Source: Anaerolineales bacterium (lineage in GTDB: Bacteria; Chloroflexota; Anaerolineae; Anaerolineales; RBG-16-64-43). Taken from it: a stretch of DNA of 64,000 nt. The stretch covers positions 1 to 64,000 of the forward strand of contig JAFGKK010000057.1 in NCBI GenBank assembly GCA_016928575.1. The letters are read 5' to 3'. Under the pieces are notes generated by a model, which saw only the letters and a list, made by a program, of their open reading frames with translations, was not told where the DNA came from and made no database searches. The translations under genes and the position numbers were made by a program. This document shows positions 1 to 64,000 of this stretch, piece by piece (positions within the stretch are counted from its first letter, which is position 1; every line of letters starts with the position of its first letter).

Positions 1-69
1 AACTCCGGAATGGGTGGCCGGATAACTCCGGAATCACCGGCCGGATAACTCCGAAACGGGCGGCCGGAT
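1..69. repeat. Three tandem 23-bp repeats at the window edge
   Basis: Three consecutive 23-bp units (1-23, 24-46, 47-69) each begin AACTCCG and end GGCCGGAT; only the centre varies. A decayed fourth unit may follow (TAGGCCGGAAAA). The unit length is not a multiple of three and the frames contain stops, so this is non-coding. The array probably continues left of the window. Confidence 0.8.
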
Positions 70-76
70 TAGGCCG

Positions 77-111
77 GAAAATGCACCACATACTTATCGG
101 TAAAGTGGTGC
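77..111 (-). terminator. Probable terminator of the hydrogenase operon
   Basis: GCACCAC (83-89) pairs perfectly with GTGGTGC (105-111). Read on the minus strand, the hairpin is followed by ATTTTCC. It lies about 25 bases after the stop of the last operon gene, where an intrinsic terminator is expected. The U-run is short. Confidence 0.5.
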
Positions 112-116
112 CCGGC

Positions 117-138
117 CGCCGCTCGGGGCGGCGTTTTT
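117..138 (+). terminator. Hairpin with T-run on the plus strand
   Basis: CGCCGC (117-122) and GCGGCG (128-133) form a short GC stem followed by five T (134-138) on the plus strand. It could end a transcript entering from the left. It overlaps the stop codon of the convergent protease gene. Confidence 0.4.
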
Positions 139-712
139 ATCCCCCGAGAATCCGTCCGGCGATCTCCTCGATCGCACACTGAACCTCCGCCGAAACGGGC
201 TCGTCGAATTCCATGCGACCGGGCTGGATTCCGAGGACCGCCGTCCGGCAGCCGAGTTCGGCGCACAGGTATCCTGCAAATCCGCCCATCGGAAAGGTGT
301 GGGTCGAGGCGGTTCCGTCGTCGATCTCCTGCGGTTCGATCCAACGTACCGTCCCGGGTGGTTCGCCCAACTCCGCGGCATCGAGGAAGATCACCCAATC
401 CGGCCCGAACCGGCGCAGCGGGCCGGCGCTGGCTTCCGGCCGCAAGCCGGCTTCAAAATACAACCGGACGGCGCAAGGCTTGGCTGCGGACGCATGCCGT
501 TTGGCCGTGGAGGGCATGGGGGGAGGCTTTTCGAGCGGGAGGGTGTTGGAAGCGGGAGTCTCGGGTGAGGCCTGCTGCAGACGCCGCACCAGGTGGATGC
601 CGGCCGCGTCGTCGCCCCGCAAATCCTGGCCCACGCCCACAAAAGCAAGCCGGCGGCTTTTCCGGAGGATTCCCGTAAGCCGTTGTTCCCAATCGGACGT
701 CATGCTTTCCAT
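137..712 (-). CDS. hycI: [NiFe] hydrogenase maturation protease (M52, HycI/HyaD type)
   Basis: Endopeptidase that removes the C-terminal tail of the [NiFe] large subunit once nickel is inserted. The N-terminus carries the family pattern GVGQDLRGDD (residues 26-35), followed by VIFLDA, a HTFPMGG segment and a terminal LGIQPGRMEF block, all typical of M52. About 35 extra Pro/Ala/Lys-rich residues (roughly 47-82) sit after the first helix and are not typical. It is the last gene of the hydrogenase operon, 41 bases after the NuoH-like gene, and its likely substrate is encoded at 8605-9744. The start could be ATG 712 or ATG 703; neither has a strong Shine-Dalgarno. The protein has 191 residues from 712. 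Confidence 0.85.
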   Translation of the reverse strand: MESMTSDWEQRLTGILRKSRRLAFVGVGQDLRGDDAAGIHLVRRLQQASPETPASNTLPLEKPPPMPSTAKRHASAAKPCAVRLYFEAGLRPEASAGPLRRFGPDWVIFLDAAELGEPPGTVRWIEPQEIDDGTASTHTFPMGGFAGYLCAELGCRTAVLGIQPGRMEFDEPVSAEVQCAIEEIAGRILGG

Positions 713-753
713 CTTTGCAAAGGTGCCGTATCGAGCGGATGGACCGGCGGGCT

Positions 754-1725
754 TTACAGGAACAAGCCTTTGATCACGACCATGATCAGGATGTGGATCA
801 TGGCCAGCGGCGTGAGGTATTGCCAGGCGAAGTGGATCAGCTGGTCGATGCGGATGCGCGCGAACAAGGCCCGGATGACCGAGAGCAGAACCACGACCAG
901 CAGGGTCTTCAGGATGAAGAGCGCGAACCCCCCGAGCAGATTGTCGGAGAACCCGCCCAGGAACACGGCCGCGATCAATCCCGCACCCACGACCATCTCC
1001 ACGTCGATCGCCAAGTGGATGAAGGCCAGCTTGCGGCCGGAGTATTCGGTGAACGTGCCGCCGACGATCTCCGTTTCCGCGTGCGGCAGGTCGAACGGCA
1101 CCCGCTCCAGTTTCGCCTGCAGGGCGATGAGCGCGACGATGAAGCCGAGGGCGTTGGAAAGCAGGAGCAGCGGGTGGGCCTGGTAGAACAGCGAGACATC
1201 CACTAACCGCCAGGAGCCGGCCAGGATCGCCGAACCGAGGACCGCCAGGTAGAGCGGCACTTCGTACCCGAACAGCATCGTGATCACCCGCGTTCCGCCG
1301 ATCGCCGAGAAGGAATCGGAGGAATACCAGCCGGCCAGGAAGAAGATCAATGTCGGCAGGGTGAGCAGGAAGACGACCACGATCAAATCCCCCGGAAAGG
1401 AGATGAAGGAAGGCGTGGAAGCCGAATAATGCCACAGCGGCAGGTACATTGCGGCCGTGCAGACCACCGCCAGGATGACGATCGGCAGGAGGGTGAACAT
1501 CACCGGATCGGCCCTAGTCGGAAGGATATCTTCCTTGGCCAACAGCTTTACGAAATCCGCGACCGGCTGAAGGATGCCCTGGGGGCCGGTGAACAGCGGC
1601 CCGATCCGGTTCTGCAGGCGCGCGTACACTTTGCGGTCGACCCATTCGCAGAACGTGGCGTACAGGAACAAAAACAACAGACCGGGATACACGAACAAGT
1701 AAAGCAGGGTTTTCAGAACCTCCAT
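754..1725 (-). CDS. NuoH/EchB-like membrane subunit of hydrogenase
   Basis: Polytopic subunit of 323 residues that joins the peripheral redox arm to the ion-pumping arm. The N-terminus has the family signature VDRKVYARLQNRIGP, and a cytoplasmic loop reads VPFDLPHAETEI then TEYSGRKLAF, which is closer to the NuoH/Fpo loop than to the Hyf/Mbh version. About eight hydrophobic helices are visible. AGGAG precedes the ATG by six bases. It follows the NuoA-like gene by 80 bases in the same operon. Whether it has any quinone-site remnant cannot be judged from sequence alone, but no quinone-linked partner is encoded nearby. Confidence 0.88.
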   Translation of the reverse strand: MEVLKTLLYLFVYPGLLFLFLYATFCEWVDRKVYARLQNRIGPLFTGPQGILQPVADFVKLLAKEDILPTRADPVMFTLLPIVILAVVCTAAMYLPLWHYSASTPSFISFPGDLIVVVFLLTLPTLIFFLAGWYSSDSFSAIGGTRVITMLFGYEVPLYLAVLGSAILAGSWRLVDVSLFYQAHPLLLLSNALGFIVALIALQAKLERVPFDLPHAETEIVGGTFTEYSGRKLAFIHLAIDVEMVVGAGLIAAVFLGGFSDNLLGGFALFILKTLLVVVLLSVIRALFARIRIDQLIHFAWQYLTPLAMIHILIMVVIKGLFL

Positions 1726-1805
1726 ACCGACTCCTTATCTATGGCAAAATGCTTCCGCCGCATCCCGGGCCCGCCCTCCGGGAGACACCTCCGCCGATCC
1801 CCGGA

Positions 1806-2138
1806 TCAACTCCGGGTGATCAGCGCTGCAACGGAGAGGGAAATCATCAACAGGTACGGCACCGCCAGGAGCGCCAGCGCGCCCGCCGGAACGGTGGCCA
1901 CGACCAGAACGGATACGTGCATGATCGTGAAGAACAGCGCGATGTGGAAGAACAGCCGGTAGTTGATCTGGATCGCGCTGTCCGGCATGTCCTCGCCGCA
2001 GGCGTAGGACTCCAGTTTGTCGCCGACCTTGGTCGGCTTCGGCGCAAGGAATCCGGCCGACCAAAAAAGCGCGAAGCAGGCGGCGAGGAATATCAGAAAT
2101 ACGACCGGCGGGGAGAGCAGAATGTCCGGAATGCCCAT
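1806..2138 (-). CDS. NuoA-like small membrane subunit
   Basis: A 110-residue protein with three hydrophobic helices. Between helices 1 and 2 it has KLESYACGEDMP, the equivalent of the conserved YxCG loop of NuoA/NdhC that contacts the NuoH-NuoD junction in complex I. It starts 3 bases after the NuoK-like gene ends. NuoA homologues belong to complex I and Fpo, while simpler group 4 hydrogenases such as Ech, Coo and Hyf lack one, which makes this gene informative about the complex. Identification rests on size, topology and the YACG loop. Confidence 0.8.
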   Translation of the reverse strand: MGIPDILLSPPVVFLIFLAACFALFWSAGFLAPKPTKVGDKLESYACGEDMPDSAIQINYRLFFHIALFFTIMHVSVLVVATVPAGALALLAVPYLLMISLSVAALITRS

Positions 2139-2141
2139 GGG

Positions 2142-2450
2142 TCAGCCCTTCAGGTTGGTCAACTGTTCGATGTCCAGCGTCTTCGTATGGCGGTGGATGT
2201 TGATGATCACCGCCAAGGCCGTCGCCAGCACGCAGACCTCCACCACGATAAAGGAGATCGCCAGGCTCTGGCTGGTGAGGATGTTGTTCTTCTCGTAGCC
2301 GGTGGCGATCAGCGCCAGCAAGATTCCCTTGGAGACGATCTCGATCCCGATCAGCATGCGGATCAGGTTCTTCATCGTCAGCAGGGCATAGAGGCCGATC
2401 GCCACGAGCAAGGCGACGAAGGCCATGTTGATGATCCAGGTGTCACTCAT
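2142..2450 (-). CDS. NuoK/HyfE/MrpC-like subunit
   Basis: A 102-residue, three-helix protein. The segment NLIRMLIGIEIVSKG matches the NuoK/MrpC signature, with a membrane glutamate in helix 2 (GIEI) and a second one in the third helix (VVEVCV), the two residues that carry protons in NuoK. It overlaps the NuoJ-like gene by 8 bases, indicating tight translational coupling. It would form part of the E-channel between the NuoH-like subunit and the antiporter-like subunits. Confidence 0.88.
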   Translation of the reverse strand: MSDTWIINMAFVALLVAIGLYALLTMKNLIRMLIGIEIVSKGILLALIATGYEKNNILTSQSLAISFIVVEVCVLATALAVIINIHRHTKTLDIEQLTNLKG

Positions 2451-2919
2451 CTTCGCTCCTTTTGCGGAACAGAGCCAGCACGCAGAAGACCCCGGCCAGG
2501 AGGACGGCGATCTGCCCGATCAGGTCGAACGTCCTCTGGCTCCACAACACCGTCCCGAGATCTGCCGCTTCGGGCGCGGCGGGAAGGGCGGGGAGGGCGC
2601 CGAGGAATTGCCGCATCACCAGGAAATCGGCGACGGCCATCCCGACCACGAACACGGGCAACAGGTAGCGTCCGAATCTCCGTTCCTTCACTTCCCCCTC
2701 GCCCTTAGTCAGACTAATGGTGGCGATGAACAGCACGGTGATCAGCCCGGCCACGACGGAGATCTCGAACACGCCCGCATACGCGGCACCCAATTCGAAG
2801 AAGGTCATCGCCAGGAAGATGCTGGCGCCGGCGAGGGAGATCGCCGCCTTGAGCAGGTCCGTGGCGAGGATCGCCAGGATCGAACAGAGCACCAATCCGC
2901 ACAACAGGAAGATATGCAT
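2443..2919 (-). CDS. NuoJ-like membrane subunit
   Basis: A 158-residue protein with about five helices. The third region reads FELGAAYAGVFEISVVAGLITVLFIATISL, close to the NuoJ pattern around its conserved helix-3 segment, here with membrane Glu. The stretch between helices 4 and 5 is Pro/Ala-rich and variable, as in NuoJ. Its start abuts the stop of the NuoN-like gene and its end overlaps the NuoK-like gene. A relation to MbhD/MrpB-type subunits is the alternative. Confidence 0.78.
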   Translation of the reverse strand: MHIFLLCGLVLCSILAILATDLLKAAISLAGASIFLAMTFFELGAAYAGVFEISVVAGLITVLFIATISLTKGEGEVKERRFGRYLLPVFVVGMAVADFLVMRQFLGALPALPAAPEAADLGTVLWSQRTFDLIGQIAVLLAGVFCVLALFRKRSEDE

Positions 2920-4398
2920 TTAGAACCCCGGGAGGTGGAGGACGGATTGTCCGGCGGTGAGGGCATCCGCCGCCGGCTGGATCCAATTCTGGATGACGAA
3001 CGGAAAGCCCAGCCCCACGAGCACGCACACGGCGCCGAGCAGGATCGAGGAGGCCGACATCCAGAACGGCGCCTCGCGGACGTTTTGCCAGGCCTCGTTC
3101 AGCTTGCCGAAAAACGCGCGCCGCTGCAGCACCAGGTAGTACCACAGCGTCAGGATCCCGGCCAGGGCGGCGATCAACGCGCCCGCATAGAGCTTCGCCT
3201 GGATCAGCGCCAACAGGATGATAAGCTTGCTCCAAAAGCCGTTCAACGGGGGAACGCCGGCGATCGCCAGCGAGCCGATGACACTGGTTCCCGCGGTGAT
3301 CGGCATCCGCTTGCCCAGCCCGCCCAGCTTGTCCAACTCCCGCGTCCCGGTGGCGTGCTCCAGCGCTCCGGCGTTGAGGAACAGCAAGCCCTTGGCGGAG
3401 GCGTGGTTCAGCAGGTGGAAGAGGCCGCCGAGGATTCCAAGCGGCGTTCCGATCCCGATCCCGAGGACGATATATCCGACCTGGCTGATGGAGGAGTAGG
3501 CGAGCATTCGTTTGACGTCGTTTTGCCCCAGGGCCAGGAAGGCTCCCGTGAGGATCGATACGATCCCGAGGATCATCAGGATGTTTTCGATCGCCGACGA
3601 GAGGCCGAAAACGGTCAGCACGACCCGGATCAGGGTGTACACCCCGAGGACTTTGATCAGCACGCCCGAAAGCATCGCCGAGATGGGCGCCGGAGCGGAG
3701 GAATGCGCGTCCGGAAGCCAGGCGTGGAAGGGGACCAGCGCGGCTTTCAAGCCGAACGCCATCAGGAACAGCGCCGCGCACAAGGCGGCGGCCCCCTGGG
3801 CGTCGAGCGCCGCGAGCCCGGCGGCGACGGCGGAAAGCTTGAGGCTTCCCGTCAGCCCAAACAGGACGGCGATGCTCAGCAGGAGGAACGCCGTCGCCAC
3901 TGCCGAGAGCATCAGGTACTTCAACGAAGCCTCGAGCTCTTCCCGCTTCCGCCCGAACGCGATCAGCCCGTAAGAGGCGATCGCCGCCGCCTCCAGGAAG
4001 ATGTACATCGTGAACAGGTCGTCGGCCAGGATCAGGCCGTTCATGCCGGCAATCATGATCAGGAGCAGTGCGTAAAAAATCGCCTTCCCGTCGTAGTGTT
4101 CCATGTAGTCGATTGAATACAGGGTCACGCCCAGCCCCACCAGCGCGACGGTCAGCAGCAGGAGGATGTTGAAGCTGTCGAGCGTCAGGGTGATGTTGAG
4201 GGTCATGTCCGGCAGGGCGGCCTGCAGAAGGTTCGGCCCCGTAAGCACGAGCTCCCGGGCGCAGAAGATTCCGTAGCCCAGCAGGAAGAGCAGGGTCAGG
4301 TTGGCCACCAGGTCCGGCAGAAAGCGCTTGGAAATTTTGCCGAGCAGGGGCATGATGCCGGCCAGGACCAAGGGAAGGGCGAGGAACGGAATACTCAT
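2920..4398 (-). CDS. Antiporter-like subunit (NuoN/NuoM/MrpD type)
   Basis: A 492-residue protein of the proton-conducting membrane transporter family, with about 14 helices. The ion-path residues are visible: Glu in FLEAAAIASYG (helix 5), Lys in GLKAALVPFHAWLPDA (helix 7), Lys in LIKVLGVY (helix 8) and Lys in FWSKLIIL (helix 12). AGGAG lies five bases before the ATG. It is one of three such subunits in the operon. Its shorter C-terminus, with no lateral helix, resembles NuoM/NuoN rather than NuoL. Confidence 0.88.
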   Translation of the reverse strand: MSIPFLALPLVLAGIMPLLGKISKRFLPDLVANLTLLFLLGYGIFCARELVLTGPNLLQAALPDMTLNITLTLDSFNILLLLTVALVGLGVTLYSIDYMEHYDGKAIFYALLLIMIAGMNGLILADDLFTMYIFLEAAAIASYGLIAFGRKREELEASLKYLMLSAVATAFLLLSIAVLFGLTGSLKLSAVAAGLAALDAQGAAALCAALFLMAFGLKAALVPFHAWLPDAHSSAPAPISAMLSGVLIKVLGVYTLIRVVLTVFGLSSAIENILMILGIVSILTGAFLALGQNDVKRMLAYSSISQVGYIVLGIGIGTPLGILGGLFHLLNHASAKGLLFLNAGALEHATGTRELDKLGGLGKRMPITAGTSVIGSLAIAGVPPLNGFWSKLIILLALIQAKLYAGALIAALAGILTLWYYLVLQRRAFFGKLNEAWQNVREAPFWMSASSILLGAVCVLVGLGFPFVIQNWIQPAADALTAGQSVLHLPGF

Positions 4399-4414
4399 CG
4401 TTTCTCCTTAACGG

Positions 4415-6274
4415 CTAGAAAATCCAAAGCAGGATCAGCAGGGCGGCGAAGCCCGCCAAACACCAGGCGAGGTAGTTCGGGTAAAACCCATTGTGCACGG
4501 TCCGCAGTCCGCGGATGATGAGCTTGCCCGCCCCGACGGCGCCTTTCTCGTAAACCGCGTCGATCGGCCGGTCGACGGCGCGGAAGATGGCGTTTGAAAA
4601 AGCCCGCAGGACCTTCAGGCCCTGTTCATAGAGGTCCAGGCGCCGTTCCTCGCTCCAGCGGTAGAACGCGCTCAGAACCGGAATGCCGTGGATGATTTCG
4701 GAGGCAAGGTAAGCCCGCTTCTGCGCCCGGTACCAGCCGAACAGATGGATGCCCAAGCCCACGGCCAGCATCCCGATCGAGATCAGCGCCACGGGAGTGA
4801 AAACGTCCAGCGCGTGGCCGGTCAGGTCCAGGTGTTCGCCGGCGGCCAGGCGGCCTTCCAACACCGGCTGGATGAAGGCGTTGAGCGGCAGGGAATTCGC
4901 CACGCCGAACAGGATGCAGAGGAAAGCCAGCGTCAGCAGCGGCAGGAGCATGGCGGCCGGGCTTTCCTTTGCCGCCGGGATTTCCTTGCTGCGCGGCCCG
5001 AGGAAGATGGCATGGCCGGCTTTCAGGAAGGAGGCGAACGTGAAGATCGCCCCGACCCAAGCCGCGGCGGCGAAGGCCGGGTAGCCCGTCTCGAGCGAAC
5101 CGTGGAAGATCATTTCCTTGGAGACGAATCCGTTGAGCGGCCAGACTCCGGAAATGGCCAGGGCGCAGACGCCGAAGCCGACGGCGGTGAGGGGCAGTTC
5201 CCGGAACAGCCCGCCCAGCTTCTTGAGCTCGGTCGTCCCGGTTCGGTGCTCGACGGATCCGGCGCTGAGGAACAGGCCGCTTTTGTAGATCGCGTGATTG
5301 ACCATGTGGAAGATTCCGCCGGCGATGCCGACCGGTGTCGCGCTGCCGATTCCGAGGATCATGTACCCCACCTGGCTGATGGCGTGGAACGAGAGCAGTT
5401 TCTTGAAGTCCTTTTGAATCAGCGCCATCAGGACCGCCAGAACGATCGTAAACGCCCCGATCGTCATTAGGACGATCGAAAGCGCGCTGTGGGCTTCCAG
5501 CGAGAAGATGTCCAGGCAGATCCGCGAGAGCAGGTAAATCCCGAGCAGTTTTTCCAGCGAGGCGGGCAGAAAGGCCATCACGCTCACCGGGGCGTCCAGC
5601 GCCGCATCGGGGATCCAGGTGTGGAACGGCATCGCGCCCGCCTTGCCGATCGCGCCGATCATCATCAGCAGGAAGCTGGCCGCGGCCGGGCCTTCGGGCG
5701 CGACCGAGAGACCAGACATCTGCGCCGACCCGTTCGTGGTCCACAGGATGGCGATGCCGAGGACGAGGCAGAAATCGCAGAAGGCGGAGATCAGCAGCGC
5801 TTTAACCGCGGTGCGTGGGGAATCCTTCGTCCCCAGGCTGATCAGCGCGTAGAGCGTGGGCAGCAGAGCCTCCCAGAAGAACAGCAGGACGAGGAAGTTG
5901 TCGGCCAGGACCGCGCCGCCGGCGGCCGCCAGGGTGAGCAGGAAATATCCGAAATACTCCTTGGCCCGCGGATGCCCGCCCATCTTCGCCAGCGAAAAAA
6001 GGCAGATCAGAAAGCCGAAGATGCCTATCCAGAGTAGGATGAAGCGGCTCAACGCCGCTAGGCGCAGGTCGAAAGCGATGATTCCCGCCATCCACGGATG
6101 GGAGAGCGAAAGGTCCTCCGCGGCGAACAGCCGCGCGTCGACGTACAGCAGACCCGCCGTGCCGAGCAAGGCCAGGATGCCCGCCGGGGTTTTCCAGCGC
6201 GCGGGAAAAAGCAGGATCACAACGCCCAGAATCAGCGGAAGGAGGATCGGGATGAGCAGCGTGTCGGGTGTCAT
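4415..6274 (-). CDS. NuoL-like antiporter subunit with lateral-helix C-terminus
   Basis: A 619-residue member of the proton-conducting transporter family. Key residues are retained: Glu in FFWEALLPTLY, Lys in IGKAGAMPFHTWIPDA, Lys in EKLLGIYLL and Lys in FVSKEMIFH. The C-terminal ~130 residues add a helix, a long amphipathic stretch (WSEERRLDLYEQ onward) and a last membrane helix, as in NuoL of complex I, where this element runs along the membrane arm. Its ATG overlaps the stop of the upstream gene by four bases (ATGA), and this start also fits the family N-terminus. An open frame extends further upstream but is a shadow of the neighbouring gene. Confidence 0.88.
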   Translation of the reverse strand: MTPDTLLIPILLPLILGVVILLFPARWKTPAGILALLGTAGLLYVDARLFAAEDLSLSHPWMAGIIAFDLRLAALSRFILLWIGIFGFLICLFSLAKMGGHPRAKEYFGYFLLTLAAAGGAVLADNFLVLLFFWEALLPTLYALISLGTKDSPRTAVKALLISAFCDFCLVLGIAILWTTNGSAQMSGLSVAPEGPAAASFLLMMIGAIGKAGAMPFHTWIPDAALDAPVSVMAFLPASLEKLLGIYLLSRICLDIFSLEAHSALSIVLMTIGAFTIVLAVLMALIQKDFKKLLSFHAISQVGYMILGIGSATPVGIAGGIFHMVNHAIYKSGLFLSAGSVEHRTGTTELKKLGGLFRELPLTAVGFGVCALAISGVWPLNGFVSKEMIFHGSLETGYPAFAAAAWVGAIFTFASFLKAGHAIFLGPRSKEIPAAKESPAAMLLPLLTLAFLCILFGVANSLPLNAFIQPVLEGRLAAGEHLDLTGHALDVFTPVALISIGMLAVGLGIHLFGWYRAQKRAYLASEIIHGIPVLSAFYRWSEERRLDLYEQGLKVLRAFSNAIFRAVDRPIDAVYEKGAVGAGKLIIRGLRTVHNGFYPNYLAWCLAGFAALLILLWIF

Positions 6275-7701
6275 GGCACCAGTCCTAGGATCTGGAGTGT
6301 TGCAGTGTCCACCAATTGCATCGGGTAGAAAACCAGAATTCCGCCCGCGACCGAAAAGGCGGCCAACCCCAGCACCGCCAGGAGCATCGAGGGCGTGCCC
6401 TCCCGGGCGTCGGATTTTGCGTCTCCCAGAAAGACCGCATGGAACAGGCGGAACAGGTAGAACGCGGTGAGCACGGCGATCAACAGCGCGGCGGCCGCCA
6501 ACCACAGTTTGCCGGCTTCCACCGTCCCCAGGATCACCATGAATTTGGGGAAGAAACCGCCCAGGGGCGGGATCCCGATCACGGAAAAGGCGCAGAGGAA
6601 GAAGGCGGCGGCCGTCAGCGGCATGGTTTTGATCAGGCCGCCGAGCTCGCGGATGTCGCGTTTGTGGGTGGAATGCTCGACGATCCCGGCGCAGAGGAAC
6701 AGGCCGGCTTTGCCCAGGCCGTGCATCAGGATGTAGAGCAGCGACCCGGCGATCCCGATCGGCCCGGAGACGCTCAGCCCCAGGAAGATGTATCCGATCT
6801 GGCTGATCGTGGAATAGGCGAGGATCCGTTTGAGGTCGTTCTCGACCGCGGCGGCGCAGGCGGCCACGAGGCTGGAAGCCATCGCCAGCACGGCGATCCC
6901 GTCCGCCCAGCCCGGCGGAAGGACAAAGGTGGCGTTGAACAGCCGGGCATAGGCGTAGACGCCGATCTTGACCAGCACCGCCGCGTGGAGCATCGAAGTC
7001 ACCGTGGAGGGGGCGACGCCGGCGTCCGGCAGCCAGGTGTGGAGCGGCAGGGTGGCCGATTTGGCGAAGATCCCGACCAGGACCAACAGCACGATCGCGC
7101 CGGTCAGGCCGACCCCGTGCATTTTGGTCAGATCGAACGTCCCGGTTTGGCCGTGGATCAGCAGAAACCCCACCAGCATCACCACCGCCGAACCGAAGGT
7201 GAACAGGAACGCCTTGTCGGCCTTGACGACGTGTTCCTTGCCGCGGTAGAACCCGATCAGCCGCCAGGAGCAGATGGCGGTGACCTCCCAAAACAGGTAC
7301 AGGAAGATCAGGTTCGAGGAATAGACCAACCCCATCATCGCCCCGATAAACAAGAGGAACATCGCATAATATTCGTTTTGATGCTCCTCGCGCTCCATAT
7401 ACCCGATGGAATAAATGAGGATCACGGCCCCGACGGACGACGAGACGACCGACATGAACACCGACAGCGCGTCCACGGTGAGGATGAAATCCACCCCCAG
7501 CAGGAGATTCCAATAGAGGATCAGGTTTCCGCCCCCGACGGCGAACGGGATCAGCAGCATCGCAAAGGCGGCGGTGGCCAGGCCGAGTACAACGGCCCAG
7601 AGCGATCTCGCGCGGGGGGAGAGCCAACCGGCCAGGGGAACGCTGAACGCCCCCAGGATCGGAACGAAGATTGCCAGGAGGGTTATCGTTTCAATAGGCA
7701 T
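6271..7701 (-). CDS. Antiporter-like subunit (NuoM/MrpA/MrpD type)
   Basis: A 476-residue polytopic protein, third antiporter-like subunit and first gene of the membrane module. Conserved ion-path residues are present: Glu in FWEVTAICSW, Lys in FAKSATLPLHTWLPDA, Lys in LVKIGVYAYAR and Lys in FFPKFMVI. The start at ATG 7701 is chosen because the first helix begins there; the frame stays open 25 codons upstream, but that part is unlike the family. It is separated from the ferredoxin-like gene by 376 bases that hold a promoter. Confidence 0.87.
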   Translation of the reverse strand: MPIETITLLAIFVPILGAFSVPLAGWLSPRARSLWAVVLGLATAAFAMLLIPFAVGGGNLILYWNLLLGVDFILTVDALSVFMSVVSSSVGAVILIYSIGYMEREEHQNEYYAMFLLFIGAMMGLVYSSNLIFLYLFWEVTAICSWRLIGFYRGKEHVVKADKAFLFTFGSAVVMLVGFLLIHGQTGTFDLTKMHGVGLTGAIVLLVLVGIFAKSATLPLHTWLPDAGVAPSTVTSMLHAAVLVKIGVYAYARLFNATFVLPPGWADGIAVLAMASSLVAACAAAVENDLKRILAYSTISQIGYIFLGLSVSGPIGIAGSLLYILMHGLGKAGLFLCAGIVEHSTHKRDIRELGGLIKTMPLTAAAFFLCAFSVIGIPPLGGFFPKFMVILGTVEAGKLWLAAAALLIAVLTAFYLFRLFHAVFLGDAKSDAREGTPSMLLAVLGLAAFSVAGGILVFYPMQLVDTATLQILGLVP

Positions 7702-8077
7702 GGGAGAGTCGCATCTGTCCTTGGGTGGATTTCCTTCTGCGGCGGTGAGGCCGCCTTTCCGGAAAAGCCTCCGCACCAGCCCGGTCCGGGGGGGCTTTCC
7801 TCGGGCGGCGCCGGGCGGGTTGTCGACCGGGCGCGCATCGATTCACCGGCAGTGTTCGGTCGGCGGTCGGCGGCCCGCAGGAAGGCCTTCGCTGTCCGGA
7901 ATGTTTCCGGAGCCCGGAAATGAGAGACGCGTTGTTCCGATTTGCGGAGAATGCGGCCGCGATTCCCGGCGGCGCCTCGGGCGTCCATCCCGGTCCGGCC
8001 TCGGGAAATCCGCGGGTGGGTATTATACATTCCCCGCCGGCGGCTGACAATCTTCCACCGCCTCCCGCGGGACGTCG
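7702..8077 (-). other. Long leader between the two hydrogenase modules
   Basis: No credible gene lies in these 376 bases; open frames here have no recognisable protein character. The stretch contains a sigma-70-like promoter (8022-8050) and therefore a predicted 5' leader of about 310 nt for the membrane-module genes. Several GC-rich inverted repeats occur, such as TCCGGAA/TTTCCGGA near 7898-7915, but no known riboswitch motif was recognised. Confidence 0.5.
8022..8050 (-). promoter_or_regulatory. Promoter for the membrane-arm genes
   Basis: On the minus strand TTGTCA (8045-8050) is separated by exactly 17 bases from a perfect TATAAT (8022-8027). It lies just after the stop of the ferredoxin-like gene and points to the antiporter-like genes, so the membrane module can be transcribed separately from the peripheral module. 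Confidence 0.7.
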
Positions 8078-8497
8078 CTACAGCTTCAGCTGCGGAACTT
8101 CCAACTCGGTTTTCTTTAAGAAGTCCTTCAAGTCCTGGTCGCGTCCGTACATCACCGTGAACGGCTCGCGCTTGAGCGCGGCGTTCGCCCAATGCTCGTT
8201 CGACATCTCCAGACAGTTGAAGCGGCAATTGACGACGCATTGGGAGCAATAGGTGCAGCGGTCGGCGTGGAAACGCATGATGAATCGCTTGTTGGGCTTG
8301 TCGACGGCGATGATTTCGATCGCGTTGGCGGGGCAATCCTTCATGCACAGCTGACAGCCGGTGCATTTTTCCGGATTGTAGCGGACGACGCCGCGCAGGC
8401 GCTGCGGTACCGGGGATTGCTGGAGGGGGAAATTCACCGTCGCCGGCCGGCGGAACACGGAACGGAGGATTTCGCCCAACATCGAGCCGATTTTCAT
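8078..8497 (-). CDS. NuoI/EchF-like 2[4Fe-4S] ferredoxin subunit
   Basis: A 139-residue peripheral subunit with two CxxCxxCxxxC motifs (Cys 45/48/51/55, the last followed by Pro, and Cys 81/84/87/91), the pattern of NuoI, EchF and HyfH that passes electrons from ferredoxin to the small subunit. The start at ATG 8497 has GGGAG seven bases upstream; an upstream in-frame extension is low complexity and overlaps the large-subunit gene. It is the fourth gene of the peripheral module, 107 bases after the large subunit. With no NADH or formate module in the window, reduced ferredoxin is the most likely partner (inference). Confidence 0.9.
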   Translation of the reverse strand: MKIGSMLGEILRSVFRRPATVNFPLQQSPVPQRLRGVVRYNPEKCTGCQLCMKDCPANAIEIIAVDKPNKRFIMRFHADRCTYCSQCVVNCRFNCLEMSNEHWANAALKREPFTVMYGRDQDLKDFLKKTELEVPQLKL

Positions 8498-8604
8498 GGA
8501 AGAGCTCCCTTTGCGGCTGCGGCGCAACCCTCCCGCCGCCGCGGGCGCCGGGAGAACGGCGGTATGGCTGGCGGTCGGGTGGACGCGCGCGGGCGCCGCA
8601 GGTT

Positions 8605-9744
8605 TCAAGAGGTTCCTGCGGTTTCTCCGTTCCGGCGAAACACGACGGAGCGGTCGTTGCAGGAAAAGCACGGGTCGATCCCGGCCAGGATCATCGGTAC
8701 GTCGGCCAGCTGTTGGCCGATCGCGCCCTCCAGGACCGAGGTGAAATTTCGAAGGCTGGGCGTGCGGACTTTCACCCGGTACGGCCGCTCGCCGCCGTCG
8801 CTTTTAATAAAGTAGAACAGATCGCCGCGCGGCGCCTCGACCTGCATCACCGTTTCCCCTTCGCGGACGCGGCGGGGGAAGCGGACGGAGAGCTCCCCCT
8901 CCGGCAGATGGCGGACCAGTTCGCGGATCACGCGGATCGATTCGAACAGTTCCTGGATCCGCACCACGAACCGGGCTTGCAGGTCGCCCACGTCGGAAAG
9001 GACGATCGTCACCGGGTGCTGCTCGTAAAGCAGATAGGGGGCGTCCACCCGCGTGTCGCGGGCGATCCCCGAAGCGCGCGCGGTGGGGCCCGTCACCCCC
9101 AATTTTTCCGCCTCGGCGGCGTTCATCACGCCGACGCCGCGGGTCCGTTGCAGGAAGGTCTCGTCGCTGGTGACGATCTTCATGTAGTAGTGCAGGCGCT
9201 CTTCGAGGTAGGCAACTCCCTTGAGGATTGCCTCGACCTGCGGAGGGGTGATGTCGTATTTCACGCCGCCGAGGATGTTGGATGAGTAGTTCACGCGGTT
9301 GCCGGTGGTGGATTCGAGAATGTCCATCACCGTCTCGCGGTCGCGCCAGGAATACATAAACAGGGTGTCGAATCCGGCTTCGTGGGCGCCCACCCCGGCC
9401 CAGAGCATGTGGCTGTGGATCCGTTCCAGTTCCACCAAGACTTGGCGGATGGCCTGCGCCCGGGGGGGCGCCGGCACGCCGGCCAGTTTCTCCACCGCCA
9501 AGGAATACGCGGTGGAATGGATGTTGGAGCAGATCCCGCAGATGCGCTCTACCAGGTAGAGGGTTTGAGCCCAATTGCGGTTCTCGGCCCCCTTCTCAAT
9601 CCCGCGGTGCACGTATCCGAATCGAACGCTCGAAGAAGTGACCGTCTCGCCCTCGACCGAAAATTCGAAGTGCGCCGGTTCCTTCAGGGCGGGGTGCTGG
9701 GGGCCGATCGGAATGATAAATTTCTCTTTTGACTCGACGGTCAT
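8605..9744 (-). CDS. [NiFe] hydrogenase large subunit, group 4 (NuoD/EchE-like)
   Basis: The 379-residue catalytic subunit, binding the Ni-Fe(CN)2CO site that interconverts H2 and protons. The N-terminal motif is ERICGIC (Cys 69 and 72) and the C-terminal one is DPCFSC (Cys 359 and 362), so all four nickel-site cysteines are present; complex I NuoD has lost these. After DPCFSCNDR only 14 residues follow, a short tail expected to be cut after Arg 365 by the operon-encoded protease. Overall length matches EchE/CooH (about 360), without the NuoC fusion seen in HycE. Its ATG overlaps the stop of the NuoC-like gene (ATGA). Confidence 0.93.
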   Translation of the reverse strand: MTVESKEKFIIPIGPQHPALKEPAHFEFSVEGETVTSSSVRFGYVHRGIEKGAENRNWAQTLYLVERICGICSNIHSTAYSLAVEKLAGVPAPPRAQAIRQVLVELERIHSHMLWAGVGAHEAGFDTLFMYSWRDRETVMDILESTTGNRVNYSSNILGGVKYDITPPQVEAILKGVAYLEERLHYYMKIVTSDETFLQRTRGVGVMNAAEAEKLGVTGPTARASGIARDTRVDAPYLLYEQHPVTIVLSDVGDLQARFVVRIQELFESIRVIRELVRHLPEGELSVRFPRRVREGETVMQVEAPRGDLFYFIKSDGGERPYRVKVRTPSLRNFTSVLEGAIGQQLADVPMILAGIDPCFSCNDRSVVFRRNGETAGTS

Positions 9745-10232
9745 GGCGTTTTTCCTTCCGCGGTTCCGCCCTCCGGCGGAGGGGCGGATACGATGTAATC
9801 CTTGCGCAGCGGGTACGTTTCCTCGGGCCAGTCGTCGGAGAGGAACAGCCGCCGCGGGTCCGGGGTTCCTTCGCACACTACGCCGAACATTTCCATCAGT
9901 TCGCGCTCGAACAGCGAGGACGCGGGGATCAGCGGGTAGATGCTGGGAACAACCGGGTTGTCGCGGGGGAGCGAGACCCGAAAGGTCAGCACGGCCGCCT
10001 TGTTGCAAAATTGGTACAGCACCTCCAGGCGGCCGGATTCCGGTCCGGGATCCAATCCCGTGATCGCGGCCAGAAACCCCCAGCGGGCGGAGGCCAGCGG
10101 CTGGATGCATTCCAGCAATCGCCCGGGTTCCACCGCCAGGTCGATGCGGTCCGGTTCCGGAGCGGATTGCGAAAGAAAACGGCCTTCGACCAGGGAAACG
10201 CCTTCGGCCAGAATCTCTTCGGTCGTTTTCAA
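9741..10232 (-). CDS. NuoC/EchD-like peripheral subunit
   Basis: A 163-residue protein of the complex I 30-kDa/NuoC family, a structural subunit beside the large subunit. The C-terminal region has the family signature: SSLFERELMEMFGVVCEGTPDPRRLFL, then DDWPEETYPLRKDY. The N-terminal half is variable, as usual. It overlaps both neighbours by four bases, so the small subunit, this gene and the large subunit are translationally coupled. Confidence 0.9.
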   Translation of the reverse strand: MKTTEEILAEGVSLVEGRFLSQSAPEPDRIDLAVEPGRLLECIQPLASARWGFLAAITGLDPGPESGRLEVLYQFCNKAAVLTFRVSLPRDNPVVPSIYPLIPASSLFERELMEMFGVVCEGTPDPRRLFLSDDWPEETYPLRKDYIVSAPPPEGGTAEGKTP

Positions 10233-10717
10233 TTCGCCACCTCCGATTTCTTTTGCTTCAGGCTTTCGAGCAGTTTGATGATCCCGTCGATGATCGCCTC
10301 CGGCCGCGGCGGGCAGCCGGGAATGTAGGCGTCCACCGGGATCACCTTATCGATTCCTCCCAACACGTTGTAGCAACCTTGGAATACGCCTCCGGAAAGA
10401 GCGCAGGAACCGATCGCAACGACGAATTTCGGTTCGGGCATCTGTTCGTAGATCCGCCGCAGGCGTTCGCGGGATTGCAAGGAAACCGCGCCGGTACAGA
10501 TGAGCACGTCGGCGTGGCGCGGGCTGCCCTGCAGCTTGATCCCGAACCGTTCCACGTCGAAGGAGGGCGTTAGCGCGGCCAGGATTTCGATGTCGCAGCC
10601 GTTGCAAGAGCCGCTGTTGAAGTGGATCGCCCAGGGGGAATGAATCCGGGACCAGTTGACGATCGATTCCATCATCCGCGTCCAGGGTTTGGGAAGCCCG
10701 GCGGGAACGTCGCTCAT
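10229..10717 (-). CDS. Hydrogenase small subunit, NuoB/EchC-like
   Basis: A 162-residue subunit with one [4Fe-4S] cluster next to the active site. Cysteines are at 38 and 41 (SGSCNGCDIE), 105 (GSCALSGG) and 135 (PGCPPRPEA). The first pair is spaced CxxC as in group 4 hydrogenases, whereas complex I NuoB has adjacent Cys-Cys. There is no Tat signal, as expected for a cytoplasm-facing enzyme. It is the first gene of the operon. Confidence 0.92.
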   Translation of the reverse strand: MSDVPAGLPKPWTRMMESIVNWSRIHSPWAIHFNSGSCNGCDIEILAALTPSFDVERFGIKLQGSPRHADVLICTGAVSLQSRERLRRIYEQMPEPKFVVAIGSCALSGGVFQGCYNVLGGIDKVIPVDAYIPGCPPRPEAIIDGIIKLLESLKQKKSEVAN

Positions 10718-11277
10718 GGGTTTCTCCTGTTGGTTTTGGCGCCGGGCCGCACGCCACTGAAAAGGGCGATGCGGATCGCGGGCGGAATGGGAGTTGCTTG
10801 GTCGAAACCACCCGAACGCTCGATGTTTCAGGAGGTTTCGTGTTCACTTTGCCGAGTTGGCTTCTCGCTCTCCACTATCCCTACTTCTGGGAATTCGTGG
10901 AGACCAAGTAAAAATCCCGATTCATTTACTACAATTATACTCAAAATTGTGCAATTCGTCTCTTAATAAAGGCTGAAAATGGTTAGCCCGATCATTTTTG
11001 TTCACCCAGCCCAAATTTCATTCGCGACCGGGTACAGACTTATCGCGGAGGATCGATCGTGACGAGAGGCCCGGAAAACGTGCATGCCGCTCCGGACAGG
11101 TGCAACCCCGTGAGAAGACACGGCCATCTGCGAACCTGGCGCCGAGTGGGGGCAGGGTTCGAAAAGGGGTGGGGGCGGCGAGATTATAAAACAGGTTCAA
11201 GGGATTGGGAAGCGTCGAAGGGAAAAAATTATTTCCAGTATAATTTAGCCGGGAACCGCCCGGTTAGGAGGCTTGGC
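10718..11277. other. Divergent intergenic region, hydrogenase / GGDEF copy 1
   Basis: No protein-coding gene is supported here. The left half holds the AT-rich candidate hydrogenase promoter. On the plus strand a perfect TATAAT at 11239-11244 (no clear -35) precedes a short inverted repeat CCGGG/CCCGG (about 11249-11263) and an AGGAGG (11266-11271) that serves the leader ORF. Confidence 0.5.
10931..10950 (-). promoter_or_regulatory. Candidate hydrogenase promoter and operator
   Basis: A perfect TATAAT on the minus strand (10934-10939) lies inside a perfect inverted repeat ACAATT-N8-AATTGT (10931-10950) in an unusually AT-rich patch about 215 bases before the small-subunit gene. No good -35 box is seen at 16-18 bases, which would fit an activator-dependent or repressed promoter. 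The call is tentative. Confidence 0.45.
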
Positions 11278-11469
11278 ATGCGGGATGCGCAGGGAAGCCG
11301 GACCGATCGGAGAAGCCTCCCAAAACCATCGCCGGCGGCCGCGGCGGCAGTTCCGTGCGCGCCGACCGGTCTGCCGAGCCACAAAACCTTCCGCGAATCT
11401 CTTCCCGCGCCGAGCCTTTCGCTGGTAATCCTCCCCGGTCCCCTTCGCCGGAACAGGCGGGTTTCATGA
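11278..11469 (+). CDS. 63-codon leader ORF coupled to GGDEF copy 1
   Basis: ATG 11278 has a perfect AGGAGG six bases upstream, the best ribosome-binding site in the window. The frame runs 63 codons and its TGA (11467-11469) overlaps the ATG of the next gene (ATGA at 11466-11469). The product is Arg/Pro/Ala-rich and resembles no known family; the centre holds five Ala in a row. The likely role is translational coupling or leader control of the downstream GGDEF protein rather than a protein with its own task. The codon content looks non-selected, so a real product is uncertain. Confidence 0.5.
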   Translation: MRDAQGSRTDRRSLPKPSPAAAAAVPCAPTGLPSHKTFRESLPAPSLSLVILPGPLRRNRRVS

Positions 11470-13721
11470 GTGCTCGCCCCGTGACGATAGGCATGCTTCC
11501 AGGATGGCCGGTGTACGGCAGCATTTTCCTGGACCGGTTCCTCCAATACGTCATCGGCGGCGTGCGCGCCGCGGCGCTGGATCACGGCTGCAACCTGATG
11601 GTCGCCTGCGGCGTGAGCCGCACCCCCGGGATGCGCTCCCTGCACACCGCCTGGCCGGTGGTCTCACCGGACTGCGATTACGTCCCGCTCGGCCATTGGA
11701 ACACCGACGGCCTGATCGTCGCCGCCCCTTTGCGTTCCGAAGAACGCAGCCGCTACCTGCGCTCGGTGATTGAACAATCCTTCCCGGTGGTATGCATCGG
11801 CTCCGGCGAGGGAACTCCCGCGATCGTGATGGATAACGAAGGCGGCATCCACAAGGCCGTCGAGCATCTGATCCGCCACGGACACCGGCGGATCGCCTTC
11901 ATCGCCGGCGACCCTTTGGATCACGGCGACAGCACCCTCCGGCTGCAGGCCTACCGGAGAGCCGTCGAACAATTCGAGGCTGATCCCGATCCGCGCTTGG
12001 TTGCTTATGGATACCATTACCGCGAGGGAGGGCGCAAGGCCATGGAACAGATCCTTACCACCGGGATTCCCTTCACCGCGGTGGTGGCTTCCAACGACGT
12101 TTCGGCTTACGGCGCGATGGAAATGCTCCGCAGAGCCGGGCGCCGGATTCCGATGGATGTGGCGGTGATCGGCTTTGACGACCAGCCCAGTGCGGCGGGC
12201 CAAATTCCCCCGCTGACCTCGGTCCATTACCCGCTCTTTGAAGTCGGGGTGAAGGCCGTGGAAATGCTGTTGGAAAGGATCGCCCATCCCGAAGCGCCGG
12301 CCGCCGAAATTCGCATTCCGGCCTGCTTGGCGATCCGCGAATCCTGCGGTTGTTCGCCTTCCTACCAGGTGGACCGGCAGGAGATCCGCCTGCAGACCGT
12401 CCCGCAGGCGGACGATTTGGATTCCGCCGAGCAGGCCGTTCGCGACGCCCTCCAACCCGGATTGGGCGCCGGGATCTTGCACGACCCCTGCGACACCGCG
12501 CGAAAATTTGTATCCGCCTTCCTGCAGGCCGTGGCGAGCCGGGAGTCAACCGATTTCCTCCGCGTGCTTGAGGAGATCCTCGATTCGACCGATCCCGCCG
12601 AAGATCACTGCGACCTCTGGCAATCGGCGGTCTCCGTCCTCCGGCTGAAAGCCTTGCCGTTGGTTCCGGACGGGCAATCCACGGTTGCCGAAAACCTTCT
12701 GCACCAGGCCCGCCTGATCGTCACCGACCACGCCGAACGCCTCAACCTGCGAACCCGCCTTTCAGCCGGCGAGATCAACCATCAGATCGGGTGGATGACC
12801 ACGCGGATGTTCTCAGCCAACTCGGAAAAAGGCATCCTGCGCATCTTCGCGGAGCATCTCTCGGAAATCGGGATCCGCTTCGCACAGGTGGCGCTGTTCG
12901 AACCCCGCCCGGACAATCCGTTGGGGGGCATCACCTTTTACGCCGACCTGTGGAAATCGGTCGACCGGCCGGATCTGGAAGACCTGCGCGAGATTTGCGC
13001 CGACTGCGGGGGGTTTCCCGCTCCCGACATCCTCCCCGGCGAAGCGCCGTATGCCCTGGTCCTTGTGCCGATTACGTTCCAAGACGAACCCATGGGATTC
13101 GCGGTGTTCGACGCCGCGGCCCTCGAACCGCTGGCGACGATCACCCGGCAATTGGCGGCCGCGCTGAAACTCCAGCAGTTGCACGACCAAACCGAGGACC
13201 TTTCGCTGGTCGATCCGGAGACCGGAGTGCAGAACCGGAGGTTCTTCGACCTGTTCCTGCGGCGCGAGATGGATCGCAGCCGCAGGTACCGCCGCGGATT
13301 GACCCTGATGATGATCGAGCTGGACGGATGGAAGCACGTCGCTTCCTCCCGCGGGGCGATGCGGAGCCGGGAAGCCCTGCGCACGCTCGCCCAGCGCATC
13401 ACGCTCTGTACCCGCCGCGGCTCGGACGTGGTCTGCCGCTATTCAAGCGAAACCTTCGTCCTCCTCCTGCCGGAAACCGGCCGCGCGGGGGCGCAAAACA
13501 TCGCCGAGGCCGTCCGCCGCAGCATCGAGGAGGAGGAAGAATTCCGCGGTTTGTTCGACGTCGGAATCGGGATCGCCGTCGCCGGCGACGACAACCCCAC
13601 CGAAGACGCCGACAGCCTGATGGCCGCCGCCGACCGGGCTCTCTGCCAGGCCAAATCCGTCGGAAGAAACCGGACCGAGATCGTCAAGCTCGCCGCTCCG
13701 CCCGACACCCGGAAGCGGTAA
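11466..13721 (+). CDS. LacI-type sensor/GGDEF protein, copy 1 (degenerate GGDEF)
   Basis: A 751-residue cytosolic protein with no signal peptide or membrane helix. Residues ~1-290 are a LacI-type periplasmic-binding fold (WNTDGLI, GHRRIAFIAGDP, SNDVSAYGAM, AVIGFDDQP) lacking the DNA-binding helix-turn-helix. ESCGC closes this domain near 290. A helical region, a GAF-like region (~430-570) and GGDEF (~580-735) follow. The active-site motif is SSETF instead of GGEEF and the first metal-site Asp is Glu (IELDGWK), so cyclase activity is unlikely. The inhibitory-site motif RxxD (RGSD) is intact, so it may bind c-di-GMP instead. The ATG overlaps the leader ORF stop. Confidence 0.88.
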   Translation: MSARPVTIGMLPGWPVYGSIFLDRFLQYVIGGVRAAALDHGCNLMVACGVSRTPGMRSLHTAWPVVSPDCDYVPLGHWNTDGLIVAAPLRSEERSRYLRSVIEQSFPVVCIGSGEGTPAIVMDNEGGIHKAVEHLIRHGHRRIAFIAGDPLDHGDSTLRLQAYRRAVEQFEADPDPRLVAYGYHYREGGRKAMEQILTTGIPFTAVVASNDVSAYGAMEMLRRAGRRIPMDVAVIGFDDQPSAAGQIPPLTSVHYPLFEVGVKAVEMLLERIAHPEAPAAEIRIPACLAIRESCGCSPSYQVDRQEIRLQTVPQADDLDSAEQAVRDALQPGLGAGILHDPCDTARKFVSAFLQAVASRESTDFLRVLEEILDSTDPAEDHCDLWQSAVSVLRLKALPLVPDGQSTVAENLLHQARLIVTDHAERLNLRTRLSAGEINHQIGWMTTRMFSANSEKGILRIFAEHLSEIGIRFAQVALFEPRPDNPLGGITFYADLWKSVDRPDLEDLREICADCGGFPAPDILPGEAPYALVLVPITFQDEPMGFAVFDAAALEPLATITRQLAAALKLQQLHDQTEDLSLVDPETGVQNRRFFDLFLRREMDRSRRYRRGLTLMMIELDGWKHVASSRGAMRSREALRTLAQRITLCTRRGSDVVCRYSSETFVLLLPETGRAGAQNIAEAVRRSIEEEEEFRGLFDVGIGIAVAGDDNPTEDADSLMAAADRALCQAKSVGRNRTEIVKLAAPPDTRKR

Positions 13722-13751
13722 TTTCAACTTTCACGCCGGAAAGGAAACCGC

Positions 13752-14699
13752 ATGCCGCCGATTGATAGCTTCGTCGACCGCGTAGTCCAAAACGTGGAAC
13801 GGGTGATCGTGGGCAAGAGGGAAAGCATCAAACTCCTCATGGTGGCCCTGCTGTGCGAGGGCCATGTGTTGATCGAAGACGTCCCCGGGGTCGGCAAGAC
13901 CATGCTCGCCCGCTCGATCGCCCTCAGCCTGGGCGGGCAGTTCCGCCGCCTGCAATGCACGCCGGATCTGTTGCCCAACGACGTCACCGGCGTCTCCGTG
14001 TTCAACCAGAAAAACTCGCAGTTCGAATTCCGGACCGGTCCGGTTTTCGTCAACATCCTCCTCGCGGACGAAATCAACCGGGCCACGCCGCGGACGCAAT
14101 CCGCCCTGCTCGAGGCGATGCAGGAGCAGCAGGTGACGGTGGACGGGGTGACCCATCCGTTGCCCAAGCCCTTCCTGGTCCTGGCGACCCAGAATCCGAT
14201 CGAATATGAAGGAACGTTTCCGCTGCCCGAAGCCCAACTCGACCGGTTCTTAATCCGGCTCACCCTGGGATACCCCTCCCCGGAGGATGAGAAAACTCTG
14301 CTGGTCCACCTCCGCCGCGAGCATCCGATCCACCGGCTGGAGCAGGTGGCCGAATGCGCGGAACTGCTGGACCTGCAACGGCAGGTGTGGGAGGTCCACA
14401 TCGACGACACCCTCCAGGAGTACATCGTCCGCCTGGTCGGCCGCACGCGGGCCCATCCGGATCTGGCGCTCGGAGCCAGCCCGCGGGCGAGTCTTTCGTT
14501 GTACCGCACGGCTCAGGCGCTGGCCGGGGTGCGGGGGCGGGACCATGTCCTGCCGGACGATATTAAAACCATGGCCCCGTTGGTTCTTTCCCACCGCTTG
14601 GTCCTGCGGCCGGAAGCGGAGCTTCGCGGACGGACCGCCCGCGCGGTGCTGGAGGAGATCCTGGCGGAGACCCCGCTGGACCTGGGGACCGTTTCCTAA
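13752..14699 (+). CDS. MoxR-family AAA+ ATPase
   Basis: A 315-residue chaperone-like ATPase. Walker A is EDVPGVGKTMLA (about residues 42-53), Walker B is LLADEINRA, and the sensor region reads LATQNPIEYEGTFPLPEAQLDRF, diagnostic of the MoxR class. A purine-rich GGAAAGGAAA sits just before the ATG. It is followed by a DUF58 protein and a DUF4129 membrane protein, the common MoxR operon thought to serve folding or activation of membrane or cell-envelope proteins. It starts 30 bases after GGDEF copy 1 and may be co-transcribed with it. Confidence 0.93.
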   Translation: MPPIDSFVDRVVQNVERVIVGKRESIKLLMVALLCEGHVLIEDVPGVGKTMLARSIALSLGGQFRRLQCTPDLLPNDVTGVSVFNQKNSQFEFRTGPVFVNILLADEINRATPRTQSALLEAMQEQQVTVDGVTHPLPKPFLVLATQNPIEYEGTFPLPEAQLDRFLIRLTLGYPSPEDEKTLLVHLRREHPIHRLEQVAECAELLDLQRQVWEVHIDDTLQEYIVRLVGRTRAHPDLALGASPRASLSLYRTAQALAGVRGRDHVLPDDIKTMAPLVLSHRLVLRPEAELRGRTARAVLEEILAETPLDLGTVS

Positions 14700-14939
14700 A
14701 TCCGCGAATCGCGCGCAGGGTCGCATGCAGGGTCATCGGAAGGATATCAAGAAAAAAGCGATGTTCACACCGCCTCTCCCTCAAGCCCTCCCTTTCCCGG
14801 CCCGGAGCCTAAAAATAAAAGGCTTTATAAAATCCGATTTATCTTGTCGGGATGCGGGGTGGGACGGCCCGTCGCGGAGAATTTCGGGCAAAGCGGCCGG
14901 AGGCCGAATGAGGGCCCATCGCCGAGTTGTGGTTCGGGA

Positions 14940-16172
14940 GTGCGCCGGCAGGTGATCGGTCCTTTTTTCATCTTCGTCGTGTTTCTGTTCATCCTTGCGA
15001 TCGCCTTGCAGGAAACGTCGGTCGTAACCGTCATTTATTTTCTTCTCGGGGCGTTCCTGTTCGGCCGGTGGTGGCGTGACCGGGGGCTGAGTTCGATCGA
15101 TGTCCGGCGCCGGCTGCACCCGCAGGCGCTGCTCGGCGAAACGATCCGAGTCCGATTGGAGGTCGCCAACCGCGGTTGGCTGCCCGTTCCCTGGGTGAGG
15201 ATCCATGAGAGTCTTCCGGTCGAGCTTTCGGTTCCGAATTTTTTCCGCCGCGCGGTGGCTCTCGGCCCCAAGGGCAAAACCTCCGTCGACTACCTGTTGC
15301 GCGGTAACAAACGGGGATATTACCGGATCGGTCCGGTGTACCTGCAATCCGGAGATCTCCTGGGCTTGGAGGAAAGCCGCGAGCGGCAAGCGGCGCCCGA
15401 TTACCTGACCGTCTTTCCGCGGATCGTTCCGATCCCGAAATGCCCGATCCCGTCCTTCTCCCCCAACGGAACCCTGCGGTTCCACCAGCCGTTGTTCGAG
15501 GATGCCAGCCGGGTGATGGCTAAACGGGATTACCAGGCGGGGGATTCCCTGCGCCGCATCGATTGGAAAGCGTCGGCGGCGGCCGGGAAACTGCAGGTCC
15601 GGCAGTACGATCCGGCGATCGCGCTCGAGGTCGCGGTCTTTTTAAACCTGTGTGCGCGGGAATACGAACCGCGCACCCGGATCGATGCGGCCGAACTGGC
15701 CGTCGTCACCGCCGCTTCCCTCGCCGCCTACGCCGCAGGCAAACGCCAGCCGGTCGGCTTGGTTTCCAACGGCCAGGATCCGCTCAATCCAGAGAGCCGG
15801 ATTCATGCGCTGCCGGTCCGCAAAGGATCCGCCCACTTGGCTCTGCTGCTGCAGACCCTGGCCCGGATCCAGCTGGCCGACGGGGAATCCTTCGCCGCCC
15901 TCCTCCGCGAGCGGGGTTCGGGGCTTCCCTGGGGCACGACGCTTCTGGTGATCACCGGAAAGCCGGACGAACTCCTGTTCGACGAGTTGCTGCGGGGGAG
16001 GCGCAGGGGCCTGCAAAGCGTGGTTTTCCTGACGGCTCCGGTGCTGCGCTACGAGGCCTTCGAAAGCCGGGCGCGCGGCTTGGGCATCCCCTATTTCGAG
16101 ATCCGGTTCGAGGACGACCTGAAAAGGATTCTGGGTAGGTGCAGAGGAACGGAATGGAATCCCGCCGGTTGA
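14940..16172 (+). CDS. DUF58 protein of the MoxR operon
   Basis: A 410-residue protein with two N-terminal membrane helices (residues ~5-50) and a cytosolic part containing the DUF58 signature REYQAGD-like block (KRDYQAGDSLRRIDWKASAA), followed by a von Willebrand A-like fold. DUF58 proteins are MoxR partners. The start is uncertain: GTG 14940 or GTG 14952 put the first helix at the N-terminus. An ATG at 14844 would add 32 low-complexity residues and is disfavoured. The end overlaps the next gene by 19 bases. Confidence 0.85.
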   Translation: MRRQVIGPFFIFVVFLFILAIALQETSVVTVIYFLLGAFLFGRWWRDRGLSSIDVRRRLHPQALLGETIRVRLEVANRGWLPVPWVRIHESLPVELSVPNFFRRAVALGPKGKTSVDYLLRGNKRGYYRIGPVYLQSGDLLGLEESRERQAAPDYLTVFPRIVPIPKCPIPSFSPNGTLRFHQPLFEDASRVMAKRDYQAGDSLRRIDWKASAAAGKLQVRQYDPAIALEVAVFLNLCAREYEPRTRIDAAELAVVTAASLAAYAAGKRQPVGLVSNGQDPLNPESRIHALPVRKGSAHLALLLQTLARIQLADGESFAALLRERGSGLPWGTTLLVITGKPDELLFDELLRGRRRGLQSVVFLTAPVLRYEAFESRARGLGIPYFEIRFEDDLKRILGRCRGTEWNPAG

Positions 16173-17758
16173 CGGTCTTCTCCTTCATCAATGCGCTCCT
16201 GGCCAGCGTCATGGCGGTGTGTTTCGCCGTGAGTTTCAGCCGGGCGGTCGGCGTTTTCGAGATGGACTGGTTTGCGGTTTTCCTTTCCGCCGGAGAGCGG
16301 ATGATGGTCTTCGGCTTCCTGGTGGCGTTGGAAGTCAATTTGTCCCGGCGCCTGATCCTGCAGACGGAGGTCCTCGGTCGGGATTGGGTGAAGCGGACTC
16401 TGGCGGAGTGGACGGTCCTGCTGGTGATCCTGCTGGGGCTGGTTTGGATCCAGTTCGGCCCCCGATTCCAGCTGCGCGACCTTTCCGCCCTCTCGAGCAT
16501 GACGCTGGAGGTGGTGTCGCGGATGGAGTTTTTCGCCGGTTTGGCGCTGTTGGTGATGGTCTGGGTGTTGAGCCGGATCCTGACCGCGGATTTAACCGCC
16601 CTGGAAAATCTGCCCGTCTCGATGGAACGGGAATTCCAGCGCGGATTGATCGAGGAGCAGAATTCAGCCCGCCTGCGGATCTGGCAGGATGTGTTTCTGA
16701 TGGGGGGATGCATGGTGTTCCTCTCGGTGTTTGCGCTGCCGATCGCCCATCTTGTCTTTGGCTTGGAGATGCGGTTCGGCTCGATCGGGTTGGAGGTTCT
16801 GCTCTTCTTCCTGTGCGGCCTGGGATTGTTCGTCATCAGCCGCCAGATGCTGCTGCGGGCCGAATGGATGACGGAGCGGACGACGGTCGACGCCTCCGTT
16901 CCGCGCTGGTGGACGGCTTACGGGCTGGGTTTTGTGTTGCTGCTTCTGCTCCTGGCCGTCGTCCTGCCGACGGAGTATTCCTTCCGATTGCTCTCCAGCC
17001 TGGGGCTGATCACATCGGCGCTTACCACGGCGTTTTCCGCATTCGCCTTGACGGTCATCGTGCTGATCACCTGGCTGTTGAGCCTGGTGCTGCCGGATAT
17101 CGACATGAACGGACATCAGGACCTGCCCGTTCCCGAACCGGCGCAGCAGACCGAAGCCGTCGGACTGACGGCCGGGATTCCGTGGTGGACGGTACTGCGC
17201 GAACTGTTGTTTTGGGGGCTTGTCCTGACCGTGCTGGTGTACGCCGTCCGGGAGATCCTCTCCTGGCGGCACGCGGTCGCCCGGCGACTGTTTCGCCGCT
17301 CCTGGTTCCGCCGGTTGTGGCGCTTCTTCCGCCGGATGCACAGACGGATCGGCGGGTGGAGTCGCGGATTGGCCGAAGGCGTGCGCGTCTCGTTGCGGGC
17401 CATCCGCGCCAACTTGGCGGGGCGGGGCGGACGGGCCCCGACGGCGTTCCTCCGCCTCCGTCGGCTGGATCCGCGGCAGATGGTCCGGTTCTATTTTTTT
17501 GCGCTGTTGCGGCGGGAAGCCGAACGCGGAATCGCCCGCCGGCCGGCGCAAACTCCGCGCGAATATGCCGCCGAGCTTATGGAAGGGGAAGCCCCGATTG
17601 CGGAGGAATTGCGCGAGATGACCCTGGCCTTCGAGGAGGCCCGCTATTCCCGGCGCGCCGTCGGGCCGGAAAAAGCCGGCCGGATCCGGCGGATCTGGGA
17701 TACGGTCCGCGGCTACCTGCGCTCAGCGAAACCGGCCGCCGCCGGCGGGAAGCGGTAA
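16154..17758 (+). CDS. Polytopic membrane protein with C-terminal DUF4129
   Basis: A 534-residue protein with about nine N-terminal and central membrane helices, then a basic linker rich in Arg (~370-430), and a C-terminal DUF4129 domain (VRFYFFALLRREAERGIARR, QTPREYAAEL). DUF4129 is usually fused to transglutaminase-like membrane proteins in MoxR-DUF58 operons; here the transglutaminase domain itself is not evident. ATG 16154 is preferred over GTG 16139 because GAGG lies about eight bases upstream. The stop is followed 3 bases later by GGDEF copy 2. Confidence 0.8.
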   Translation: MESRRLTVFSFINALLASVMAVCFAVSFSRAVGVFEMDWFAVFLSAGERMMVFGFLVALEVNLSRRLILQTEVLGRDWVKRTLAEWTVLLVILLGLVWIQFGPRFQLRDLSALSSMTLEVVSRMEFFAGLALLVMVWVLSRILTADLTALENLPVSMEREFQRGLIEEQNSARLRIWQDVFLMGGCMVFLSVFALPIAHLVFGLEMRFGSIGLEVLLFFLCGLGLFVISRQMLLRAEWMTERTTVDASVPRWWTAYGLGFVLLLLLLAVVLPTEYSFRLLSSLGLITSALTTAFSAFALTVIVLITWLLSLVLPDIDMNGHQDLPVPEPAQQTEAVGLTAGIPWWTVLRELLFWGLVLTVLVYAVREILSWRHAVARRLFRRSWFRRLWRFFRRMHRRIGGWSRGLAEGVRVSLRAIRANLAGRGGRAPTAFLRLRRLDPRQMVRFYFFALLRREAERGIARRPAQTPREYAAELMEGEAPIAEELREMTLAFEEARYSRRAVGPEKAGRIRRIWDTVRGYLRSAKPAAAGGKR

Positions 17759-17760
17759 GC

Positions 17761-20028
17761 ATGGCCGAACCTCGCCGCACCGTTGGAGTCCTCGTCGGCT
17801 TTCAGGTCTTCGAAGGATTCCTCCCAAATCCCTTCGTCTCGCCGATCGTCCGCGGCATCCAAACCGCCGCCCGCGACCAGGGGATCAACCTCCTGGTCGG
17901 TTGCGGGATCGGCCGCGACCTTTCCGGCGAGCGCCGGTATTTTCCCGCCTGGCCGGAGGAGGTTCGGACGGCGGATTTTGTTCCTGTCGGACCGTGGAAC
18001 ACCGATGGCCTGCTGGTCCTCAACCCACTCCGTTTTCCGGAGCAACTCCGCTATCTCCGGGATCTGGCGGTGAAGGAATTCCCCGTGCTGTGCGTCGGCG
18101 CGGGGGCGGGAACCCCCATGATCCTGGTGGACAATGAAGGCGGGATCCGCCAGGCGATGGAGCACTTGGTGGAGCACGGACACCGCGCCGTGGCTTTCAT
18201 CGCCGGGGACGAAGCCGATCCGGGAGATTCCCAAGATCGACTCCACGCCTACCGCCGGGCGGTCCAGGAATTGGGCCTGCGGAGCGATCCGCACCTGGTG
18301 GAGTTCGGCCAGCATTGGGCGGAAGGGGGATACCGGGCCATGCGGCGCTTGCTGCAATCCGGCGTCGAATTCAGCGCGGCGGTCTGCAGCAACGACGAAT
18401 CGGCGCAGGGCGCGATGCGCGCCCTGCGCGAATCCGGACTGCGCGTTCCGCGGGACGTGGCGTTGACCGGGTTCGACGATCACCTCACCGCCCAAGCCCA
18501 GGTCCCTCCGCTGACCAGCGTCCACTATCCCCTGTTCGAAACCGGGTACCGCGCCTTGCTGCTCCTCCGCAAACGGATCGAACGCGGCCCGGGCGCGATC
18601 CCGGATCAAACCCGGGTCTCCACCTGGCTCGTTCCCCGTCAATCCTGCGGATGCCTACCCGACGTGGTCAGCACCGCCGTCATCCGCCGTGGGATGCCGT
18701 TCAACTCGGACCGCTTGAACCCCGCGCGGTTTAAGGAAGACCTGGCCCAGGCGATGATGGAATCCCTGCTGGCGGAGACGACTCCCTCCCGCATCCCCGA
18801 TTCCCGGCCGCTGTGCGACCGTTTGGTGGAATCCTTTCTGCTCAGCCTGGAGGACGGCGACCTCTCGCATTTCCAGATCGCGCTGATCGAAGTCCTGCAG
18901 CGGATCGAACTGATGGACGACGATGCCCATGCCTGGCAGGCGGCGGTCTCGGTTCTCCGCTTGGGCGCCCACACCCTGCTTTCGGATGATTGCGGAGCGC
19001 GCCGGGAAACCCACGCCGAGGATCTTCTGCACCAGGCGCGGATGCTGATCAGCGAAAGCGCACGGCGGCGGCATCAGCGCATGCGGCTTCGGCAGACCCA
19101 CTTCGAGGAGGCCATGGGATGCCTGACCGCCAAGCTCCTTTCCTCGTTTGAGGAGGATCAGATCCAGCCGGTCCTTCAGGAGTACCTGCCGCAATTGGGG
19201 ATCCGCTCGGGGCGCATCGCCCTCTACGAATCCCGGGACGACGATCCATTCCGTGACAGCCGGCTGTTGATGGAATCGGCGGACGCACCTCCGTTGCGCT
19301 TTCCGACCCGCGCGTTTCCGCCACCCGGCTTGATTCCAAAATCCAACCCGTTCAACCTGGCGGTTTTGCCATTGATGTTCCGATCGGAAAATCTCGGTTA
19401 TGCCGTCTTCGACGGTGAGAATCTGGCGCCGTTGGCGATGGTCGCCTGTCAGGCGGCTTCGGCGGTGAAAAGCGCGGCCCTGCACCGCCAAGTGACGGAA
19501 TTAACGCTGTTGGACGGGATGACCGGTTTGTACAACCGGCGGTATTTTGACATTCTCCTGCGGAAGGAATTCGAGCGCAGCCGCCGGTACGATCGGCCGC
19601 TTTCGCTGGTCTTGGCCGAGATCGACGGATTTTCGGAATACCGGGAGGTCTTCGGACCGTCCGCGGCCGCCGATGCCCTGCGCCAAGCGGCGGAGGGCAT
19701 TCTGGGAAAGGTCCGGCGCGGATTGGATGTGATCGCCCGCATCGGCGGGGAGCGGTTCGCCGTCATCCTTCCCGAGACTGATGCAGACGGCGCGCGGATC
19801 GTCGCCGAAGGTATCCGCGGCGCTTTTGCCGCGGAGAATCGCTTCCTGCGTAAATTAACCGTCAGCCTGGGCATCTCCGCGTGTTCCGGGGAGTCAGCTC
19901 AGCCGGTGGACTTGGTCAGCCGAGCGGAAGGTGCGTTGAGCCAAGCCGTCGTCCGGGGGCGAAACCAGGCGGCTCTCTTCGAGGAGTGGATGCAGAACGA
20001 CGCCCGCGCCAAAGCCGGACGGGGGTGA
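17761..20028 (+). CDS. LacI-type sensor/GGDEF protein, copy 2 (GGERF)
   Basis: A 755-residue paralogue of copy 1 with the same order: sugar-binding fold (GPWNTDGLLV, EHGHRAVAFIAGD, SNDESAQGAM, LTGFDDHLT), RQSCGC near 290, a helical middle, a GAF-like region and GGDEF. The active-site motif is GGERF, with Arg replacing the catalytic Glu, and the metal-site segment is AEIDGF instead of DIDxFK. The RxxD motif (RGLD) five residues before GGERF is kept. A loss of cyclase activity with retention of c-di-GMP binding is the simplest reading. It begins 3 bases after the DUF4129 gene, so it is likely in the MoxR operon. Confidence 0.88.
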   Translation: MAEPRRTVGVLVGFQVFEGFLPNPFVSPIVRGIQTAARDQGINLLVGCGIGRDLSGERRYFPAWPEEVRTADFVPVGPWNTDGLLVLNPLRFPEQLRYLRDLAVKEFPVLCVGAGAGTPMILVDNEGGIRQAMEHLVEHGHRAVAFIAGDEADPGDSQDRLHAYRRAVQELGLRSDPHLVEFGQHWAEGGYRAMRRLLQSGVEFSAAVCSNDESAQGAMRALRESGLRVPRDVALTGFDDHLTAQAQVPPLTSVHYPLFETGYRALLLLRKRIERGPGAIPDQTRVSTWLVPRQSCGCLPDVVSTAVIRRGMPFNSDRLNPARFKEDLAQAMMESLLAETTPSRIPDSRPLCDRLVESFLLSLEDGDLSHFQIALIEVLQRIELMDDDAHAWQAAVSVLRLGAHTLLSDDCGARRETHAEDLLHQARMLISESARRRHQRMRLRQTHFEEAMGCLTAKLLSSFEEDQIQPVLQEYLPQLGIRSGRIALYESRDDDPFRDSRLLMESADAPPLRFPTRAFPPPGLIPKSNPFNLAVLPLMFRSENLGYAVFDGENLAPLAMVACQAASAVKSAALHRQVTELTLLDGMTGLYNRRYFDILLRKEFERSRRYDRPLSLVLAEIDGFSEYREVFGPSAAADALRQAAEGILGKVRRGLDVIARIGGERFAVILPETDADGARIVAEGIRGAFAAENRFLRKLTVSLGISACSGESAQPVDLVSRAEGALSQAVVRGRNQAALFEEWMQNDARAKAGRG

Positions 20029-20437
20029 ACCGCCGAGTGCTTTTCCCCGCGGCATCCCGCCCGAGGGCATGTTCCCCGTGGAAGAGCCGAAGTCCGCGTT
20101 CCGGTTGGCGCACCAAAGGCTTCGTCTCCAAACGGTTGGGCCGATGATTGCCGGTTCGGCCGGCTCCCCGCACGGCGATGTCCGGCCGCAGCCTTTGCGT
20201 ATTTCCTTGGCGAAGGCGGGGCGAGGGGGTTGCAATGGGAAAGGGTGTGAAACGCCGTGATCCTTCCGGTTTCATCACGCGCGACGGCACCCTCCCAACC
20301 GTGGACGTCTGTGGGGGATGCGCTTCCAGGATAACGCCCTGCATTTCCCCCGGCGCTGCGCGCAAAGACACGCGTCCGGGTATGGTTTGATATACAATAC
20401 ATGCGCGGGATTCGGTATTCGAAGAGTGTATCATCCC
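20029..20437 (+). other. Intergenic region before GGDEF copy 3
   Basis: No gene is supported in these 409 bases. Near its end, TGATATACAATAC (20388-20400) contains an extended -10-like element (TGa-TATACA, or TACAAT at 20393-20398) without a matching -35, about 40 bases before the ATG of copy 3. I looked for a c-di-GMP riboswitch and did not see one. Confidence 0.4.
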
Positions 20438-22780
20438 ATGACCAAACCCCGAAGACTCACGATCGGCGTACTCGTCGGTTACCACGTGTACGAGGGGGCC
20501 CATCCAACGGCCTTCGCGTTTCCACTCATCCGCGGGATGCAGTCGGCCGCGCGGGATAAGCAACTCAACCTGCTGGTCGGCTGCGGCGTGACCCGCGTGG
20601 CGGGTCCCAATCTCCATCGATCGGCTTGGCCGGAATTGAATCCGGACATGGACTTTATCCCCATCGGTCCATGGAACACGGACGGGTTGATCTTCCTGGG
20701 GCCGCTGCGGACGGAACCCCGGCTTCGGTTTACCCGCCGGCTGCAGGAGGAGGGCTTCCCGGTGTTGAATATCGGCGGCGACGCCGGACCGCCCGCGGTC
20801 GTCGTCGACAACGAGGGCGGCATCCGCCAAGTCCTGGAACACCTGGTCCGGCACGGACATAAAGAAATTGCATTCATCGCCGGCGATGAAGAGGACACGG
20901 GCGACAGCGCCGTGCGGGTGAACGCCTACCGGGCGGGCGTCCGCGCATTCGGGCTGTCCGAGGATCCGCGGCTGGTGGAATATGGGCAGCATTGGATCGC
21001 AGGCGGGTACGCCGCCATGCAGCGGATGCTGCAATCGGGCGCGGCCTTCACCGCGGTGATGTGCAGCAACGATATGTCCGCCATCGGCGCCGCGCGGGCC
21101 CTGCGCGAAGCGGGTCTGCGCGTGCCCGCCGACGTGGCGGTCGCCGGCTTTGACGATATTCTCGAGAGTCTGGCGCAGGTGCCCCCGCTGACCAGCGTCC
21201 ACTATCCGCTGTTTGAAACCGGATACCGCGCCCTGATCCTGCTTCAAAAGCGGATCGAACGGGGCGCCGGGGCCATCCCGGACCTGACCCGCATCGCCAC
21301 TTGGCTGATGCCGCGGCAATCCTGCGGCTGCCTGCCGGAAGCGGTCGCCAAGTGCGCCCTCGGCGCCGATCAATATCCGCCGTCCGCGGATCCCGCCTCG
21401 GTCCGGTATCAAGACGAGCTTGCCGCACTCATGCTGGACGCGCTGCTGGAGGAGAATCCGCAATCCCACGGGGAATGGCTTCCCTATTGCCGCCGGATCG
21501 CGGGAGGCTTCCTGCGCAGTCTGGAGGACGGGGATCCCTCTCACTTCCAAACCTCGCTCTCGGAGGTTTTACAGCAGGTGGAATTGACGAGCGACGACAA
21601 CGCCCACATTTGGCAATCCGCCGTATCGGTCTTGCGGCGGGCGGCGGCCGCGGAGCGGATCGGGAGCGGGGATTCTGAGCGCGTCAGGCGGGTTGAAGAC
21701 CTCCTGCATCAGGCGCGGACCCTGCTTTCCGAAAGCGTCGAACGTCGGTATACGCGGCTGTTGGTCCGACGCGCCGGGATGGATGAGGACATGGGTTTGC
21801 TAACGGCGCGCCTCATTTCTTCGTCGGACGAAGACCAAATGTATGTAACCTTGCGGGAGGACCTGCCCCGGATCGGTTTGCGTTCGTGCAACATCGTGTT
21901 TTTCCGGCCGCGGGGCGGGGATCCGGTGGCGGACAGCATCCTGCAGCCGCTGGAGCGGGATGCGCCCGGAATGCAGTTCGAGACCCGCCACTTCCCGCCC
22001 CCGGGATTGTATCCGGAGGAGGAGCCGTTCAGCTTGGCGCTGCTTCCGTTGTGCTATCTGGAGGAAAAAATGGGGTACGTAGCGTTCGACGGCGGGAACC
22101 TCGATCCGCTGGCGACGCTGGTCCGTCAATTGGCTTCGTCGATTAAAAACGCCCAGCTGCACGCCCAGGTGCTGGAACTCTCGCTGACCGACGGATTAAC
22201 GGGGATCCACAACCGGCGCTATTTCGAAATCATGCTGCAAAAGGAAACGGAGCGCAGCCGGCGCTACAAGCGGGATCTGGCGGTGATCATGATCGACATC
22301 GACTGGTTCAAAAGATACAACGACAAATTCGGGCACCCGGCGGGGGACGAAGCCCTCAAGGAAGTCGCCCGATGCATCGAGCAGACGGCCCGACGCGGCT
22401 TGGACGTGGTCACCCGCTACGGCGGCGAGGAGTTCGCCGTCATCTTGCCGGAGACGGACATCGCCGGAGCCCGCATGGTGGCCGAAAGCATCCGCCGGCA
22501 GATCGAAAGCAACGGAACTTTCCTACAGCCGACGACGGTCAGCCTGGGAATCGCTTCGTTGCGGGGAGAGAGGGTCCAAGCTCAGGAATTGGTGGAGGAG
22601 GCGGACCGGGCGTTGTACCAGGCCAAGGTTCAAGGCCGGAACCGCTCGGTGGATTACGCGGCGTGGATGACCCAGACGGCGCATCGCGAAGAAACGCCCG
22701 CCGAAGGCGGGCCCGCATCCCGCCGGCCGGCGGTGAAACGGATTCGTAAAAGCACGGGCATGTTGAATGAAAAACGTTGA
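20438..22780 (+). CDS. LacI-type sensor/GGDEF diguanylate cyclase, copy 3
   Basis: A 780-residue cytosolic protein. Residues ~1-290 form the LacI-type ligand domain (GPWNTDGLIFL, RHGHKEIAFIAGDE, CSNDMSAIGA, VAGFDDILE), closed by RQSCGC. After a helical middle and a GAF-like region (~430-575) comes an intact GGDEF domain: DIDWFKRYND metal site, RGLD inhibitory site and RYGGEEF at ~659-665. It should make c-di-GMP from two GTP in response to a small ligand, plausibly a sugar. No helix-turn-helix or signal peptide. The start ATG 20438 is where similarity to the other copies begins. Confidence 0.9.
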   Translation: MTKPRRLTIGVLVGYHVYEGAHPTAFAFPLIRGMQSAARDKQLNLLVGCGVTRVAGPNLHRSAWPELNPDMDFIPIGPWNTDGLIFLGPLRTEPRLRFTRRLQEEGFPVLNIGGDAGPPAVVVDNEGGIRQVLEHLVRHGHKEIAFIAGDEEDTGDSAVRVNAYRAGVRAFGLSEDPRLVEYGQHWIAGGYAAMQRMLQSGAAFTAVMCSNDMSAIGAARALREAGLRVPADVAVAGFDDILESLAQVPPLTSVHYPLFETGYRALILLQKRIERGAGAIPDLTRIATWLMPRQSCGCLPEAVAKCALGADQYPPSADPASVRYQDELAALMLDALLEENPQSHGEWLPYCRRIAGGFLRSLEDGDPSHFQTSLSEVLQQVELTSDDNAHIWQSAVSVLRRAAAAERIGSGDSERVRRVEDLLHQARTLLSESVERRYTRLLVRRAGMDEDMGLLTARLISSSDEDQMYVTLREDLPRIGLRSCNIVFFRPRGGDPVADSILQPLERDAPGMQFETRHFPPPGLYPEEEPFSLALLPLCYLEEKMGYVAFDGGNLDPLATLVRQLASSIKNAQLHAQVLELSLTDGLTGIHNRRYFEIMLQKETERSRRYKRDLAVIMIDIDWFKRYNDKFGHPAGDEALKEVARCIEQTARRGLDVVTRYGGEEFAVILPETDIAGARMVAESIRRQIESNGTFLQPTTVSLGIASLRGERVQAQELVEEADRALYQAKVQGRNRSVDYAAWMTQTAHREETPAEGGPASRRPAVKRIRKSTGMLNEKR

Positions 22781-22804
22781 CCCGAGAACCGCATCCGGAA
22801 TTTG

Positions 22805-25126
22805 ATGAGACCGACCATCGGCGTTTTATTCGGCTTTCACATCTACGAGGGTGCCCGCCCGGCGCCATTTTCCTTTCCCATCATCCGCGGGATACAGGCG
22901 GCGGCGCGCGATAAAAACGTGCATCTGATGTTGGCCTGCGGCATGGCGCGCCGGACCGGACGCAGCCGTCAGGTCCCGGCCTGGCCGGAGGCCGGTCCGG
23001 AAACGGATTTCCTGCCGGTCGGCCCGTGGAACACCGATGGATTGCTCTTCGTCACGCCGATGCTGGCCAAGCGGCGGATGCGCTACGCGCAGCGGTTGGC
23101 GGAGGAGGGATTTCCGGTTTTGTTTCTCGGCGGGGAATTGGGAAGCCCGGCCATTTTGCCCGACAACGAAAGCGGAATCCGGCAGGTGCTCGAGCATTTG
23201 GTCGGGCACGGCCACCGCTCGATCGCCTTCATCGCCGGGTACGAGCAGGATCCCGGAGACAGCTTCGCCCGGTTGAACGCCTACCGCAAGGGAGTCCAGG
23301 AATTGGGGCTGTCGGACGACCCGCGGCTGTTGGTTTACGGACAGCATTGGGATGTCGGCGGTTTTGATGCCATGCGGCGGATACTGGAATCCGGGGTGAA
23401 GTTCACCGCCGTGATGTGCAGCAACGACCATTCGGCCATGGGGGCGATGCGGGCTCTGCAAGAGGCCGGGATCCGGATTCCCCAGGATGCGGCTGTGACC
23501 GGCTTCGACGACGTTTTGGAAACCAAGGCGCAGGTGCCGCCGCTAACCAGCGTGCGTTATCCGCTGTTCGAGACCGGGTACCGCGCGTTGCTCCTACTCC
23601 ACAAGCGGATCGAACGCGGCCCGCGCGCCGTGCCGGAATGGACCCGCGTATCCACCTGGCTCGTCCCCCGCCAATCCTGCGGATGCCTGCCAGATATCGT
23701 CGTGCAATCGGCGGACCTCGGCGGACCGTCGTCCCGCGCACCGGAGCCGTCCTCGGCCAAGGGGATCGACGATCTCCCGGCTTCGATCCTGGATGCCCTG
23801 CAGGGGGAGGACATGCACACGCCGGGCCATGAGATTCTGCCGCTTTGCGGCCGGTTGGTGGAGGGATTTTGTCTCAGCCTGGAAGACGGGGACGACGCCC
23901 ATTTCCAGCAAGCGGCGACGGATGTCCTTCAGCAGGTGGAATTGCGGGATGAAGACAGCGCCCTGCTTTGGCAATCCGCGGTGACGGAACTGCGCCGGGC
24001 GGTGTACGCCGGGCGGATCGGGTCCGGCGGAGCCGACTGCCGGGACCGGGCGGAAGCGATCCTCCACCGGGCCCGGATCCTGCTCAGCGAGAGCATCGAC
24101 CGGCGCTCCATGCGGTTGCAGGTCCGGCAGACCGATTACGACGAGGCGATGGGCTTGTTGACCGCCCGGCTGATATCCTCGTCGGACGAAGACCGACTGT
24201 ACCGGACGCTGCGGGAGGATCTTCCCGCAATCGGGGTGCGCTCGTGCCGGGTGGTGTTCTTTGAGCCGGAGGGGGAAGACCCGGTGGGGTGGAGCGTGAT
24301 GCACCCGTTGGAGCCGGACTCTCCGGTGATGCGGTTCGAGACGCGCCGGTTTCCGCCGCCGGGATTGTATCCGGAGGGGGAGGCGCACAGCCTGGCGCTG
24401 CTTCCGGTCACGTACCGCGACGAGAAGCTCGGGTACGTGGCGTTCGAGGGAGGCAGCTTGGATCCGTTGGCGACGCTGGTGCGGCAGTTCGCCTCGGCGA
24501 TCAAGAACGTGCAGCTGCACGCCAGGGTGCGGGAGCTTTCGCTGCGGGACGGGCTGACCGGGTTGCACAACCATCGATATTTCGAGATCATGCTGCAAAA
24601 GGAGACGGATCGAAGTCGGCGGTACCGGCGGGATTTGGCGGTGATTATGATCGACATCGACCGCTTCAAGAATTATAACGATGCCTTCGGCCATCCGGCG
24701 GGGGACGAGGCGCTGCGGGAGGTCGGGCAGTGCATCGAGCGCGGGGCGCGGCGGGGGCTGGACGTGGTGGCTCGTTACGGAGGCGAAGAGTTCGCGATCA
24801 TCCTGCCGGAGACGGACGCGGCGGGGGCGATGACGGTGGCGGAAAACGTGCGCCGCGGTGTGGAGGGGAGCGGTAAACTCCTGCATCGGCTGACGGTGAG
24901 CCTGGGGATCGCGTCGATGTGCGGGGAGGGGATCCTTCCGGCGGAGGTGGTGGATCGGGCCGACCAGGCGCTGTATCAAGCCAAGCTGCGCGGGCGGAAC
25001 CGAACCGAGGTATTCGAGGAGGGATCGGCCCAAACCGCAGATTGGAAGGAATCCGGTCCGGCAGCGGAGGATCCGCCCGCCCGCCCGCCGCTGAGGGAAC
25101 GGGCCCGAAATCCGAACGGGGGTTAA
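22805..25126 (+). CDS. LacI-type sensor/GGDEF diguanylate cyclase, copy 4
   Basis: A 773-residue paralogue starting 24 bases after copy 3. The ligand domain shows GPWNTDGLLFV, GHGHRSIAFIAGYE, CSNDHSAMGAM and VTGFDDVLE; RQSCGC ends it. The GGDEF domain is canonical, with DIDRFKNYND, RGLD and RYGGEEF (~657-663). Two small differences from its siblings are SGIRQ where others have GGIRQ, and GYE in place of GDE. ATG 22805 is used; an adjacent TTG at 22802 is possible. The C-terminal ~30 residues are Pro/Arg-rich and differ between copies. Confidence 0.9.
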   Translation: MRPTIGVLFGFHIYEGARPAPFSFPIIRGIQAAARDKNVHLMLACGMARRTGRSRQVPAWPEAGPETDFLPVGPWNTDGLLFVTPMLAKRRMRYAQRLAEEGFPVLFLGGELGSPAILPDNESGIRQVLEHLVGHGHRSIAFIAGYEQDPGDSFARLNAYRKGVQELGLSDDPRLLVYGQHWDVGGFDAMRRILESGVKFTAVMCSNDHSAMGAMRALQEAGIRIPQDAAVTGFDDVLETKAQVPPLTSVRYPLFETGYRALLLLHKRIERGPRAVPEWTRVSTWLVPRQSCGCLPDIVVQSADLGGPSSRAPEPSSAKGIDDLPASILDALQGEDMHTPGHEILPLCGRLVEGFCLSLEDGDDAHFQQAATDVLQQVELRDEDSALLWQSAVTELRRAVYAGRIGSGGADCRDRAEAILHRARILLSESIDRRSMRLQVRQTDYDEAMGLLTARLISSSDEDRLYRTLREDLPAIGVRSCRVVFFEPEGEDPVGWSVMHPLEPDSPVMRFETRRFPPPGLYPEGEAHSLALLPVTYRDEKLGYVAFEGGSLDPLATLVRQFASAIKNVQLHARVRELSLRDGLTGLHNHRYFEIMLQKETDRSRRYRRDLAVIMIDIDRFKNYNDAFGHPAGDEALREVGQCIERGARRGLDVVARYGGEEFAIILPETDAAGAMTVAENVRRGVEGSGKLLHRLTVSLGIASMCGEGILPAEVVDRADQALYQAKLRGRNRTEVFEEGSAQTADWKESGPAAEDPPARPPLRERARNPNGG

Positions 25127-25385
25127 AAAGGAAGGGCCCGGCCGGAACGGACGTACGGACCCAAAAGCGTCCGCATGCCGGTCCGCCCGTTAAAAAGTGG
25201 GGGAAAAGCGGCCTGAAAATCCAAATCTTTGCCGAAGCTAAAACCAGAGTGGGAAATCGCGAGACGGTTAAGGCGATCACGGCCGGCGGCGGCCAGCATT
25301 AAACCCCCTTATTCGATAAAAACCGCATTAATCGACGAGGGAAGACGGTATAGTAATATTCGAAGGATAGGCGTACCCGCGGACC

Positions 25386-27695
25386 GTGAGAACATCCAAA
25401 CGATTAACCATCGGCGTGCTGTTCGGATTTCACATCTACGAGGGATCCTATCCCGCACAATTCTGCTTCCCCATCATCCGCGGGATGCAGGCGGCGGCGC
25501 GCGACAAAGGCAACAATCTACTGGTTGGGTGCGGAGTGGGTCTCCGGGTGGGAGCCAACGTTCACCGTCCGGCTTGGCCGGAGGTCGATCCGGATGTGGA
25601 ATTTATTCCGATCGGCCCCTGGAACACCGACGGCCTCGCGGTTGTGGTTCCGCTGTTGACGGAAAAGAAGATGCGGTACACCCAGCGGTTGATCGAGGAA
25701 GGATTTCCCTTGATCTACCTTGGCGGCGATTCGGGCCCTCCGGCCATTCTGGTCGACAACGAGGGGGGTATCCGGCAAGCCATGGAACATCTGGTGCGGC
25801 ACGGGCACCGGTCGATCGCCTTCATCGCGGGCGACGATTTGGATGCGGGCGACAGTTATGCCCGGTTAAAAGCCTACCGGGAGGGGGTGGAGAGATACGG
25901 GTTGAACCCGGATCCGCGGCTGGTGGAGTACGGATACCACTGGGTCAGCGGCGGATCCGAGGCGTTGCAGCGGATACTGCAAACGGGGGTGGATTTCACC
26001 GCGGTGATGTGCAGCAACGACCTGTCGGCGGTGGGCGCGATCCGGGCGTTGCGGGAAGCGGGGCTCCGAATACCGCGGGACGTGGCCGTGACGGGATTCG
26101 ACGACGTCTTGGAAAGCCAAGCCCAGGTCCCGCCGCTGACCAGTGTTCACTACCCGTTGTTTGAAGCCGGTTACCGTGCGGTATTGATGCTGAACAAGAG
26201 GATTCTTCAAGGACCGGGATCGCTGCCGGATGTTACCCCGGTCGCCACCCGCCTGGTGACGCGGCAATCCTGCGGCTGCATGCCGAAGATCGCAGCCCAG
26301 ACGACGGCGGATTCCATTTCTCCGCAATCGGACGCCGCCCCGGCCGGGGAGGACGTCCGGGACAACCTGGCGCAAGCGATGGTGGAGGCGCTGCAGGAGG
26401 AAGATCCGCGTGCGGCGGGCGCAGTTCTTCTTCCGCTATGCAAACGCCTGGCGGACGGCTTCCTGGAGAGTCTGACAAGCGGGGACGCCGCCGGTTTTCA
26501 AGATGCGGCGGCTGAAGTCCTCCAACAAATTGAGGTTTCGGGCGAGGGGAACGCCCACATCTGGCAATCCGCGGTCACCGTTATGCGCCGGATGACGCGG
26601 CCCTTGCTGAAGAAGGGCTGGGATCCGGCTTTACGCGAACGGGCGGAAAGCCTGCTGCATCAGGCGCGGACTCTGTTCAGTGAAAGTGCGGACCGGCGCT
26701 GGACGCAGTTGCTGGTGACCCGGACCGCGAATGAAGAAACCATGGGGTTGCTGACCGCGCGCTTGATTTCTTCAACGACGGAGGAGCAGGCCTACGAGGC
26801 GCTTCGGGAAGGACTGCCGCAAGTGGGCGTACGGTCGTGCCATGTGGCCTTCTTCGAGCCGCAGGGGGAGGATCCGGTCGCTTTCAGCCGGGTGCGTCCG
26901 CTGGCGTACGACGAGCCGGCGATGAGGTTCGAAACGCGCGGGTTTCCGCCGCCGGGGCTGTACCCGGACGGCGAAGCTTACAGCCTGGCGCTGCTGCCGA
27001 TGTCGTTCCGCGACGAGAAGCTGGGGTACGTGGCCTTCGATGGGGGAAACCTGGATCCGCTGGCGGTGTTGGTGCGGCAGCTCGCTTCCTCGCTGCTTAA
27101 CGTCCGCCTGCACGCCAAGGTGTTGGAACTCTCGTTGACGGACGGGATGACCGCGGTGCACAACCGGCGGTACTTCGAACTCATGCTGCAAAAAGAAACC
27201 GAGCGCAGCCGTCGGTATGCGCGGAACCTGGCGGTGATCATGATCGACATCGACCGCTTCAAGGATTACAACGACGCGTTCGGGCATCCGGCGGGGGACG
27301 AAGCGCTCAAGGAAGTCGCCCGATGCGTCGAGCAGTCGGCACGCCGCGGCCTGGACGTGGTCACCCGCTACGGCGGCGAGGAATTTGCGATCATTCTTCC
27401 GGAAACGGATGCCCGCGGAGCGCGGGTGGTGGCGGAAGACGTCCGCGTCCAGATCGAACGGAACGGGGTGTTCCGGAGGCCGCTGACGGTGAGTTTGGGA
27501 ATCGCGTCGATGCAGGGTCAGCAGATCCGGCCGGAGGAACTGGTGGACCGGGCGGACCGGGCATTGTACCGGGCCAAATCCGAAGGACGGAACCGGACCG
27601 CGGAATATTTGGAAGGGATGGGTACTCCTGCGCATGCGGAGCAGGACCTTGCGAGCGGCGCGGGTCCGTCTCCTTCAAGGGCCGACGACGGCTAG
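25386..27695 (+). CDS. LacI-type sensor/GGDEF diguanylate cyclase, copy 5
   Basis: A 769-residue protein closest in overall sequence to copies 3 and 4. The ligand domain has GPWNTDGLAVV, RHGHRSIAFIAGDD, CSNDLSAVGAI and VTGFDDVLE, then RQSCGC. GGDEF is intact: DIDRFKDYND, RGLD and RYGGEEF (~660-666). GTG 25386 is the start because similarity begins there and no ATG fits. A TATAGT (25349-25354) lies 31 bases upstream, in an AT-rich patch without a clear -35. The gene converges on glnA with 61 bases between and no obvious terminator. Confidence 0.9.
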   Translation: MRTSKRLTIGVLFGFHIYEGSYPAQFCFPIIRGMQAAARDKGNNLLVGCGVGLRVGANVHRPAWPEVDPDVEFIPIGPWNTDGLAVVVPLLTEKKMRYTQRLIEEGFPLIYLGGDSGPPAILVDNEGGIRQAMEHLVRHGHRSIAFIAGDDLDAGDSYARLKAYREGVERYGLNPDPRLVEYGYHWVSGGSEALQRILQTGVDFTAVMCSNDLSAVGAIRALREAGLRIPRDVAVTGFDDVLESQAQVPPLTSVHYPLFEAGYRAVLMLNKRILQGPGSLPDVTPVATRLVTRQSCGCMPKIAAQTTADSISPQSDAAPAGEDVRDNLAQAMVEALQEEDPRAAGAVLLPLCKRLADGFLESLTSGDAAGFQDAAAEVLQQIEVSGEGNAHIWQSAVTVMRRMTRPLLKKGWDPALRERAESLLHQARTLFSESADRRWTQLLVTRTANEETMGLLTARLISSTTEEQAYEALREGLPQVGVRSCHVAFFEPQGEDPVAFSRVRPLAYDEPAMRFETRGFPPPGLYPDGEAYSLALLPMSFRDEKLGYVAFDGGNLDPLAVLVRQLASSLLNVRLHAKVLELSLTDGMTAVHNRRYFELMLQKETERSRRYARNLAVIMIDIDRFKDYNDAFGHPAGDEALKEVARCVEQSARRGLDVVTRYGGEEFAIILPETDARGARVVAEDVRVQIERNGVFRRPLTVSLGIASMQGQQIRPEELVDRADRALYRAKSEGRNRTAEYLEGMGTPAHAEQDLASGAGPSPSRADDG

Positions 27696-27756
27696 CAGGA
27701 GCCTGCGCGGCGCCGGGCTGACCAAGGTACGATGTCCGCTCCCGCAACCGCTCCCC

Positions 27757-29088
27757 TCAGGCATTCTCGAGGTAGCGCCCGATTTCCCAGTCGGTGACGT
27801 GTGTCCGGTAATCCTCCCATTCGGCCGCCTTGGCGCGGACGAAGGCCTCGTACAGTTCCTTCCCTAGGGCTTCCTGCAGCACGCTGTCTGCGGCGAGGGC
27901 TTCGAGGGCTTCCGCCAGTGAACCGGGCAGAATGGGAATGCCCCGTTTCGCAACCTCCTCCGGAGTCAGATGATAGATGTTCACGTTGTTGACGTGCGCC
28001 GGGGGCGTTAATTTCCTTTCCACTCCGTCCATCCCGGCGGCCAGCATCGCGGCGAAAGCCAGGTAGGGATTGCAGGAAGGGTCCGGATAGCGCAGTTCGA
28101 TGCGCGTGGCTTTGTCTTGCCCGGGCGTGTAGCGCGGGATTCGGATCAGCGCCGACCGGTTGACCTGCGCCCAGCAGACGAACACCGGCGCTTCGTAGCC
28201 GGGGACGATCCGCTTGTAGGAATTGACGCTGGGCGCCACCAGCGCGCACAGGCCCCGGGCGTGTTCGATCAGCCCGGCCATGAAGGCGTATGCCGTCGGG
28301 CTGAGGTGGAACTCGTCCTTCGCATCGAAAAAAATGTTGCCGCCGTTCTTGTCGAAGATGCTCATGTGGGTGTGCATCCCCGATCCGTTGATCCCGAATA
28401 CCGGTTTGGGCATGAAGGTGGCGGTAAGGTTATGGACGTTGGCCACCGCCTTGGCTGTGTATTTTAGCGTGATGACGTTGTCGGCGGTGACCAGGGCGTC
28501 GGCATATTTAAAGTCGATCTCATGCTGGCCGAGCGCCACCTCGTGGTGCCCCATCTCCACGTCCAAGCCCATAGACTGCAGCGCCATCATGATCTCGCTG
28601 CGCACCCGTTGGGCCTCGTCGCGCGCGGAAAAATCGAAGTAGGATCCGCTGTCGTGCGGGACCGGGTGAATCGAATTCCCGTCGCGGCGGAACAGGAAGA
28701 ATTCCGGTTCCGGACCGGTGTTAAACAACCACCCCTTTTCGCGGGCTTTGGCGAGCATCCGCTTCAGCGAGCCGCGCGGGTCGCCGGGAAACGGGGCGCC
28801 GTCGGAGGAATGGATGTCGCATAGGATCCTCGCCCGCTTGCGCTCGGGCTCGCTCCACGGCAGCACCCGATAGGTGTCCGGATCCAGGCGCAACAACATG
28901 TCGGATTCCTGGATTCGCGCAAATCCCTCCACCGACGAGCCGTCGAACCAGACTCCGTTGGCCAGGACGTCGTGCAACCGGTCGGCGGGCATATCGGTGC
29001 TTTTCACCGTGCCGGTGACGTCGGTGAACTGCAGGCAGATGAATTTTACGCGGTCGTCTTGAATCCTTTTGAGCAGATCTTGTGCCAT
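27757..29088 (-). CDS. glnA: Glutamine synthetase, type I
   Basis: A 443-residue enzyme that makes glutamine from glutamate, ammonia and ATP in the cytosol. It shows VWFDGSSVEGF, GPEPEFFLF (metal-binding Glu), GHHEVALGQHEIDF, NGSGMHTHMS (catalytic loop) and RIELRYPDPSCNPYLAFAAML. The adenylylation loop tyrosine of GSI-beta enzymes is not seen and the length matches the shorter GSI-alpha class, so feedback control rather than adenylylation is expected. GGAG is six bases before the ATG. Transcription is from a strong promoter at 29154-29182. Confidence 0.96.
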   Translation of the reverse strand: MAQDLLKRIQDDRVKFICLQFTDVTGTVKSTDMPADRLHDVLANGVWFDGSSVEGFARIQESDMLLRLDPDTYRVLPWSEPERKRARILCDIHSSDGAPFPGDPRGSLKRMLAKAREKGWLFNTGPEPEFFLFRRDGNSIHPVPHDSGSYFDFSARDEAQRVRSEIMMALQSMGLDVEMGHHEVALGQHEIDFKYADALVTADNVITLKYTAKAVANVHNLTATFMPKPVFGINGSGMHTHMSIFDKNGGNIFFDAKDEFHLSPTAYAFMAGLIEHARGLCALVAPSVNSYKRIVPGYEAPVFVCWAQVNRSALIRIPRYTPGQDKATRIELRYPDPSCNPYLAFAAMLAAGMDGVERKLTPPAHVNNVNIYHLTPEEVAKRGIPILPGSLAEALEALAADSVLQEALGKELYEAFVRAKAAEWEDYRTHVTDWEIGRYLENA

Positions 29089-29153
29089 GGGAGTCTCCGA
29101 TCGGTCGAATCCGCCGGACGATTGACACGCCGGCTGGGGGGTGGATGGGGGCG

Positions 29154-29182
29154 ATTATCACCGCGGCCGAGAGGGGTGTCAA
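29154..29182 (-). promoter_or_regulatory. glnA promoter
   Basis: On the minus strand a perfect TTGACA (29177-29182) is followed after 17 bases by GATAAT (29154-29159), preceded by TG. The leader to the glnA ATG would be about 60 nt. No dyad resembling a nitrogen-regulator operator was recognised. Confidence 0.8.
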
Positions 29183-29465
29183 CCCCGGTGTCGGCTCCCT
29201 CCGGATCCGCGGAGAACTCGGAAGGTTGTATTCGACCCCGTGATCTTCCGCGGACTCCATGGATGGAAACTGCGATGCAAAGCGTTGCCGATTCCGGTTT
29301 TGACCTCCTTGATCCATCCCGGAAAAAAGGGACATCCCCGGTTCGTGGGAACAGGGGCGCCCGGGGCTGGAGGATGTCCCGCAAACGTGTCCGCGCAATT
29401 CCGGCGGCGGGACGGGCGGGAATCCGGAACGACGGTCGGCCTGGCTTTCCGCGTTGGGTGCGGAT

Positions 29466-29471
29466 TACAAT
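29466..29471 (+). promoter_or_regulatory. -10 box for a leaderless trmFO mRNA
   Basis: TACAAT ends eight bases before the trmFO ATG. Transcription would start at or next to the A of the ATG. No Shine-Dalgarno is present and no -35 box is obvious. The same arrangement occurs before the sensor kinase and RNase D genes. Confidence 0.5.
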
Positions 29472-29479
29472 CCTCGGAT

Positions 29480-30838
29480 ATGGCGGATCAAGCGCGCGCA
29501 CCGACGTTGACGGTTTTGGGCGGCGGGCTGGCCGGCAGCGAAGCGGCCTGGCAGGCGGCCGAGCGCGGCATCGCCGTTCGGCTGGTGGAGATGCGGCCGG
29601 GGAACGCCACCGGCGCCCATCGCGGCGGCGACCTGGCCGAATTGGTTTGCTCCAATTCCCTCGGATCGGCCCTTCCCGATAGGGCCGCCGGCGTACTGCA
29701 GCACGAACTCGAGCGGATGGGGTCGCTGTTGATGGCTTGCGCCAGGGAGTGCGCCGTTCCGGCCGGCGCCGCGCTGGCGGTGGACCGGGAGCGGTTCGCG
29801 CGGTTGGCGACCGAAAAAATCTTCGCCCATCCGCGGATCGAGGTTGTCCGGGAGGAAGCCGTGCAGATCCCGTCGGGTCCGGCGGTCGTCGCCACCGGTC
29901 CGCTTACCTCCCCGGCACTGTCGGAATCGCTCCGCACGCTGACCGGAGTCGATCACCTGTATTTCTACGACGCCGTCGCCCCGATCGTCGTCGCGGAGAG
30001 CATCGACCGCCGGATAGCTTTTTCCGATTCGCGCAACAGCCTTTCCGCGGATTATCTGAACTGTCCGTTGAACGGCGAAGAGTATGCGCGCCTGGTGGAG
30101 GAGTTGGCGCGCGCGGAGACCATCCCCCTCCAACCGTTTGAGGAAGACATCCGCCGCGGCGTGCGCGCCGGAACGCCCAGGTTTTTCGAAGGCTGTTTGC
30201 CCGTCGAGATCCTGGCGCGGCGGGGGCCGGAGACTCTGGCTTACGGGGCGCTGCGGCCGGTCGGATTGCGCGATCCGCGTTCCGGCGAAAAGCCCTGCGC
30301 GGTCGTCCAATTGCGGCAGGAAAACGCCGCGCGGACGCTCTACAACCTGGTCGGATTTCAAACCAATTTAAAAGAAGCCGAACAGCGGCGGGTGTTCCGC
30401 ATGATCCCGGGGCTGGAGCGGGCGGAGTTCGTCCGCTATGGGCAAATGCACCGCAACACGTTCCTCAACGCGCCGCGCCTTTTGCTGGCGACCCTGCAGT
30501 TCCGGGACCGTCCGGACCTATTCTTTGCCGGACAGTTGACCGGCGTCGAGGGGTACGTTGGGAACATCGGCACCGGCCTGCTGGCCGGGCGCAACGCCGC
30601 GCGCCTGCTCCGCGGACTCGCGCCGATCGTACCGCCGCCGGAGACGATGCTCGGCGCGCTGTGCCTGTACGTCACCCGGGCGGAGGAATCCCACTTCCAG
30701 CCGATGAAGACCAATTTCGGCCTGCTGCCGCCGGTGCGGATCAAACGAAAGCGCCGGCTGGAACGCAACCAAGCGCATGCCGAGCGGGCATACCGGGCGT
30801 TTGAGGGTTGGATCGAGCGGGGCGGGTTGCAGGATTAA
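29480..30838 (+). CDS. trmFO: TrmFO, folate/FAD-dependent tRNA m5U54 methyltransferase
   Basis: A 452-residue flavoprotein that methylates U54 of tRNAs using methylenetetrahydrofolate and FAD/NADH. The N-terminal dinucleotide fold has LGGGLAGSEAAW (residues ~9-20), followed by the family block GGDLAELVCSNSLGS. Later blocks FYDAVAPIV, DYLNCPLN, VVQLRQEN, GFQTNLK and FAGQLTGVEGYVGN are all TrmFO hallmarks. ATG 29480 is chosen because the fold begins right after it; the frame is open far upstream without similarity. The gene looks leaderless. Confidence 0.95.
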   Translation: MADQARAPTLTVLGGGLAGSEAAWQAAERGIAVRLVEMRPGNATGAHRGGDLAELVCSNSLGSALPDRAAGVLQHELERMGSLLMACARECAVPAGAALAVDRERFARLATEKIFAHPRIEVVREEAVQIPSGPAVVATGPLTSPALSESLRTLTGVDHLYFYDAVAPIVVAESIDRRIAFSDSRNSLSADYLNCPLNGEEYARLVEELARAETIPLQPFEEDIRRGVRAGTPRFFEGCLPVEILARRGPETLAYGALRPVGLRDPRSGEKPCAVVQLRQENAARTLYNLVGFQTNLKEAEQRRVFRMIPGLERAEFVRYGQMHRNTFLNAPRLLLATLQFRDRPDLFFAGQLTGVEGYVGNIGTGLLAGRNAARLLRGLAPIVPPPETMLGALCLYVTRAEESHFQPMKTNFGLLPPVRIKRKRRLERNQAHAERAYRAFEGWIERGGLQD

Positions 30839-30990
30839 TCCCGTTCGTCGGATTGCACCGGCCGCCGGCCCTCGGCGGTCCTGTCCGATCCGGCGCGGGC
30901 CTGCAATCCCTCCGGCGGGAAGGAGGGCTCCGCTTTTGGACGGACGCCGCCCGCGAATCCGTTGAAAGTTCTGTTGCGAGGATGGACGCA

Positions 30991-31959
30991 ATGACCAAAC
31001 TAGAGGCCAACGGTAGGGGATGGCCGGAACGGATCGTCATCCGCGTGACGCTTTGTTCAGCCGCAATCGCCGCTTTCTCCGCCTGCATGCCTGCGGCGCC
31101 GCGCGACTTCTCCGGGGAGCGGGCATTCTCCCTGGCGCGGGAGTTTCTGGATTTCGGGCCGCGGGTTTCCGGTACGGACGCCAACCGCAAAGCAGGCGAT
31201 TGGATCGCCGCGGAAGTATCGGCGGCGGGGTGGGATTCCTTCTTCGACGAAGGCGAATATATGAATACGCCGGTACGGAACGTCGTCGGCCGGAAAGGCG
31301 GCGGACCGATCCTGCTTCTGGGCGCGCATTACGACTCGCGCCGCTGCGCCGATCAGCCCCGCGGAGGCTGCCCGGAGCCGGTGCTGGGCGCCAACGACGG
31401 CGCCTCCGGCGTCGCCGTCCTGTTGGAGCTGGCCCGCACGCTGGAGCTGGATTGGGAGCGGCGCCAGGTCTGGCTGGTGTTCTTCGACGCGGAAGACAAC
31501 GGCGGTCTTGACGGTTGGGATTGGATCGCCGGTTCGCGGCAGTTCGCCCGGCGCGTCCGCCAGGACATGGCCGCGGGCGCGCAATTTACGGCGATGATCC
31601 TAGTCGACATGATCGGGGATGCCGACCAACAGATTTATCTGGAACGAAATTCCGATCCGGCCTTGCGCGGGGAGATCTGGGCCGCCGCCGATGCTTTGGG
31701 ATTCGGGGCCTTCTTCATCGCCGAGGAGAAATACCGCATGATCGACGATCACATACCGTTCCGCGAGCTGGGCATTCCGGCGGTGGACATCATCGATTTC
31801 GACTTTCCCTTCTGGCATACGACGGAGGACACGCTGGATAAAATATCCGCCGCCAGCCTGGAACGGGTCGGCCGGACGGTGGAGGTCTGGCTGGAAGGCG
31901 GCGCCCCGGAGGATCGGTCGGGAATGGGCGTCCCGGCCAAGCGCGCCTCCGATGCGTGA
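30991..31959 (+). CDS. M28-family zinc peptidase / glutaminyl cyclase-like lipoprotein
   Basis: A 322-residue exported protein. The N-terminus has a hydrophobic segment ending in AFSAC, a plausible lipobox, so it is probably lipid-anchored. The zinc ligands of the M28 fold are visible in LGAHYDSR, GANDGASGVAVLLELA, FFDAEDNG and the closing FWHTTEDTLDKIS, and the spacing resembles glutaminyl-peptide cyclotransferase-like members. It may act as an aminopeptidase or a pyroglutamate-forming enzyme; sequence alone does not decide. ATG 30991 has GAGG nine bases upstream; ATG 30982 is the alternative. Confidence 0.85.
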   Translation: MTKLEANGRGWPERIVIRVTLCSAAIAAFSACMPAAPRDFSGERAFSLAREFLDFGPRVSGTDANRKAGDWIAAEVSAAGWDSFFDEGEYMNTPVRNVVGRKGGGPILLLGAHYDSRRCADQPRGGCPEPVLGANDGASGVAVLLELARTLELDWERRQVWLVFFDAEDNGGLDGWDWIAGSRQFARRVRQDMAAGAQFTAMILVDMIGDADQQIYLERNSDPALRGEIWAAADALGFGAFFIAEEKYRMIDDHIPFRELGIPAVDIIDFDFPFWHTTEDTLDKISAASLERVGRTVEVWLEGGAPEDRSGMGVPAKRASDA

Positions 31960-32034
31960 CCACGCTGATTGCTTGGGGCAAGGTCGATGGCGGCACACTC
32001 CGGGCAGAGGGAGGCGGGAAGGCATGCGGCCAAG

Positions 32035-33258
32035 ATGAAATCCCGCCGTCCGCCGATGTTGTCCTGGCTGGCCGCCGCGATTGCGCTGGCCGCGGCTCTG
32101 CTTCTCATCGTGGGCTTCTTTCTGCACATGCCGACGGAGGGCACAACCCTCGCCCTGGATTGGATCAGCATCCGGGCCGGACTGGAGGATTGGGATCTGG
32201 CCTACGCCGTCGAGAACGGTCTGCGCTACCCGCCGTGGAGCGCGGCGCTCCTGCTGCCGCTTGCCCAAATCCCGATGGGAGCCGGATGGGGAGTGATTGC
32301 CTTCTTAACGCTTGCGGTCCTGTCCCTGTGCCTGCCCGGGGGAACCAGGCCCGGGAGAACGCGAATCTTGGCGATCTTTGCGTTGGCGCTTTCCTATCCC
32401 GCCCTGAGGACGATCGCCGACGGGAATATCGAATTTCTCGTCCTCGCGGGGCTGGTGATCCTGGAAAGGGGGCTGATCGGGAAAAAACCGGTTCTGGCGG
32501 GCGTCGGCCTATTGCTTGCCGCCACCAAGGTCCAGGAAACATGGATCCTGATCCTGGCCCTCCCGCTATTGGCGGGCAAGGAATGGTTCCCGCGGAGGGG
32601 GGCGGGCGCGCTCGGGACAGCGGCGGCGGTCGGCCTGCCGGCGATGGCTTGGCGGGGGCGCGAATGGCTGTTGTCGATCGTCACCTCTCCCTTTCGCGGC
32701 AGCATCATGGACAGCTCGCTGCTTGCCACCGCCCAGCGGTTGATCGGGATTCCATGGGCGGCTTGCTTGATCTGGTGCGGGATGGCTGCGGCGACGGTGT
32801 TTGTCTGCGCCCGGCACTTGCGCGGGTTTTCGCGCGAGGCGTTCGGTTTCCTCCTTGCCGCCTCGCTGCTTCTGGCTCCGTACGCCGCGGGGAACAACGT
32901 CCTCATCGTCTACGCGCTGGGCGTCGTTCCCATGCTGGTGCTCCGGCGCGGGGAAGGAATCCTTCTTGCGGCCTTGGTAAATCTCCCCTTTCTCCTGATC
33001 CCTTTCCGCGAGCTGAACTATCAGTGCAGCGCGTCGTATTGGACTCTGGTGTTGCTCCTGGCATGGCTGCTTTTCGCCCTCCGGCTGCGGGAGAATAGAA
33101 AGAAAGGACCTTCCGCGGCGGGCGTGATCGGAGGAGGGGAAAACACCCGGGGGGAGGCGGAAACGGCGGCGGTTTCTGCCGGGAGGGGATTCGGATTCCG
33201 AAAACGGCAAAACAGTGGAATTCGCTTTTGCTTGACACTGGGAAATTTCCCGGGGTAG
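32035..33258 (+). CDS. Polytopic membrane protein, GT87/DUF2029-like
   Basis: A 407-residue protein with about ten hydrophobic helices. LRTIADGNIEFLVLAGLVI followed by KKPVLAGVGLLLAATKVQE resembles the GNxN...K pattern of GT87-type (DUF2029) polyprenol-phosphate mannosyltransferases, so an envelope glycosyltransferase using a lipid-linked sugar is possible. The catalytic Asp is not certain. The C-terminal ~50 residues after the last helix are Gly/Arg-rich, and the gene end overlaps the promoter of the downstream tRNA-Ala. It starts 76 bases after the peptidase gene. Confidence 0.6.
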   Translation: MKSRRPPMLSWLAAAIALAAALLLIVGFFLHMPTEGTTLALDWISIRAGLEDWDLAYAVENGLRYPPWSAALLLPLAQIPMGAGWGVIAFLTLAVLSLCLPGGTRPGRTRILAIFALALSYPALRTIADGNIEFLVLAGLVILERGLIGKKPVLAGVGLLLAATKVQETWILILALPLLAGKEWFPRRGAGALGTAAAVGLPAMAWRGREWLLSIVTSPFRGSIMDSSLLATAQRLIGIPWAACLIWCGMAAATVFVCARHLRGFSREAFGFLLAASLLLAPYAAGNNVLIVYALGVVPMLVLRRGEGILLAALVNLPFLLIPFRELNYQCSASYWTLVLLLAWLLFALRLRENRKKGPSAAGVIGGGENTRGEAETAAVSAGRGFGFRKRQNSGIRFCLTLGNFPG

Positions 33259-33261
33259 AAT
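33232..33261 (+). promoter_or_regulatory. Promoter of tRNA-Ala(CGC)
   Basis: TTGACA (33232-33237), 18 bases, TAGAAT (33256-33261), then 15 bases to the first tRNA base. The -35 and spacer lie inside the last codons of the upstream membrane-protein gene. Confidence 0.85.
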
Positions 33262-33276
33262 ACCCCCCTTGCAGAC

Positions 33277-33349
33277 GGGCCTGTAGCGCAGTTGGGAGCG
33301 CGCTTCAATCGCACTGAAGAGGCCGAGGGTTCGAATCCCTCCAGGTCCA
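33277..33349 (+). tRNA. tRNA-Ala (anticodon CGC)
   Basis: A 73-base cloverleaf: acceptor GGGCCTG/CAGGTCC, D-stem GCGC/GCGC, anticodon stem CTTCA/TGAAG with loop ATCGCAC (anticodon CGC, reads GCG), and T-arm GAGGG-TTCGAAT-CCCTC. The G3:U70 wobble pair that marks alanine tRNAs is present. The discriminator is A, and CCA is not encoded. Confidence 0.95.
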
Positions 33350-33357
33350 CAGGAACA

Positions 33358-33405
33358 CAGCCGCGGTCCCTGCCGAACACGAGCGGCGGCCGCGGCTGCG
33401 GTTTT
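33358..33405 (+). terminator. Terminator after tRNA-Ala(CGC)
   Basis: CAGCCGCGG (33358-33366) pairs perfectly with CCGCGGCTG (33390-33398), followed by CGGTTTT. The loop is long (23 bases), but the stem is nine GC-rich pairs. Confidence 0.65.
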
Positions 33406-33466
33406 GCGGCGGCAAAGGGATTGCACAATCGGGACCGTCGGCGGCAGGGCGGGTGCGGAAAAGTCG

Positions 33467-33495
33467 TTGACGCCCGGCGGTTCGGCGGGTAAAAT
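33467..33495 (+). promoter_or_regulatory. Promoter of tRNA-Ala(GGC)
   Basis: TTGACG (33467-33472), 17 bases, TAAAAT (33490-33495), 12 bases before the tRNA. The second alanine tRNA therefore has its own promoter behind the terminator of the first. Confidence 0.85.
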
Positions 33496-33507
33496 TGCCG
33501 CTGGCTT

Positions 33508-33583
33508 GGGCCCATAGCGCAGTTGGGAGCGCGTCTCAATGGCATTGAGAAGGCCGAGGGTTCGAATCCCTCTGGGTCCACCA
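33508..33583 (+). tRNA. tRNA-Ala (anticodon GGC)
   Basis: Acceptor GGGCCCA/TGGGTCC with G3:U70, D-stem GCGC/GCGC, anticodon stem TCTCA/TGAGA with loop ATGGCAT (anticodon GGC, reads GCC/GCU), and T-arm GAGGG-TTCGAAT-CCCTC. Discriminator A at 33580, followed by an encoded CCA (33581-33583). D- and T-arms are identical to those of the neighbouring tRNA-Ala(CGC), indicating duplication. Confidence 0.95.
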
Positions 33584-33584
33584 C

Positions 33585-33626
33585 AACACAAACGGCCGCA
33601 ACCGAAGGTTGCGGCCGTTTGTGTTT
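33585..33626 (+). terminator. Strong terminator after tRNA-Ala(GGC)
   Basis: A perfect 19-base-pair stem (33585-33603 with 33607-33625) closes a GAA loop and ends in GTGTTT. Such a long perfect stem works in either direction and may also end the convergent GGDEF gene, whose stop is 32 bases away. Confidence 0.85.
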
Positions 33627-33657
33627 CACGCCCGCTCCGGCCGTGGATCCGCGGATT

Positions 33658-36171
33658 TCATTCCTTGGAGAGGTTTCCCCTTTTTTTCCTTGGCGGTTTC
33701 CAGATCGCCGATCGGTTGCGACCGGAGGCTTTGGCCTGGTACATCGCCTGATCGGCGCAGGCGATCAGATCCGCGCCGGCGGTTGCGTGCCTCGGATAGG
33801 CGGCCACCCCGCAGGAGATCGTGGCTTTCACGCCGCCGTAGCCGAGGAGGACCGTGGTCTCCAGAAAATTGCGGCGCCACTTTTCGGCGATCTGATGCGC
33901 CAGTTCGACCCGCACCTTGGGCAGGATGGCGAGGAATTCTTCGCCGCCGAATCGGAAGATGATGTCGCTGGCGCGGCTGTTTTCCGTCAGCAGCGCGGCG
34001 AGGTTCTGCAACACCGCATCTCCGGCTTTGTGGCCGAAGGCGTCGTTCACCCCCTTGAAGCAGTCGATGTCGATCATCACGAAACTCACCGGATATTTTT
34101 CGCGCGCCGCCACCGCCAGCTCACGGCGTAGGGTGGCTTCCAGGTAGTGGCGGTTGTACAGCCCGGTGAGTGAATCGTGGACCGCCATCTCTTCCAACTG
34201 GGTCTTCAGCCGCTGAATCTCCTCCTCCGTGCGTTTGTGATCGACGATCACCCAGACGATGTCGGCCAGTGAAGAAAGCAGTTCGGCGTCGGACGCGGTG
34301 TAGGGCACAGGCTTGTTTCCGATCCCGAGGACGGAAACGATTCTTCCGCCGTGGAAGGTCGGGACGGCCAGTTCGCGGACGATCGGCGGGTGGCCGTCCG
34401 GCATTCCTTTTCGGTCGGGGAGCGATTCGAAATCGTTGTAGATGACCGGCGTGCGGTTGCGGAGGCAATCCGCCCATGCGCCGGCGCGCTCCAGCGGGAA
34501 GTGCCTGCCGCCGCCCTGCGCGCGGCAGGCCTCGCGGCGGGTACGGGTCGACCAAGCCTGCCACGAGGGGGTGGTTTCGTCTTCCGCAAGGAAATGGTAA
34601 TAACTGATCGAACTCCCGGTAATCGCTTCGATTTCGTCGAGGGCTTTCTGCATCAATGCCTCCACCGTGTGGTCGATGGAGTATTCCCACAGGTTGATCC
34701 GCAGGCGCAGGGTCTCCTCGGACCACTTCCGCTCCGAGATGTCCAGCGCGCTGCCGATGATGCGGTAGATGCGGCCGGATTCTTCGCGCACGGGCGACAG
34801 GGTGGTGTGGACGAATTTTCGGCCGGCGGGCAGGTCGAAGCCCTGTTCCAGGGTGATCGGCTTGCCCTCCTCCAGGCAGCGCCGGCATGAGGCCAGCATC
34901 TCCGCCGCCGTTTTTTCGGGAAATGCCTGCACGAGGGATATTCCGTCATGGGATTCGCGGGGAGCTCCGGTCATTTTTTCCATCGCAAAGTTGCTTTCGC
35001 GGATGCGGATGCCGCCGTCTTCCAGCACGTCGAGGATGAAGAGCCCCTGGGCGGAGCTTTCGAACACTTCCCGGAAATTGGCTTCGCTGCGGCGGAGATC
35101 CTGCTCCACCCGTTTCCGCTCCGTGATGTCGCTGACGACGGATAAAATGTAGGGTTCCCCCGCGAGCAGGATGATCTCACCCGAATACAGGCATTGTCGG
35201 ACGCCCCGCTCCTTGGTCCGGAAGTTGTACTCCAGGTTGCGCACGCGGCGGTTTTTCTGCAGCAGGGTAAAGCACTCTTCTTCGTCCCGCGGATCCGCCC
35301 ACAGCGACCGGGGAAGCAGGAGACTGGAGAGCGCCTCTTCGCGGGCGTACCCCGAAAGCTTACAGAAGCTGTCGTTGACGTCGAGCAGGCGGCCGTCGCG
35401 GGCGCCGGAGATGACGATGGCTGACGGGCTGAAACGGAAGGCGTTGGAGAATTTTTCTTCGCTTTCCCTCAGCGCCTGCTCCACCTGCCGGCGGATGAGG
35501 ATATCCCGCTCGAGGTCGGCCGAGAGGCGCAGGTTTACCATCAGGGAAAGGGTGAAGGTCAGGGCGACGAACAACATCTGGTAAACGATCAGCGCCGTCA
35601 GGTCCAGGTCGTTGGAGCGAAAGAAATATTCGCCGACCGGCAGGAGGAGGTTCACCGCGATCCGCACCAGCGCCGTCAGGCAGAAGCCGAGGAAGACGAG
35701 GCCGGCGCCCCAGCCGAGCGGGCGCATGCTCGGATCGGCCCGGCGGAACACCAGCCAGGCGCATTGTCCGCAGACGGCCAACGAGGCGATCGAAACGTTG
35801 ATGTTGCGCGCGGCGAGGGAAGGATTCCCGAAGAAAAAAAAGGCATGCGTTGAGAGGAAAGCCGCAAACAGAAGGGCATTTTGCCATTGCGGCCCGGGTT
35901 TGCCCACAAACTGTTCCAGGCCGATAAAGAGAAAAACGCCGCAGGCGATCAGAAGCCCGTTCCCGGCGATCACCGGCACCGCCTCCGGAAGCCGGTCGCG
36001 GAAGAGAATCAGGAACGCCCCGATGAACTCCAAGAAGTAGCTTCCCAGCCAGAATCCGGTTCCGGAAAACCGGTTCCGGCTCCTCAGCCAGAGGGTGAAA
36101 ATGACGGCCAGGCAGACGGCGTTGAGGACGGTGTAGCTGATGATGACGACCAGGAGGTAAAACGGATCCAT
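33658..36171 (-). CDS. Membrane PAS-PAS-GAF-GGDEF diguanylate cyclase
   Basis: An 837-residue protein. Seven or so hydrophobic segments fill residues 1-225, followed by two PAS domains (~235-355, ~360-480), a GAF-like domain (~495-650) and GGDEF (~665-825). The active site is RFGGEEF with the metal site DIDCFKGVND; RASD supplies the RxxD inhibitory site, so it should make c-di-GMP under product control. The membrane part has no extended outside loop, suggesting it senses a membrane-derived or lipophilic signal (inference). GAGG is seven bases before the ATG, and TACACT (36212-36217) is a possible -10. It is a paralogue of the next gene. Confidence 0.9.
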   Translation of the reverse strand: MDPFYLLVVIISYTVLNAVCLAVIFTLWLRSRNRFSGTGFWLGSYFLEFIGAFLILFRDRLPEAVPVIAGNGLLIACGVFLFIGLEQFVGKPGPQWQNALLFAAFLSTHAFFFFGNPSLAARNINVSIASLAVCGQCAWLVFRRADPSMRPLGWGAGLVFLGFCLTALVRIAVNLLLPVGEYFFRSNDLDLTALIVYQMLFVALTFTLSLMVNLRLSADLERDILIRRQVEQALRESEEKFSNAFRFSPSAIVISGARDGRLLDVNDSFCKLSGYAREEALSSLLLPRSLWADPRDEEECFTLLQKNRRVRNLEYNFRTKERGVRQCLYSGEIILLAGEPYILSVVSDITERKRVEQDLRRSEANFREVFESSAQGLFILDVLEDGGIRIRESNFAMEKMTGAPRESHDGISLVQAFPEKTAAEMLASCRRCLEEGKPITLEQGFDLPAGRKFVHTTLSPVREESGRIYRIIGSALDISERKWSEETLRLRINLWEYSIDHTVEALMQKALDEIEAITGSSISYYHFLAEDETTPSWQAWSTRTRREACRAQGGGRHFPLERAGAWADCLRNRTPVIYNDFESLPDRKGMPDGHPPIVRELAVPTFHGGRIVSVLGIGNKPVPYTASDAELLSSLADIVWVIVDHKRTEEEIQRLKTQLEEMAVHDSLTGLYNRHYLEATLRRELAVAAREKYPVSFVMIDIDCFKGVNDAFGHKAGDAVLQNLAALLTENSRASDIIFRFGGEEFLAILPKVRVELAHQIAEKWRRNFLETTVLLGYGGVKATISCGVAAYPRHATAGADLIACADQAMYQAKASGRNRSAIWKPPRKKRGNLSKE

Positions 36172-36262
36172 CCGGCACCTCGCAGGATCGGCGGAGAGGG
36201 CGCCCGGGAACAGTGTACGCCCGTCGCGCAGGAAGGACCAATCCGGTCCGGCCGGCGGAGAT

Positions 36263-38377
36263 TCAGGCGGCCGCCGGCGGCTCTGTTCTCTGATAGACGG
36301 CGGACCGGTTGCGGCCCGAGGTTTTCGCCAGGTACAGCGCCCGGTCCGCGGCGGCGATCAACTCCGCGGCGGATCCTCCGTGCGCCGGGAAGGCCGCGAT
36401 CCCCAAGGAGATGGTGGCCTGCACACCGCCGTACTCCAGCAGCATGGTCGCGTTCCGGAATCCGGTCCTCCATTTTTCGGCGACGCGGAAGGCCGCATCG
36501 GGCTTGACCTTGGGAAGCATGGCGAGGAATTCCTCCCCGCCGTAGCGGAAAATGATGTCGCTGGCCCGGCTGTTCTTCAACAGCAGGCCGGCCAGCTCCC
36601 GGAGCACCCCGTCTCCGGCCTTGTGGCCGAAGGTGTCGTTGACCCGCTTGAAGTGGTCGATGTCGAGCAGGATGAAGCTGACAGCGTATTTTTCGCGCGC
36701 CGCGCGCGCCAATTCGCGCTGGAGAGTAATGTCGAGGTAGTGGCGGTTGAAGAGTCCGGTCAACGAATCGCGGACGGCCATCTCCTCCAGCCGCCGCTGC
36801 AGCCGGTGGATTTCCTCGTCGGTCCGCTTATGGTCGACGATCGTCCAGATGATGTCGGCGATCGAATCCAACAGGACGGCGTCGCGCTCGTCGTACGGCG
36901 AGGGTTTGTTGCCGATCCCCAGCACCGAAACGATCCGCCCGCCGTGCAGGGTCGGCACCACCAGCTCGCGGTGCACGGCGGCGTGCCCTGGCGGCATGCC
37001 TCTCCGACCGGGGAGCGCCGCATAGTCGTTGTGAATGACCGGCTTCCGCAGGCGGACGGCGTCCGCCCAAACGCCCGCCCGGTCCAATTCGTAATGCATA
37101 CCCTTGCCTTCCGCCCGGCAGAATTCGCGCAGGGTCCGGGTGGACCAGGCTTGCAGGGCGAGGGTTTTTTCGTCCTCCATGACGAAATGGTAGAAGCTGA
37201 TCGCGCTGCCGGTAAGGTCCTCAATCTCGTCGAGCGCCTTGCGCATTAATTCCTCGACGGTGTGGTTCGCCGAATATTCCCAAAGGTCCAGCCGCAGGCG
37301 GACGATTTCGCGGGCCCGGTGCCACTCGCTGACGTCGCGGACGATCGAAAGGATGTGCGGCTCGCCGGCCAACTCGATCGTCTCGGCAGATATCAGGCAA
37401 TGCAGGACTTCCCCGGATTTCCTGCGGAAATCGGCTTCAAAATTGTGCAGCCGGCCTTCCTTGGCGAGCGCGGCGACCATCCGCTCGCGCTCGCGTGGGT
37501 CCGCCCACAGGGAAAGCTGGAGGGTGGAGCTGTCCATCGCCTCGTCGCGGGCGTATCCCGACAGCCGGTCGAAACCGTCGTTGACCTCCAGCAGCTTCCC
37601 GTCGCGCAGGCGGGTGATCAGGATCGCGTCCGGGCTGGCATGGAAGGCCGTGGCCATTTTTTCCTGCGCGACCCGAAAATTCTCCTCGACCCGCCCCCGC
37701 ACGGCGATATCCTCCTCCAAATCCGATCTCAACCGGCGGTTCACCATCAGGAAGAGGCTGAAGGTGAGCGCGACGAACAGCATCTGGTAGGTCATCAGCA
37801 CCAGGGTGTCGTAGATCCCGGATTGGAAGAAATCGTTGCTGGATGGGACAGCCAGGTCCGCCGCGATGCGGAACACGCTGGCAAGGACGTAGCCGATGAA
37901 GATGATTCCCGCGGTTTGGGCGTTAGGGCGCATCTGTGGATCCGCCCGCCTCAGCATTAGCCAGGCGCATTGGCCGCAAACCGCCGTCAGGGCGAGGGAA
38001 AGGTTGATGTTGCGGGCTGTTAGGTTCAGCGAGAAGACGTAGAAATAGACCTGGAGGGCGAGAAAAACCGCCAGGAGCAGGGCGTTGTGGATTTGGGGTC
38101 CCCGTTTCCCGTGAAAACGCTCCAATCCCAAGAGCAACAAGATGGTCCCCGCGACGACCAGTCCGTTGCCGAGCAGAACCGCCACGATTTCCGGAATCCA
38201 TGTTCGCACGGCGATCAACACGACGGCCGCGAATTGCATGCTGTAATCCGCCAGCCAAAAGCCGAGTCCGGAAAACCGCGTCCGGTTCTGCCTCCACATG
38301 AGAAAAATTACCAGCAGGCAAATCGCGTTGCTGAAGATGTAGCTGGCCATCACGGTCCGGATGTCCAACGGATTCAT
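36263..38377 (-). CDS. Membrane PAS-GAF-GGDEF diguanylate cyclase
   Basis: A 704-residue paralogue of the protein at 33658-36171, with the same N-terminal membrane domain (shared RTRFSGLGFWL-like and VCGQCAWL blocks), one PAS (~235-355) instead of two, the same GAF-like domain (~360-515) and GGDEF (~530-690). Active site RYGGEEF, metal site DIDHFKRVND and RASD inhibitory motif are intact. GGGAGG is three bases before the ATG. Loss or gain of one PAS is the main difference between the two, so they likely answer different signals through a common output. Confidence 0.9.
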   Translation of the reverse strand: MNPLDIRTVMASYIFSNAICLLVIFLMWRQNRTRFSGLGFWLADYSMQFAAVVLIAVRTWIPEIVAVLLGNGLVVAGTILLLLGLERFHGKRGPQIHNALLLAVFLALQVYFYVFSLNLTARNINLSLALTAVCGQCAWLMLRRADPQMRPNAQTAGIIFIGYVLASVFRIAADLAVPSSNDFFQSGIYDTLVLMTYQMLFVALTFSLFLMVNRRLRSDLEEDIAVRGRVEENFRVAQEKMATAFHASPDAILITRLRDGKLLEVNDGFDRLSGYARDEAMDSSTLQLSLWADPRERERMVAALAKEGRLHNFEADFRRKSGEVLHCLISAETIELAGEPHILSIVRDVSEWHRAREIVRLRLDLWEYSANHTVEELMRKALDEIEDLTGSAISFYHFVMEDEKTLALQAWSTRTLREFCRAEGKGMHYELDRAGVWADAVRLRKPVIHNDYAALPGRRGMPPGHAAVHRELVVPTLHGGRIVSVLGIGNKPSPYDERDAVLLDSIADIIWTIVDHKRTDEEIHRLQRRLEEMAVRDSLTGLFNRHYLDITLQRELARAAREKYAVSFILLDIDHFKRVNDTFGHKAGDGVLRELAGLLLKNSRASDIIFRYGGEEFLAMLPKVKPDAAFRVAEKWRTGFRNATMLLEYGGVQATISLGIAAFPAHGGSAAELIAAADRALYLAKTSGRNRSAVYQRTEPPAAA

Positions 38378-38418
38378 AGCCCTCCCGGTCGAATCCGGCA
38401 GTGCGGGTTTCGGTTAAT

Positions 38419-38447
38419 AGTGTACGTCCATCCCGCCGGACTCTCAA
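38419..38447 (-). promoter_or_regulatory. Promoter of the PAS-GAF-GGDEF gene
   Basis: On the minus strand TTGAGA (38442-38447), 17 bases, TACACT (38419-38424). The leader is about 35 nt. The paralogous gene has the same CGTACACT element at 36212-36219 at a similar distance. Confidence 0.6.
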
Positions 38448-38483
38448 CCGTTTTTTGGGAGGCGGCTTTTTGGGTGGATTCGG

Positions 38484-39680
38484 TCAGGAGGTTCCGGCGC
38501 GGGCGGGGGGCGACGCGCGGGACGCCAAGGCGGCCAGACTTGCCAGGAACCCGACGAACAGGATCCCCGCGCCGGAGAGATAGGGATAGTGGATGTCGAG
38601 GTCGAAGGCGAGCCCGGCCCACAGCGGGCCGGCGATCCGGCCGAGGCTCATCGCGGAGTTGCTCAACCCCATAGTCATGCCCTGGCCGAGCGTCGCCCGG
38701 CGCGAGGTGAGGGAGAGCACCGACGGCCGGAGAAAAGTCTTCGAGAGGATGAAGAAGCCGGTCGCAAGAATGATCGTAAGGTAGGAACTGGCGGCCAGCA
38801 GGACCAGAAAGCCGATCGAGCCGGCGAGAAGCGAGCCTTTGATCATGGCCGGGTCGCCCCAGCGCAGGGTGAGCGCGCCGGTGAAGATCTTGCCCAGGGT
38901 GGATACCAGCCCGATGACGGTCAGCAGGACGCCGATTTCCCCGGGGCCGAGTTGGAATTTCACCAATCCGTACAAGCCGAACACCGCTTCGAAGTTGGCC
39001 AAACCGAAGCTGGCGAGGAAAGCCAGAAACAATAAGAAAAAGACCGGGCTCCGCCGGAGGTCGGATACCGCCCGATGCAGGTTTGGCCTCTCCGACGCGT
39101 TCCCGGCCGGCCGTCCGCCGGCTGGGAGCGATTCGGGCAGAAACGCAAGGACCAGCGGGACGGTGACCAGGGCTATTCCCGCCCCGGCGAAGAACGGCGT
39201 CGGGAGCGAGACGGTCGCCAGCGCTCCGCCGAATCCCGGGCCGAGGATCAGGCCCAGCCCGCCCGCCGCGCCGAGGATTCCCATCCCGCCGCTGCGCTCC
39301 TTCTGCGGGATGCTGTCGCCGACGTAGGCCATCGCGCTCGATGAAGCCGCTGCGGTCAGGATCCCCGACAGCGCGCGGAACAGGTACAGCATCCAAAGCT
39401 CCGTGGCAATTCCGAAGAGGATCAGCGAAACGGCGAAGCCGAACATCCCCAGGGCGAGCACCGGTTTTCGTCCAATGCGGTCTGAGAGTCCGCCCCACAT
39501 CGGCCCGAACAGGAGCTCGGTCGCGGCGGCGACTGCCACCAGCAAGCCGAGCTCGGTCCCGCCGCCTCCCAGGTCGGAAATCAGAAACGGAAAGACGGGG
39601 ATGACCATCCCGAAGCCGAGCGAGACGACGATCAGGGTCAAGGAAAGGATTGCGACGTTTTTATTCATCCCCGTGAACAT
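38484..39680 (-). CDS. MFS drug/metabolite exporter (DHA1, TetA/Bmr-like)
   Basis: A 398-residue protein with 12 predicted helices in the inner membrane. The loop 2-3 motif of the superfamily is present (GGLSDRIGRKPVLALG), and motif C (GILGAAGGLGLILGPGFGG) in helix 5 marks proton-coupled exporters. Substrate cannot be told from sequence. It lies 109 bases downstream of the rifampicin-phosphotransferase-like gene on the same strand and could be co-transcribed, which would pair an exporter with a drug-modifying enzyme. Confidence 0.85.
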   Translation of the reverse strand: MFTGMNKNVAILSLTLIVVSLGFGMVIPVFPFLISDLGGGGTELGLLVAVAAATELLFGPMWGGLSDRIGRKPVLALGMFGFAVSLILFGIATELWMLYLFRALSGILTAAASSSAMAYVGDSIPQKERSGGMGILGAAGGLGLILGPGFGGALATVSLPTPFFAGAGIALVTVPLVLAFLPESLPAGGRPAGNASERPNLHRAVSDLRRSPVFFLLFLAFLASFGLANFEAVFGLYGLVKFQLGPGEIGVLLTVIGLVSTLGKIFTGALTLRWGDPAMIKGSLLAGSIGFLVLLAASSYLTIILATGFFILSKTFLRPSVLSLTSRRATLGQGMTMGLSNSAMSLGRIAGPLWAGLAFDLDIHYPYLSGAGILFVGFLASLAALASRASPPARAGTS

Positions 39681-39789
39681 CTTTGCTTCCCATCCTCTGC
39701 ATCAGACCGCTGAGAAAGCCGCCCCCCGGTGTCCTTATTCCCTTCGGATTGGGGGGCGCCGGGGGGGGGCGGCGCGTTTGCAGCAAGGA

Positions 39790-42432
39790 TCAATTCCCGC
39801 CGAGCGTGACGGTGCCCGCACCGCCGTCGACGGTGACGGTCTGCCCGCTGCGGATCCGCTTGGTCGCCACGCCGATTCCCAGCACGGCCGGGATGCCGTA
39901 CTCGCGCGCGACGATCGAGCTGTGGCTGAGCGGTCCGCCGATATCTGTGACCACGGCCGAGGCCAGGGAGAAGAGCGGCGTCCAGGCCGGGGTGGTGATC
40001 GCGGCGACCAGAACCTCGCCCTGCCGCATCTGGTCGAAATCTTCCGGTCCGCGCAGAACCCGGGCGGCCGCGGTGACGACGCCGGAGCTGGTTCCGATTC
40101 CGTGCAGGAGGTTCTCAGCCTGTTTGCTGTCGTCCGCCGCCAGGAACGAGTCGACGTTGATGCCCAAAAATTTGCTGGAGGGCGGCAACGCCGGCGGAGG
40201 TACGACGGTCCGGCGGATTTTCCATAGGTCATGCCGGCGTTGGGCAAGCTGTTTGCTGTCCGGCAGCGGTTGTCCGTTATCCAGGGCGTTTGCGGCGGCT
40301 TCCAGTTCCGCTTCCTCCAGCCAGAAGACCCCCCCGGAGTCGGAGATCATTCCTTTTTGAGTCAGGCGTCTTCCGAGTTCGAAAAGCAGGCCGCGCAGCA
40401 AGGGGTATCCCCGGCCGATTTCGGCGATCCCGTCCTCGCGCAGCGGCGCCTGCGACTGGGCCCAGCTCAGAGCCTTCTCGAAGGCCCAGCGCTTCCATCC
40501 GCCGAGCCGCGCACGCACGGAAGCCAGCGCTTGTTCCCGCGCCTCCCGCAGTTCTTTCTCCCGCTCGTAAGGGCTGCGGGTCTTGCCGCCGAGATACAGC
40601 CTGAGGTTCTCCACGATCGGTCCGGGTTCGTCCATCGGCAGGGACTCCGCAAAATCCATGTTGTAGATCGAATACCCGAAGCGCCGGAGATGGTCTTCCA
40701 TTTTGCGCCGCCATTCCTCCCAATCCGCGGAGGGTACGCCGGGGGGAACCACGCCGCTGGTATAGGCGGCGACGATATCCGCGGCGCAGGTTCCGGTCAG
40801 ATACCCTGCCAGCGCCTCTTTCTGTTTGGATTCCATCGCCAGGTCGTGGAGGTTCTTTTCGGCGCGCAGAGGGGCGTTTTCAAACCCCATCAGGAAAGTC
40901 GAAGCCGGCGGATCGCCTGTGCGCTTGACCAACTTTTCGTAAACCTGCGTGAAGAGGCCCTCGCTGCCGGCGGACGGGCCCATCGTGCTGGCCATCAGCG
41001 CGCCTAAGTGCACGGCGTATCCGCCGAGGACGTCGTGGGCGCCGTCCAGAAGCTCGTGGGCGGAAAGCGTAGAGGGCGTTTTTCCTTCCCAGCGGGCGAT
41101 GGCATCCCGGTACGCCGGGATGCCGACCTTCCGCCAGTACGGCAGGCCCTTGCGCAGCAACGGCAGCATGTTCGGCACCATGTAGCGCAGCATCGCCCAC
41201 CATTCGGAGGGCGAAAAGCTGACCTTCATATAGGCGAATCCGCCGATGGTCAGAAGGTAGTTGTCCGGGATGACCTTTTCGGAGCCGAACAGATCCTTGG
41301 CCATCCGGCGGTTGCCTTCCAGAAAATGCCGGATGCCCAGCGTGGCGAACAGCGGGCTGATCGGCCTCGGAAGCAATTCGACGATGCTGGTGCGCATGTA
41401 TTGGCCCTTCGGGTCGGGAAGCTCCCACGCTTGGATGGGTTCTTCCTGCCGGGGCAGGGCGGTGATCGGCCGCGCTTGCAGCAGGTAAATTTTTCCGCCG
41501 CGGATCGCCCATTCGATATCCATCGGCGCGCCGTACATCCGCTCCACGCGCGCCCCGAGTTTGACCAGCTCCAAGGCTTGGCGGTTCCCGATCGCCGCAA
41601 GCCTTCGCCGCCGCTCGGGAACCGGCTGTTCCTCCGTTCCGCGGTCGAGCAACACTGTCATCACCTGCTTCTCGGCGGTCTCCCGGGTGAGGATTTTCCT
41701 TCGTAGTTTATCGACCGTGACCGTGTCCGGCGACACCAACCCGCCGACGACGGTTTCCCCGAGCCCCCAGGCGGCGTTAATCACGGCTTGGTCGCGCCTT
41801 CCGTTCATCGGATTGGCGGTGAATAAAACCCCCGACACCTCGGCGGCGATCAATTCCTGCACGACCGCCGCCAGGCGGACATCTTCGTGCGGAATGCGGT
41901 TTCGGATCCGGTACCCGATCGCCCGGGCGGTCCACAGCGAAGCCCAACAGCGCCGGACGGATCCCAAGACGGCTTCGGCTCCGCGGACGTTGAGGAAAGT
42001 CTCCTGCTGGCCGGCAAACGACAACTCGGGCAAATCCTCCGCAGTCGCCGAGGAACGCACGGCGACGGCGGGATCCCGGCCGGGAAGGGCCGCATAGGCC
42101 GCCGCAACCGCGCTCCGGATCTCCGGCGGCATCTCCGCGGAAAGGAACAAGGCCTGGATGGCTTGCGAACATTTTTCCAACGAGGCCGGAGCATCGGGAT
42201 CCGCCGGCTGAAGCGCCGAGCGAATTCCCTCCGCGAGCTGATTGTCCTCCACGAATCGTGCGTAGGCGTCGGTGGCGACGGTAAACCCGTCTGGAACCGG
42301 AAGGCCGGCGGATATCATCCGGGCCAAGGAATACGCCTTCCCGCCGGCGGAGGCGATTGTCTGGCCCGGCGCAGACAGCGGAAAAACGAAGGAATCCTCG
42401 TGGAAAGTCTCGGTGTTCGGTTTATCCGTCAT
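39790..42432 (-). CDS. Rifampicin phosphotransferase-like PEP-utilizing enzyme
   Basis: An 880-residue enzyme. Residues ~20-330 form a PEP-synthase-type ATP-binding domain (GGKAYSLARM, RSSATAEDLPELSFAGQQETFLNV, DIEWAIRGGKIYLLQARPIT). The middle (~340-760) is the alpha-helical region that in rifampicin phosphotransferases binds the drug, and the C-terminal swivelling domain carries the phospho-His in GGPLSHSSIVAREYGIPAV. Length and order match RPH (about 867 residues) better than PEP synthase, which needs a TIM-barrel domain missing here. RPH converts ATP and rifampicin to AMP, Pi and phospho-rifampicin; many family members have unknown substrates. It overlaps the small upstream gene by 11 bases. 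Confidence 0.78.
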   Translation of the reverse strand: MTDKPNTETFHEDSFVFPLSAPGQTIASAGGKAYSLARMISAGLPVPDGFTVATDAYARFVEDNQLAEGIRSALQPADPDAPASLEKCSQAIQALFLSAEMPPEIRSAVAAAYAALPGRDPAVAVRSSATAEDLPELSFAGQQETFLNVRGAEAVLGSVRRCWASLWTARAIGYRIRNRIPHEDVRLAAVVQELIAAEVSGVLFTANPMNGRRDQAVINAAWGLGETVVGGLVSPDTVTVDKLRRKILTRETAEKQVMTVLLDRGTEEQPVPERRRRLAAIGNRQALELVKLGARVERMYGAPMDIEWAIRGGKIYLLQARPITALPRQEEPIQAWELPDPKGQYMRTSIVELLPRPISPLFATLGIRHFLEGNRRMAKDLFGSEKVIPDNYLLTIGGFAYMKVSFSPSEWWAMLRYMVPNMLPLLRKGLPYWRKVGIPAYRDAIARWEGKTPSTLSAHELLDGAHDVLGGYAVHLGALMASTMGPSAGSEGLFTQVYEKLVKRTGDPPASTFLMGFENAPLRAEKNLHDLAMESKQKEALAGYLTGTCAADIVAAYTSGVVPPGVPSADWEEWRRKMEDHLRRFGYSIYNMDFAESLPMDEPGPIVENLRLYLGGKTRSPYEREKELREAREQALASVRARLGGWKRWAFEKALSWAQSQAPLREDGIAEIGRGYPLLRGLLFELGRRLTQKGMISDSGGVFWLEEAELEAAANALDNGQPLPDSKQLAQRRHDLWKIRRTVVPPPALPPSSKFLGINVDSFLAADDSKQAENLLHGIGTSSGVVTAAARVLRGPEDFDQMRQGEVLVAAITTPAWTPLFSLASAVVTDIGGPLSHSSIVAREYGIPAVLGIGVATKRIRSGQTVTVDGGAGTVTLGGN

Positions 42433-42724
42433 GGTGTGATTCTCCTTTCATGCCGTCGGCCGGCAGGCGTCTCACCAGGAGGATGATGGCGCCCAGGTCC
42501 CAAATCTTTCCCAGGATCCCGCGCAGACCGGACTGATCGGGCAGGGGGCCGTAGAGAACCGTTTCGGAGGCGCCGGTTTCCGTCTCGACGAAGGAAACCG
42601 CCATCCCTTGCAGCCAATCCGACCAAGCGGGATCCAACCGTCCCTCGATCCGGATTTCATAAACCGCGCGACGGTCTCGCCCTGTCCGCCAGCCGCTTTG
42701 CGTTTCCCCGATCCGCCGATCCAT
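42422..42724 (-). CDS. Small protein coupled to the RPH-like enzyme
   Basis: A 100-residue protein. The core YEIRIEGRLDPAWSDWLQGM, then ETVLYGPLPDQSGLRGILGKIWDLG, matches a widespread uncharacterised family with a WSDWF...DQxALHGLLxxIxDLG pattern, often beside regulators or enzymes in Chloroflexota and Actinomycetota (from memory). AGGGAGG lies eight bases before the ATG. It overlaps the phosphotransferase gene, so both are made together. A role as partner or regulator of the enzyme is inference; the fold looks like a small alpha/beta sandwich. Confidence 0.75.
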   Translation of the reverse strand: MDRRIGETQSGWRTGRDRRAVYEIRIEGRLDPAWSDWLQGMAVSFVETETGASETVLYGPLPDQSGLRGILGKIWDLGAIILLVRRLPADGMKGESHHDG

Positions 42725-42752
42725 GCTTCAGCCTCCCTGGACTTTCGTTTCC

Positions 42753-42779
42753 AGTGTATTGCATGGGCGGAGATCCGCC
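42753..42779 (-). promoter_or_regulatory. Candidate promoter and operator of the RPH operon
   Basis: TACACT on the minus strand (42753-42758) could be a -10 box. A perfect dyad GGCGGA-GA-TCCGCC (42766-42779) occupies the spacer/-35 position, where a regulator could act. No -35 consensus is seen, consistent with control but not proof. Confidence 0.35.
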
Positions 42780-42836
42780 ATATCCCGAAAGTGGTAGAAG
42801 CGGTGGTAATTCCGTTGTTTTGTTAGGGGGTGGGAG

Positions 42837-45497
42837 TTACCCAAGCCATCCGGCGGTTTTGGCTTTTGCCAGCGCCTGGGTTCGGCTCTTCACGCCGAGC
42901 TTGCCGTAGATATTGCGGGTGTGAACCTTAACCGTGCCTGGGGAAAGCGATAAGCGTTTTGCGATCTCCGCATTCGAAAGCCCCTCCGCGATCAGCTTGA
43001 GCACTTCCAGCTCGCGCCGGCTGAGCAGGGGCGGTTTTCCGGAGGCGGATGAGGGCGGAGTGGGCGGGCAGGCGGCCAGTAATTTCTCGGCATACCCGGC
43101 CGACAGGCCGCGGGCGATCATCTCGCGCAGGAGGTGCGCCATCGCGGCGCCTTCGTCGGCGAAGAGTCTGACGTATCCTTCCGGTTCGGCGATGCGGAAA
43201 GCTTCCTGCAAATGGGAGCACGCCTTGGAAAGGTTGCCGGAGGTTTGCCAGGCCAACGCTTTGAGGACGAGGATCTGAAGGACCAAGTCCACTCGCTGCA
43301 GTTGTTCGGCTTCCGGCAGCCAGGCGTCCAGGAGCGTCAGCGCCTTGGCGGCTTGGCGGCGGAAGATGTACCAGCGCGCCAGTCCGATGTGTTCGTATTT
43401 GCGGATATGCAGGTCGTCGGGATTTCCCTTTCGCCGGACATCCGCCGGACCGCGGTCCGTCTCCACCCCCCGCTCGCGGATCCAGCGGCGCACGCTGTCC
43501 CCGTCGCCGAGTGCAAGATCCAACTGCGCTTCCTGCAGGGCCACGGCGAAATCGTCGACGGCCGTGATCCGGGTGCGGTCGGCCGAGATCCGGGCTTCGC
43601 GCAGCGCTTCCCGCACTCCGTTCCAATCGCCTTGGCTGAAACGGATTCGGCTCAGGACGAGGAGGGCGTCCACCAGCCGCGATTCGGTCCACGGCCGAAC
43701 CAGGGCGATCGCCTGCGCCAGTTCGCTGTCGGCTGCCGCGAGATCGTTCCATTCGCGGTGCAATTCGCCGGTGACGATCAGCGCCAACCCGGCGGCGGGC
43801 GTGGGTCTTCCCGGCGCCTCGGCGGCCAAGTCCAGCGCTTTGCACGCCAGGGAAAACGCTTCTCGCAGCCGGCCGCGCCGGATCCAAAGCTTGGCAGATC
43901 CCGCCAGCGCCATGGCGGCGATAACCGGGGTGCGGTTTTTCTCCGCCCGGCGGGCGATTTCGGAGAAGATTCTCAAGCCTTCTTCCATGTTTCCTTCCGC
44001 CAGGCGCGACGACCCCAGGCTCAAGCCGGCGATGCTCCAGAGGGAAAGGTTGTCTTCCTCGATGCCTTCGAGCGCTTGTTCCGCCAGCCGAACGGCGAGG
44101 GGCAGGTTCCCGCGAACGTATTCGATCATCGCCTGCACGGCGGTGGCTTTGGCGGCGGTGGCACGGTCGAGTCCGCCGGCTTCGGCCGCCCGCAGCCGCT
44201 CCTCAGTCTCTTCCGTCGATCTTCCGCTTTGAAGATAGGCCCAGGCCTGGTAAATGCAAAGCAGCGCATGTCGGTCAAGCGTTTCGGCCGGAATCCCTTC
44301 CAACAACCGCAGGAAGGCGGCGGTCCTCCCGCGAAGGATGTACTCCTCGGCGCCGTCTTCGATAAGCCCGGCCGCCCGCTCGTACTCGCCGATCGGGAGC
44401 AAATGCTTCACCGCTTCTTCGATTTCTCCATTAGCTTCAAACCAGTCCGCGGCCGTGCGGTGCAGGCCGGGAATATCCCGCGGGCGTTCCTGGAGCAGGC
44501 GGCGCTGAAGCATATCGGCGAACAACCGGTGGTATCGGTACCAGGTCCGGTCTTTATTCAACGGGCTGATAAACAAGTTGGATTTTTCCAGCTGCTCGAG
44601 TACGGGCGCCCCGCCGGCGCCGACCGTTTCGCATAACCCTGCCGTAAATCGGTTCAAGAGGGACGTCCGTAAAAGAAAATTCCGGATTTCCGGCGGCTGG
44701 CGCCGCCAGACCTCGTCCATTAAATAATCCAAAATATACCGGTTCCCGCTTTTAATCGATTGGATCCACGCCGACGGATTCTCATCCCGCTGCATCGAAA
44801 CCGCGGCCAACTGCATCCCGGCGAGCCATCCCTCGGTGTACTCAGACAGGGCGTGAATATCGGTTTGGGGGATCTCGACCGTCATGCTTCGGCGGAGGTA
44901 TGCGGCGGTTTCCTCGACCGTCAACCGCAGGTCTTCCTGGCGCAGTTCCAGCAGGTCCCCGCGCGCCCGGTAGCGGCCGAGGGGGAAGGGTGGATCCGCC
45001 CGCGACGAGAGAACCAAGGTCAGGCCGGGCGGAAGGTGATCGAGGAAGTAGAGCAGCGCTTGATGAATCCGATCCTCGGCGATCAGGTGGTAATCGTCGA
45101 GAATCAGGACGAAGGGCGAGGCCGCCTTCGCCTGCCGGTTAATCAGGCCGGTGACGACGGATTCGGCGAGTTCCCGGGGAGGCCGGAGGAAGGGAGGAAT
45201 CGGGTCTTGTCCGTCCGCCGGAACGCCGCAGACCGCCGCCGTCAGGTATTCCAGAAATCGGGAGAGGTCGTTGTCGCCTTCATCCAGCGCCAGCCATCCG
45301 GACGGTACCGCCAATTCCTCCGCCCAGGAGCTGAGGAGCGTGGTTTTGCCGAATCCGGGAGGGGTGGAGACCAGGATCCAGCGGCGTGCAAGGCCCGCGT
45401 TCAATTGACGGAGGAGCCGCTCGCGGGGGATCCATCCGGACGGGACGGGGGGGCGGATCAGCTTGGTCACCAGCAGGTCGGTCGGCACGGTGGGCAC
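42837..45497 (-). CDS. LuxR-family transcriptional activator, MalT type
   Basis: An 886-residue STAND-class regulator. The NTPase module starts with a P-loop TPPGFGKTT (residues 45-53), followed by LILDDYHLI (Walker B) and the WLAGMQLA and [11 protein letters not shown] blocks of MalT-type proteins. A long TPR-like helical region (~330-800) and a C-terminal LuxR helix-turn-helix ([22 protein letters not shown], ~820-880) follow. Binding of a ligand to the TPR-like part would trigger ATP-dependent oligomerisation and DNA binding. The start is GTG 45497; TATAAT lies at 45521-45526 on the minus strand. Its targets may include the RPH operon just downstream (inference). Confidence 0.92.
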
Positions 45498-45605
45498 TCG
45501 GAAATTGGAGAATCGTTCCGATTATACTTCCGCGCCGTTCCGCCCCTTGGTCCGGATCCCAGCCGCAACCGAAAAGTGTGCGGACCGCTCTCCGGCGTTT
45601 TTGGG

Positions 45606-45665
45606 AACCCTTGGGAACCCTTAGGGTTCCCAAGGGTTGCGCCAACCCTTAAGAACCCTTAGGGT
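45606..45665. repeat. Perfect 15-bp hairpin and AACCCTT repeats
   Basis: AACCCTTGGGAACCC (45606-45620) and its exact complement (45624-45638) enclose a TTA loop. The same AACCCTTxxG unit recurs at 45644-45665, and GGGAACCCTT is present twice directly in the left arm region. It sits between the divergent luxR-type and leuS promoters and has no T-run on either side, so it does not look like a terminator. Confidence 0.75.
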
Positions 45666-45683
45666 CGGCGACCGGCCCCTCCC

Positions 45684-45712
45684 TTGCCAAACGGACGGAA
45701 CCCTTTTATAGT
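45684..45712 (+). promoter_or_regulatory. Promoter of the leuS T-box transcript
   Basis: TTGCCA (45684-45689), 17 bases, TATAGT (45707-45712). The T-box leader begins right after it. Confidence 0.65.
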
Positions 45713-46015
45713 TGGGTGGCAAGAAATTCATGGTCGGCGTCAACCCGGAGCAGTAAGCCGTCCGCCAGAGATCGGGGTGCAAGGGTGCAAGCCCCGTCCG
45801 CGCCCGCGGAGCGCAACAGGCCGAACTCGCCGGATCGTCCCTGGGCATTCTCCCAAGGGGCCGCGCCCCGCAGGTGAACAAGAGTAACCTGAGGCGGGTA
45901 TGCCCGTTACAGCAGATAAGTGACCCCGCCGCCACCCTGGTCCTTCCGGAATGGCATGCGGGGTAATCAGGGTGGTACCGCGAATCCCCTTCGCCCCTGG
46001 CGATGGGGATTTTTA
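45713..46015 (+). promoter_or_regulatory. T-box riboswitch, leucine-specific
   Basis: The conserved T-box core AGGGTGGTACCGCG is at 45969-45982. Stem I features are present: an AGTA bulge (45752-45755), a GGGGTGCAAGGGTGCAAGCCCC terminal arm within 45774-45795, and a specifier region GAA-CTC-G with the Leu codon CTC at 45826-45828. The intrinsic terminator follows directly: ATCCCC (45984-45989) and TCGCC pair with GGCGA and GGGGAT (46005-46010), then TTTTATT. Uncharged tRNA-Leu(GAG) should stabilise the antiterminator and switch on leuS. Confidence 0.93.
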
Positions 46016-46090
46016 TTCCCTTTTCCTCCTCCCCTGTTCATCGAACCCCGGCGGATGCGGGAAGGACCAAGAGGGGCCAAGGAGTCGCGC

Positions 46091-49153
<3,063 letters not shown>

Positions 49154-49155
49154 GC

Positions 49156-49190
49156 AGATCGAGGCGGTCTCCCAGACCGCCTCGATCTTT
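49156..49190 (+). terminator. leuS terminator
   Basis: A perfect 15-pair stem (49156-49170 with 49174-49188), CCC loop, then T residues. It starts 3 bases after the leuS stop and separates leuS from the kinase gene. Confidence 0.8.
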
Positions 49191-49216
49191 CCGCCGTCGG
49201 GCCGGCCGATTTCCTA

Positions 49217-49222
49217 TATAAT
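49217..49222 (+). promoter_or_regulatory. -10 box for a leaderless sensor-kinase mRNA
   Basis: A perfect TATAAT ends seven bases before the ATG at 49230, so transcription should begin at or next to the start codon. No Shine-Dalgarno and no clear -35 are present. Confidence 0.6.
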
Positions 49223-49229
49223 CCTGAGC

Positions 49230-50954
49230 ATGAAGGCAAATCCCGCCCCGGGGCCGATGGCGGATGTCGACCGCTTACACCGAATCAGCCTGGAATTAAT
49301 GCGCGAGACCTCGCTCGACGCCGTCCTCGACCGGACGGCGAGCGTCGCGCGGCGGCTGACCAACGCCCGCCACGCCGTCGTCGCACTGTTGGACGACAAG
49401 GGGGATTTGGACCGGTTCGTATATTCCTTTTCCCGCCCCCAGGATACGGAGGTTTATTCGGTCCCGGCCGCATGGTGGAAACTCATCGCCGCCCTGTGCC
49501 GGGAGGGAACCCCGTTGTTCTCCGCGGACGTGCGGAACGATGCCCGCTTGGCCGGCATGACCGATAACCGGATGGGGATCCGTTCCGCCCTGGGGATTCC
49601 CTTGAGGCTGGAGGAAAAGATCGCGGGCGCGGTGATTCTCGCGGATAAGCAGGGGGAAGGGGAATTCACCCCGGAGGATCGGAAAGGGATCGAGATCCTC
49701 GCTTCCTTCGCCGGAGTTGCGGTTGAAAATGCGCTATCGCGGGTCAACCTGCAGGAGGACGAGCGCGAACTCACCGAGCGCAACCGGGAGCTGGCGATCT
49801 TCAACGACGTCTCCGTCGCCGCCAACACCACCCTGGAACTGGAAGGGATCCTGGCGACCACGCTGGACCGCATGATGCTGCACTTCCGGATGCTCAGCGG
49901 GCAGGTCTTTCTGTTGGAGGAGGACGCCCAGGACGTGCGCATGGCGATGCAGCGCGGCGACCTGCGTTTGTTCTACTGGGAGAAGGATGTCTTCGCCTAC
50001 GGCGAAGGGTTGGTCGGGCGGGCGGCTTCGTCGCGCGAGCTCACGGTGGTGGTGGATCCTCCGGCCGAGCCCGGCTTTGACGAGGATTCTTTCCGCGCCA
50101 ACGGCCTGCGGATGATGATCGGCGTTCCCCTCAATTCCAAGGGGCGGATCCTAGGCGTGATGATGCTCTCCTCCACGGAGGTGATGCGGTTCACCGATCG
50201 GCAGAAGGCGCTCCTCGAAGCGGTCGGATTGAGCGTCGGCACGGCCGTGGAAAACGGCCTGCTTCACCGCAAGGCTCAGCGCCTGGCCGTCATGGAAGAG
50301 CGCGAGCGGATCGGGATGGACCTGCACGACGGGATCATCCAGTCGATCTACGCCGTCGGCTTGAGCCTGGAGGAAGGCCTGTTGGAAATCGGCAAGACGT
50401 CGCCGGAGGCGCGCTCGAAACTAGAGCGGGCGATCTCCGGGCTGAATGCGGTGATCCGCGACATCCGCGAATACATCGCCGACCTGCGCCCCAAGCGGTT
50501 CATCTTCGACAACCTGGCGGTCGGATTGGATATGCTGATCCGCGAATTCTGCGTTAATACGCCGATCTCCGCCGAGGCCGAGCTTTCCGAGGAAGCCGGC
50601 CGCTGGCTCGCCCCCGCCGCGGCCGACGCGCTGTTTCACATCGCCCAGGAGGCGCTGGCGAACGTCGCGCGGCACGCGCGCGCCACCCGGTTGAAGGTCT
50701 CCCTGGCACAGGTCGGCGATCGGGTCGTGCTTGAAGTGGCGGACAACGGGGTCGGATTCGAACCGGCCCGGCAGGTGTCGGTGGAGACTCACGGATTGGC
50801 GAATATGGAGGAACGGGCGCGCGTAGTAAACGGGGCGCTGACCGTCGCCTCGGAGGCCGGGAAAGGGACCACCGTGCGGGTGTCCATCCCGCGGATCCGC
50901 CCGCAGACCGGCAACCTCGCCGGCCGGGAGTCGCGCCGGCGGGGCGAGGGATGA
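49230..50954 (+). CDS. GAF-GAF sensor histidine kinase, NarL/DegS class
   Basis: A 574-residue soluble kinase. Two GAF domains (~15-165 and ~185-340) precede a HisKA_3 dimerisation helix with the phospho-acceptor His in ERIGMDLHDGIIQSIYAVG (~365-385) and a HATPase_c domain (ADNGVGFEP, THGLANMEERA, GKGTTVRVSIP). There are no membrane helices, so it senses a cytosolic ligand or redox/gas signal. Kinases of this type pair with NarL-type response regulators; none is adjacent in the window. Start chosen at ATG 49230, next to the -10 box. Confidence 0.92.
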   Translation: MKANPAPGPMADVDRLHRISLELMRETSLDAVLDRTASVARRLTNARHAVVALLDDKGDLDRFVYSFSRPQDTEVYSVPAAWWKLIAALCREGTPLFSADVRNDARLAGMTDNRMGIRSALGIPLRLEEKIAGAVILADKQGEGEFTPEDRKGIEILASFAGVAVENALSRVNLQEDERELTERNRELAIFNDVSVAANTTLELEGILATTLDRMMLHFRMLSGQVFLLEEDAQDVRMAMQRGDLRLFYWEKDVFAYGEGLVGRAASSRELTVVVDPPAEPGFDEDSFRANGLRMMIGVPLNSKGRILGVMMLSSTEVMRFTDRQKALLEAVGLSVGTAVENGLLHRKAQRLAVMEERERIGMDLHDGIIQSIYAVGLSLEEGLLEIGKTSPEARSKLERAISGLNAVIRDIREYIADLRPKRFIFDNLAVGLDMLIREFCVNTPISAEAELSEEAGRWLAPAAADALFHIAQEALANVARHARATRLKVSLAQVGDRVVLEVADNGVGFEPARQVSVETHGLANMEERARVVNGALTVASEAGKGTTVRVSIPRIRPQTGNLAGRESRRRGEG

Positions 50955-51338
50955 TCCTGCGGGATTTCCTCGGATTTCGAAAAAACCTTCCGGCGCCTTC
51001 TATGATTCCCCGGCGGTGGTTTCGTTGGGGGGATCGCTTTTCCAACCCCCCGTTTTCTCTGCAGATTAACACACACAGGTGATTTACACTACCGCGAAAA
51101 GGCGGGATATTTCGATTCGATGGTGGTGCCTCCCATTCGGCACCCGATCTCCAAAAACCGGTTAGTGCCCCGCAGGGTGGATAAATCCGAGATCATGATC
51201 AAATTTGTTCAAAGCAGGGGAAGCCGCGGAACGATTCCGGCACCGGAACGTGGACAAACCCCGGACGGCGAAGAATCCCGCGAGGGCTCAGGTCGGCCAA
51301 GCCGGCAACGGAGATCCTTCGCGCAACACCGGAAGGAG
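50955..51338. other. Intergenic region, no gene seen
   Basis: These 384 bases between the convergent kinase and phosphoesterase genes contain no credible coding region; the open frames present have no family features. I see no clear terminator. Confidence 0.4.
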
Positions 51339-52217
51339 TCAATCTGCCCTGCAAGAGACGTCGGCGTTCCCCTCCAGCACCGCCAGGACCGCTTCGCGGT
51401 CGGCGGGATCCAATCCTTCGGCCGAACGGAACGCCGCAATCAGGTCCGTCCGGCGCAGGAAAACCGATTTGGTGTGGGCCCGTTTATATTCCGGCTTCAC
51501 GCCCCGGAACACGTTCCGAAAATCCCGGTAATCGATTTTGCGCAGTTTTTCCACATCCCGGATTAATTCCCCTTCCACCAGCCATTCCTGATACCGGTGG
51601 CCGAGCTTGCCGAATTCCTCCGCGGGATCGGCGGCGGGGAAGTCGCGGGCTTGTCCGGTTCTCAGATCGAATAGAACGGCCGAGCTTTCACCGCCCTCCG
51701 CCAATTCCAACCGTCCGGCGGAAGGGACGGTCTGCCGGGTGAAATAACTACCCGAGGCAATCGCTCCTGGATTTACCAGCAGGACGCTTTCGAACCGGCA
51801 AACCATCGGCACATGGGTGTGGCCGTAGACGGCGATATCCGCTCCCGCATCCCTTGCACGGCGGGCGATCCTATGGAATTTTTCCCCCCAGGCGTCGCTC
51901 CGGCGGCGGATTTCCTCCGAACGGTCCGGAAAGTGACTGTGCCAAAGCAGGATCCGATGTCCGGTCGCCGCGATTAGTTGTTGTGCCGGGAGCGTACGCC
52001 GGGTTTGCTCCGGCTCGTCGTTCCCGCAAACCGCCGCGACCGGCGCGATGCGCCCCAATTCATCCAAAGCGGCCAGGTCGCCGACGTCTCCGGCATGCAG
52101 GATGAGATCGACACCGGCCCACACAGCCTCAAGCCGTTGCGGAAAACCGAACAGGCGCTCCAAATAGTGGGTGTCGGAAATCAGACCGAAGGTTCTCGCC
52201 GGGTGTGGATTTGCCAT
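51339..52217 (-). CDS. Metallophosphoesterase (YfcE/MJ0936-like) with C-terminal extension
   Basis: A 292-residue calcineurin-like phosphoesterase. Metal-site motifs are in order: LISDTHY (DxH), LHAGDVGD (GDxxD), VCGNDE (GNxE/D), LLWHSHF and VYGHTHVP (GHxH). YfcE-type enzymes are about 165-185 residues; here another ~110 residues follow with no family I recognise, rich in charged residues (DYRDFRNVF, KRAHTKSVFLRRTDL). Substrate unknown; family members hydrolyse phosphodiesters. Start ATG 52217 is where the fold begins; the longer frame upstream crosses the tRNA-Ser gene. Confidence 0.85.
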   Translation of the reverse strand: MANPHPARTFGLISDTHYLERLFGFPQRLEAVWAGVDLILHAGDVGDLAALDELGRIAPVAAVCGNDEPEQTRRTLPAQQLIAATGHRILLWHSHFPDRSEEIRRRSDAWGEKFHRIARRARDAGADIAVYGHTHVPMVCRFESVLLVNPGAIASGSYFTRQTVPSAGRLELAEGGESSAVLFDLRTGQARDFPAADPAEEFGKLGHRYQEWLVEGELIRDVEKLRKIDYRDFRNVFRGVKPEYKRAHTKSVFLRRTDLIAAFRSAEGLDPADREAVLAVLEGNADVSCRAD

Positions 52218-52256
52218 GCGCGGTGGGGGAGGGGGTGAATTTTCCGGGGCGATCAG

Positions 52257-52347
52257 TGGCGGAGAGGGTGGGATTCGAACCCACGATGGCCAAACTGGCC
52301 ATAACGGTTTTCGAGACCGTCCCATTCAACCACTCTGGCACCTCTCC
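52257..52347 (-). tRNA. tRNA-Ser (anticodon CGA)
   Basis: A class II tRNA on the minus strand: acceptor GGAGAGG/CCTCTCC, anticodon stem ACGGT/ACCGT around loop CTCGAAA (CGA, reads UCG), a long variable arm, T-arm GTGGG-TTCGAAT-CCCAC, discriminator G and encoded CCA (52257-52259). Confidence 0.96.
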
Positions 52348-52357
52348 GGAGCGGATG

Positions 52358-52366
52358 ATTATAACA
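52358..52366 (-). promoter_or_regulatory. Extended -10 promoter of tRNA-Ser
   Basis: TGt-TATAAT on the minus strand, ten bases before the tRNA 5' end; the extended TG dinucleotide compensates for a missing -35. Confidence 0.7.
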
Positions 52367-52429
52367 TGCACCCCGGGCATGGGTGTGTACGACGACGGAC
52401 CTCCCGGGGGACGCCGCTTGCGTGAGCCG

Positions 52430-53833
52430 CTAGTGGAATTCCGCTTGGTCTCCCAACTCCGGATAGTAAACCGGCGTGGAGAGGTTGTCGGAGTTCAATT
52501 TTTCCTGGAAGGGAAGCGCGGATTTCGGTTCGCCGTGGACCAGGAAAAGCGCTTCCGAGTGGTCGACGGCGGCCTTGGCGTATTCATAAAGAAAATTCTG
52601 TCCGGCGTGCGCCGAAAAGCCGCCGATGGTCGCCACTTCCGCCCGGCGTTCCACGGTTTCGCCGAAAATCCTCACCGCTTTGGCCTGTTCCGCCAAGCGG
52701 CGGCCGAGGGTGTCCGGCGCCTGCCAGGAAACGATCAGGATCATGTTGTTCGGATCGCCAATGTTGTTCACCAAGTGATGCAGGATCCGTCCGCCTTCCG
52801 CCATTCCCGAAGCGGAGATGATTACCATCGGGCCGGGCATGTCGTTCAGCGCCTTGGATTCATCCACCGAACGCGTGAACTTAACGTACTCGTATCCCAG
52901 CGCCTTTTCCTTGCTGCCCCCCTTCATCAGGGAAACCACTTCTTTGTCGAAATAATCCGGATACTTCGCGTAGAGATCCGAAATCCCGACCGCCAGCGGG
53001 CTGTCGACGACGATCGGGATCCGCGGAATTTCGCCCCGCTCGATCATCCGTCCCATGCAATACACCAGCTCCTGGGTCCGGCCGATCGCGAAGGAGGGGA
53101 TGATGACCTTGCCCTTGCGGCGGATCGTTTTCTGGAGGGTGTCACGCAGTTCGATTTCCGCCACTTGCGGATCGCGGTGGAGCTTGTCGCCGTAGGTGCA
53201 TTCCATCATCAGGATATCCGCCCGCGGAGGCAGAACCGGATCGCGCAGGATCGGAAGCCCGCGCCGCCCGATGTCGCCGGAGAACACCAGCCGCCGGCGT
53301 TTGCCATGCTCCGAAATCTCGAGCAGCATTCCCGCCGAGCCCATGATGTGCCCGGCGTCGAAGAACGATGCTTGCACGCCCGGGACGACCTCGAAGGGCT
53401 CGTCGTAGGCGTGCCCGGCCAGCAGCGGCATCACCGCCTCCGCGTCGGGAGTGGTGTAGATCGGCTCCACCGGAGGCTTTCCGCGCTTGGCGTGGCGCTT
53501 GTTGACGTAGGCGGCGTCGCTTTCCTGGATGTGCGCCGAATCGAGCAGGACCAACTCCAGCAGGCCGCCCGTCGCTTCGGTCAGGTGGATCGGACCGGAA
53601 AATCCATTCTTCACCAGGTTGGGGAGGTTGCCGCTGTGGTCGATATGGGCATGCGAAAGGATCATCGCGTCGACTTTGCGCGGGGTGTAGGGAAGGTTGC
53701 GGTTGCGCTCGAAACTCTCGGACCGCCGGCCCTGATACAAACCGCATTCGAGCAGGATTCTCCGGCCGTTGGCCTCGATCAGGTACTGCGATCCGGTAAC
53801 GGTGTGCGCCGCGCCGTGGAAATGGATCCGCAT
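52430..53833 (-). CDS. Metallo-beta-lactamase/beta-CASP ribonuclease
   Basis: A 467-residue nuclease of the CPSF73/TTHA0252-like group. MBL motifs: SHAHIDHSGNLP (HxHxDH), DAGHIMGSA, FSGDIGR; beta-CASP motifs: MMECTYGD, IPSFAIGRTQEL, ISASGMAEGGRILHHL and FSAHAGQ. Predicted to cut RNA endo- and 5'-exonucleolytically in the cytosol. AGGAG is seven bases before the ATG. It starts 10 bases after the RNase D gene, so the two ribonucleases form one operon. Confidence 0.93.
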   Translation of the reverse strand: MRIHFHGAAHTVTGSQYLIEANGRRILLECGLYQGRRSESFERNRNLPYTPRKVDAMILSHAHIDHSGNLPNLVKNGFSGPIHLTEATGGLLELVLLDSAHIQESDAAYVNKRHAKRGKPPVEPIYTTPDAEAVMPLLAGHAYDEPFEVVPGVQASFFDAGHIMGSAGMLLEISEHGKRRRLVFSGDIGRRGLPILRDPVLPPRADILMMECTYGDKLHRDPQVAEIELRDTLQKTIRRKGKVIIPSFAIGRTQELVYCMGRMIERGEIPRIPIVVDSPLAVGISDLYAKYPDYFDKEVVSLMKGGSKEKALGYEYVKFTRSVDESKALNDMPGPMVIISASGMAEGGRILHHLVNNIGDPNNMILIVSWQAPDTLGRRLAEQAKAVRIFGETVERRAEVATIGGFSAHAGQNFLYEYAKAAVDHSEALFLVHGEPKSALPFQEKLNSDNLSTPVYYPELGDQAEFH

Positions 53834-53843
53834 GCCATGCTCC

Positions 53844-54974
53844 TTATGGGGAATGATTCAATGCGGCGAGGATTTCCCCGCCGTATGCCTCAAATCGGTA
53901 GGATCCCAGGCCCGGGATCTGCCGCAGAGCGGCGGGAGTCGCCGGGGCTTCCCGGGCGATCCGGAACAGCGCATCCCGGCAGAGAATGACGTCGGATTCC
54001 ACGCCCCGCGCTTCGGCCTTGCGCTTGCGCCACTTGCGCAGCGCCTCCAACCGGATTTGCGCCCGCTCGTCCATTCCGCCGTTGCGCTCGGGATGGGGCG
54101 GTTTAATTTCCTTGCCGTGTTTGACGGCTTTGAGAATTCCCTTTCCCCAGCGTTCGATGGTCCGGCCGTTCAATCCGGCTCGCGCCAGGTCCGCCTGAGA
54201 ATCCGGAGCAAGCTGAGCCAGACGGACCATCGCCTCGCCGGAGAGAACGTGGAACGACGGGCGGTCGATCCGCTGGGCTTCCTGCTCCCGCCATTCGAAC
54301 AGCGCCAGCAGGATCGATCGTTTGCCCGGCGGCAGGTCGTACGCTCCGCGCAGCCTCCAAAACGGATTGCCCTCCGGCGCGGATTGCTCGAGATCCGGAA
54401 TGCCCTCCAGGCGGCGGCACTCGTCCAACAGTTCTTCGGTGAATCCCGCGGAGTCGACCTGCGCGGCGAGCCGATCGCGCAGGGCGGGCAGATGGCGGGT
54501 ATCCTGGCGGGCGTATTCGAGTTGGCGCGCGGTCAACGGCCGGCGGCCCCAATTGGCGCGCTGCATCGCTTTATCGAGGGTGATCCCGAATTCCCGCTCG
54601 AGCAGCGCGTTCAAGCCGCACGCCCGGATTCCCAGGGAGCGGGCGGCGGCATAGGTGTCGAACAGGCCGCGGATCCGAAATCCGAAATCCCGCCGCAGGC
54701 AGAGTAGGTCGTATTCCGCGGCGTGAAATATCTTTTCCACTCCCTCATCCTCGAAGAAGCTCCGGAGCGGGGAGAGGTCCGCAACCGCCAACGGGTCGAT
54801 CAAGATGTCCCGTTCGGAGGTGGATATTTGGATCAGGCAAACCCGCTCGCGGTAGGCGTGCAGGCTGTTGGATTCGGTATCGACGCCGGCGCGCGGGATT
54901 CCGCGCATTTCCGCTGCCAGGGATTGCAGGGTTGCGAAATCTTGGACAAAGACCGGGGAAGCCTTATCGGCCAT
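53844..54974 (-). CDS. rnd: Ribonuclease D
   Basis: A 376-residue DEDD-family 3'-5' exoribonuclease for tRNA and other RNA ends. The four acidic residues sit in GVDTESNSLHAY (DxE), FHAAEYDLLCL and YARQDTRHL (YxxxD). An HRDC domain (~205-285) and a second C-terminal HRDC-like segment (~295-370, LRQIPGLGSYRFEAYG) follow, as in E. coli RNase D. It has no Shine-Dalgarno and a TATAAT seven bases before the ATG, so its mRNA is probably leaderless. First gene of a two-ribonuclease operon. Confidence 0.94.
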   Translation of the reverse strand: MADKASPVFVQDFATLQSLAAEMRGIPRAGVDTESNSLHAYRERVCLIQISTSERDILIDPLAVADLSPLRSFFEDEGVEKIFHAAEYDLLCLRRDFGFRIRGLFDTYAAARSLGIRACGLNALLEREFGITLDKAMQRANWGRRPLTARQLEYARQDTRHLPALRDRLAAQVDSAGFTEELLDECRRLEGIPDLEQSAPEGNPFWRLRGAYDLPPGKRSILLALFEWREQEAQRIDRPSFHVLSGEAMVRLAQLAPDSQADLARAGLNGRTIERWGKGILKAVKHGKEIKPPHPERNGGMDERAQIRLEALRKWRKRKAEARGVESDVILCRDALFRIAREAPATPAALRQIPGLGSYRFEAYGGEILAALNHSP

Positions 54975-54981
54975 GGCGGTT

Positions 54982-54987
54982 ATTATA
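54982..54987 (-). promoter_or_regulatory. -10 box for a leaderless rnd mRNA
   Basis: Perfect TATAAT on the minus strand, seven bases before the rnd ATG; no Shine-Dalgarno and no clear -35. Confidence 0.6.
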
Positions 54988-55078
54988 CGCCGGGCCGGGT
55001 GGGGGGATATGAATCCAGAAGGGAGAGGGCAGAGGTCTCCGGATAATGGTCAACCCTATCCAGCAATTGCCGATCGTA

Positions 55079-56230
55079 TTATGGGACAAGTTCACGATAC
55101 ACGCTCATATTCCCTTTAAGGAACTCCGCATCGGAAAAGCTCGCGCGGGCGGCTTCCGCCAGCATCCGTCGGTTTTTGGTGTGGCAAATATCTCCGTTCC
55201 ACGCGGAGAGAATTTTCTGGGATAGAATCTGCGAAGTTTCGGTTCGTCCGTCGAAGGGAATGCCGGTCGGCATCCCTAGCAATCGATCCAATTCCAATAC
55301 GGTCGGTCCCCAGCCCACAATCGGAGTGCCGCAGCAGACCGCTTCCGACAATACTCCGGGGAACGATTCGAGTCGGCTGGGAAGGACGACCAAACGAACC
55401 CTCCGCATCCTCTGCGAGATTTCCTCCTGGGATAATTGCCCTTCGTAGAGGATCGGAAATTTCTCCTCCCGGATGGCCTTCTCCACGAGCGGCAAGTCTT
55501 TCCCTGAGCCGCACACGTGCAAAGGAACGGCGTGCAATTTCTTTTCCAAACGGTAGGCGTCTATCAGCAAATCGATCCCTTTCCGCAGATATATGGTTCC
55601 CACAAACAGAATCCCCGACCGTTCTTCATCGGAAGGAACGTCTCCGCTTAAAAAAACCGAGTGGACGGGGTTTAATACTCTCCGCGCTTGATTTTCCGGA
55701 TAGCCGCTTTCCTTTACCGCCGTTTCCATCATCGCCATGGAAGGAAAAATCACCCGCCGGTAGGTTTTCAGCTCTTGGGCTGTCTCATAATGATGATGGG
55801 TAAAAACCAGCGGAATTTGGATCCCCAAAGCGCGCGACATGACAGGAAACGGATCATTCGCTAAATGGTTATGGATCACGTCGGGTTGGAAGAATTGAAC
55901 GGCTCGGCGCAATCCGACCAACGACATCATGCTGTAGAGTATCGACTGCAGCCCTCCGGAGAGCGAATTCGACCTTAGAAAAGCAAGGGGCAGCCAAAAG
56001 ATATCGGAAAAGACGGGCGTTTGAAGCGGAGGAGCGACCTGAATCTGCTTGCTGGGTAAAATCTCCCAGGAGTACCGGCGTCCGATTTTTTCCATCATCG
56101 GCAGCACCAGGACTTTGTTTCCTGCATCCACGAGGAGACGTGTAAGTTTCAATCCGATCCGAGCCATCCCCACTGCAGAAGGGGCCAGCGTCTCGGATTT
56201 GAGAAAGGGGTGTATTTGCAGTATTTTCAT
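55079..56230 (-). CDS. GT4-family glycosyltransferase
   Basis: A 383-residue GT-B fold enzyme. The N-terminal domain begins MKILQIHPFL and has DVIHNHLANDPFP. The C-terminal donor domain shows FVGTIYLRKGIDLLIDAY, HVCGSGKDL, and the sugar-nucleotide motif LESFPGVLSEAVCCGTPIVG (E...E) typical of GT4. It probably adds a sugar to an envelope or exopolysaccharide lipid carrier. Base composition is lower in GC than the flanking genes. Its ATG overlaps the stop of the truncated paralogue upstream. Confidence 0.9.
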   Translation of the reverse strand: MKILQIHPFLKSETLAPSAVGMARIGLKLTRLLVDAGNKVLVLPMMEKIGRRYSWEILPSKQIQVAPPLQTPVFSDIFWLPLAFLRSNSLSGGLQSILYSMMSLVGLRRAVQFFQPDVIHNHLANDPFPVMSRALGIQIPLVFTHHHYETAQELKTYRRVIFPSMAMMETAVKESGYPENQARRVLNPVHSVFLSGDVPSDEERSGILFVGTIYLRKGIDLLIDAYRLEKKLHAVPLHVCGSGKDLPLVEKAIREEKFPILYEGQLSQEEISQRMRRVRLVVLPSRLESFPGVLSEAVCCGTPIVGWGPTVLELDRLLGMPTGIPFDGRTETSQILSQKILSAWNGDICHTKNRRMLAEAARASFSDAEFLKGNMSVYRELVP

Positions 56231-56925
56231 TGGGCGAGAGTCCGGGGTGCGGATACCAATTCGTTGTATATCCGCACGTTCTCCTTTCCAAAATTTTGGA
56301 ATGAAGAATCGCTTTGCCTCAAGGCTCTTTCCCCGTGGGAAGAATATGATTGCATGTTGGGAATATCAATAATTCTTATCTTTGCTTCCGGATACCCGGA
56401 AGGCAATCTGAGGTCTTCTTTCGGGGCTCTACGTAGGACGATGATCCGATCGTACATTTTCCAATCGAAATTTGTCCTGGGAGGTTGGAAAGTCAGTACG
56501 ATGGGGATCTTGGGATTCAACAGACGCAACAATTCAGGAAGCCCCGGCTTGCTGTAATGGCAGTGAAGGATCTGCGGTCGGAATTCTCGTAAGGCGTTTT
56601 GAAAACCGGTTAAAAACCAAAGATCTATCCCTGCCGATCTTTTTCCGGCGCCAATCCATTTTCCCCCGGACACAGCTTTCCAATTTTGCACCAGCCGATT
56701 TCTGTCTGGGATCGCCATCGGCGCATACACAAGGAGGGAAACCCCCGGAGCGACGCCAAAACGGACCGGCTCCCCCCACAACCACTCCGGCCAAGGGTAA
56801 AGGGCAACCTCATGACCGCTTTTCTGGAGATAACCGCTCAGCTCAAGCGCCATGCGGGATGTCTCTCCAATCCTCGGTACAACCTTTTCGCTTCGTAGAA
56901 AGGGATGGATCTGAAGAATTCGCAT
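56227..56925 (-). pseudogene. Truncated GT4 glycosyltransferase lacking the donor domain
   Basis: A 232-residue open frame related to the next gene (MRILQIHPFLRSE against MKILQIHPFLKSE). It contains the N-terminal acceptor domain to the interdomain linker (IRIIDIPN). Then, in place of ~150 residues of donor-sugar domain, it jumps to a short C-terminal piece (FGKENVRIYNELV) that matches the last helix of the paralogue. The frame is intact, so an in-frame deletion is likely; a regulatory N-domain protein is the alternative. Without the donor site it should not transfer sugar. Confidence 0.65.
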
Positions 56926-57307
56926 TGGATGAGCCTCTAGAAAAAACCATTCTGTTTTCGTGCAACGAAGACCACTTGAAGCATGACGAACGGTTTTGGT
57001 TTGTGGCGATCCGGGACGCCGGGAGGATTGCGTAACGGCATATCCTTGCCCCCATCGTGACAAGGCATCCGAGAGAATACGGAAAAGAAAAATTCTCTCT
57101 CCCCTGGGCTTTGTCCCGAGGTCTTTTTCGAGATCGGCCGAGAGATAATTTAAAAAGAAACAGAAATCGGATTGTCAATGGAAAAATGGTTGTAGAGATC
57201 ATCCCATTCAACTACTCGGGGATATACCCGGGATAATTCTATCATATATAACTTACCGGTACGCGGCCGACTCGCAGATGGACGGTAACCTTTTTCGGAA
57301 AACATTT
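56926..57307. other. AT-rich intergenic region
   Basis: No gene is supported in these 382 bases. The stretch is visibly richer in A/T than the genome average, includes a tRNA-Ser-like fragment (57187-57230) and a TTGACA on the minus strand (57172-57177) whose -10 partner is unclear. It probably holds the promoter of the glycosyltransferase pair. Confidence 0.4.
57187..57230 (-). pseudogene. Decayed tRNA-Ser fragment
   Basis: On the minus strand, 27 of 34 bases match the D-arm to anticodon-arm part of the tRNA-Ser at 52257-52347, including GAGT-GTTGAATGGGA. The anticodon stem is nearly intact around loop CTCTACA, but variable arm, T-arm and 3' acceptor are not recognisable. Confidence 0.5.
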
Positions 57308-58750
57308 TCACGGGGCGATCTGCGGTTCCGAACGCCCGCCGGAAGAGATTTCCAGATGTTGCTTCCGGATCTCGCGAAGAGCCGTACGGACGGCCAATCC
57401 GCAAACGGCGAAGCCAAAAAGGGTATAGGGCATCTGCCAAATGATATTGTTCATAAATGTGTGAACGTAAGAATGCGCCTTAAAAATGACCAGCCAAGAA
57501 AGCGGCGCAAGAAAGGAAAGATATAAAGTTGCGATCAGCGCCTGACCGCGCAACCGCAGGAAGGAGTTGGATTTTTCTCTTAAAAGGAAATGCAAAATGA
57601 TCGATGCAGCACAGAAGAGGAAAATGAGGTAGAGATAGCGGATTTTGAAAATATAATTCGCGATGAAAGGGTCGGTAGACGGTATCCATTGCTTGAGATC
57701 CAGGTAGACTCCGCTAAGGTATATCCAAACAACCTCCGCCGGGTTGGCAGTAAGGCTCGCCTGGTAATCCGCGGGGAAAAGACTCGGATCGGCGTACGAT
57801 CGCCGCAGCAGCGAGAAGAAGATGTGATTGACGCCGTCGGAAAAATTTCCCGTTACATTTCCGATCTGGATGCAAAGGGCGGTCATGCTGGAGAGGATCG
57901 CCAGGATTGAGGACACGGCGGCGGTCAGCATACCGGCGGTAATTTCTTTCCACCCCAATTGCTCCAAAACGGCGAAATACACAAAGGGTGCTGTCATCAT
58001 GGTCAGAGTCGTGGTGATGTATTCAAAGCCGTTGAAGCAACATTTAAGGAATACCGCAAAGAAAACGATGGCTCCGAATCGAATTAAATTGAGCCTCGAT
58101 GCCCCTCTGACTTTATTAAGATAAAGGAGAAGGATCACCATGGGCAGATAAAAAGCCCATGTGGACCACCATAGGTTTCTTCCAAACACCGTCATCCATT
58201 GAGAAACTATAACCGAGATCAGGGAAAAAATAGCTGCGGTCCAACCGAACTCCCGGCGGAACCATTCCAAGATGACCGCGAGGACGGTCGCCAACAGCAG
58301 GGAAGTCAACCCATAAAAGATGGATAGTTTATCGGAATTGGAGAAGGGCAGGATTCCATCGAGAATTCCGAAGAGAATACCTTGCATACCATTTTGCGAC
58401 AAATACGGTGTAAAGGACCTAATGGGAAGCGAATCCCGGTAGGCTTGATATTGGAATTGGTAATTGGCGTTTTCTATATCTGGCGGGGTCTCGTCCGGCC
58501 CGCTGAGTCCAGGTAGCCCGCCGGCGGAGAACAATCCGTCACGCTCTGTCTTAAGGATCCTGCCCACAATGAAGCTTTCCATCACGATCTGGTGATCTTC
58601 GAAAAAACCGCTTTCGACGACACCCCAGAAGTTAAGGTAGAAACCAAGGAACAGGCAAACGATGGATGCGAATAAAAAAGCGAAGGCGCCGAGGCGTTCG
58701 GTATCCACACGATGTGGAAATTTGGTAATCCCGGACGAAAATCGTTGCAT
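57308..58750 (-). CDS. Polytopic membrane protein, unknown function
   Basis: A 480-residue integral membrane protein with about eleven to twelve hydrophobic helices and one long extracytoplasmic loop (~60-115, rich in Pro/Gly/Asp/Ser) after the first helix. That layout resembles GT-C-type glycosyltransferases or polymerase/flippase-type envelope proteins, but no diagnostic motif is seen. It belongs to the lower-GC patch with the two GT4 genes. The next upstream gene (metG) ends 12 bases before... its ATG follows the metG stop by 12 bases, so it may be read through from metG. Confidence 0.6.
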   Translation of the reverse strand: MQRFSSGITKFPHRVDTERLGAFAFLFASIVCLFLGFYLNFWGVVESGFFEDHQIVMESFIVGRILKTERDGLFSAGGLPGLSGPDETPPDIENANYQFQYQAYRDSLPIRSFTPYLSQNGMQGILFGILDGILPFSNSDKLSIFYGLTSLLLATVLAVILEWFRREFGWTAAIFSLISVIVSQWMTVFGRNLWWSTWAFYLPMVILLLYLNKVRGASRLNLIRFGAIVFFAVFLKCCFNGFEYITTTLTMMTAPFVYFAVLEQLGWKEITAGMLTAAVSSILAILSSMTALCIQIGNVTGNFSDGVNHIFFSLLRRSYADPSLFPADYQASLTANPAEVVWIYLSGVYLDLKQWIPSTDPFIANYIFKIRYLYLIFLFCAASIILHFLLREKSNSFLRLRGQALIATLYLSFLAPLSWLVIFKAHSYVHTFMNNIIWQMPYTLFGFAVCGLAVRTALREIRKQHLEISSGGRSEPQIAP

Positions 58751-58762
58751 CGGATTCTCTAC

Positions 58763-60538
58763 TCAGGCCGAGGGTTTTCCCAGCCGGGCGCGCTCCTGGT
58801 CGACGATTTCCGGCAGGAGTTTGCGGAACAGGGGTTTCGGCTCGGCAAGCGGTTGTCCGGCCGCAAGCCGGCTCGGCTCCCAACGGCCTGTGGCTCCCGC
58901 CGGATCGTAGGTCAGCACCGGCCGCGTGCCGAGCGAATCCGAATGCTCCTCGACCTTCTGCGTTCCGAACAACCGGCCGGAATGTCCGAAGCCGGTATGA
59001 AGTTCCTCGGAGGAAAACGGGATCACCGGAGCCAGCAGGGTTTTAAGTGAATCGATGACCCGCAACGCGGTGAAGATCGTCTTTGCGGCCGCGGCGCGTT
59101 CGGTTTTGATCTGGAACCAGGGCGCCTGCTGGTCGAGGTAGCGGTTGGCCTCGCCGGCCAGCGCCATCGCCTCGGCCAGGGCCGCGCGCAGTTGGACCGA
59201 TTCATACAACCCGCCGACCGCGCCGAAGGTCCGCTCGGCCTTGGCCAGCAATTCGTTGTCTTCGGCGCGCAGCTCGCCCGGAGAGGGGATGCATCCCTCC
59301 CAGTTGCGGTAGGAAAAAGTCAGCACGCGGTTGGCAAGGTTGCCCCAGGTGGCCACAAGTTCGTCGTTGTTGCGGCGCAGGAAATCCGCCCAATCCCAAT
59401 CGGTGTCGCGCGTTTCCGGCATGTTGACCGTCAGGTAATAGCGCACCGGGTCCGGACCGTAGCGTTCAACCGCGTCCAGACCCCAGACGGCCCAGTTGCG
59501 CGAGCCGCTGATTTTCCTGCCCTCCAGGTTCATGAATTCGTTGGCGGGGACGTCGGTGGGAAGGTTCAGAACCCCCTCCCGCTCTTCGGCGTAGAGCCGC
59601 CGGGTGCCGATCAACTGCGCCGGCCAGATCACCGCGTGGAACGGGATGTTGTCTTTGCCGATGAAGTAGTAGGTCAGCGCATCCGGCTTGTACCACCAGT
59701 CCTTCCAGGCTTCCGGCTCGCCACGGCTGTGCGCCCATTCCACCGAGGCGGAAAAATATCCGATCACCGCTTCGAACCAGACGTACAGGCGTTTGCCTTC
59801 CCAGCCCTCCTCGGGAAGCGGAATGCCCCAATCCAGGTCGCGCGTGATCGGCCGCCCGTGCAGGCCTTCCTCGATCATGTTGCGCGCGAAGCGCAGGACG
59901 TTCGGTCGCCAATGGTCCTTCCCGCTGGCGAGGTATTTGCGGATTTCGGAGGACAGCCCTTCCAGATCCAGGAAGAAATGCTCGGTTTCGCGCACCACCG
60001 GAGTGGAGCCGTCGGTCCGGCTGCGCGGGTTGATCAGCTGGGTGGCGTCAAGCAGGTTTCCGCACTGGTCGCACTGGTCGCCGCGCGCGTTCGGGTAATG
60101 GCAGAGGTAGCATTCGCCTTCCACGTAGCGGTCCGGGAGAAACCGCTTTGCCTTCTCGGAATACATCACCGACTGCTTTTTCCGGAAGAGGTATTCGTTG
60201 GCTTTCAGCGCGCGGAAAAAATCCTGCGCCACGCGGAAATGGTTCTCCGTGTGGGTGCTGGTGAACAGATCGTAGGTCAGGCCGGTTTTTTGAAAAAGGT
60301 CGATGAACCGCCGGTGGTAGCGTTGGTACACCTTTTCCGGCGTCGATTTCTCCGAGTCGGCGCGGACGGTGATCGGCGTTCCGTGCGAGTCGGTTCCGGA
60401 AACCATCAGCACCCGGTTGCCCTTCAAGCGGTGGTAGCGGGCGAAGACGTCGGCCGGCAGGTAGGATCCGGTGATGTTTCCGACATGGATGTCGGCGTTG
60501 GCGTACGGCCAGGCGACGGCGACGAGCACGTTTTTCAT
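58763..60538 (-). CDS. metG: Methionyl-tRNA synthetase
   Basis: A 591-residue class I synthetase. The HIGH motif is in YANADIHVGNITG, a four-cysteine zinc knuckle reads CYLCHYPNARGDQCDQC, WPAQLIGT and DVPANEFMNLEG precede the KMSKS position, which here is RKISGSRNW (Lys-Ile-Ser-Gly-Ser). The C-terminal anticodon domain ends without the tRNA-binding Arc1-like extension of long MetRS. GGAG lies six bases before the ATG and TATACT (60578-60583) is a possible -10. The KISGS variant is within the range known for non-proteobacterial MetRS. Confidence 0.95.
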   Translation of the reverse strand: MKNVLVAVAWPYANADIHVGNITGSYLPADVFARYHRLKGNRVLMVSGTDSHGTPITVRADSEKSTPEKVYQRYHRRFIDLFQKTGLTYDLFTSTHTENHFRVAQDFFRALKANEYLFRKKQSVMYSEKAKRFLPDRYVEGECYLCHYPNARGDQCDQCGNLLDATQLINPRSRTDGSTPVVRETEHFFLDLEGLSSEIRKYLASGKDHWRPNVLRFARNMIEEGLHGRPITRDLDWGIPLPEEGWEGKRLYVWFEAVIGYFSASVEWAHSRGEPEAWKDWWYKPDALTYYFIGKDNIPFHAVIWPAQLIGTRRLYAEEREGVLNLPTDVPANEFMNLEGRKISGSRNWAVWGLDAVERYGPDPVRYYLTVNMPETRDTDWDWADFLRRNNDELVATWGNLANRVLTFSYRNWEGCIPSPGELRAEDNELLAKAERTFGAVGGLYESVQLRAALAEAMALAGEANRYLDQQAPWFQIKTERAAAAKTIFTALRVIDSLKTLLAPVIPFSSEELHTGFGHSGRLFGTQKVEEHSDSLGTRPVLTYDPAGATGRWEPSRLAAGQPLAEPKPLFRKLLPEIVDQERARLGKPSA

Positions 60539-60724
60539 CGGGATTCTCCGCGGGCGGATGCGTTTTGGGATTTGCGGAGTATATCATCCGGAGGCGCAAA
60601 GAAGAAACCGCCGGAGGCCCGCGGGCGCCCGTGGCAGACGCTGCGGCTTACCCGTCCCCGGAGCCGACCGGCCAAGCGGAATCCCTTTCGGGGGAAGGTT
60701 GATGGGAAAGGATGATGACGTCTT

Positions 60725-61141
60725 TCAGGAGGAAAGATTCGGGGTTCGGCCTCTGCCTTTTTTGGTCTTCCGATCCGCCCTTTCCCGTTCTTCCTTTACC
60801 CGAAACCGGACGATTTTTTCGATTAGGCCGAACGGGATCGGCTTATCCAGCGGGAATTGGACGGCCCCTTTGGATACCGGATACGGCAAAAGCTCCTTCC
60901 GGAATTCCGACGTGCCGCTCGGCGTCGGATAGAATCCGATATGGCGCCGGAAGGCGCCGTAGTGAACCAGATTCCTTCCAAAAAGCGTAAAAGTCGGCAG
61001 CTGGTATTTGATAGCCTCCCTCCCGTCCGGCGCGGCTTTGCGGATGGCGGCCCGGATCTTTCGAAGGACGGCTTGTACATCCGGAGGAAAAGCGCGGACG
61101 TAGGTTTCTATATCCTGCGGGATCGGCTCACCGGGTTTCAT
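60725..61141 (-). CDS. DUF1801 (YdhG-like) protein
   Basis: A 138-residue small cytosolic protein of the DUF1801/iron-chaperone-like family. It has IETYVRAFPPDVQAVLRKIR, the EAIKYQLPTFTLFG block, VHYGAFRRHIGFYP and KGAVQFPLDKPIP, all standard for the family. Function is not established. A start at ATG 61141 matches family length; the frame is open 27 codons upstream without similarity. The C-terminal ~20 residues are Arg/Lys-rich. Confidence 0.85.
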   Translation of the reverse strand: MKPGEPIPQDIETYVRAFPPDVQAVLRKIRAAIRKAAPDGREAIKYQLPTFTLFGRNLVHYGAFRRHIGFYPTPSGTSEFRKELLPYPVSKGAVQFPLDKPIPFGLIEKIVRFRVKEERERADRKTKKGRGRTPNLSS

Positions 61142-61448
61142 GATTCCTGCTTTCGGAAACGGGACATTCTTCCGCGCCCAAGGAGCATATGCGATTGCGG
61201 GTGGATTTGCCGTCCGGTGCAATGAAGACGAATCGGGATTTCCGGTAAATTGTCAAAAATGGATCGTCCGGTAAACCATAAGCAATGGAATCCCCAAAAC
61301 CGGGTCGATCCTTCCCTCGCCCTGGCTGATGGAGGATAGGCGGGCGGCGTTCCATGCCACGATCCGTTTTCTTCATCCGGGTGGACGTATTCCGGCGGCT
61401 CTTATAGGCCGCCGGATTTTTCGAAGCGATGATTCTTTCCTGCCGCCA
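61142..61448. other. Intergenic region with a hairpin
   Basis: No gene is supported. The only clear element is the inverted repeat at 61392-61415 described separately. Confidence 0.4.
61392..61421 (+). terminator. Hairpin with T-run (plus strand)
   Basis: CCGGCGGC (61392-61399), loop, GCCGCCGG (61408-61415), then ATTTTT. The T-run is on the plus strand although both neighbours are on the minus strand; the hairpin alone may still halt the lipoprotein transcript. Confidence 0.45.
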
Positions 61449-61976
61449 TCATAAAATCGGCGTTAGGTCCGCGGCGGCACTACCGGGAAAGTTGATGAAG
61501 TACCGTTTTTCTTCGGTGGGAAGAATAAAGAACCACGCCAACTCCGTGGGGCTGTCTCCAATATAGATCCCCTTATAGATAGTATCCAATTGCACGAGCC
61601 ATTTGCCGAAATCCTCGGTGGCGGCTCTGTCGGCGGAAGCCGGGGTGACGGTGCCAAAGACCGTGAGGCATTTTCCGCCGTTTGCGAGGGTTATGACAAG
61701 GGTCTTGAAGTGGCAGGTATTGAATTCCAGCACCGTGGAGGTCAGCAGAATCTCAATCCCTCTCACGCTCAACGGACCGACAACAGGGCGCGGCGTCGAC
61801 GTTGGCGAAAGGGTGCTGGTGGGGGTGGCGGTCGATGTATTGGTTGGGGTGGAGGTAAGCGTTGGGGTCAGTGTATTGGTCGGAGTGGGCGTGAAGGTCG
61901 GGCCGAATAATTGACCGGGGCCGCACCCTGCCAAAAGAGACGCGCTGATCAGGGCGAGAACGATTAACTTTTTCAT
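61449..61976 (-). CDS. Lipoprotein with Thr-Pro repeat stalk, unknown function
   Basis: A 175-residue exported lipoprotein. Residues 1-17 are a signal peptide ending in the lipobox LLAGC. Residues ~30-66 are a low-complexity stalk of TPT/STPT repeats, followed by a ~105-residue globular domain of unknown type (VRGIEILLTSTVLEF, KTLVITLANGGKCLTVFG, KWLVQLDTIYKGIYIGDS). Thr-Pro stalks of this kind are common on surface proteins of Anaerolineae. AGGAG is five bases before the ATG. Confidence 0.85.
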   Translation of the reverse strand: MKKLIVLALISASLLAGCGPGQLFGPTFTPTPTNTLTPTLTSTPTNTSTATPTSTLSPTSTPRPVVGPLSVRGIEILLTSTVLEFNTCHFKTLVITLANGGKCLTVFGTVTPASADRAATEDFGKWLVQLDTIYKGIYIGDSPTELAWFFILPTEEKRYFINFPGSAAADLTPIL

Positions 61977-62411
61977 ATGAGCTCCTTGGTGGATGTGCCA
62001 TGCTTTGTATCCGGATCGAAAGCCGGAAGCCCGATGCGCTTCACGCAACAGCCGGTCCTAACCCTATTTCCCGGGAGATACATTCCCAACGGATTGTGCA
62101 AAAAGGTGCAGGAAGTCATTGCGAGCGTTTCACGGGGCGTGCTCCATGCCATCCGACAGACACAGTTTTTTTCCCTGAGCAGGATCGAAGCGGCCCCGGC
62201 CCGCCCGTGTGGTCCGGGACGGGCTTCGCTTCCTCCGGTCGATCCCGCTCCGCGAGGACAGGGTCGCAATGACATTATCGATCGCCTTTTTCAGAACCTG
62301 GCCAAGGAAACGGAAACGACCCTTGGATGGGAACCTCTCTATGAGCGCGGACAAGGCGGTCAGGTCCTCCGGGGGCTTTTCTCACAAGACCGCTTGGCGA
62401 CTCACAGCAAG
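61977..62411. other. Intergenic region with MITE-like element
   Basis: No coding gene is supported in these 435 bases. Most of it is occupied by the element at 62115-62273. Confidence 0.4.
62115..62273. repeat. 159-bp element with inverted ends GTCATTGCGA
   Basis: A perfect 10-bp terminal inverted repeat, GTCATTGCGA (62115-62124) and TCGCAATGAC (62264-62273), borders a 159-bp GC-rich segment with internal dyads. GTCATTGCGAGCG...CGCAATGAC ends are known from small non-autonomous palindromic repeats in many bacterial genomes. No coding capacity. Confidence 0.7.
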
Positions 62412-63587
62412 CTACTGGGCGTACTCCTGCAGCTGCCTCGCCCTCCGGGGGTGCCGCAGGCGGCGCAGCGCCCGGCCTTCGATCTGGCGGATGCGTTCGC
62501 GGGTCAGCCCGAACTTCTGGCCGACCTCTTCGAGCGTATAAGGCCGCTCGCCGCACAACCCGAAGCGCATCCGCAGCACCCGCGCCTCGCGCGGGCTGAG
62601 AGTGGAAAGGACTTCCTCCACCTTCTCGCGCAACAGCTGTTCGCTGGCGCTTTCGGTGGGCGAGGGGGTGAGGGTGTCTTCCACGAACGTGATCATCTCC
62701 TCGTCCTCGTCGCCGACCGGGTTTTCCAGGGAAACCGGGCGCCAAGAAACCTGCAGCATCCAATCCACTTTGCGTTCGTCAAGCCCCATCACCCGGCCGA
62801 TTTCCTCCGAGGTGGCCTTGCGGCCGGTGCGCTGTTCGATGTCGTGCGCGGTGCGGTACAGGCGCTGGATGCGGTCGGTCATGTGCACCGGCACCCTTAT
62901 CGTCCGGCTTTGGTCGGCGATCGCGCGCGAAATGGTCTGACGGATCCACCACGTGGCGTAGGTGGAGAAGCGGAACCCGCGGTGGTAGTCGAATTTTTCC
63001 ACGGCTTTCATCAGCCCGAGGTTGCCCTCCTGGATCAGGTCCAGGAAGTGAACGCCGCGCCCCATGTACCGCTTGGCGACGCTGACCACCAGGCGGGTAT
63101 TGGCCTTGATCAGATGCTCGCGCGCGGCCAGGCCGTCGATGATCAAGGCGTCCAATTGGCGGCGTTTTTGGACCGTGGAGGGGGAGGCTTCGTGGTTTTT
63201 CCGCATCGCCCGCAGGCGCAGGGCGGCTTCGCGCCCGGCTTCGATCCTCCGGGCCAGCGCGATTTCCTCCTGGGTGGAGAGCAGGGGGACCCGCGACATT
63301 TCCTTGAGGTACAACCCGACGGTGTCGTCGATGGAGATCCGCGCTAGATCGCTTTCCTTGCTGGCGCCGGCGCGTTTCGACGGAGTCCGCAGGGCGGGCG
63401 GCAAACCGCTCTCGCACACCTCGACTCCGGCGCTGTGCAGGAATGCCAGTACGCGGTGGAATTCCCCCGCCCGCTTGGCGGCGCTGGGGAAGGCTTCGAG
63501 GATGTCGTCGGTGGTGATGTACCCCTGGAACTCCGCTTGTTCCAGTAGGTCTGCAACTTGTTCTCGGTTTCGCCAATCACGCTCCAT
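62412..63587 (-). CDS. sigA: Primary RNA polymerase sigma factor (sigma-70)
   Basis: A 391-residue sigma factor. Region 1.2 begins about residue 84 ([12 protein letters not shown]), region 2 has [39 protein letters not shown] and [11 protein letters not shown], region 3 follows with IRVPVHM, and region 4 ends with [13 protein letters not shown]-like and [17 protein letters not shown] blocks. A short N-terminal region 1.1-like part is present, and the inserted non-conserved region is small. It should recognise the TTGACA/TATAAT promoters seen in this window. GGAGAG is six bases before the ATG. Confidence 0.95.
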
Positions 63588-63793
63588 GCGGTTCTCTCCT
63601 TGTAAGGAAGGTCTTGCATGGGGGCAGGACGGCTTTCGTTATTCCGAACCGGCTGGAATGTTGGGAACGATGCCTTCACGCCCGAGTACGAGTTCAGTCG
63701 CTAGGGATCCGCCGGAAGAGGGAACGCCCTCCGCCGGGAGGAAACCCGGGTGCCAAACCCCGAGCTGGAGTTTGGGATCGGTTTGCGCTGGAG

Positions 63794-64000
63794 TTATTTC
63801 TTTGTGGACGGCTTTTTCTTGCCTCCGCCGGCGGATTTCCCAGCGGCGGAGGTTTTCTTCCCTCCCGGCGCTTTTTTGCGCGGCGCCTTGATCGCGGTTT
63901 TTTTCTTCGCGGTTTTCTCCTTCGCGGACGATACGGATTTCGCTCCCGCCGCCTTGGCCGGAGCGTGAGCCTTGCTTGCCGCGGATTTTTCCGATGCGGC
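63794..64000 (-). CDS. C-terminal Lys/Ala-rich tail of a gene cut by the window edge
   Basis: The last 68 residues of a minus-strand gene that begins right of the window. The visible part is almost wholly Lys, Ala, Ser, Pro and Gly (AKEKTAKKKTAIKAPRKKA and similar) and ends in KPSTKK, like histone H1 or AlgP-type tails that bind DNA or RNA. Such tails end HU proteins, topoisomerase I and other nucleic-acid enzymes; the domain that would decide is outside the window. Confidence 0.7.
   Translation of the reverse strand, partial: AASEKSAASKAHAPAKAAGAKSVSSAKEKTAKKKTAIKAPRKKAPGGKKTSAAGKSAGGGKKKPSTKK

Follow-up and report, generated by a model that had tools for sequence, protein, structure and literature searches.

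A putative ferredoxin-dependent [NiFe]-hydrogenase with a NuoA homologue in Anaerolineae, and the apparent exchange of its membrane arm

Does an enzyme that keeps the NiFe site of a hydrogenase, yet carries the subunits of a minimal complex I, stand between the two, and what would it do in the cell? The question is raised by the window, i.e. the whole stretch of 64,000 nucleotides of Anaerolineales DNA analysed here, in which a sequence-only reading had described a hydrogenase with the gene set of an 11-subunit complex I and had proposed a ferredoxin-dependent, H2-forming ion pump intermediate between group 4 hydrogenases and complex I. Current models run from Mbh through Mbs to complex I, with coupling by MbhI or by an MbsH' extension and not by NuoA (PMC7684303). 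For such a hydrogenase, no description of a NuoA gene or of such a subunit set was found in the searchable literature.

The operon and its catalytic arm

The hydrogenase operon consists of 12 minus-strand genes at 137-10717, in the order B, C, D, I, L, M, N, J, K, A, H and protease (Table 1), which were identified one by one with Pfam and NCBIfam. The gene list, motifs and coordinates given by the sequence-only reading proved right when the minus-strand open reading frames, the Pfam/NCBIfam matches and the motifs were checked. The three antiporter-like proteins L, M and N match Proton_antipo_M at 1e-56 to 1e-73 (Pfam), and an NADH module is absent from the operon. Farther along the window, at 11355-27695, several genes encoding LacI-like sensor and GGDEF domains follow one another, apparently as a local expansion (11355-13721, one ending at 20028, 20318-22780, 22802-25126 and 25386-27695).

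Table 1. Genes of the hydrogenase operon in the window
Feature	Position	Strand	Matches and remarks
NuoB/MbhJ-like small subunit (B)	10229..10717	-	Oxidored_q6 1e-35; native, 79-82% to same genus/family
NuoC/MbhK-like subunit (C)	9741..10232	-	Complex1_30kDa 9e-28; native
NuoD/MbhL-like catalytic subunit (D)	8605..9744	-	Complex1_49kDa 2e-67 and NiFeSe_Hases 4e-13
NuoI/MbhN-like subunit (I)	8078..8497	-	native; two [4Fe-4S] motifs; ferredoxin presumably docks here
Antiporter-like L, 476 aa	6271..7701	-	Proton_antipo_M; non-native membrane block begins here
Antiporter-like M, 615 aa	4415..6262	-	NuoL-like C-terminal extension; sister is an L268 antiporter
Antiporter-like N, 492 aa	2920..4398	-	Proton_antipo_M; sister is the second L268 antiporter
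NuoJ/MbhD-like subunit J	2443..2919	-	Oxidored_q3 4e-10, also MbhD 5e-6
NuoK/MbhG-like subunit K	2142..2450	-	Oxidored_q2 4e-19; both axis Glu present
NuoA/ND3 homologue A	1806..2138	-	Oxidored_q4 8e-4; loop YACGED; His at ND3 Asp66 position
NuoH-like subunit H	754..1725	-	NADHdh 8e-82; own lineage in clade with group I, group II and complex I NuoH
HycI-type maturation protease	137..709	-	HycI 2e-9; native

The enzyme belongs to the group 4 [NiFe]-hydrogenases by the two CxxC NiFe motifs of its large subunit and by small, H and antiporter subunits related to those of complex I. D carries ERICGIC at residue 66 and DPCFSCNDR at 357, the latter followed by a 14-residue tail, and all four NiFe cysteines are kept; among PDB sequences it is closest to MbhL (3e-76), followed by HycE of formate hydrogenlyase (4e-71) and Nqo4 (4e-67). 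The quinone ligands of complex I (His38 and Tyr87 of T. thermophilus Nqo4) are absent, the residues aligned with them belonging to a hydrogenase-type loop (Glu22) and to the CGIC motif. In this loop, GPQHPALKEP, Glu22 aligns with MbhL Glu21, the shuttle through which the NiFe site receives its protons (PMC11228991). Residues K21-E22-P23 do not vary among 21 sequences of group I, by which we mean the window-type hydrogenases with DPCFSC, group II being a sister group with DLCxxC. The proximal cluster motif of B (NSGSCNGCDIE) is a CxxC of the hydrogenase type, whereas NuoB of the same phylum has CC. HycI proteases usually act on a tail such as that after the conserved Arg of D, and HypD is encoded elsewhere in the genome.

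The intact NiFe ligands, the shuttle Glu, the hydrogenase-type B, the two-cluster I, the lack of an NADH module, the protease and HypD all argue for a ferredoxin-driven, H2-forming pump, and so lend support to the function proposed from the sequence alone. We consider it likely that the operon encodes a group 4 [NiFe]-hydrogenase coupling ferredoxin oxidation to H2 formation and to ion pumping through a complex-I-type arm, the native arm having been swapped here; ferredoxin as the donor, the direction, the ion and the stoichiometry are parts of this proposal that we infer. Group 4 hydrogenases can be reversible, and the enzyme might instead operate mainly in the opposite direction, with H2 and the ion gradient reducing ferredoxin. 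This seems improbable to us, given the fermentative, H2-producing lifestyle reported for Anaerolineae (PMC4877987). In the H2-forming direction that we prefer, reduced ferredoxin would dock at I, where electrons would enter and run through the clusters of I and B, and protons would be reduced at the NiFe site of D. Movement of the beta1-beta2 loop of D, the TM1-2 loop of A and the TM5-6 loop of H would then lead to charge movement along K and the antiporters, in the way that loop-triggered charge movement was proposed for Mbh (PMC11228991).

The family across Anaerolineae and its NuoA homologue

Of 298 genomes drawn from across the class, 28 (counting that of the window) encode a group I D protein, with 62-76% identity. 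Among the best 80 named loci, all carry a Chloroflexota or uncultured-bacterium label except two group I clusters, whose MAGs are assigned to Bacillota and Acidobacteria (L119 and L182) and are probably mislabelled Chloroflexota. Isolates among these best 80 loci are Anaerolinea thermolimosa, Leptolinea tardivitalis, Longilinea arvoryzae, Thermanaerothrix daxensis and Ornatilinea apprima; the group I family is widespread in Anaerolineae, isolates included. That Anaerolineae isolates produce H2 and have a NiFe cluster was reported earlier (PMC4877987).

The usual group I order is J-K-X-X-A-B-C-D-H-I-protease, where X is an antiporter, with two antiporters only and ten subunits. This exact string is present in 41 of the 80 loci, and contig ends interrupt most of the others. 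The 11-subunit set described earlier thus holds for the window but not for its closest relatives, and the search for its gene order in other Anaerolineae returned a widespread family whose usual order has two antiporters and to which the window's membrane arm is not native. In group II, D is at 43-54% identity and ends in DLCxxCADR, where Leu replaces the Pro of the second NiFe motif and no tail follows; the clusters have no protease and three antiporters, the first of which is very divergent, J is split in two ORFs, and the A-B-C-D-H-I order is also present (L066, L068, L080-L082).

Within group I, D tail and protease are both present in 70 loci, both missing in 4, and the tail occurs without the protease in 1; because only 2-3 independent events are involved, no significance is claimed for this co-loss. 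D ends directly after DPCFSCNDR, with no protease gene seen, in L114, L117, L122, L142, L170 and L175 (in two of them the contig breaks off before the protease can be judged), and these loci represent a joint natural loss of tail and protease. At L186 (8945-11766), B-C-D-I stand by themselves with a tailed D and no membrane genes within ~9 kb on either side; the membrane arm must be located elsewhere or missing. In five loci (L035, L051, L140, L165 and L184), a second NiFe hydrogenase (DPCxxC, group 3-like) adjoins the operon.

The homology of protein A was approached from several sides. As a single sequence, A of the window scores 20.0 bits against PF00507, under the 23.3-bit cut-off, and 25 of the 27 A proteins of the family match this model individually. 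Across 41 genomes, the only matches ranking below canonical NuoA genes were the A gene and the A genes of its relatives, besides one contig-end fragment. When the A-family profile was run against 177,635 PDB sequences, all 22 matches up to E 10 were ND3/NuoA chains (best 2e-4), and hhalign aligned the family with canonical Chloroflexota NuoA at 93% (E 3e-7), the alignment spanning loop 1 and helix 2. On these profile comparisons, A is a genuine, distant ND3/NuoA homologue and not an unrelated small membrane protein, the outcome that would have told against the earlier description. An AlphaFold model of A reached a pLDDT of 75 and a pTM of 0.46, and its best Foldseek match came from a complex I structure and was not significant.

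MbhI, which is said to correspond to ND3 in Mbh (PMC10396290), was considered as another possible homologue of A and found unsupported (hhalign probability 0.8%). Mbh and the family have the slot order X-small-B-C-D-H-I in common, but the slot before the small subunit holds MbhI in Mbh, as in an Mbh-like cluster of the same phylum (L267), and the NuoA homologue in the family. The A gene is absent from the Ech-, Hyf-, Coo- and Mbh-like clusters examined. NuoA and NuoJ had been put forward together as distinctive, and this was upheld for A but not for J, which is equally close to MbhD-type and NuoJ-type proteins; J and K are therefore common to Mbh, and only A is distinctive. An invariant His occupies the ND3 Asp66 position at the end of the E-channel in the A family, with Gly or Ser at Glu68, and in the absence of these two acids the E-channel may work differently. 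The Cys loop reads YACGED in the window and in several group II members and mostly YASGE in group I; the window A is nearest to that of group II.

The membrane arm of the window

Comparison with a relative of the same genus (G659) divides the operon in two. Identity is 79% for B, 72% for C, 79% for D, 73% for I and 56% for the protease, versus 49% for H, 35% for A, 39% for J, 39% for K and 39-40% for the antiporters; between G659 and a second relative from the same family (G289), membrane subunits are 73-88% identical. In the D tree, the window is sister to G659 and G289 (100/100), and a group I without the window is rejected (p 0.005); grouping H with its same-genus relatives is rejected as well (AU p 6e-6). 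Before B, the operon lacks the native J, K, A and both antiporters, and between D and I it lacks the native H, a 107-nt gap being left there; the block L-M-N-J-K-A-H lies between I and the protease with native genes at both flanks. Judged by these identities, trees and gene positions, the native membrane arm has been replaced by a three-pump arm. With three antiporters in place of two, the window enzyme would have gained a pump and would drive three, against two in its relatives.

A mosaic of this kind could also have arisen in the assembly or binning of the MAG, and the operon does sit at the very start of its contig. Misassembly is nonetheless unlikely, because native genes, namely I and the protease, flank the block on both sides and the genome holds no second such membrane arm; moreover, the native H is gone from the D-I gap, GC is uniform and the contig carries ordinary chromosomal genes, and we give an artefact very little credence. 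Returning to the replacement, its donor was not found in samples of the order (400 genomes), the phylum (400) and the class (396), nor among plasmids and viral contigs. A search of 395 other class genomes gave nothing close to M, and the order and phylum samples contain no H match above 50%. The nearest M and N (41-48%) are carried by L268, a cluster elsewhere in the phylum, whose H, J and K are unlike those of the window and in which A is absent. The hydrogenase of L268 has antiporter-J-K-antiporter between D and I and lies beside a likely formate dehydrogenase. GC of the membrane block is the same as that of the rest, with no signature of transfer, and a transfer, if any, was thus not recent.

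Central-axis Glu and Lys residues are kept in all three antiporters and in K (the TM12 Lys of N was judged by eye). The loop motif of H is PFDLPHAETEIVGGTFTEYSG. Its TEYSG was set aside as a complex-I-specific mark, since group 4 hydrogenases, too, can have the EYSG motif. The window's own genome also has a complex I cluster (L216, C61:20001-40000) with four antiporters (763, 505, 509 and 507 aa); two fall in the NuoM clade, and we take the cluster to encode complex I of the "extra NuoM" type.

Between group 4 hydrogenases and complex I

Of the known systems, Mbh (Pyrococcus furiosus, PDB 6cfw, HydDB 4d) resembles the window in its four-Cys NiFe site, Glu21, CxxC small subunit, J/K-like subunits and antiporters; it differs in that D of the window falls outside the Mbh clade (a clade with Mbh is rejected, AU p 0.033) and that MrpE/F/G-like genes are absent from the window. 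Ech of the Dehalococcoides type (L269-L274) may have a D of similar lineage to that of the family, but is a six-subunit set without A, J and K, with one antiporter and a very different H. Complex I, in the form of the 11-subunit Nuo and Fpo, shares the A, H, J, K and L/M/N gene set with the window, and H, M, N and A of the family are related to the Nuo versions; unlike complex I, the window has NiFe cysteines for the quinone residues, CxxC for the CC of NuoB, and a maturation protease. Ehr complexes (Marreiros 2013, cited in PMC6349859) are pumps related to hydrogenases that stand between group 4 and complex I and lack the NiFe ligands, which are kept in D of the window. HydDB group 4g is a possible home of the family by default; it is loosely clustered and of unknown function (PMC5037454), and the members described in PMC8542988 are Mrp-linked and Mbh-like.

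In the H tree, complex I shares one clade (95/94) with the window, group I and group II. Placement of H with both Mbh rows, with Ech or with Hyf is rejected (p 0.025, 0.023 and 0.0006), whereas placement with one Mbh row is not (p 0.10), and the clade with complex I is supported at 72/40 once the Ech and Coo rows are omitted. In the antiporter tree, one group I/II pump joins NuoN (98/95), one group II pump joins NuoM (100/99) and one group I pump joins NuoL weakly (89/72). By these phylogenies the membrane arm of the family is complex-I-like, and with the homology of A they bear out the complex-I-like gene content reported earlier. For the catalytic arm, the family (98/89) joins Ech at 93/86 in the D tree (Ech and Coo-like sequences at 93/86 and 89/89), although a clade with NuoD is not rejected by the AU test (p 0.236); with B and D combined, Nuo is adjacent to the family at 69/39 and the Ech placement is not recovered, nor is it rejected. 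A first tree without Ech had made D sister to NuoD (91/86), which vanished after Ech rows were added and hence is not claimed. The membrane arm is thus complex-I-like and the catalytic arm related to either Ech or complex I, a split signal that would be left either by a true intermediate or by an Ech-like catalytic arm joined to a complex-I-like membrane arm.

If the enzyme is a living intermediate, it would descend from an ancestor common with complex I after the split of Mbh, Hyf and Ech, and NuoA and the NuoH/M/N-type pumps would predate the loss of NiFe on the complex I branch. The Nuo clades of H and the antiporters, the homology of A, the weak joining of B+D to Nuo and the A-B-C-D and H-I order, which matches that of nuo operons, all speak for this descent; the preference of D alone for Ech, the lower H support with fewer rows, the placement of H with one Mbh row, which is not rejected, and the unrooted trees with few references speak against it, and we hold it to be doubtful. 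The joining of an Ech/Coo-type peripheral arm to a complex I-type membrane arm would explain why D sides with Ech and Coo-like proteins while H and the antiporters side with Nuo, and the window itself demonstrates an exchange of arms; yet D with Nuo is not rejected by the AU test and the B+D tree gives Ech no support, and we would rate such a fusion at rather less than an even chance. The intermediate position that had been proposed is therefore plausible but unproven, the catalytic arm being placed by the trees between Ech and complex I.

Only tentatively, then, may the NuoA-bearing hydrogenases of Anaerolineae be regarded as the closest living hydrogenases to complex I, with NuoA and a NuoH/M/N-type arm on a NiFe site that would still be working, and the window as a case where the swap of a whole arm changed the number of pumps. 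The origin of complex I from hydrogen-making enzymes is an old question, for which a NiFe enzyme with a NuoA homologue in cultured Anaerolineae would provide a testable system. Moreover, two members of one genus that combine different membrane arms with much the same catalytic arm may serve as a natural experiment relating antiporter number to pumping ratio.
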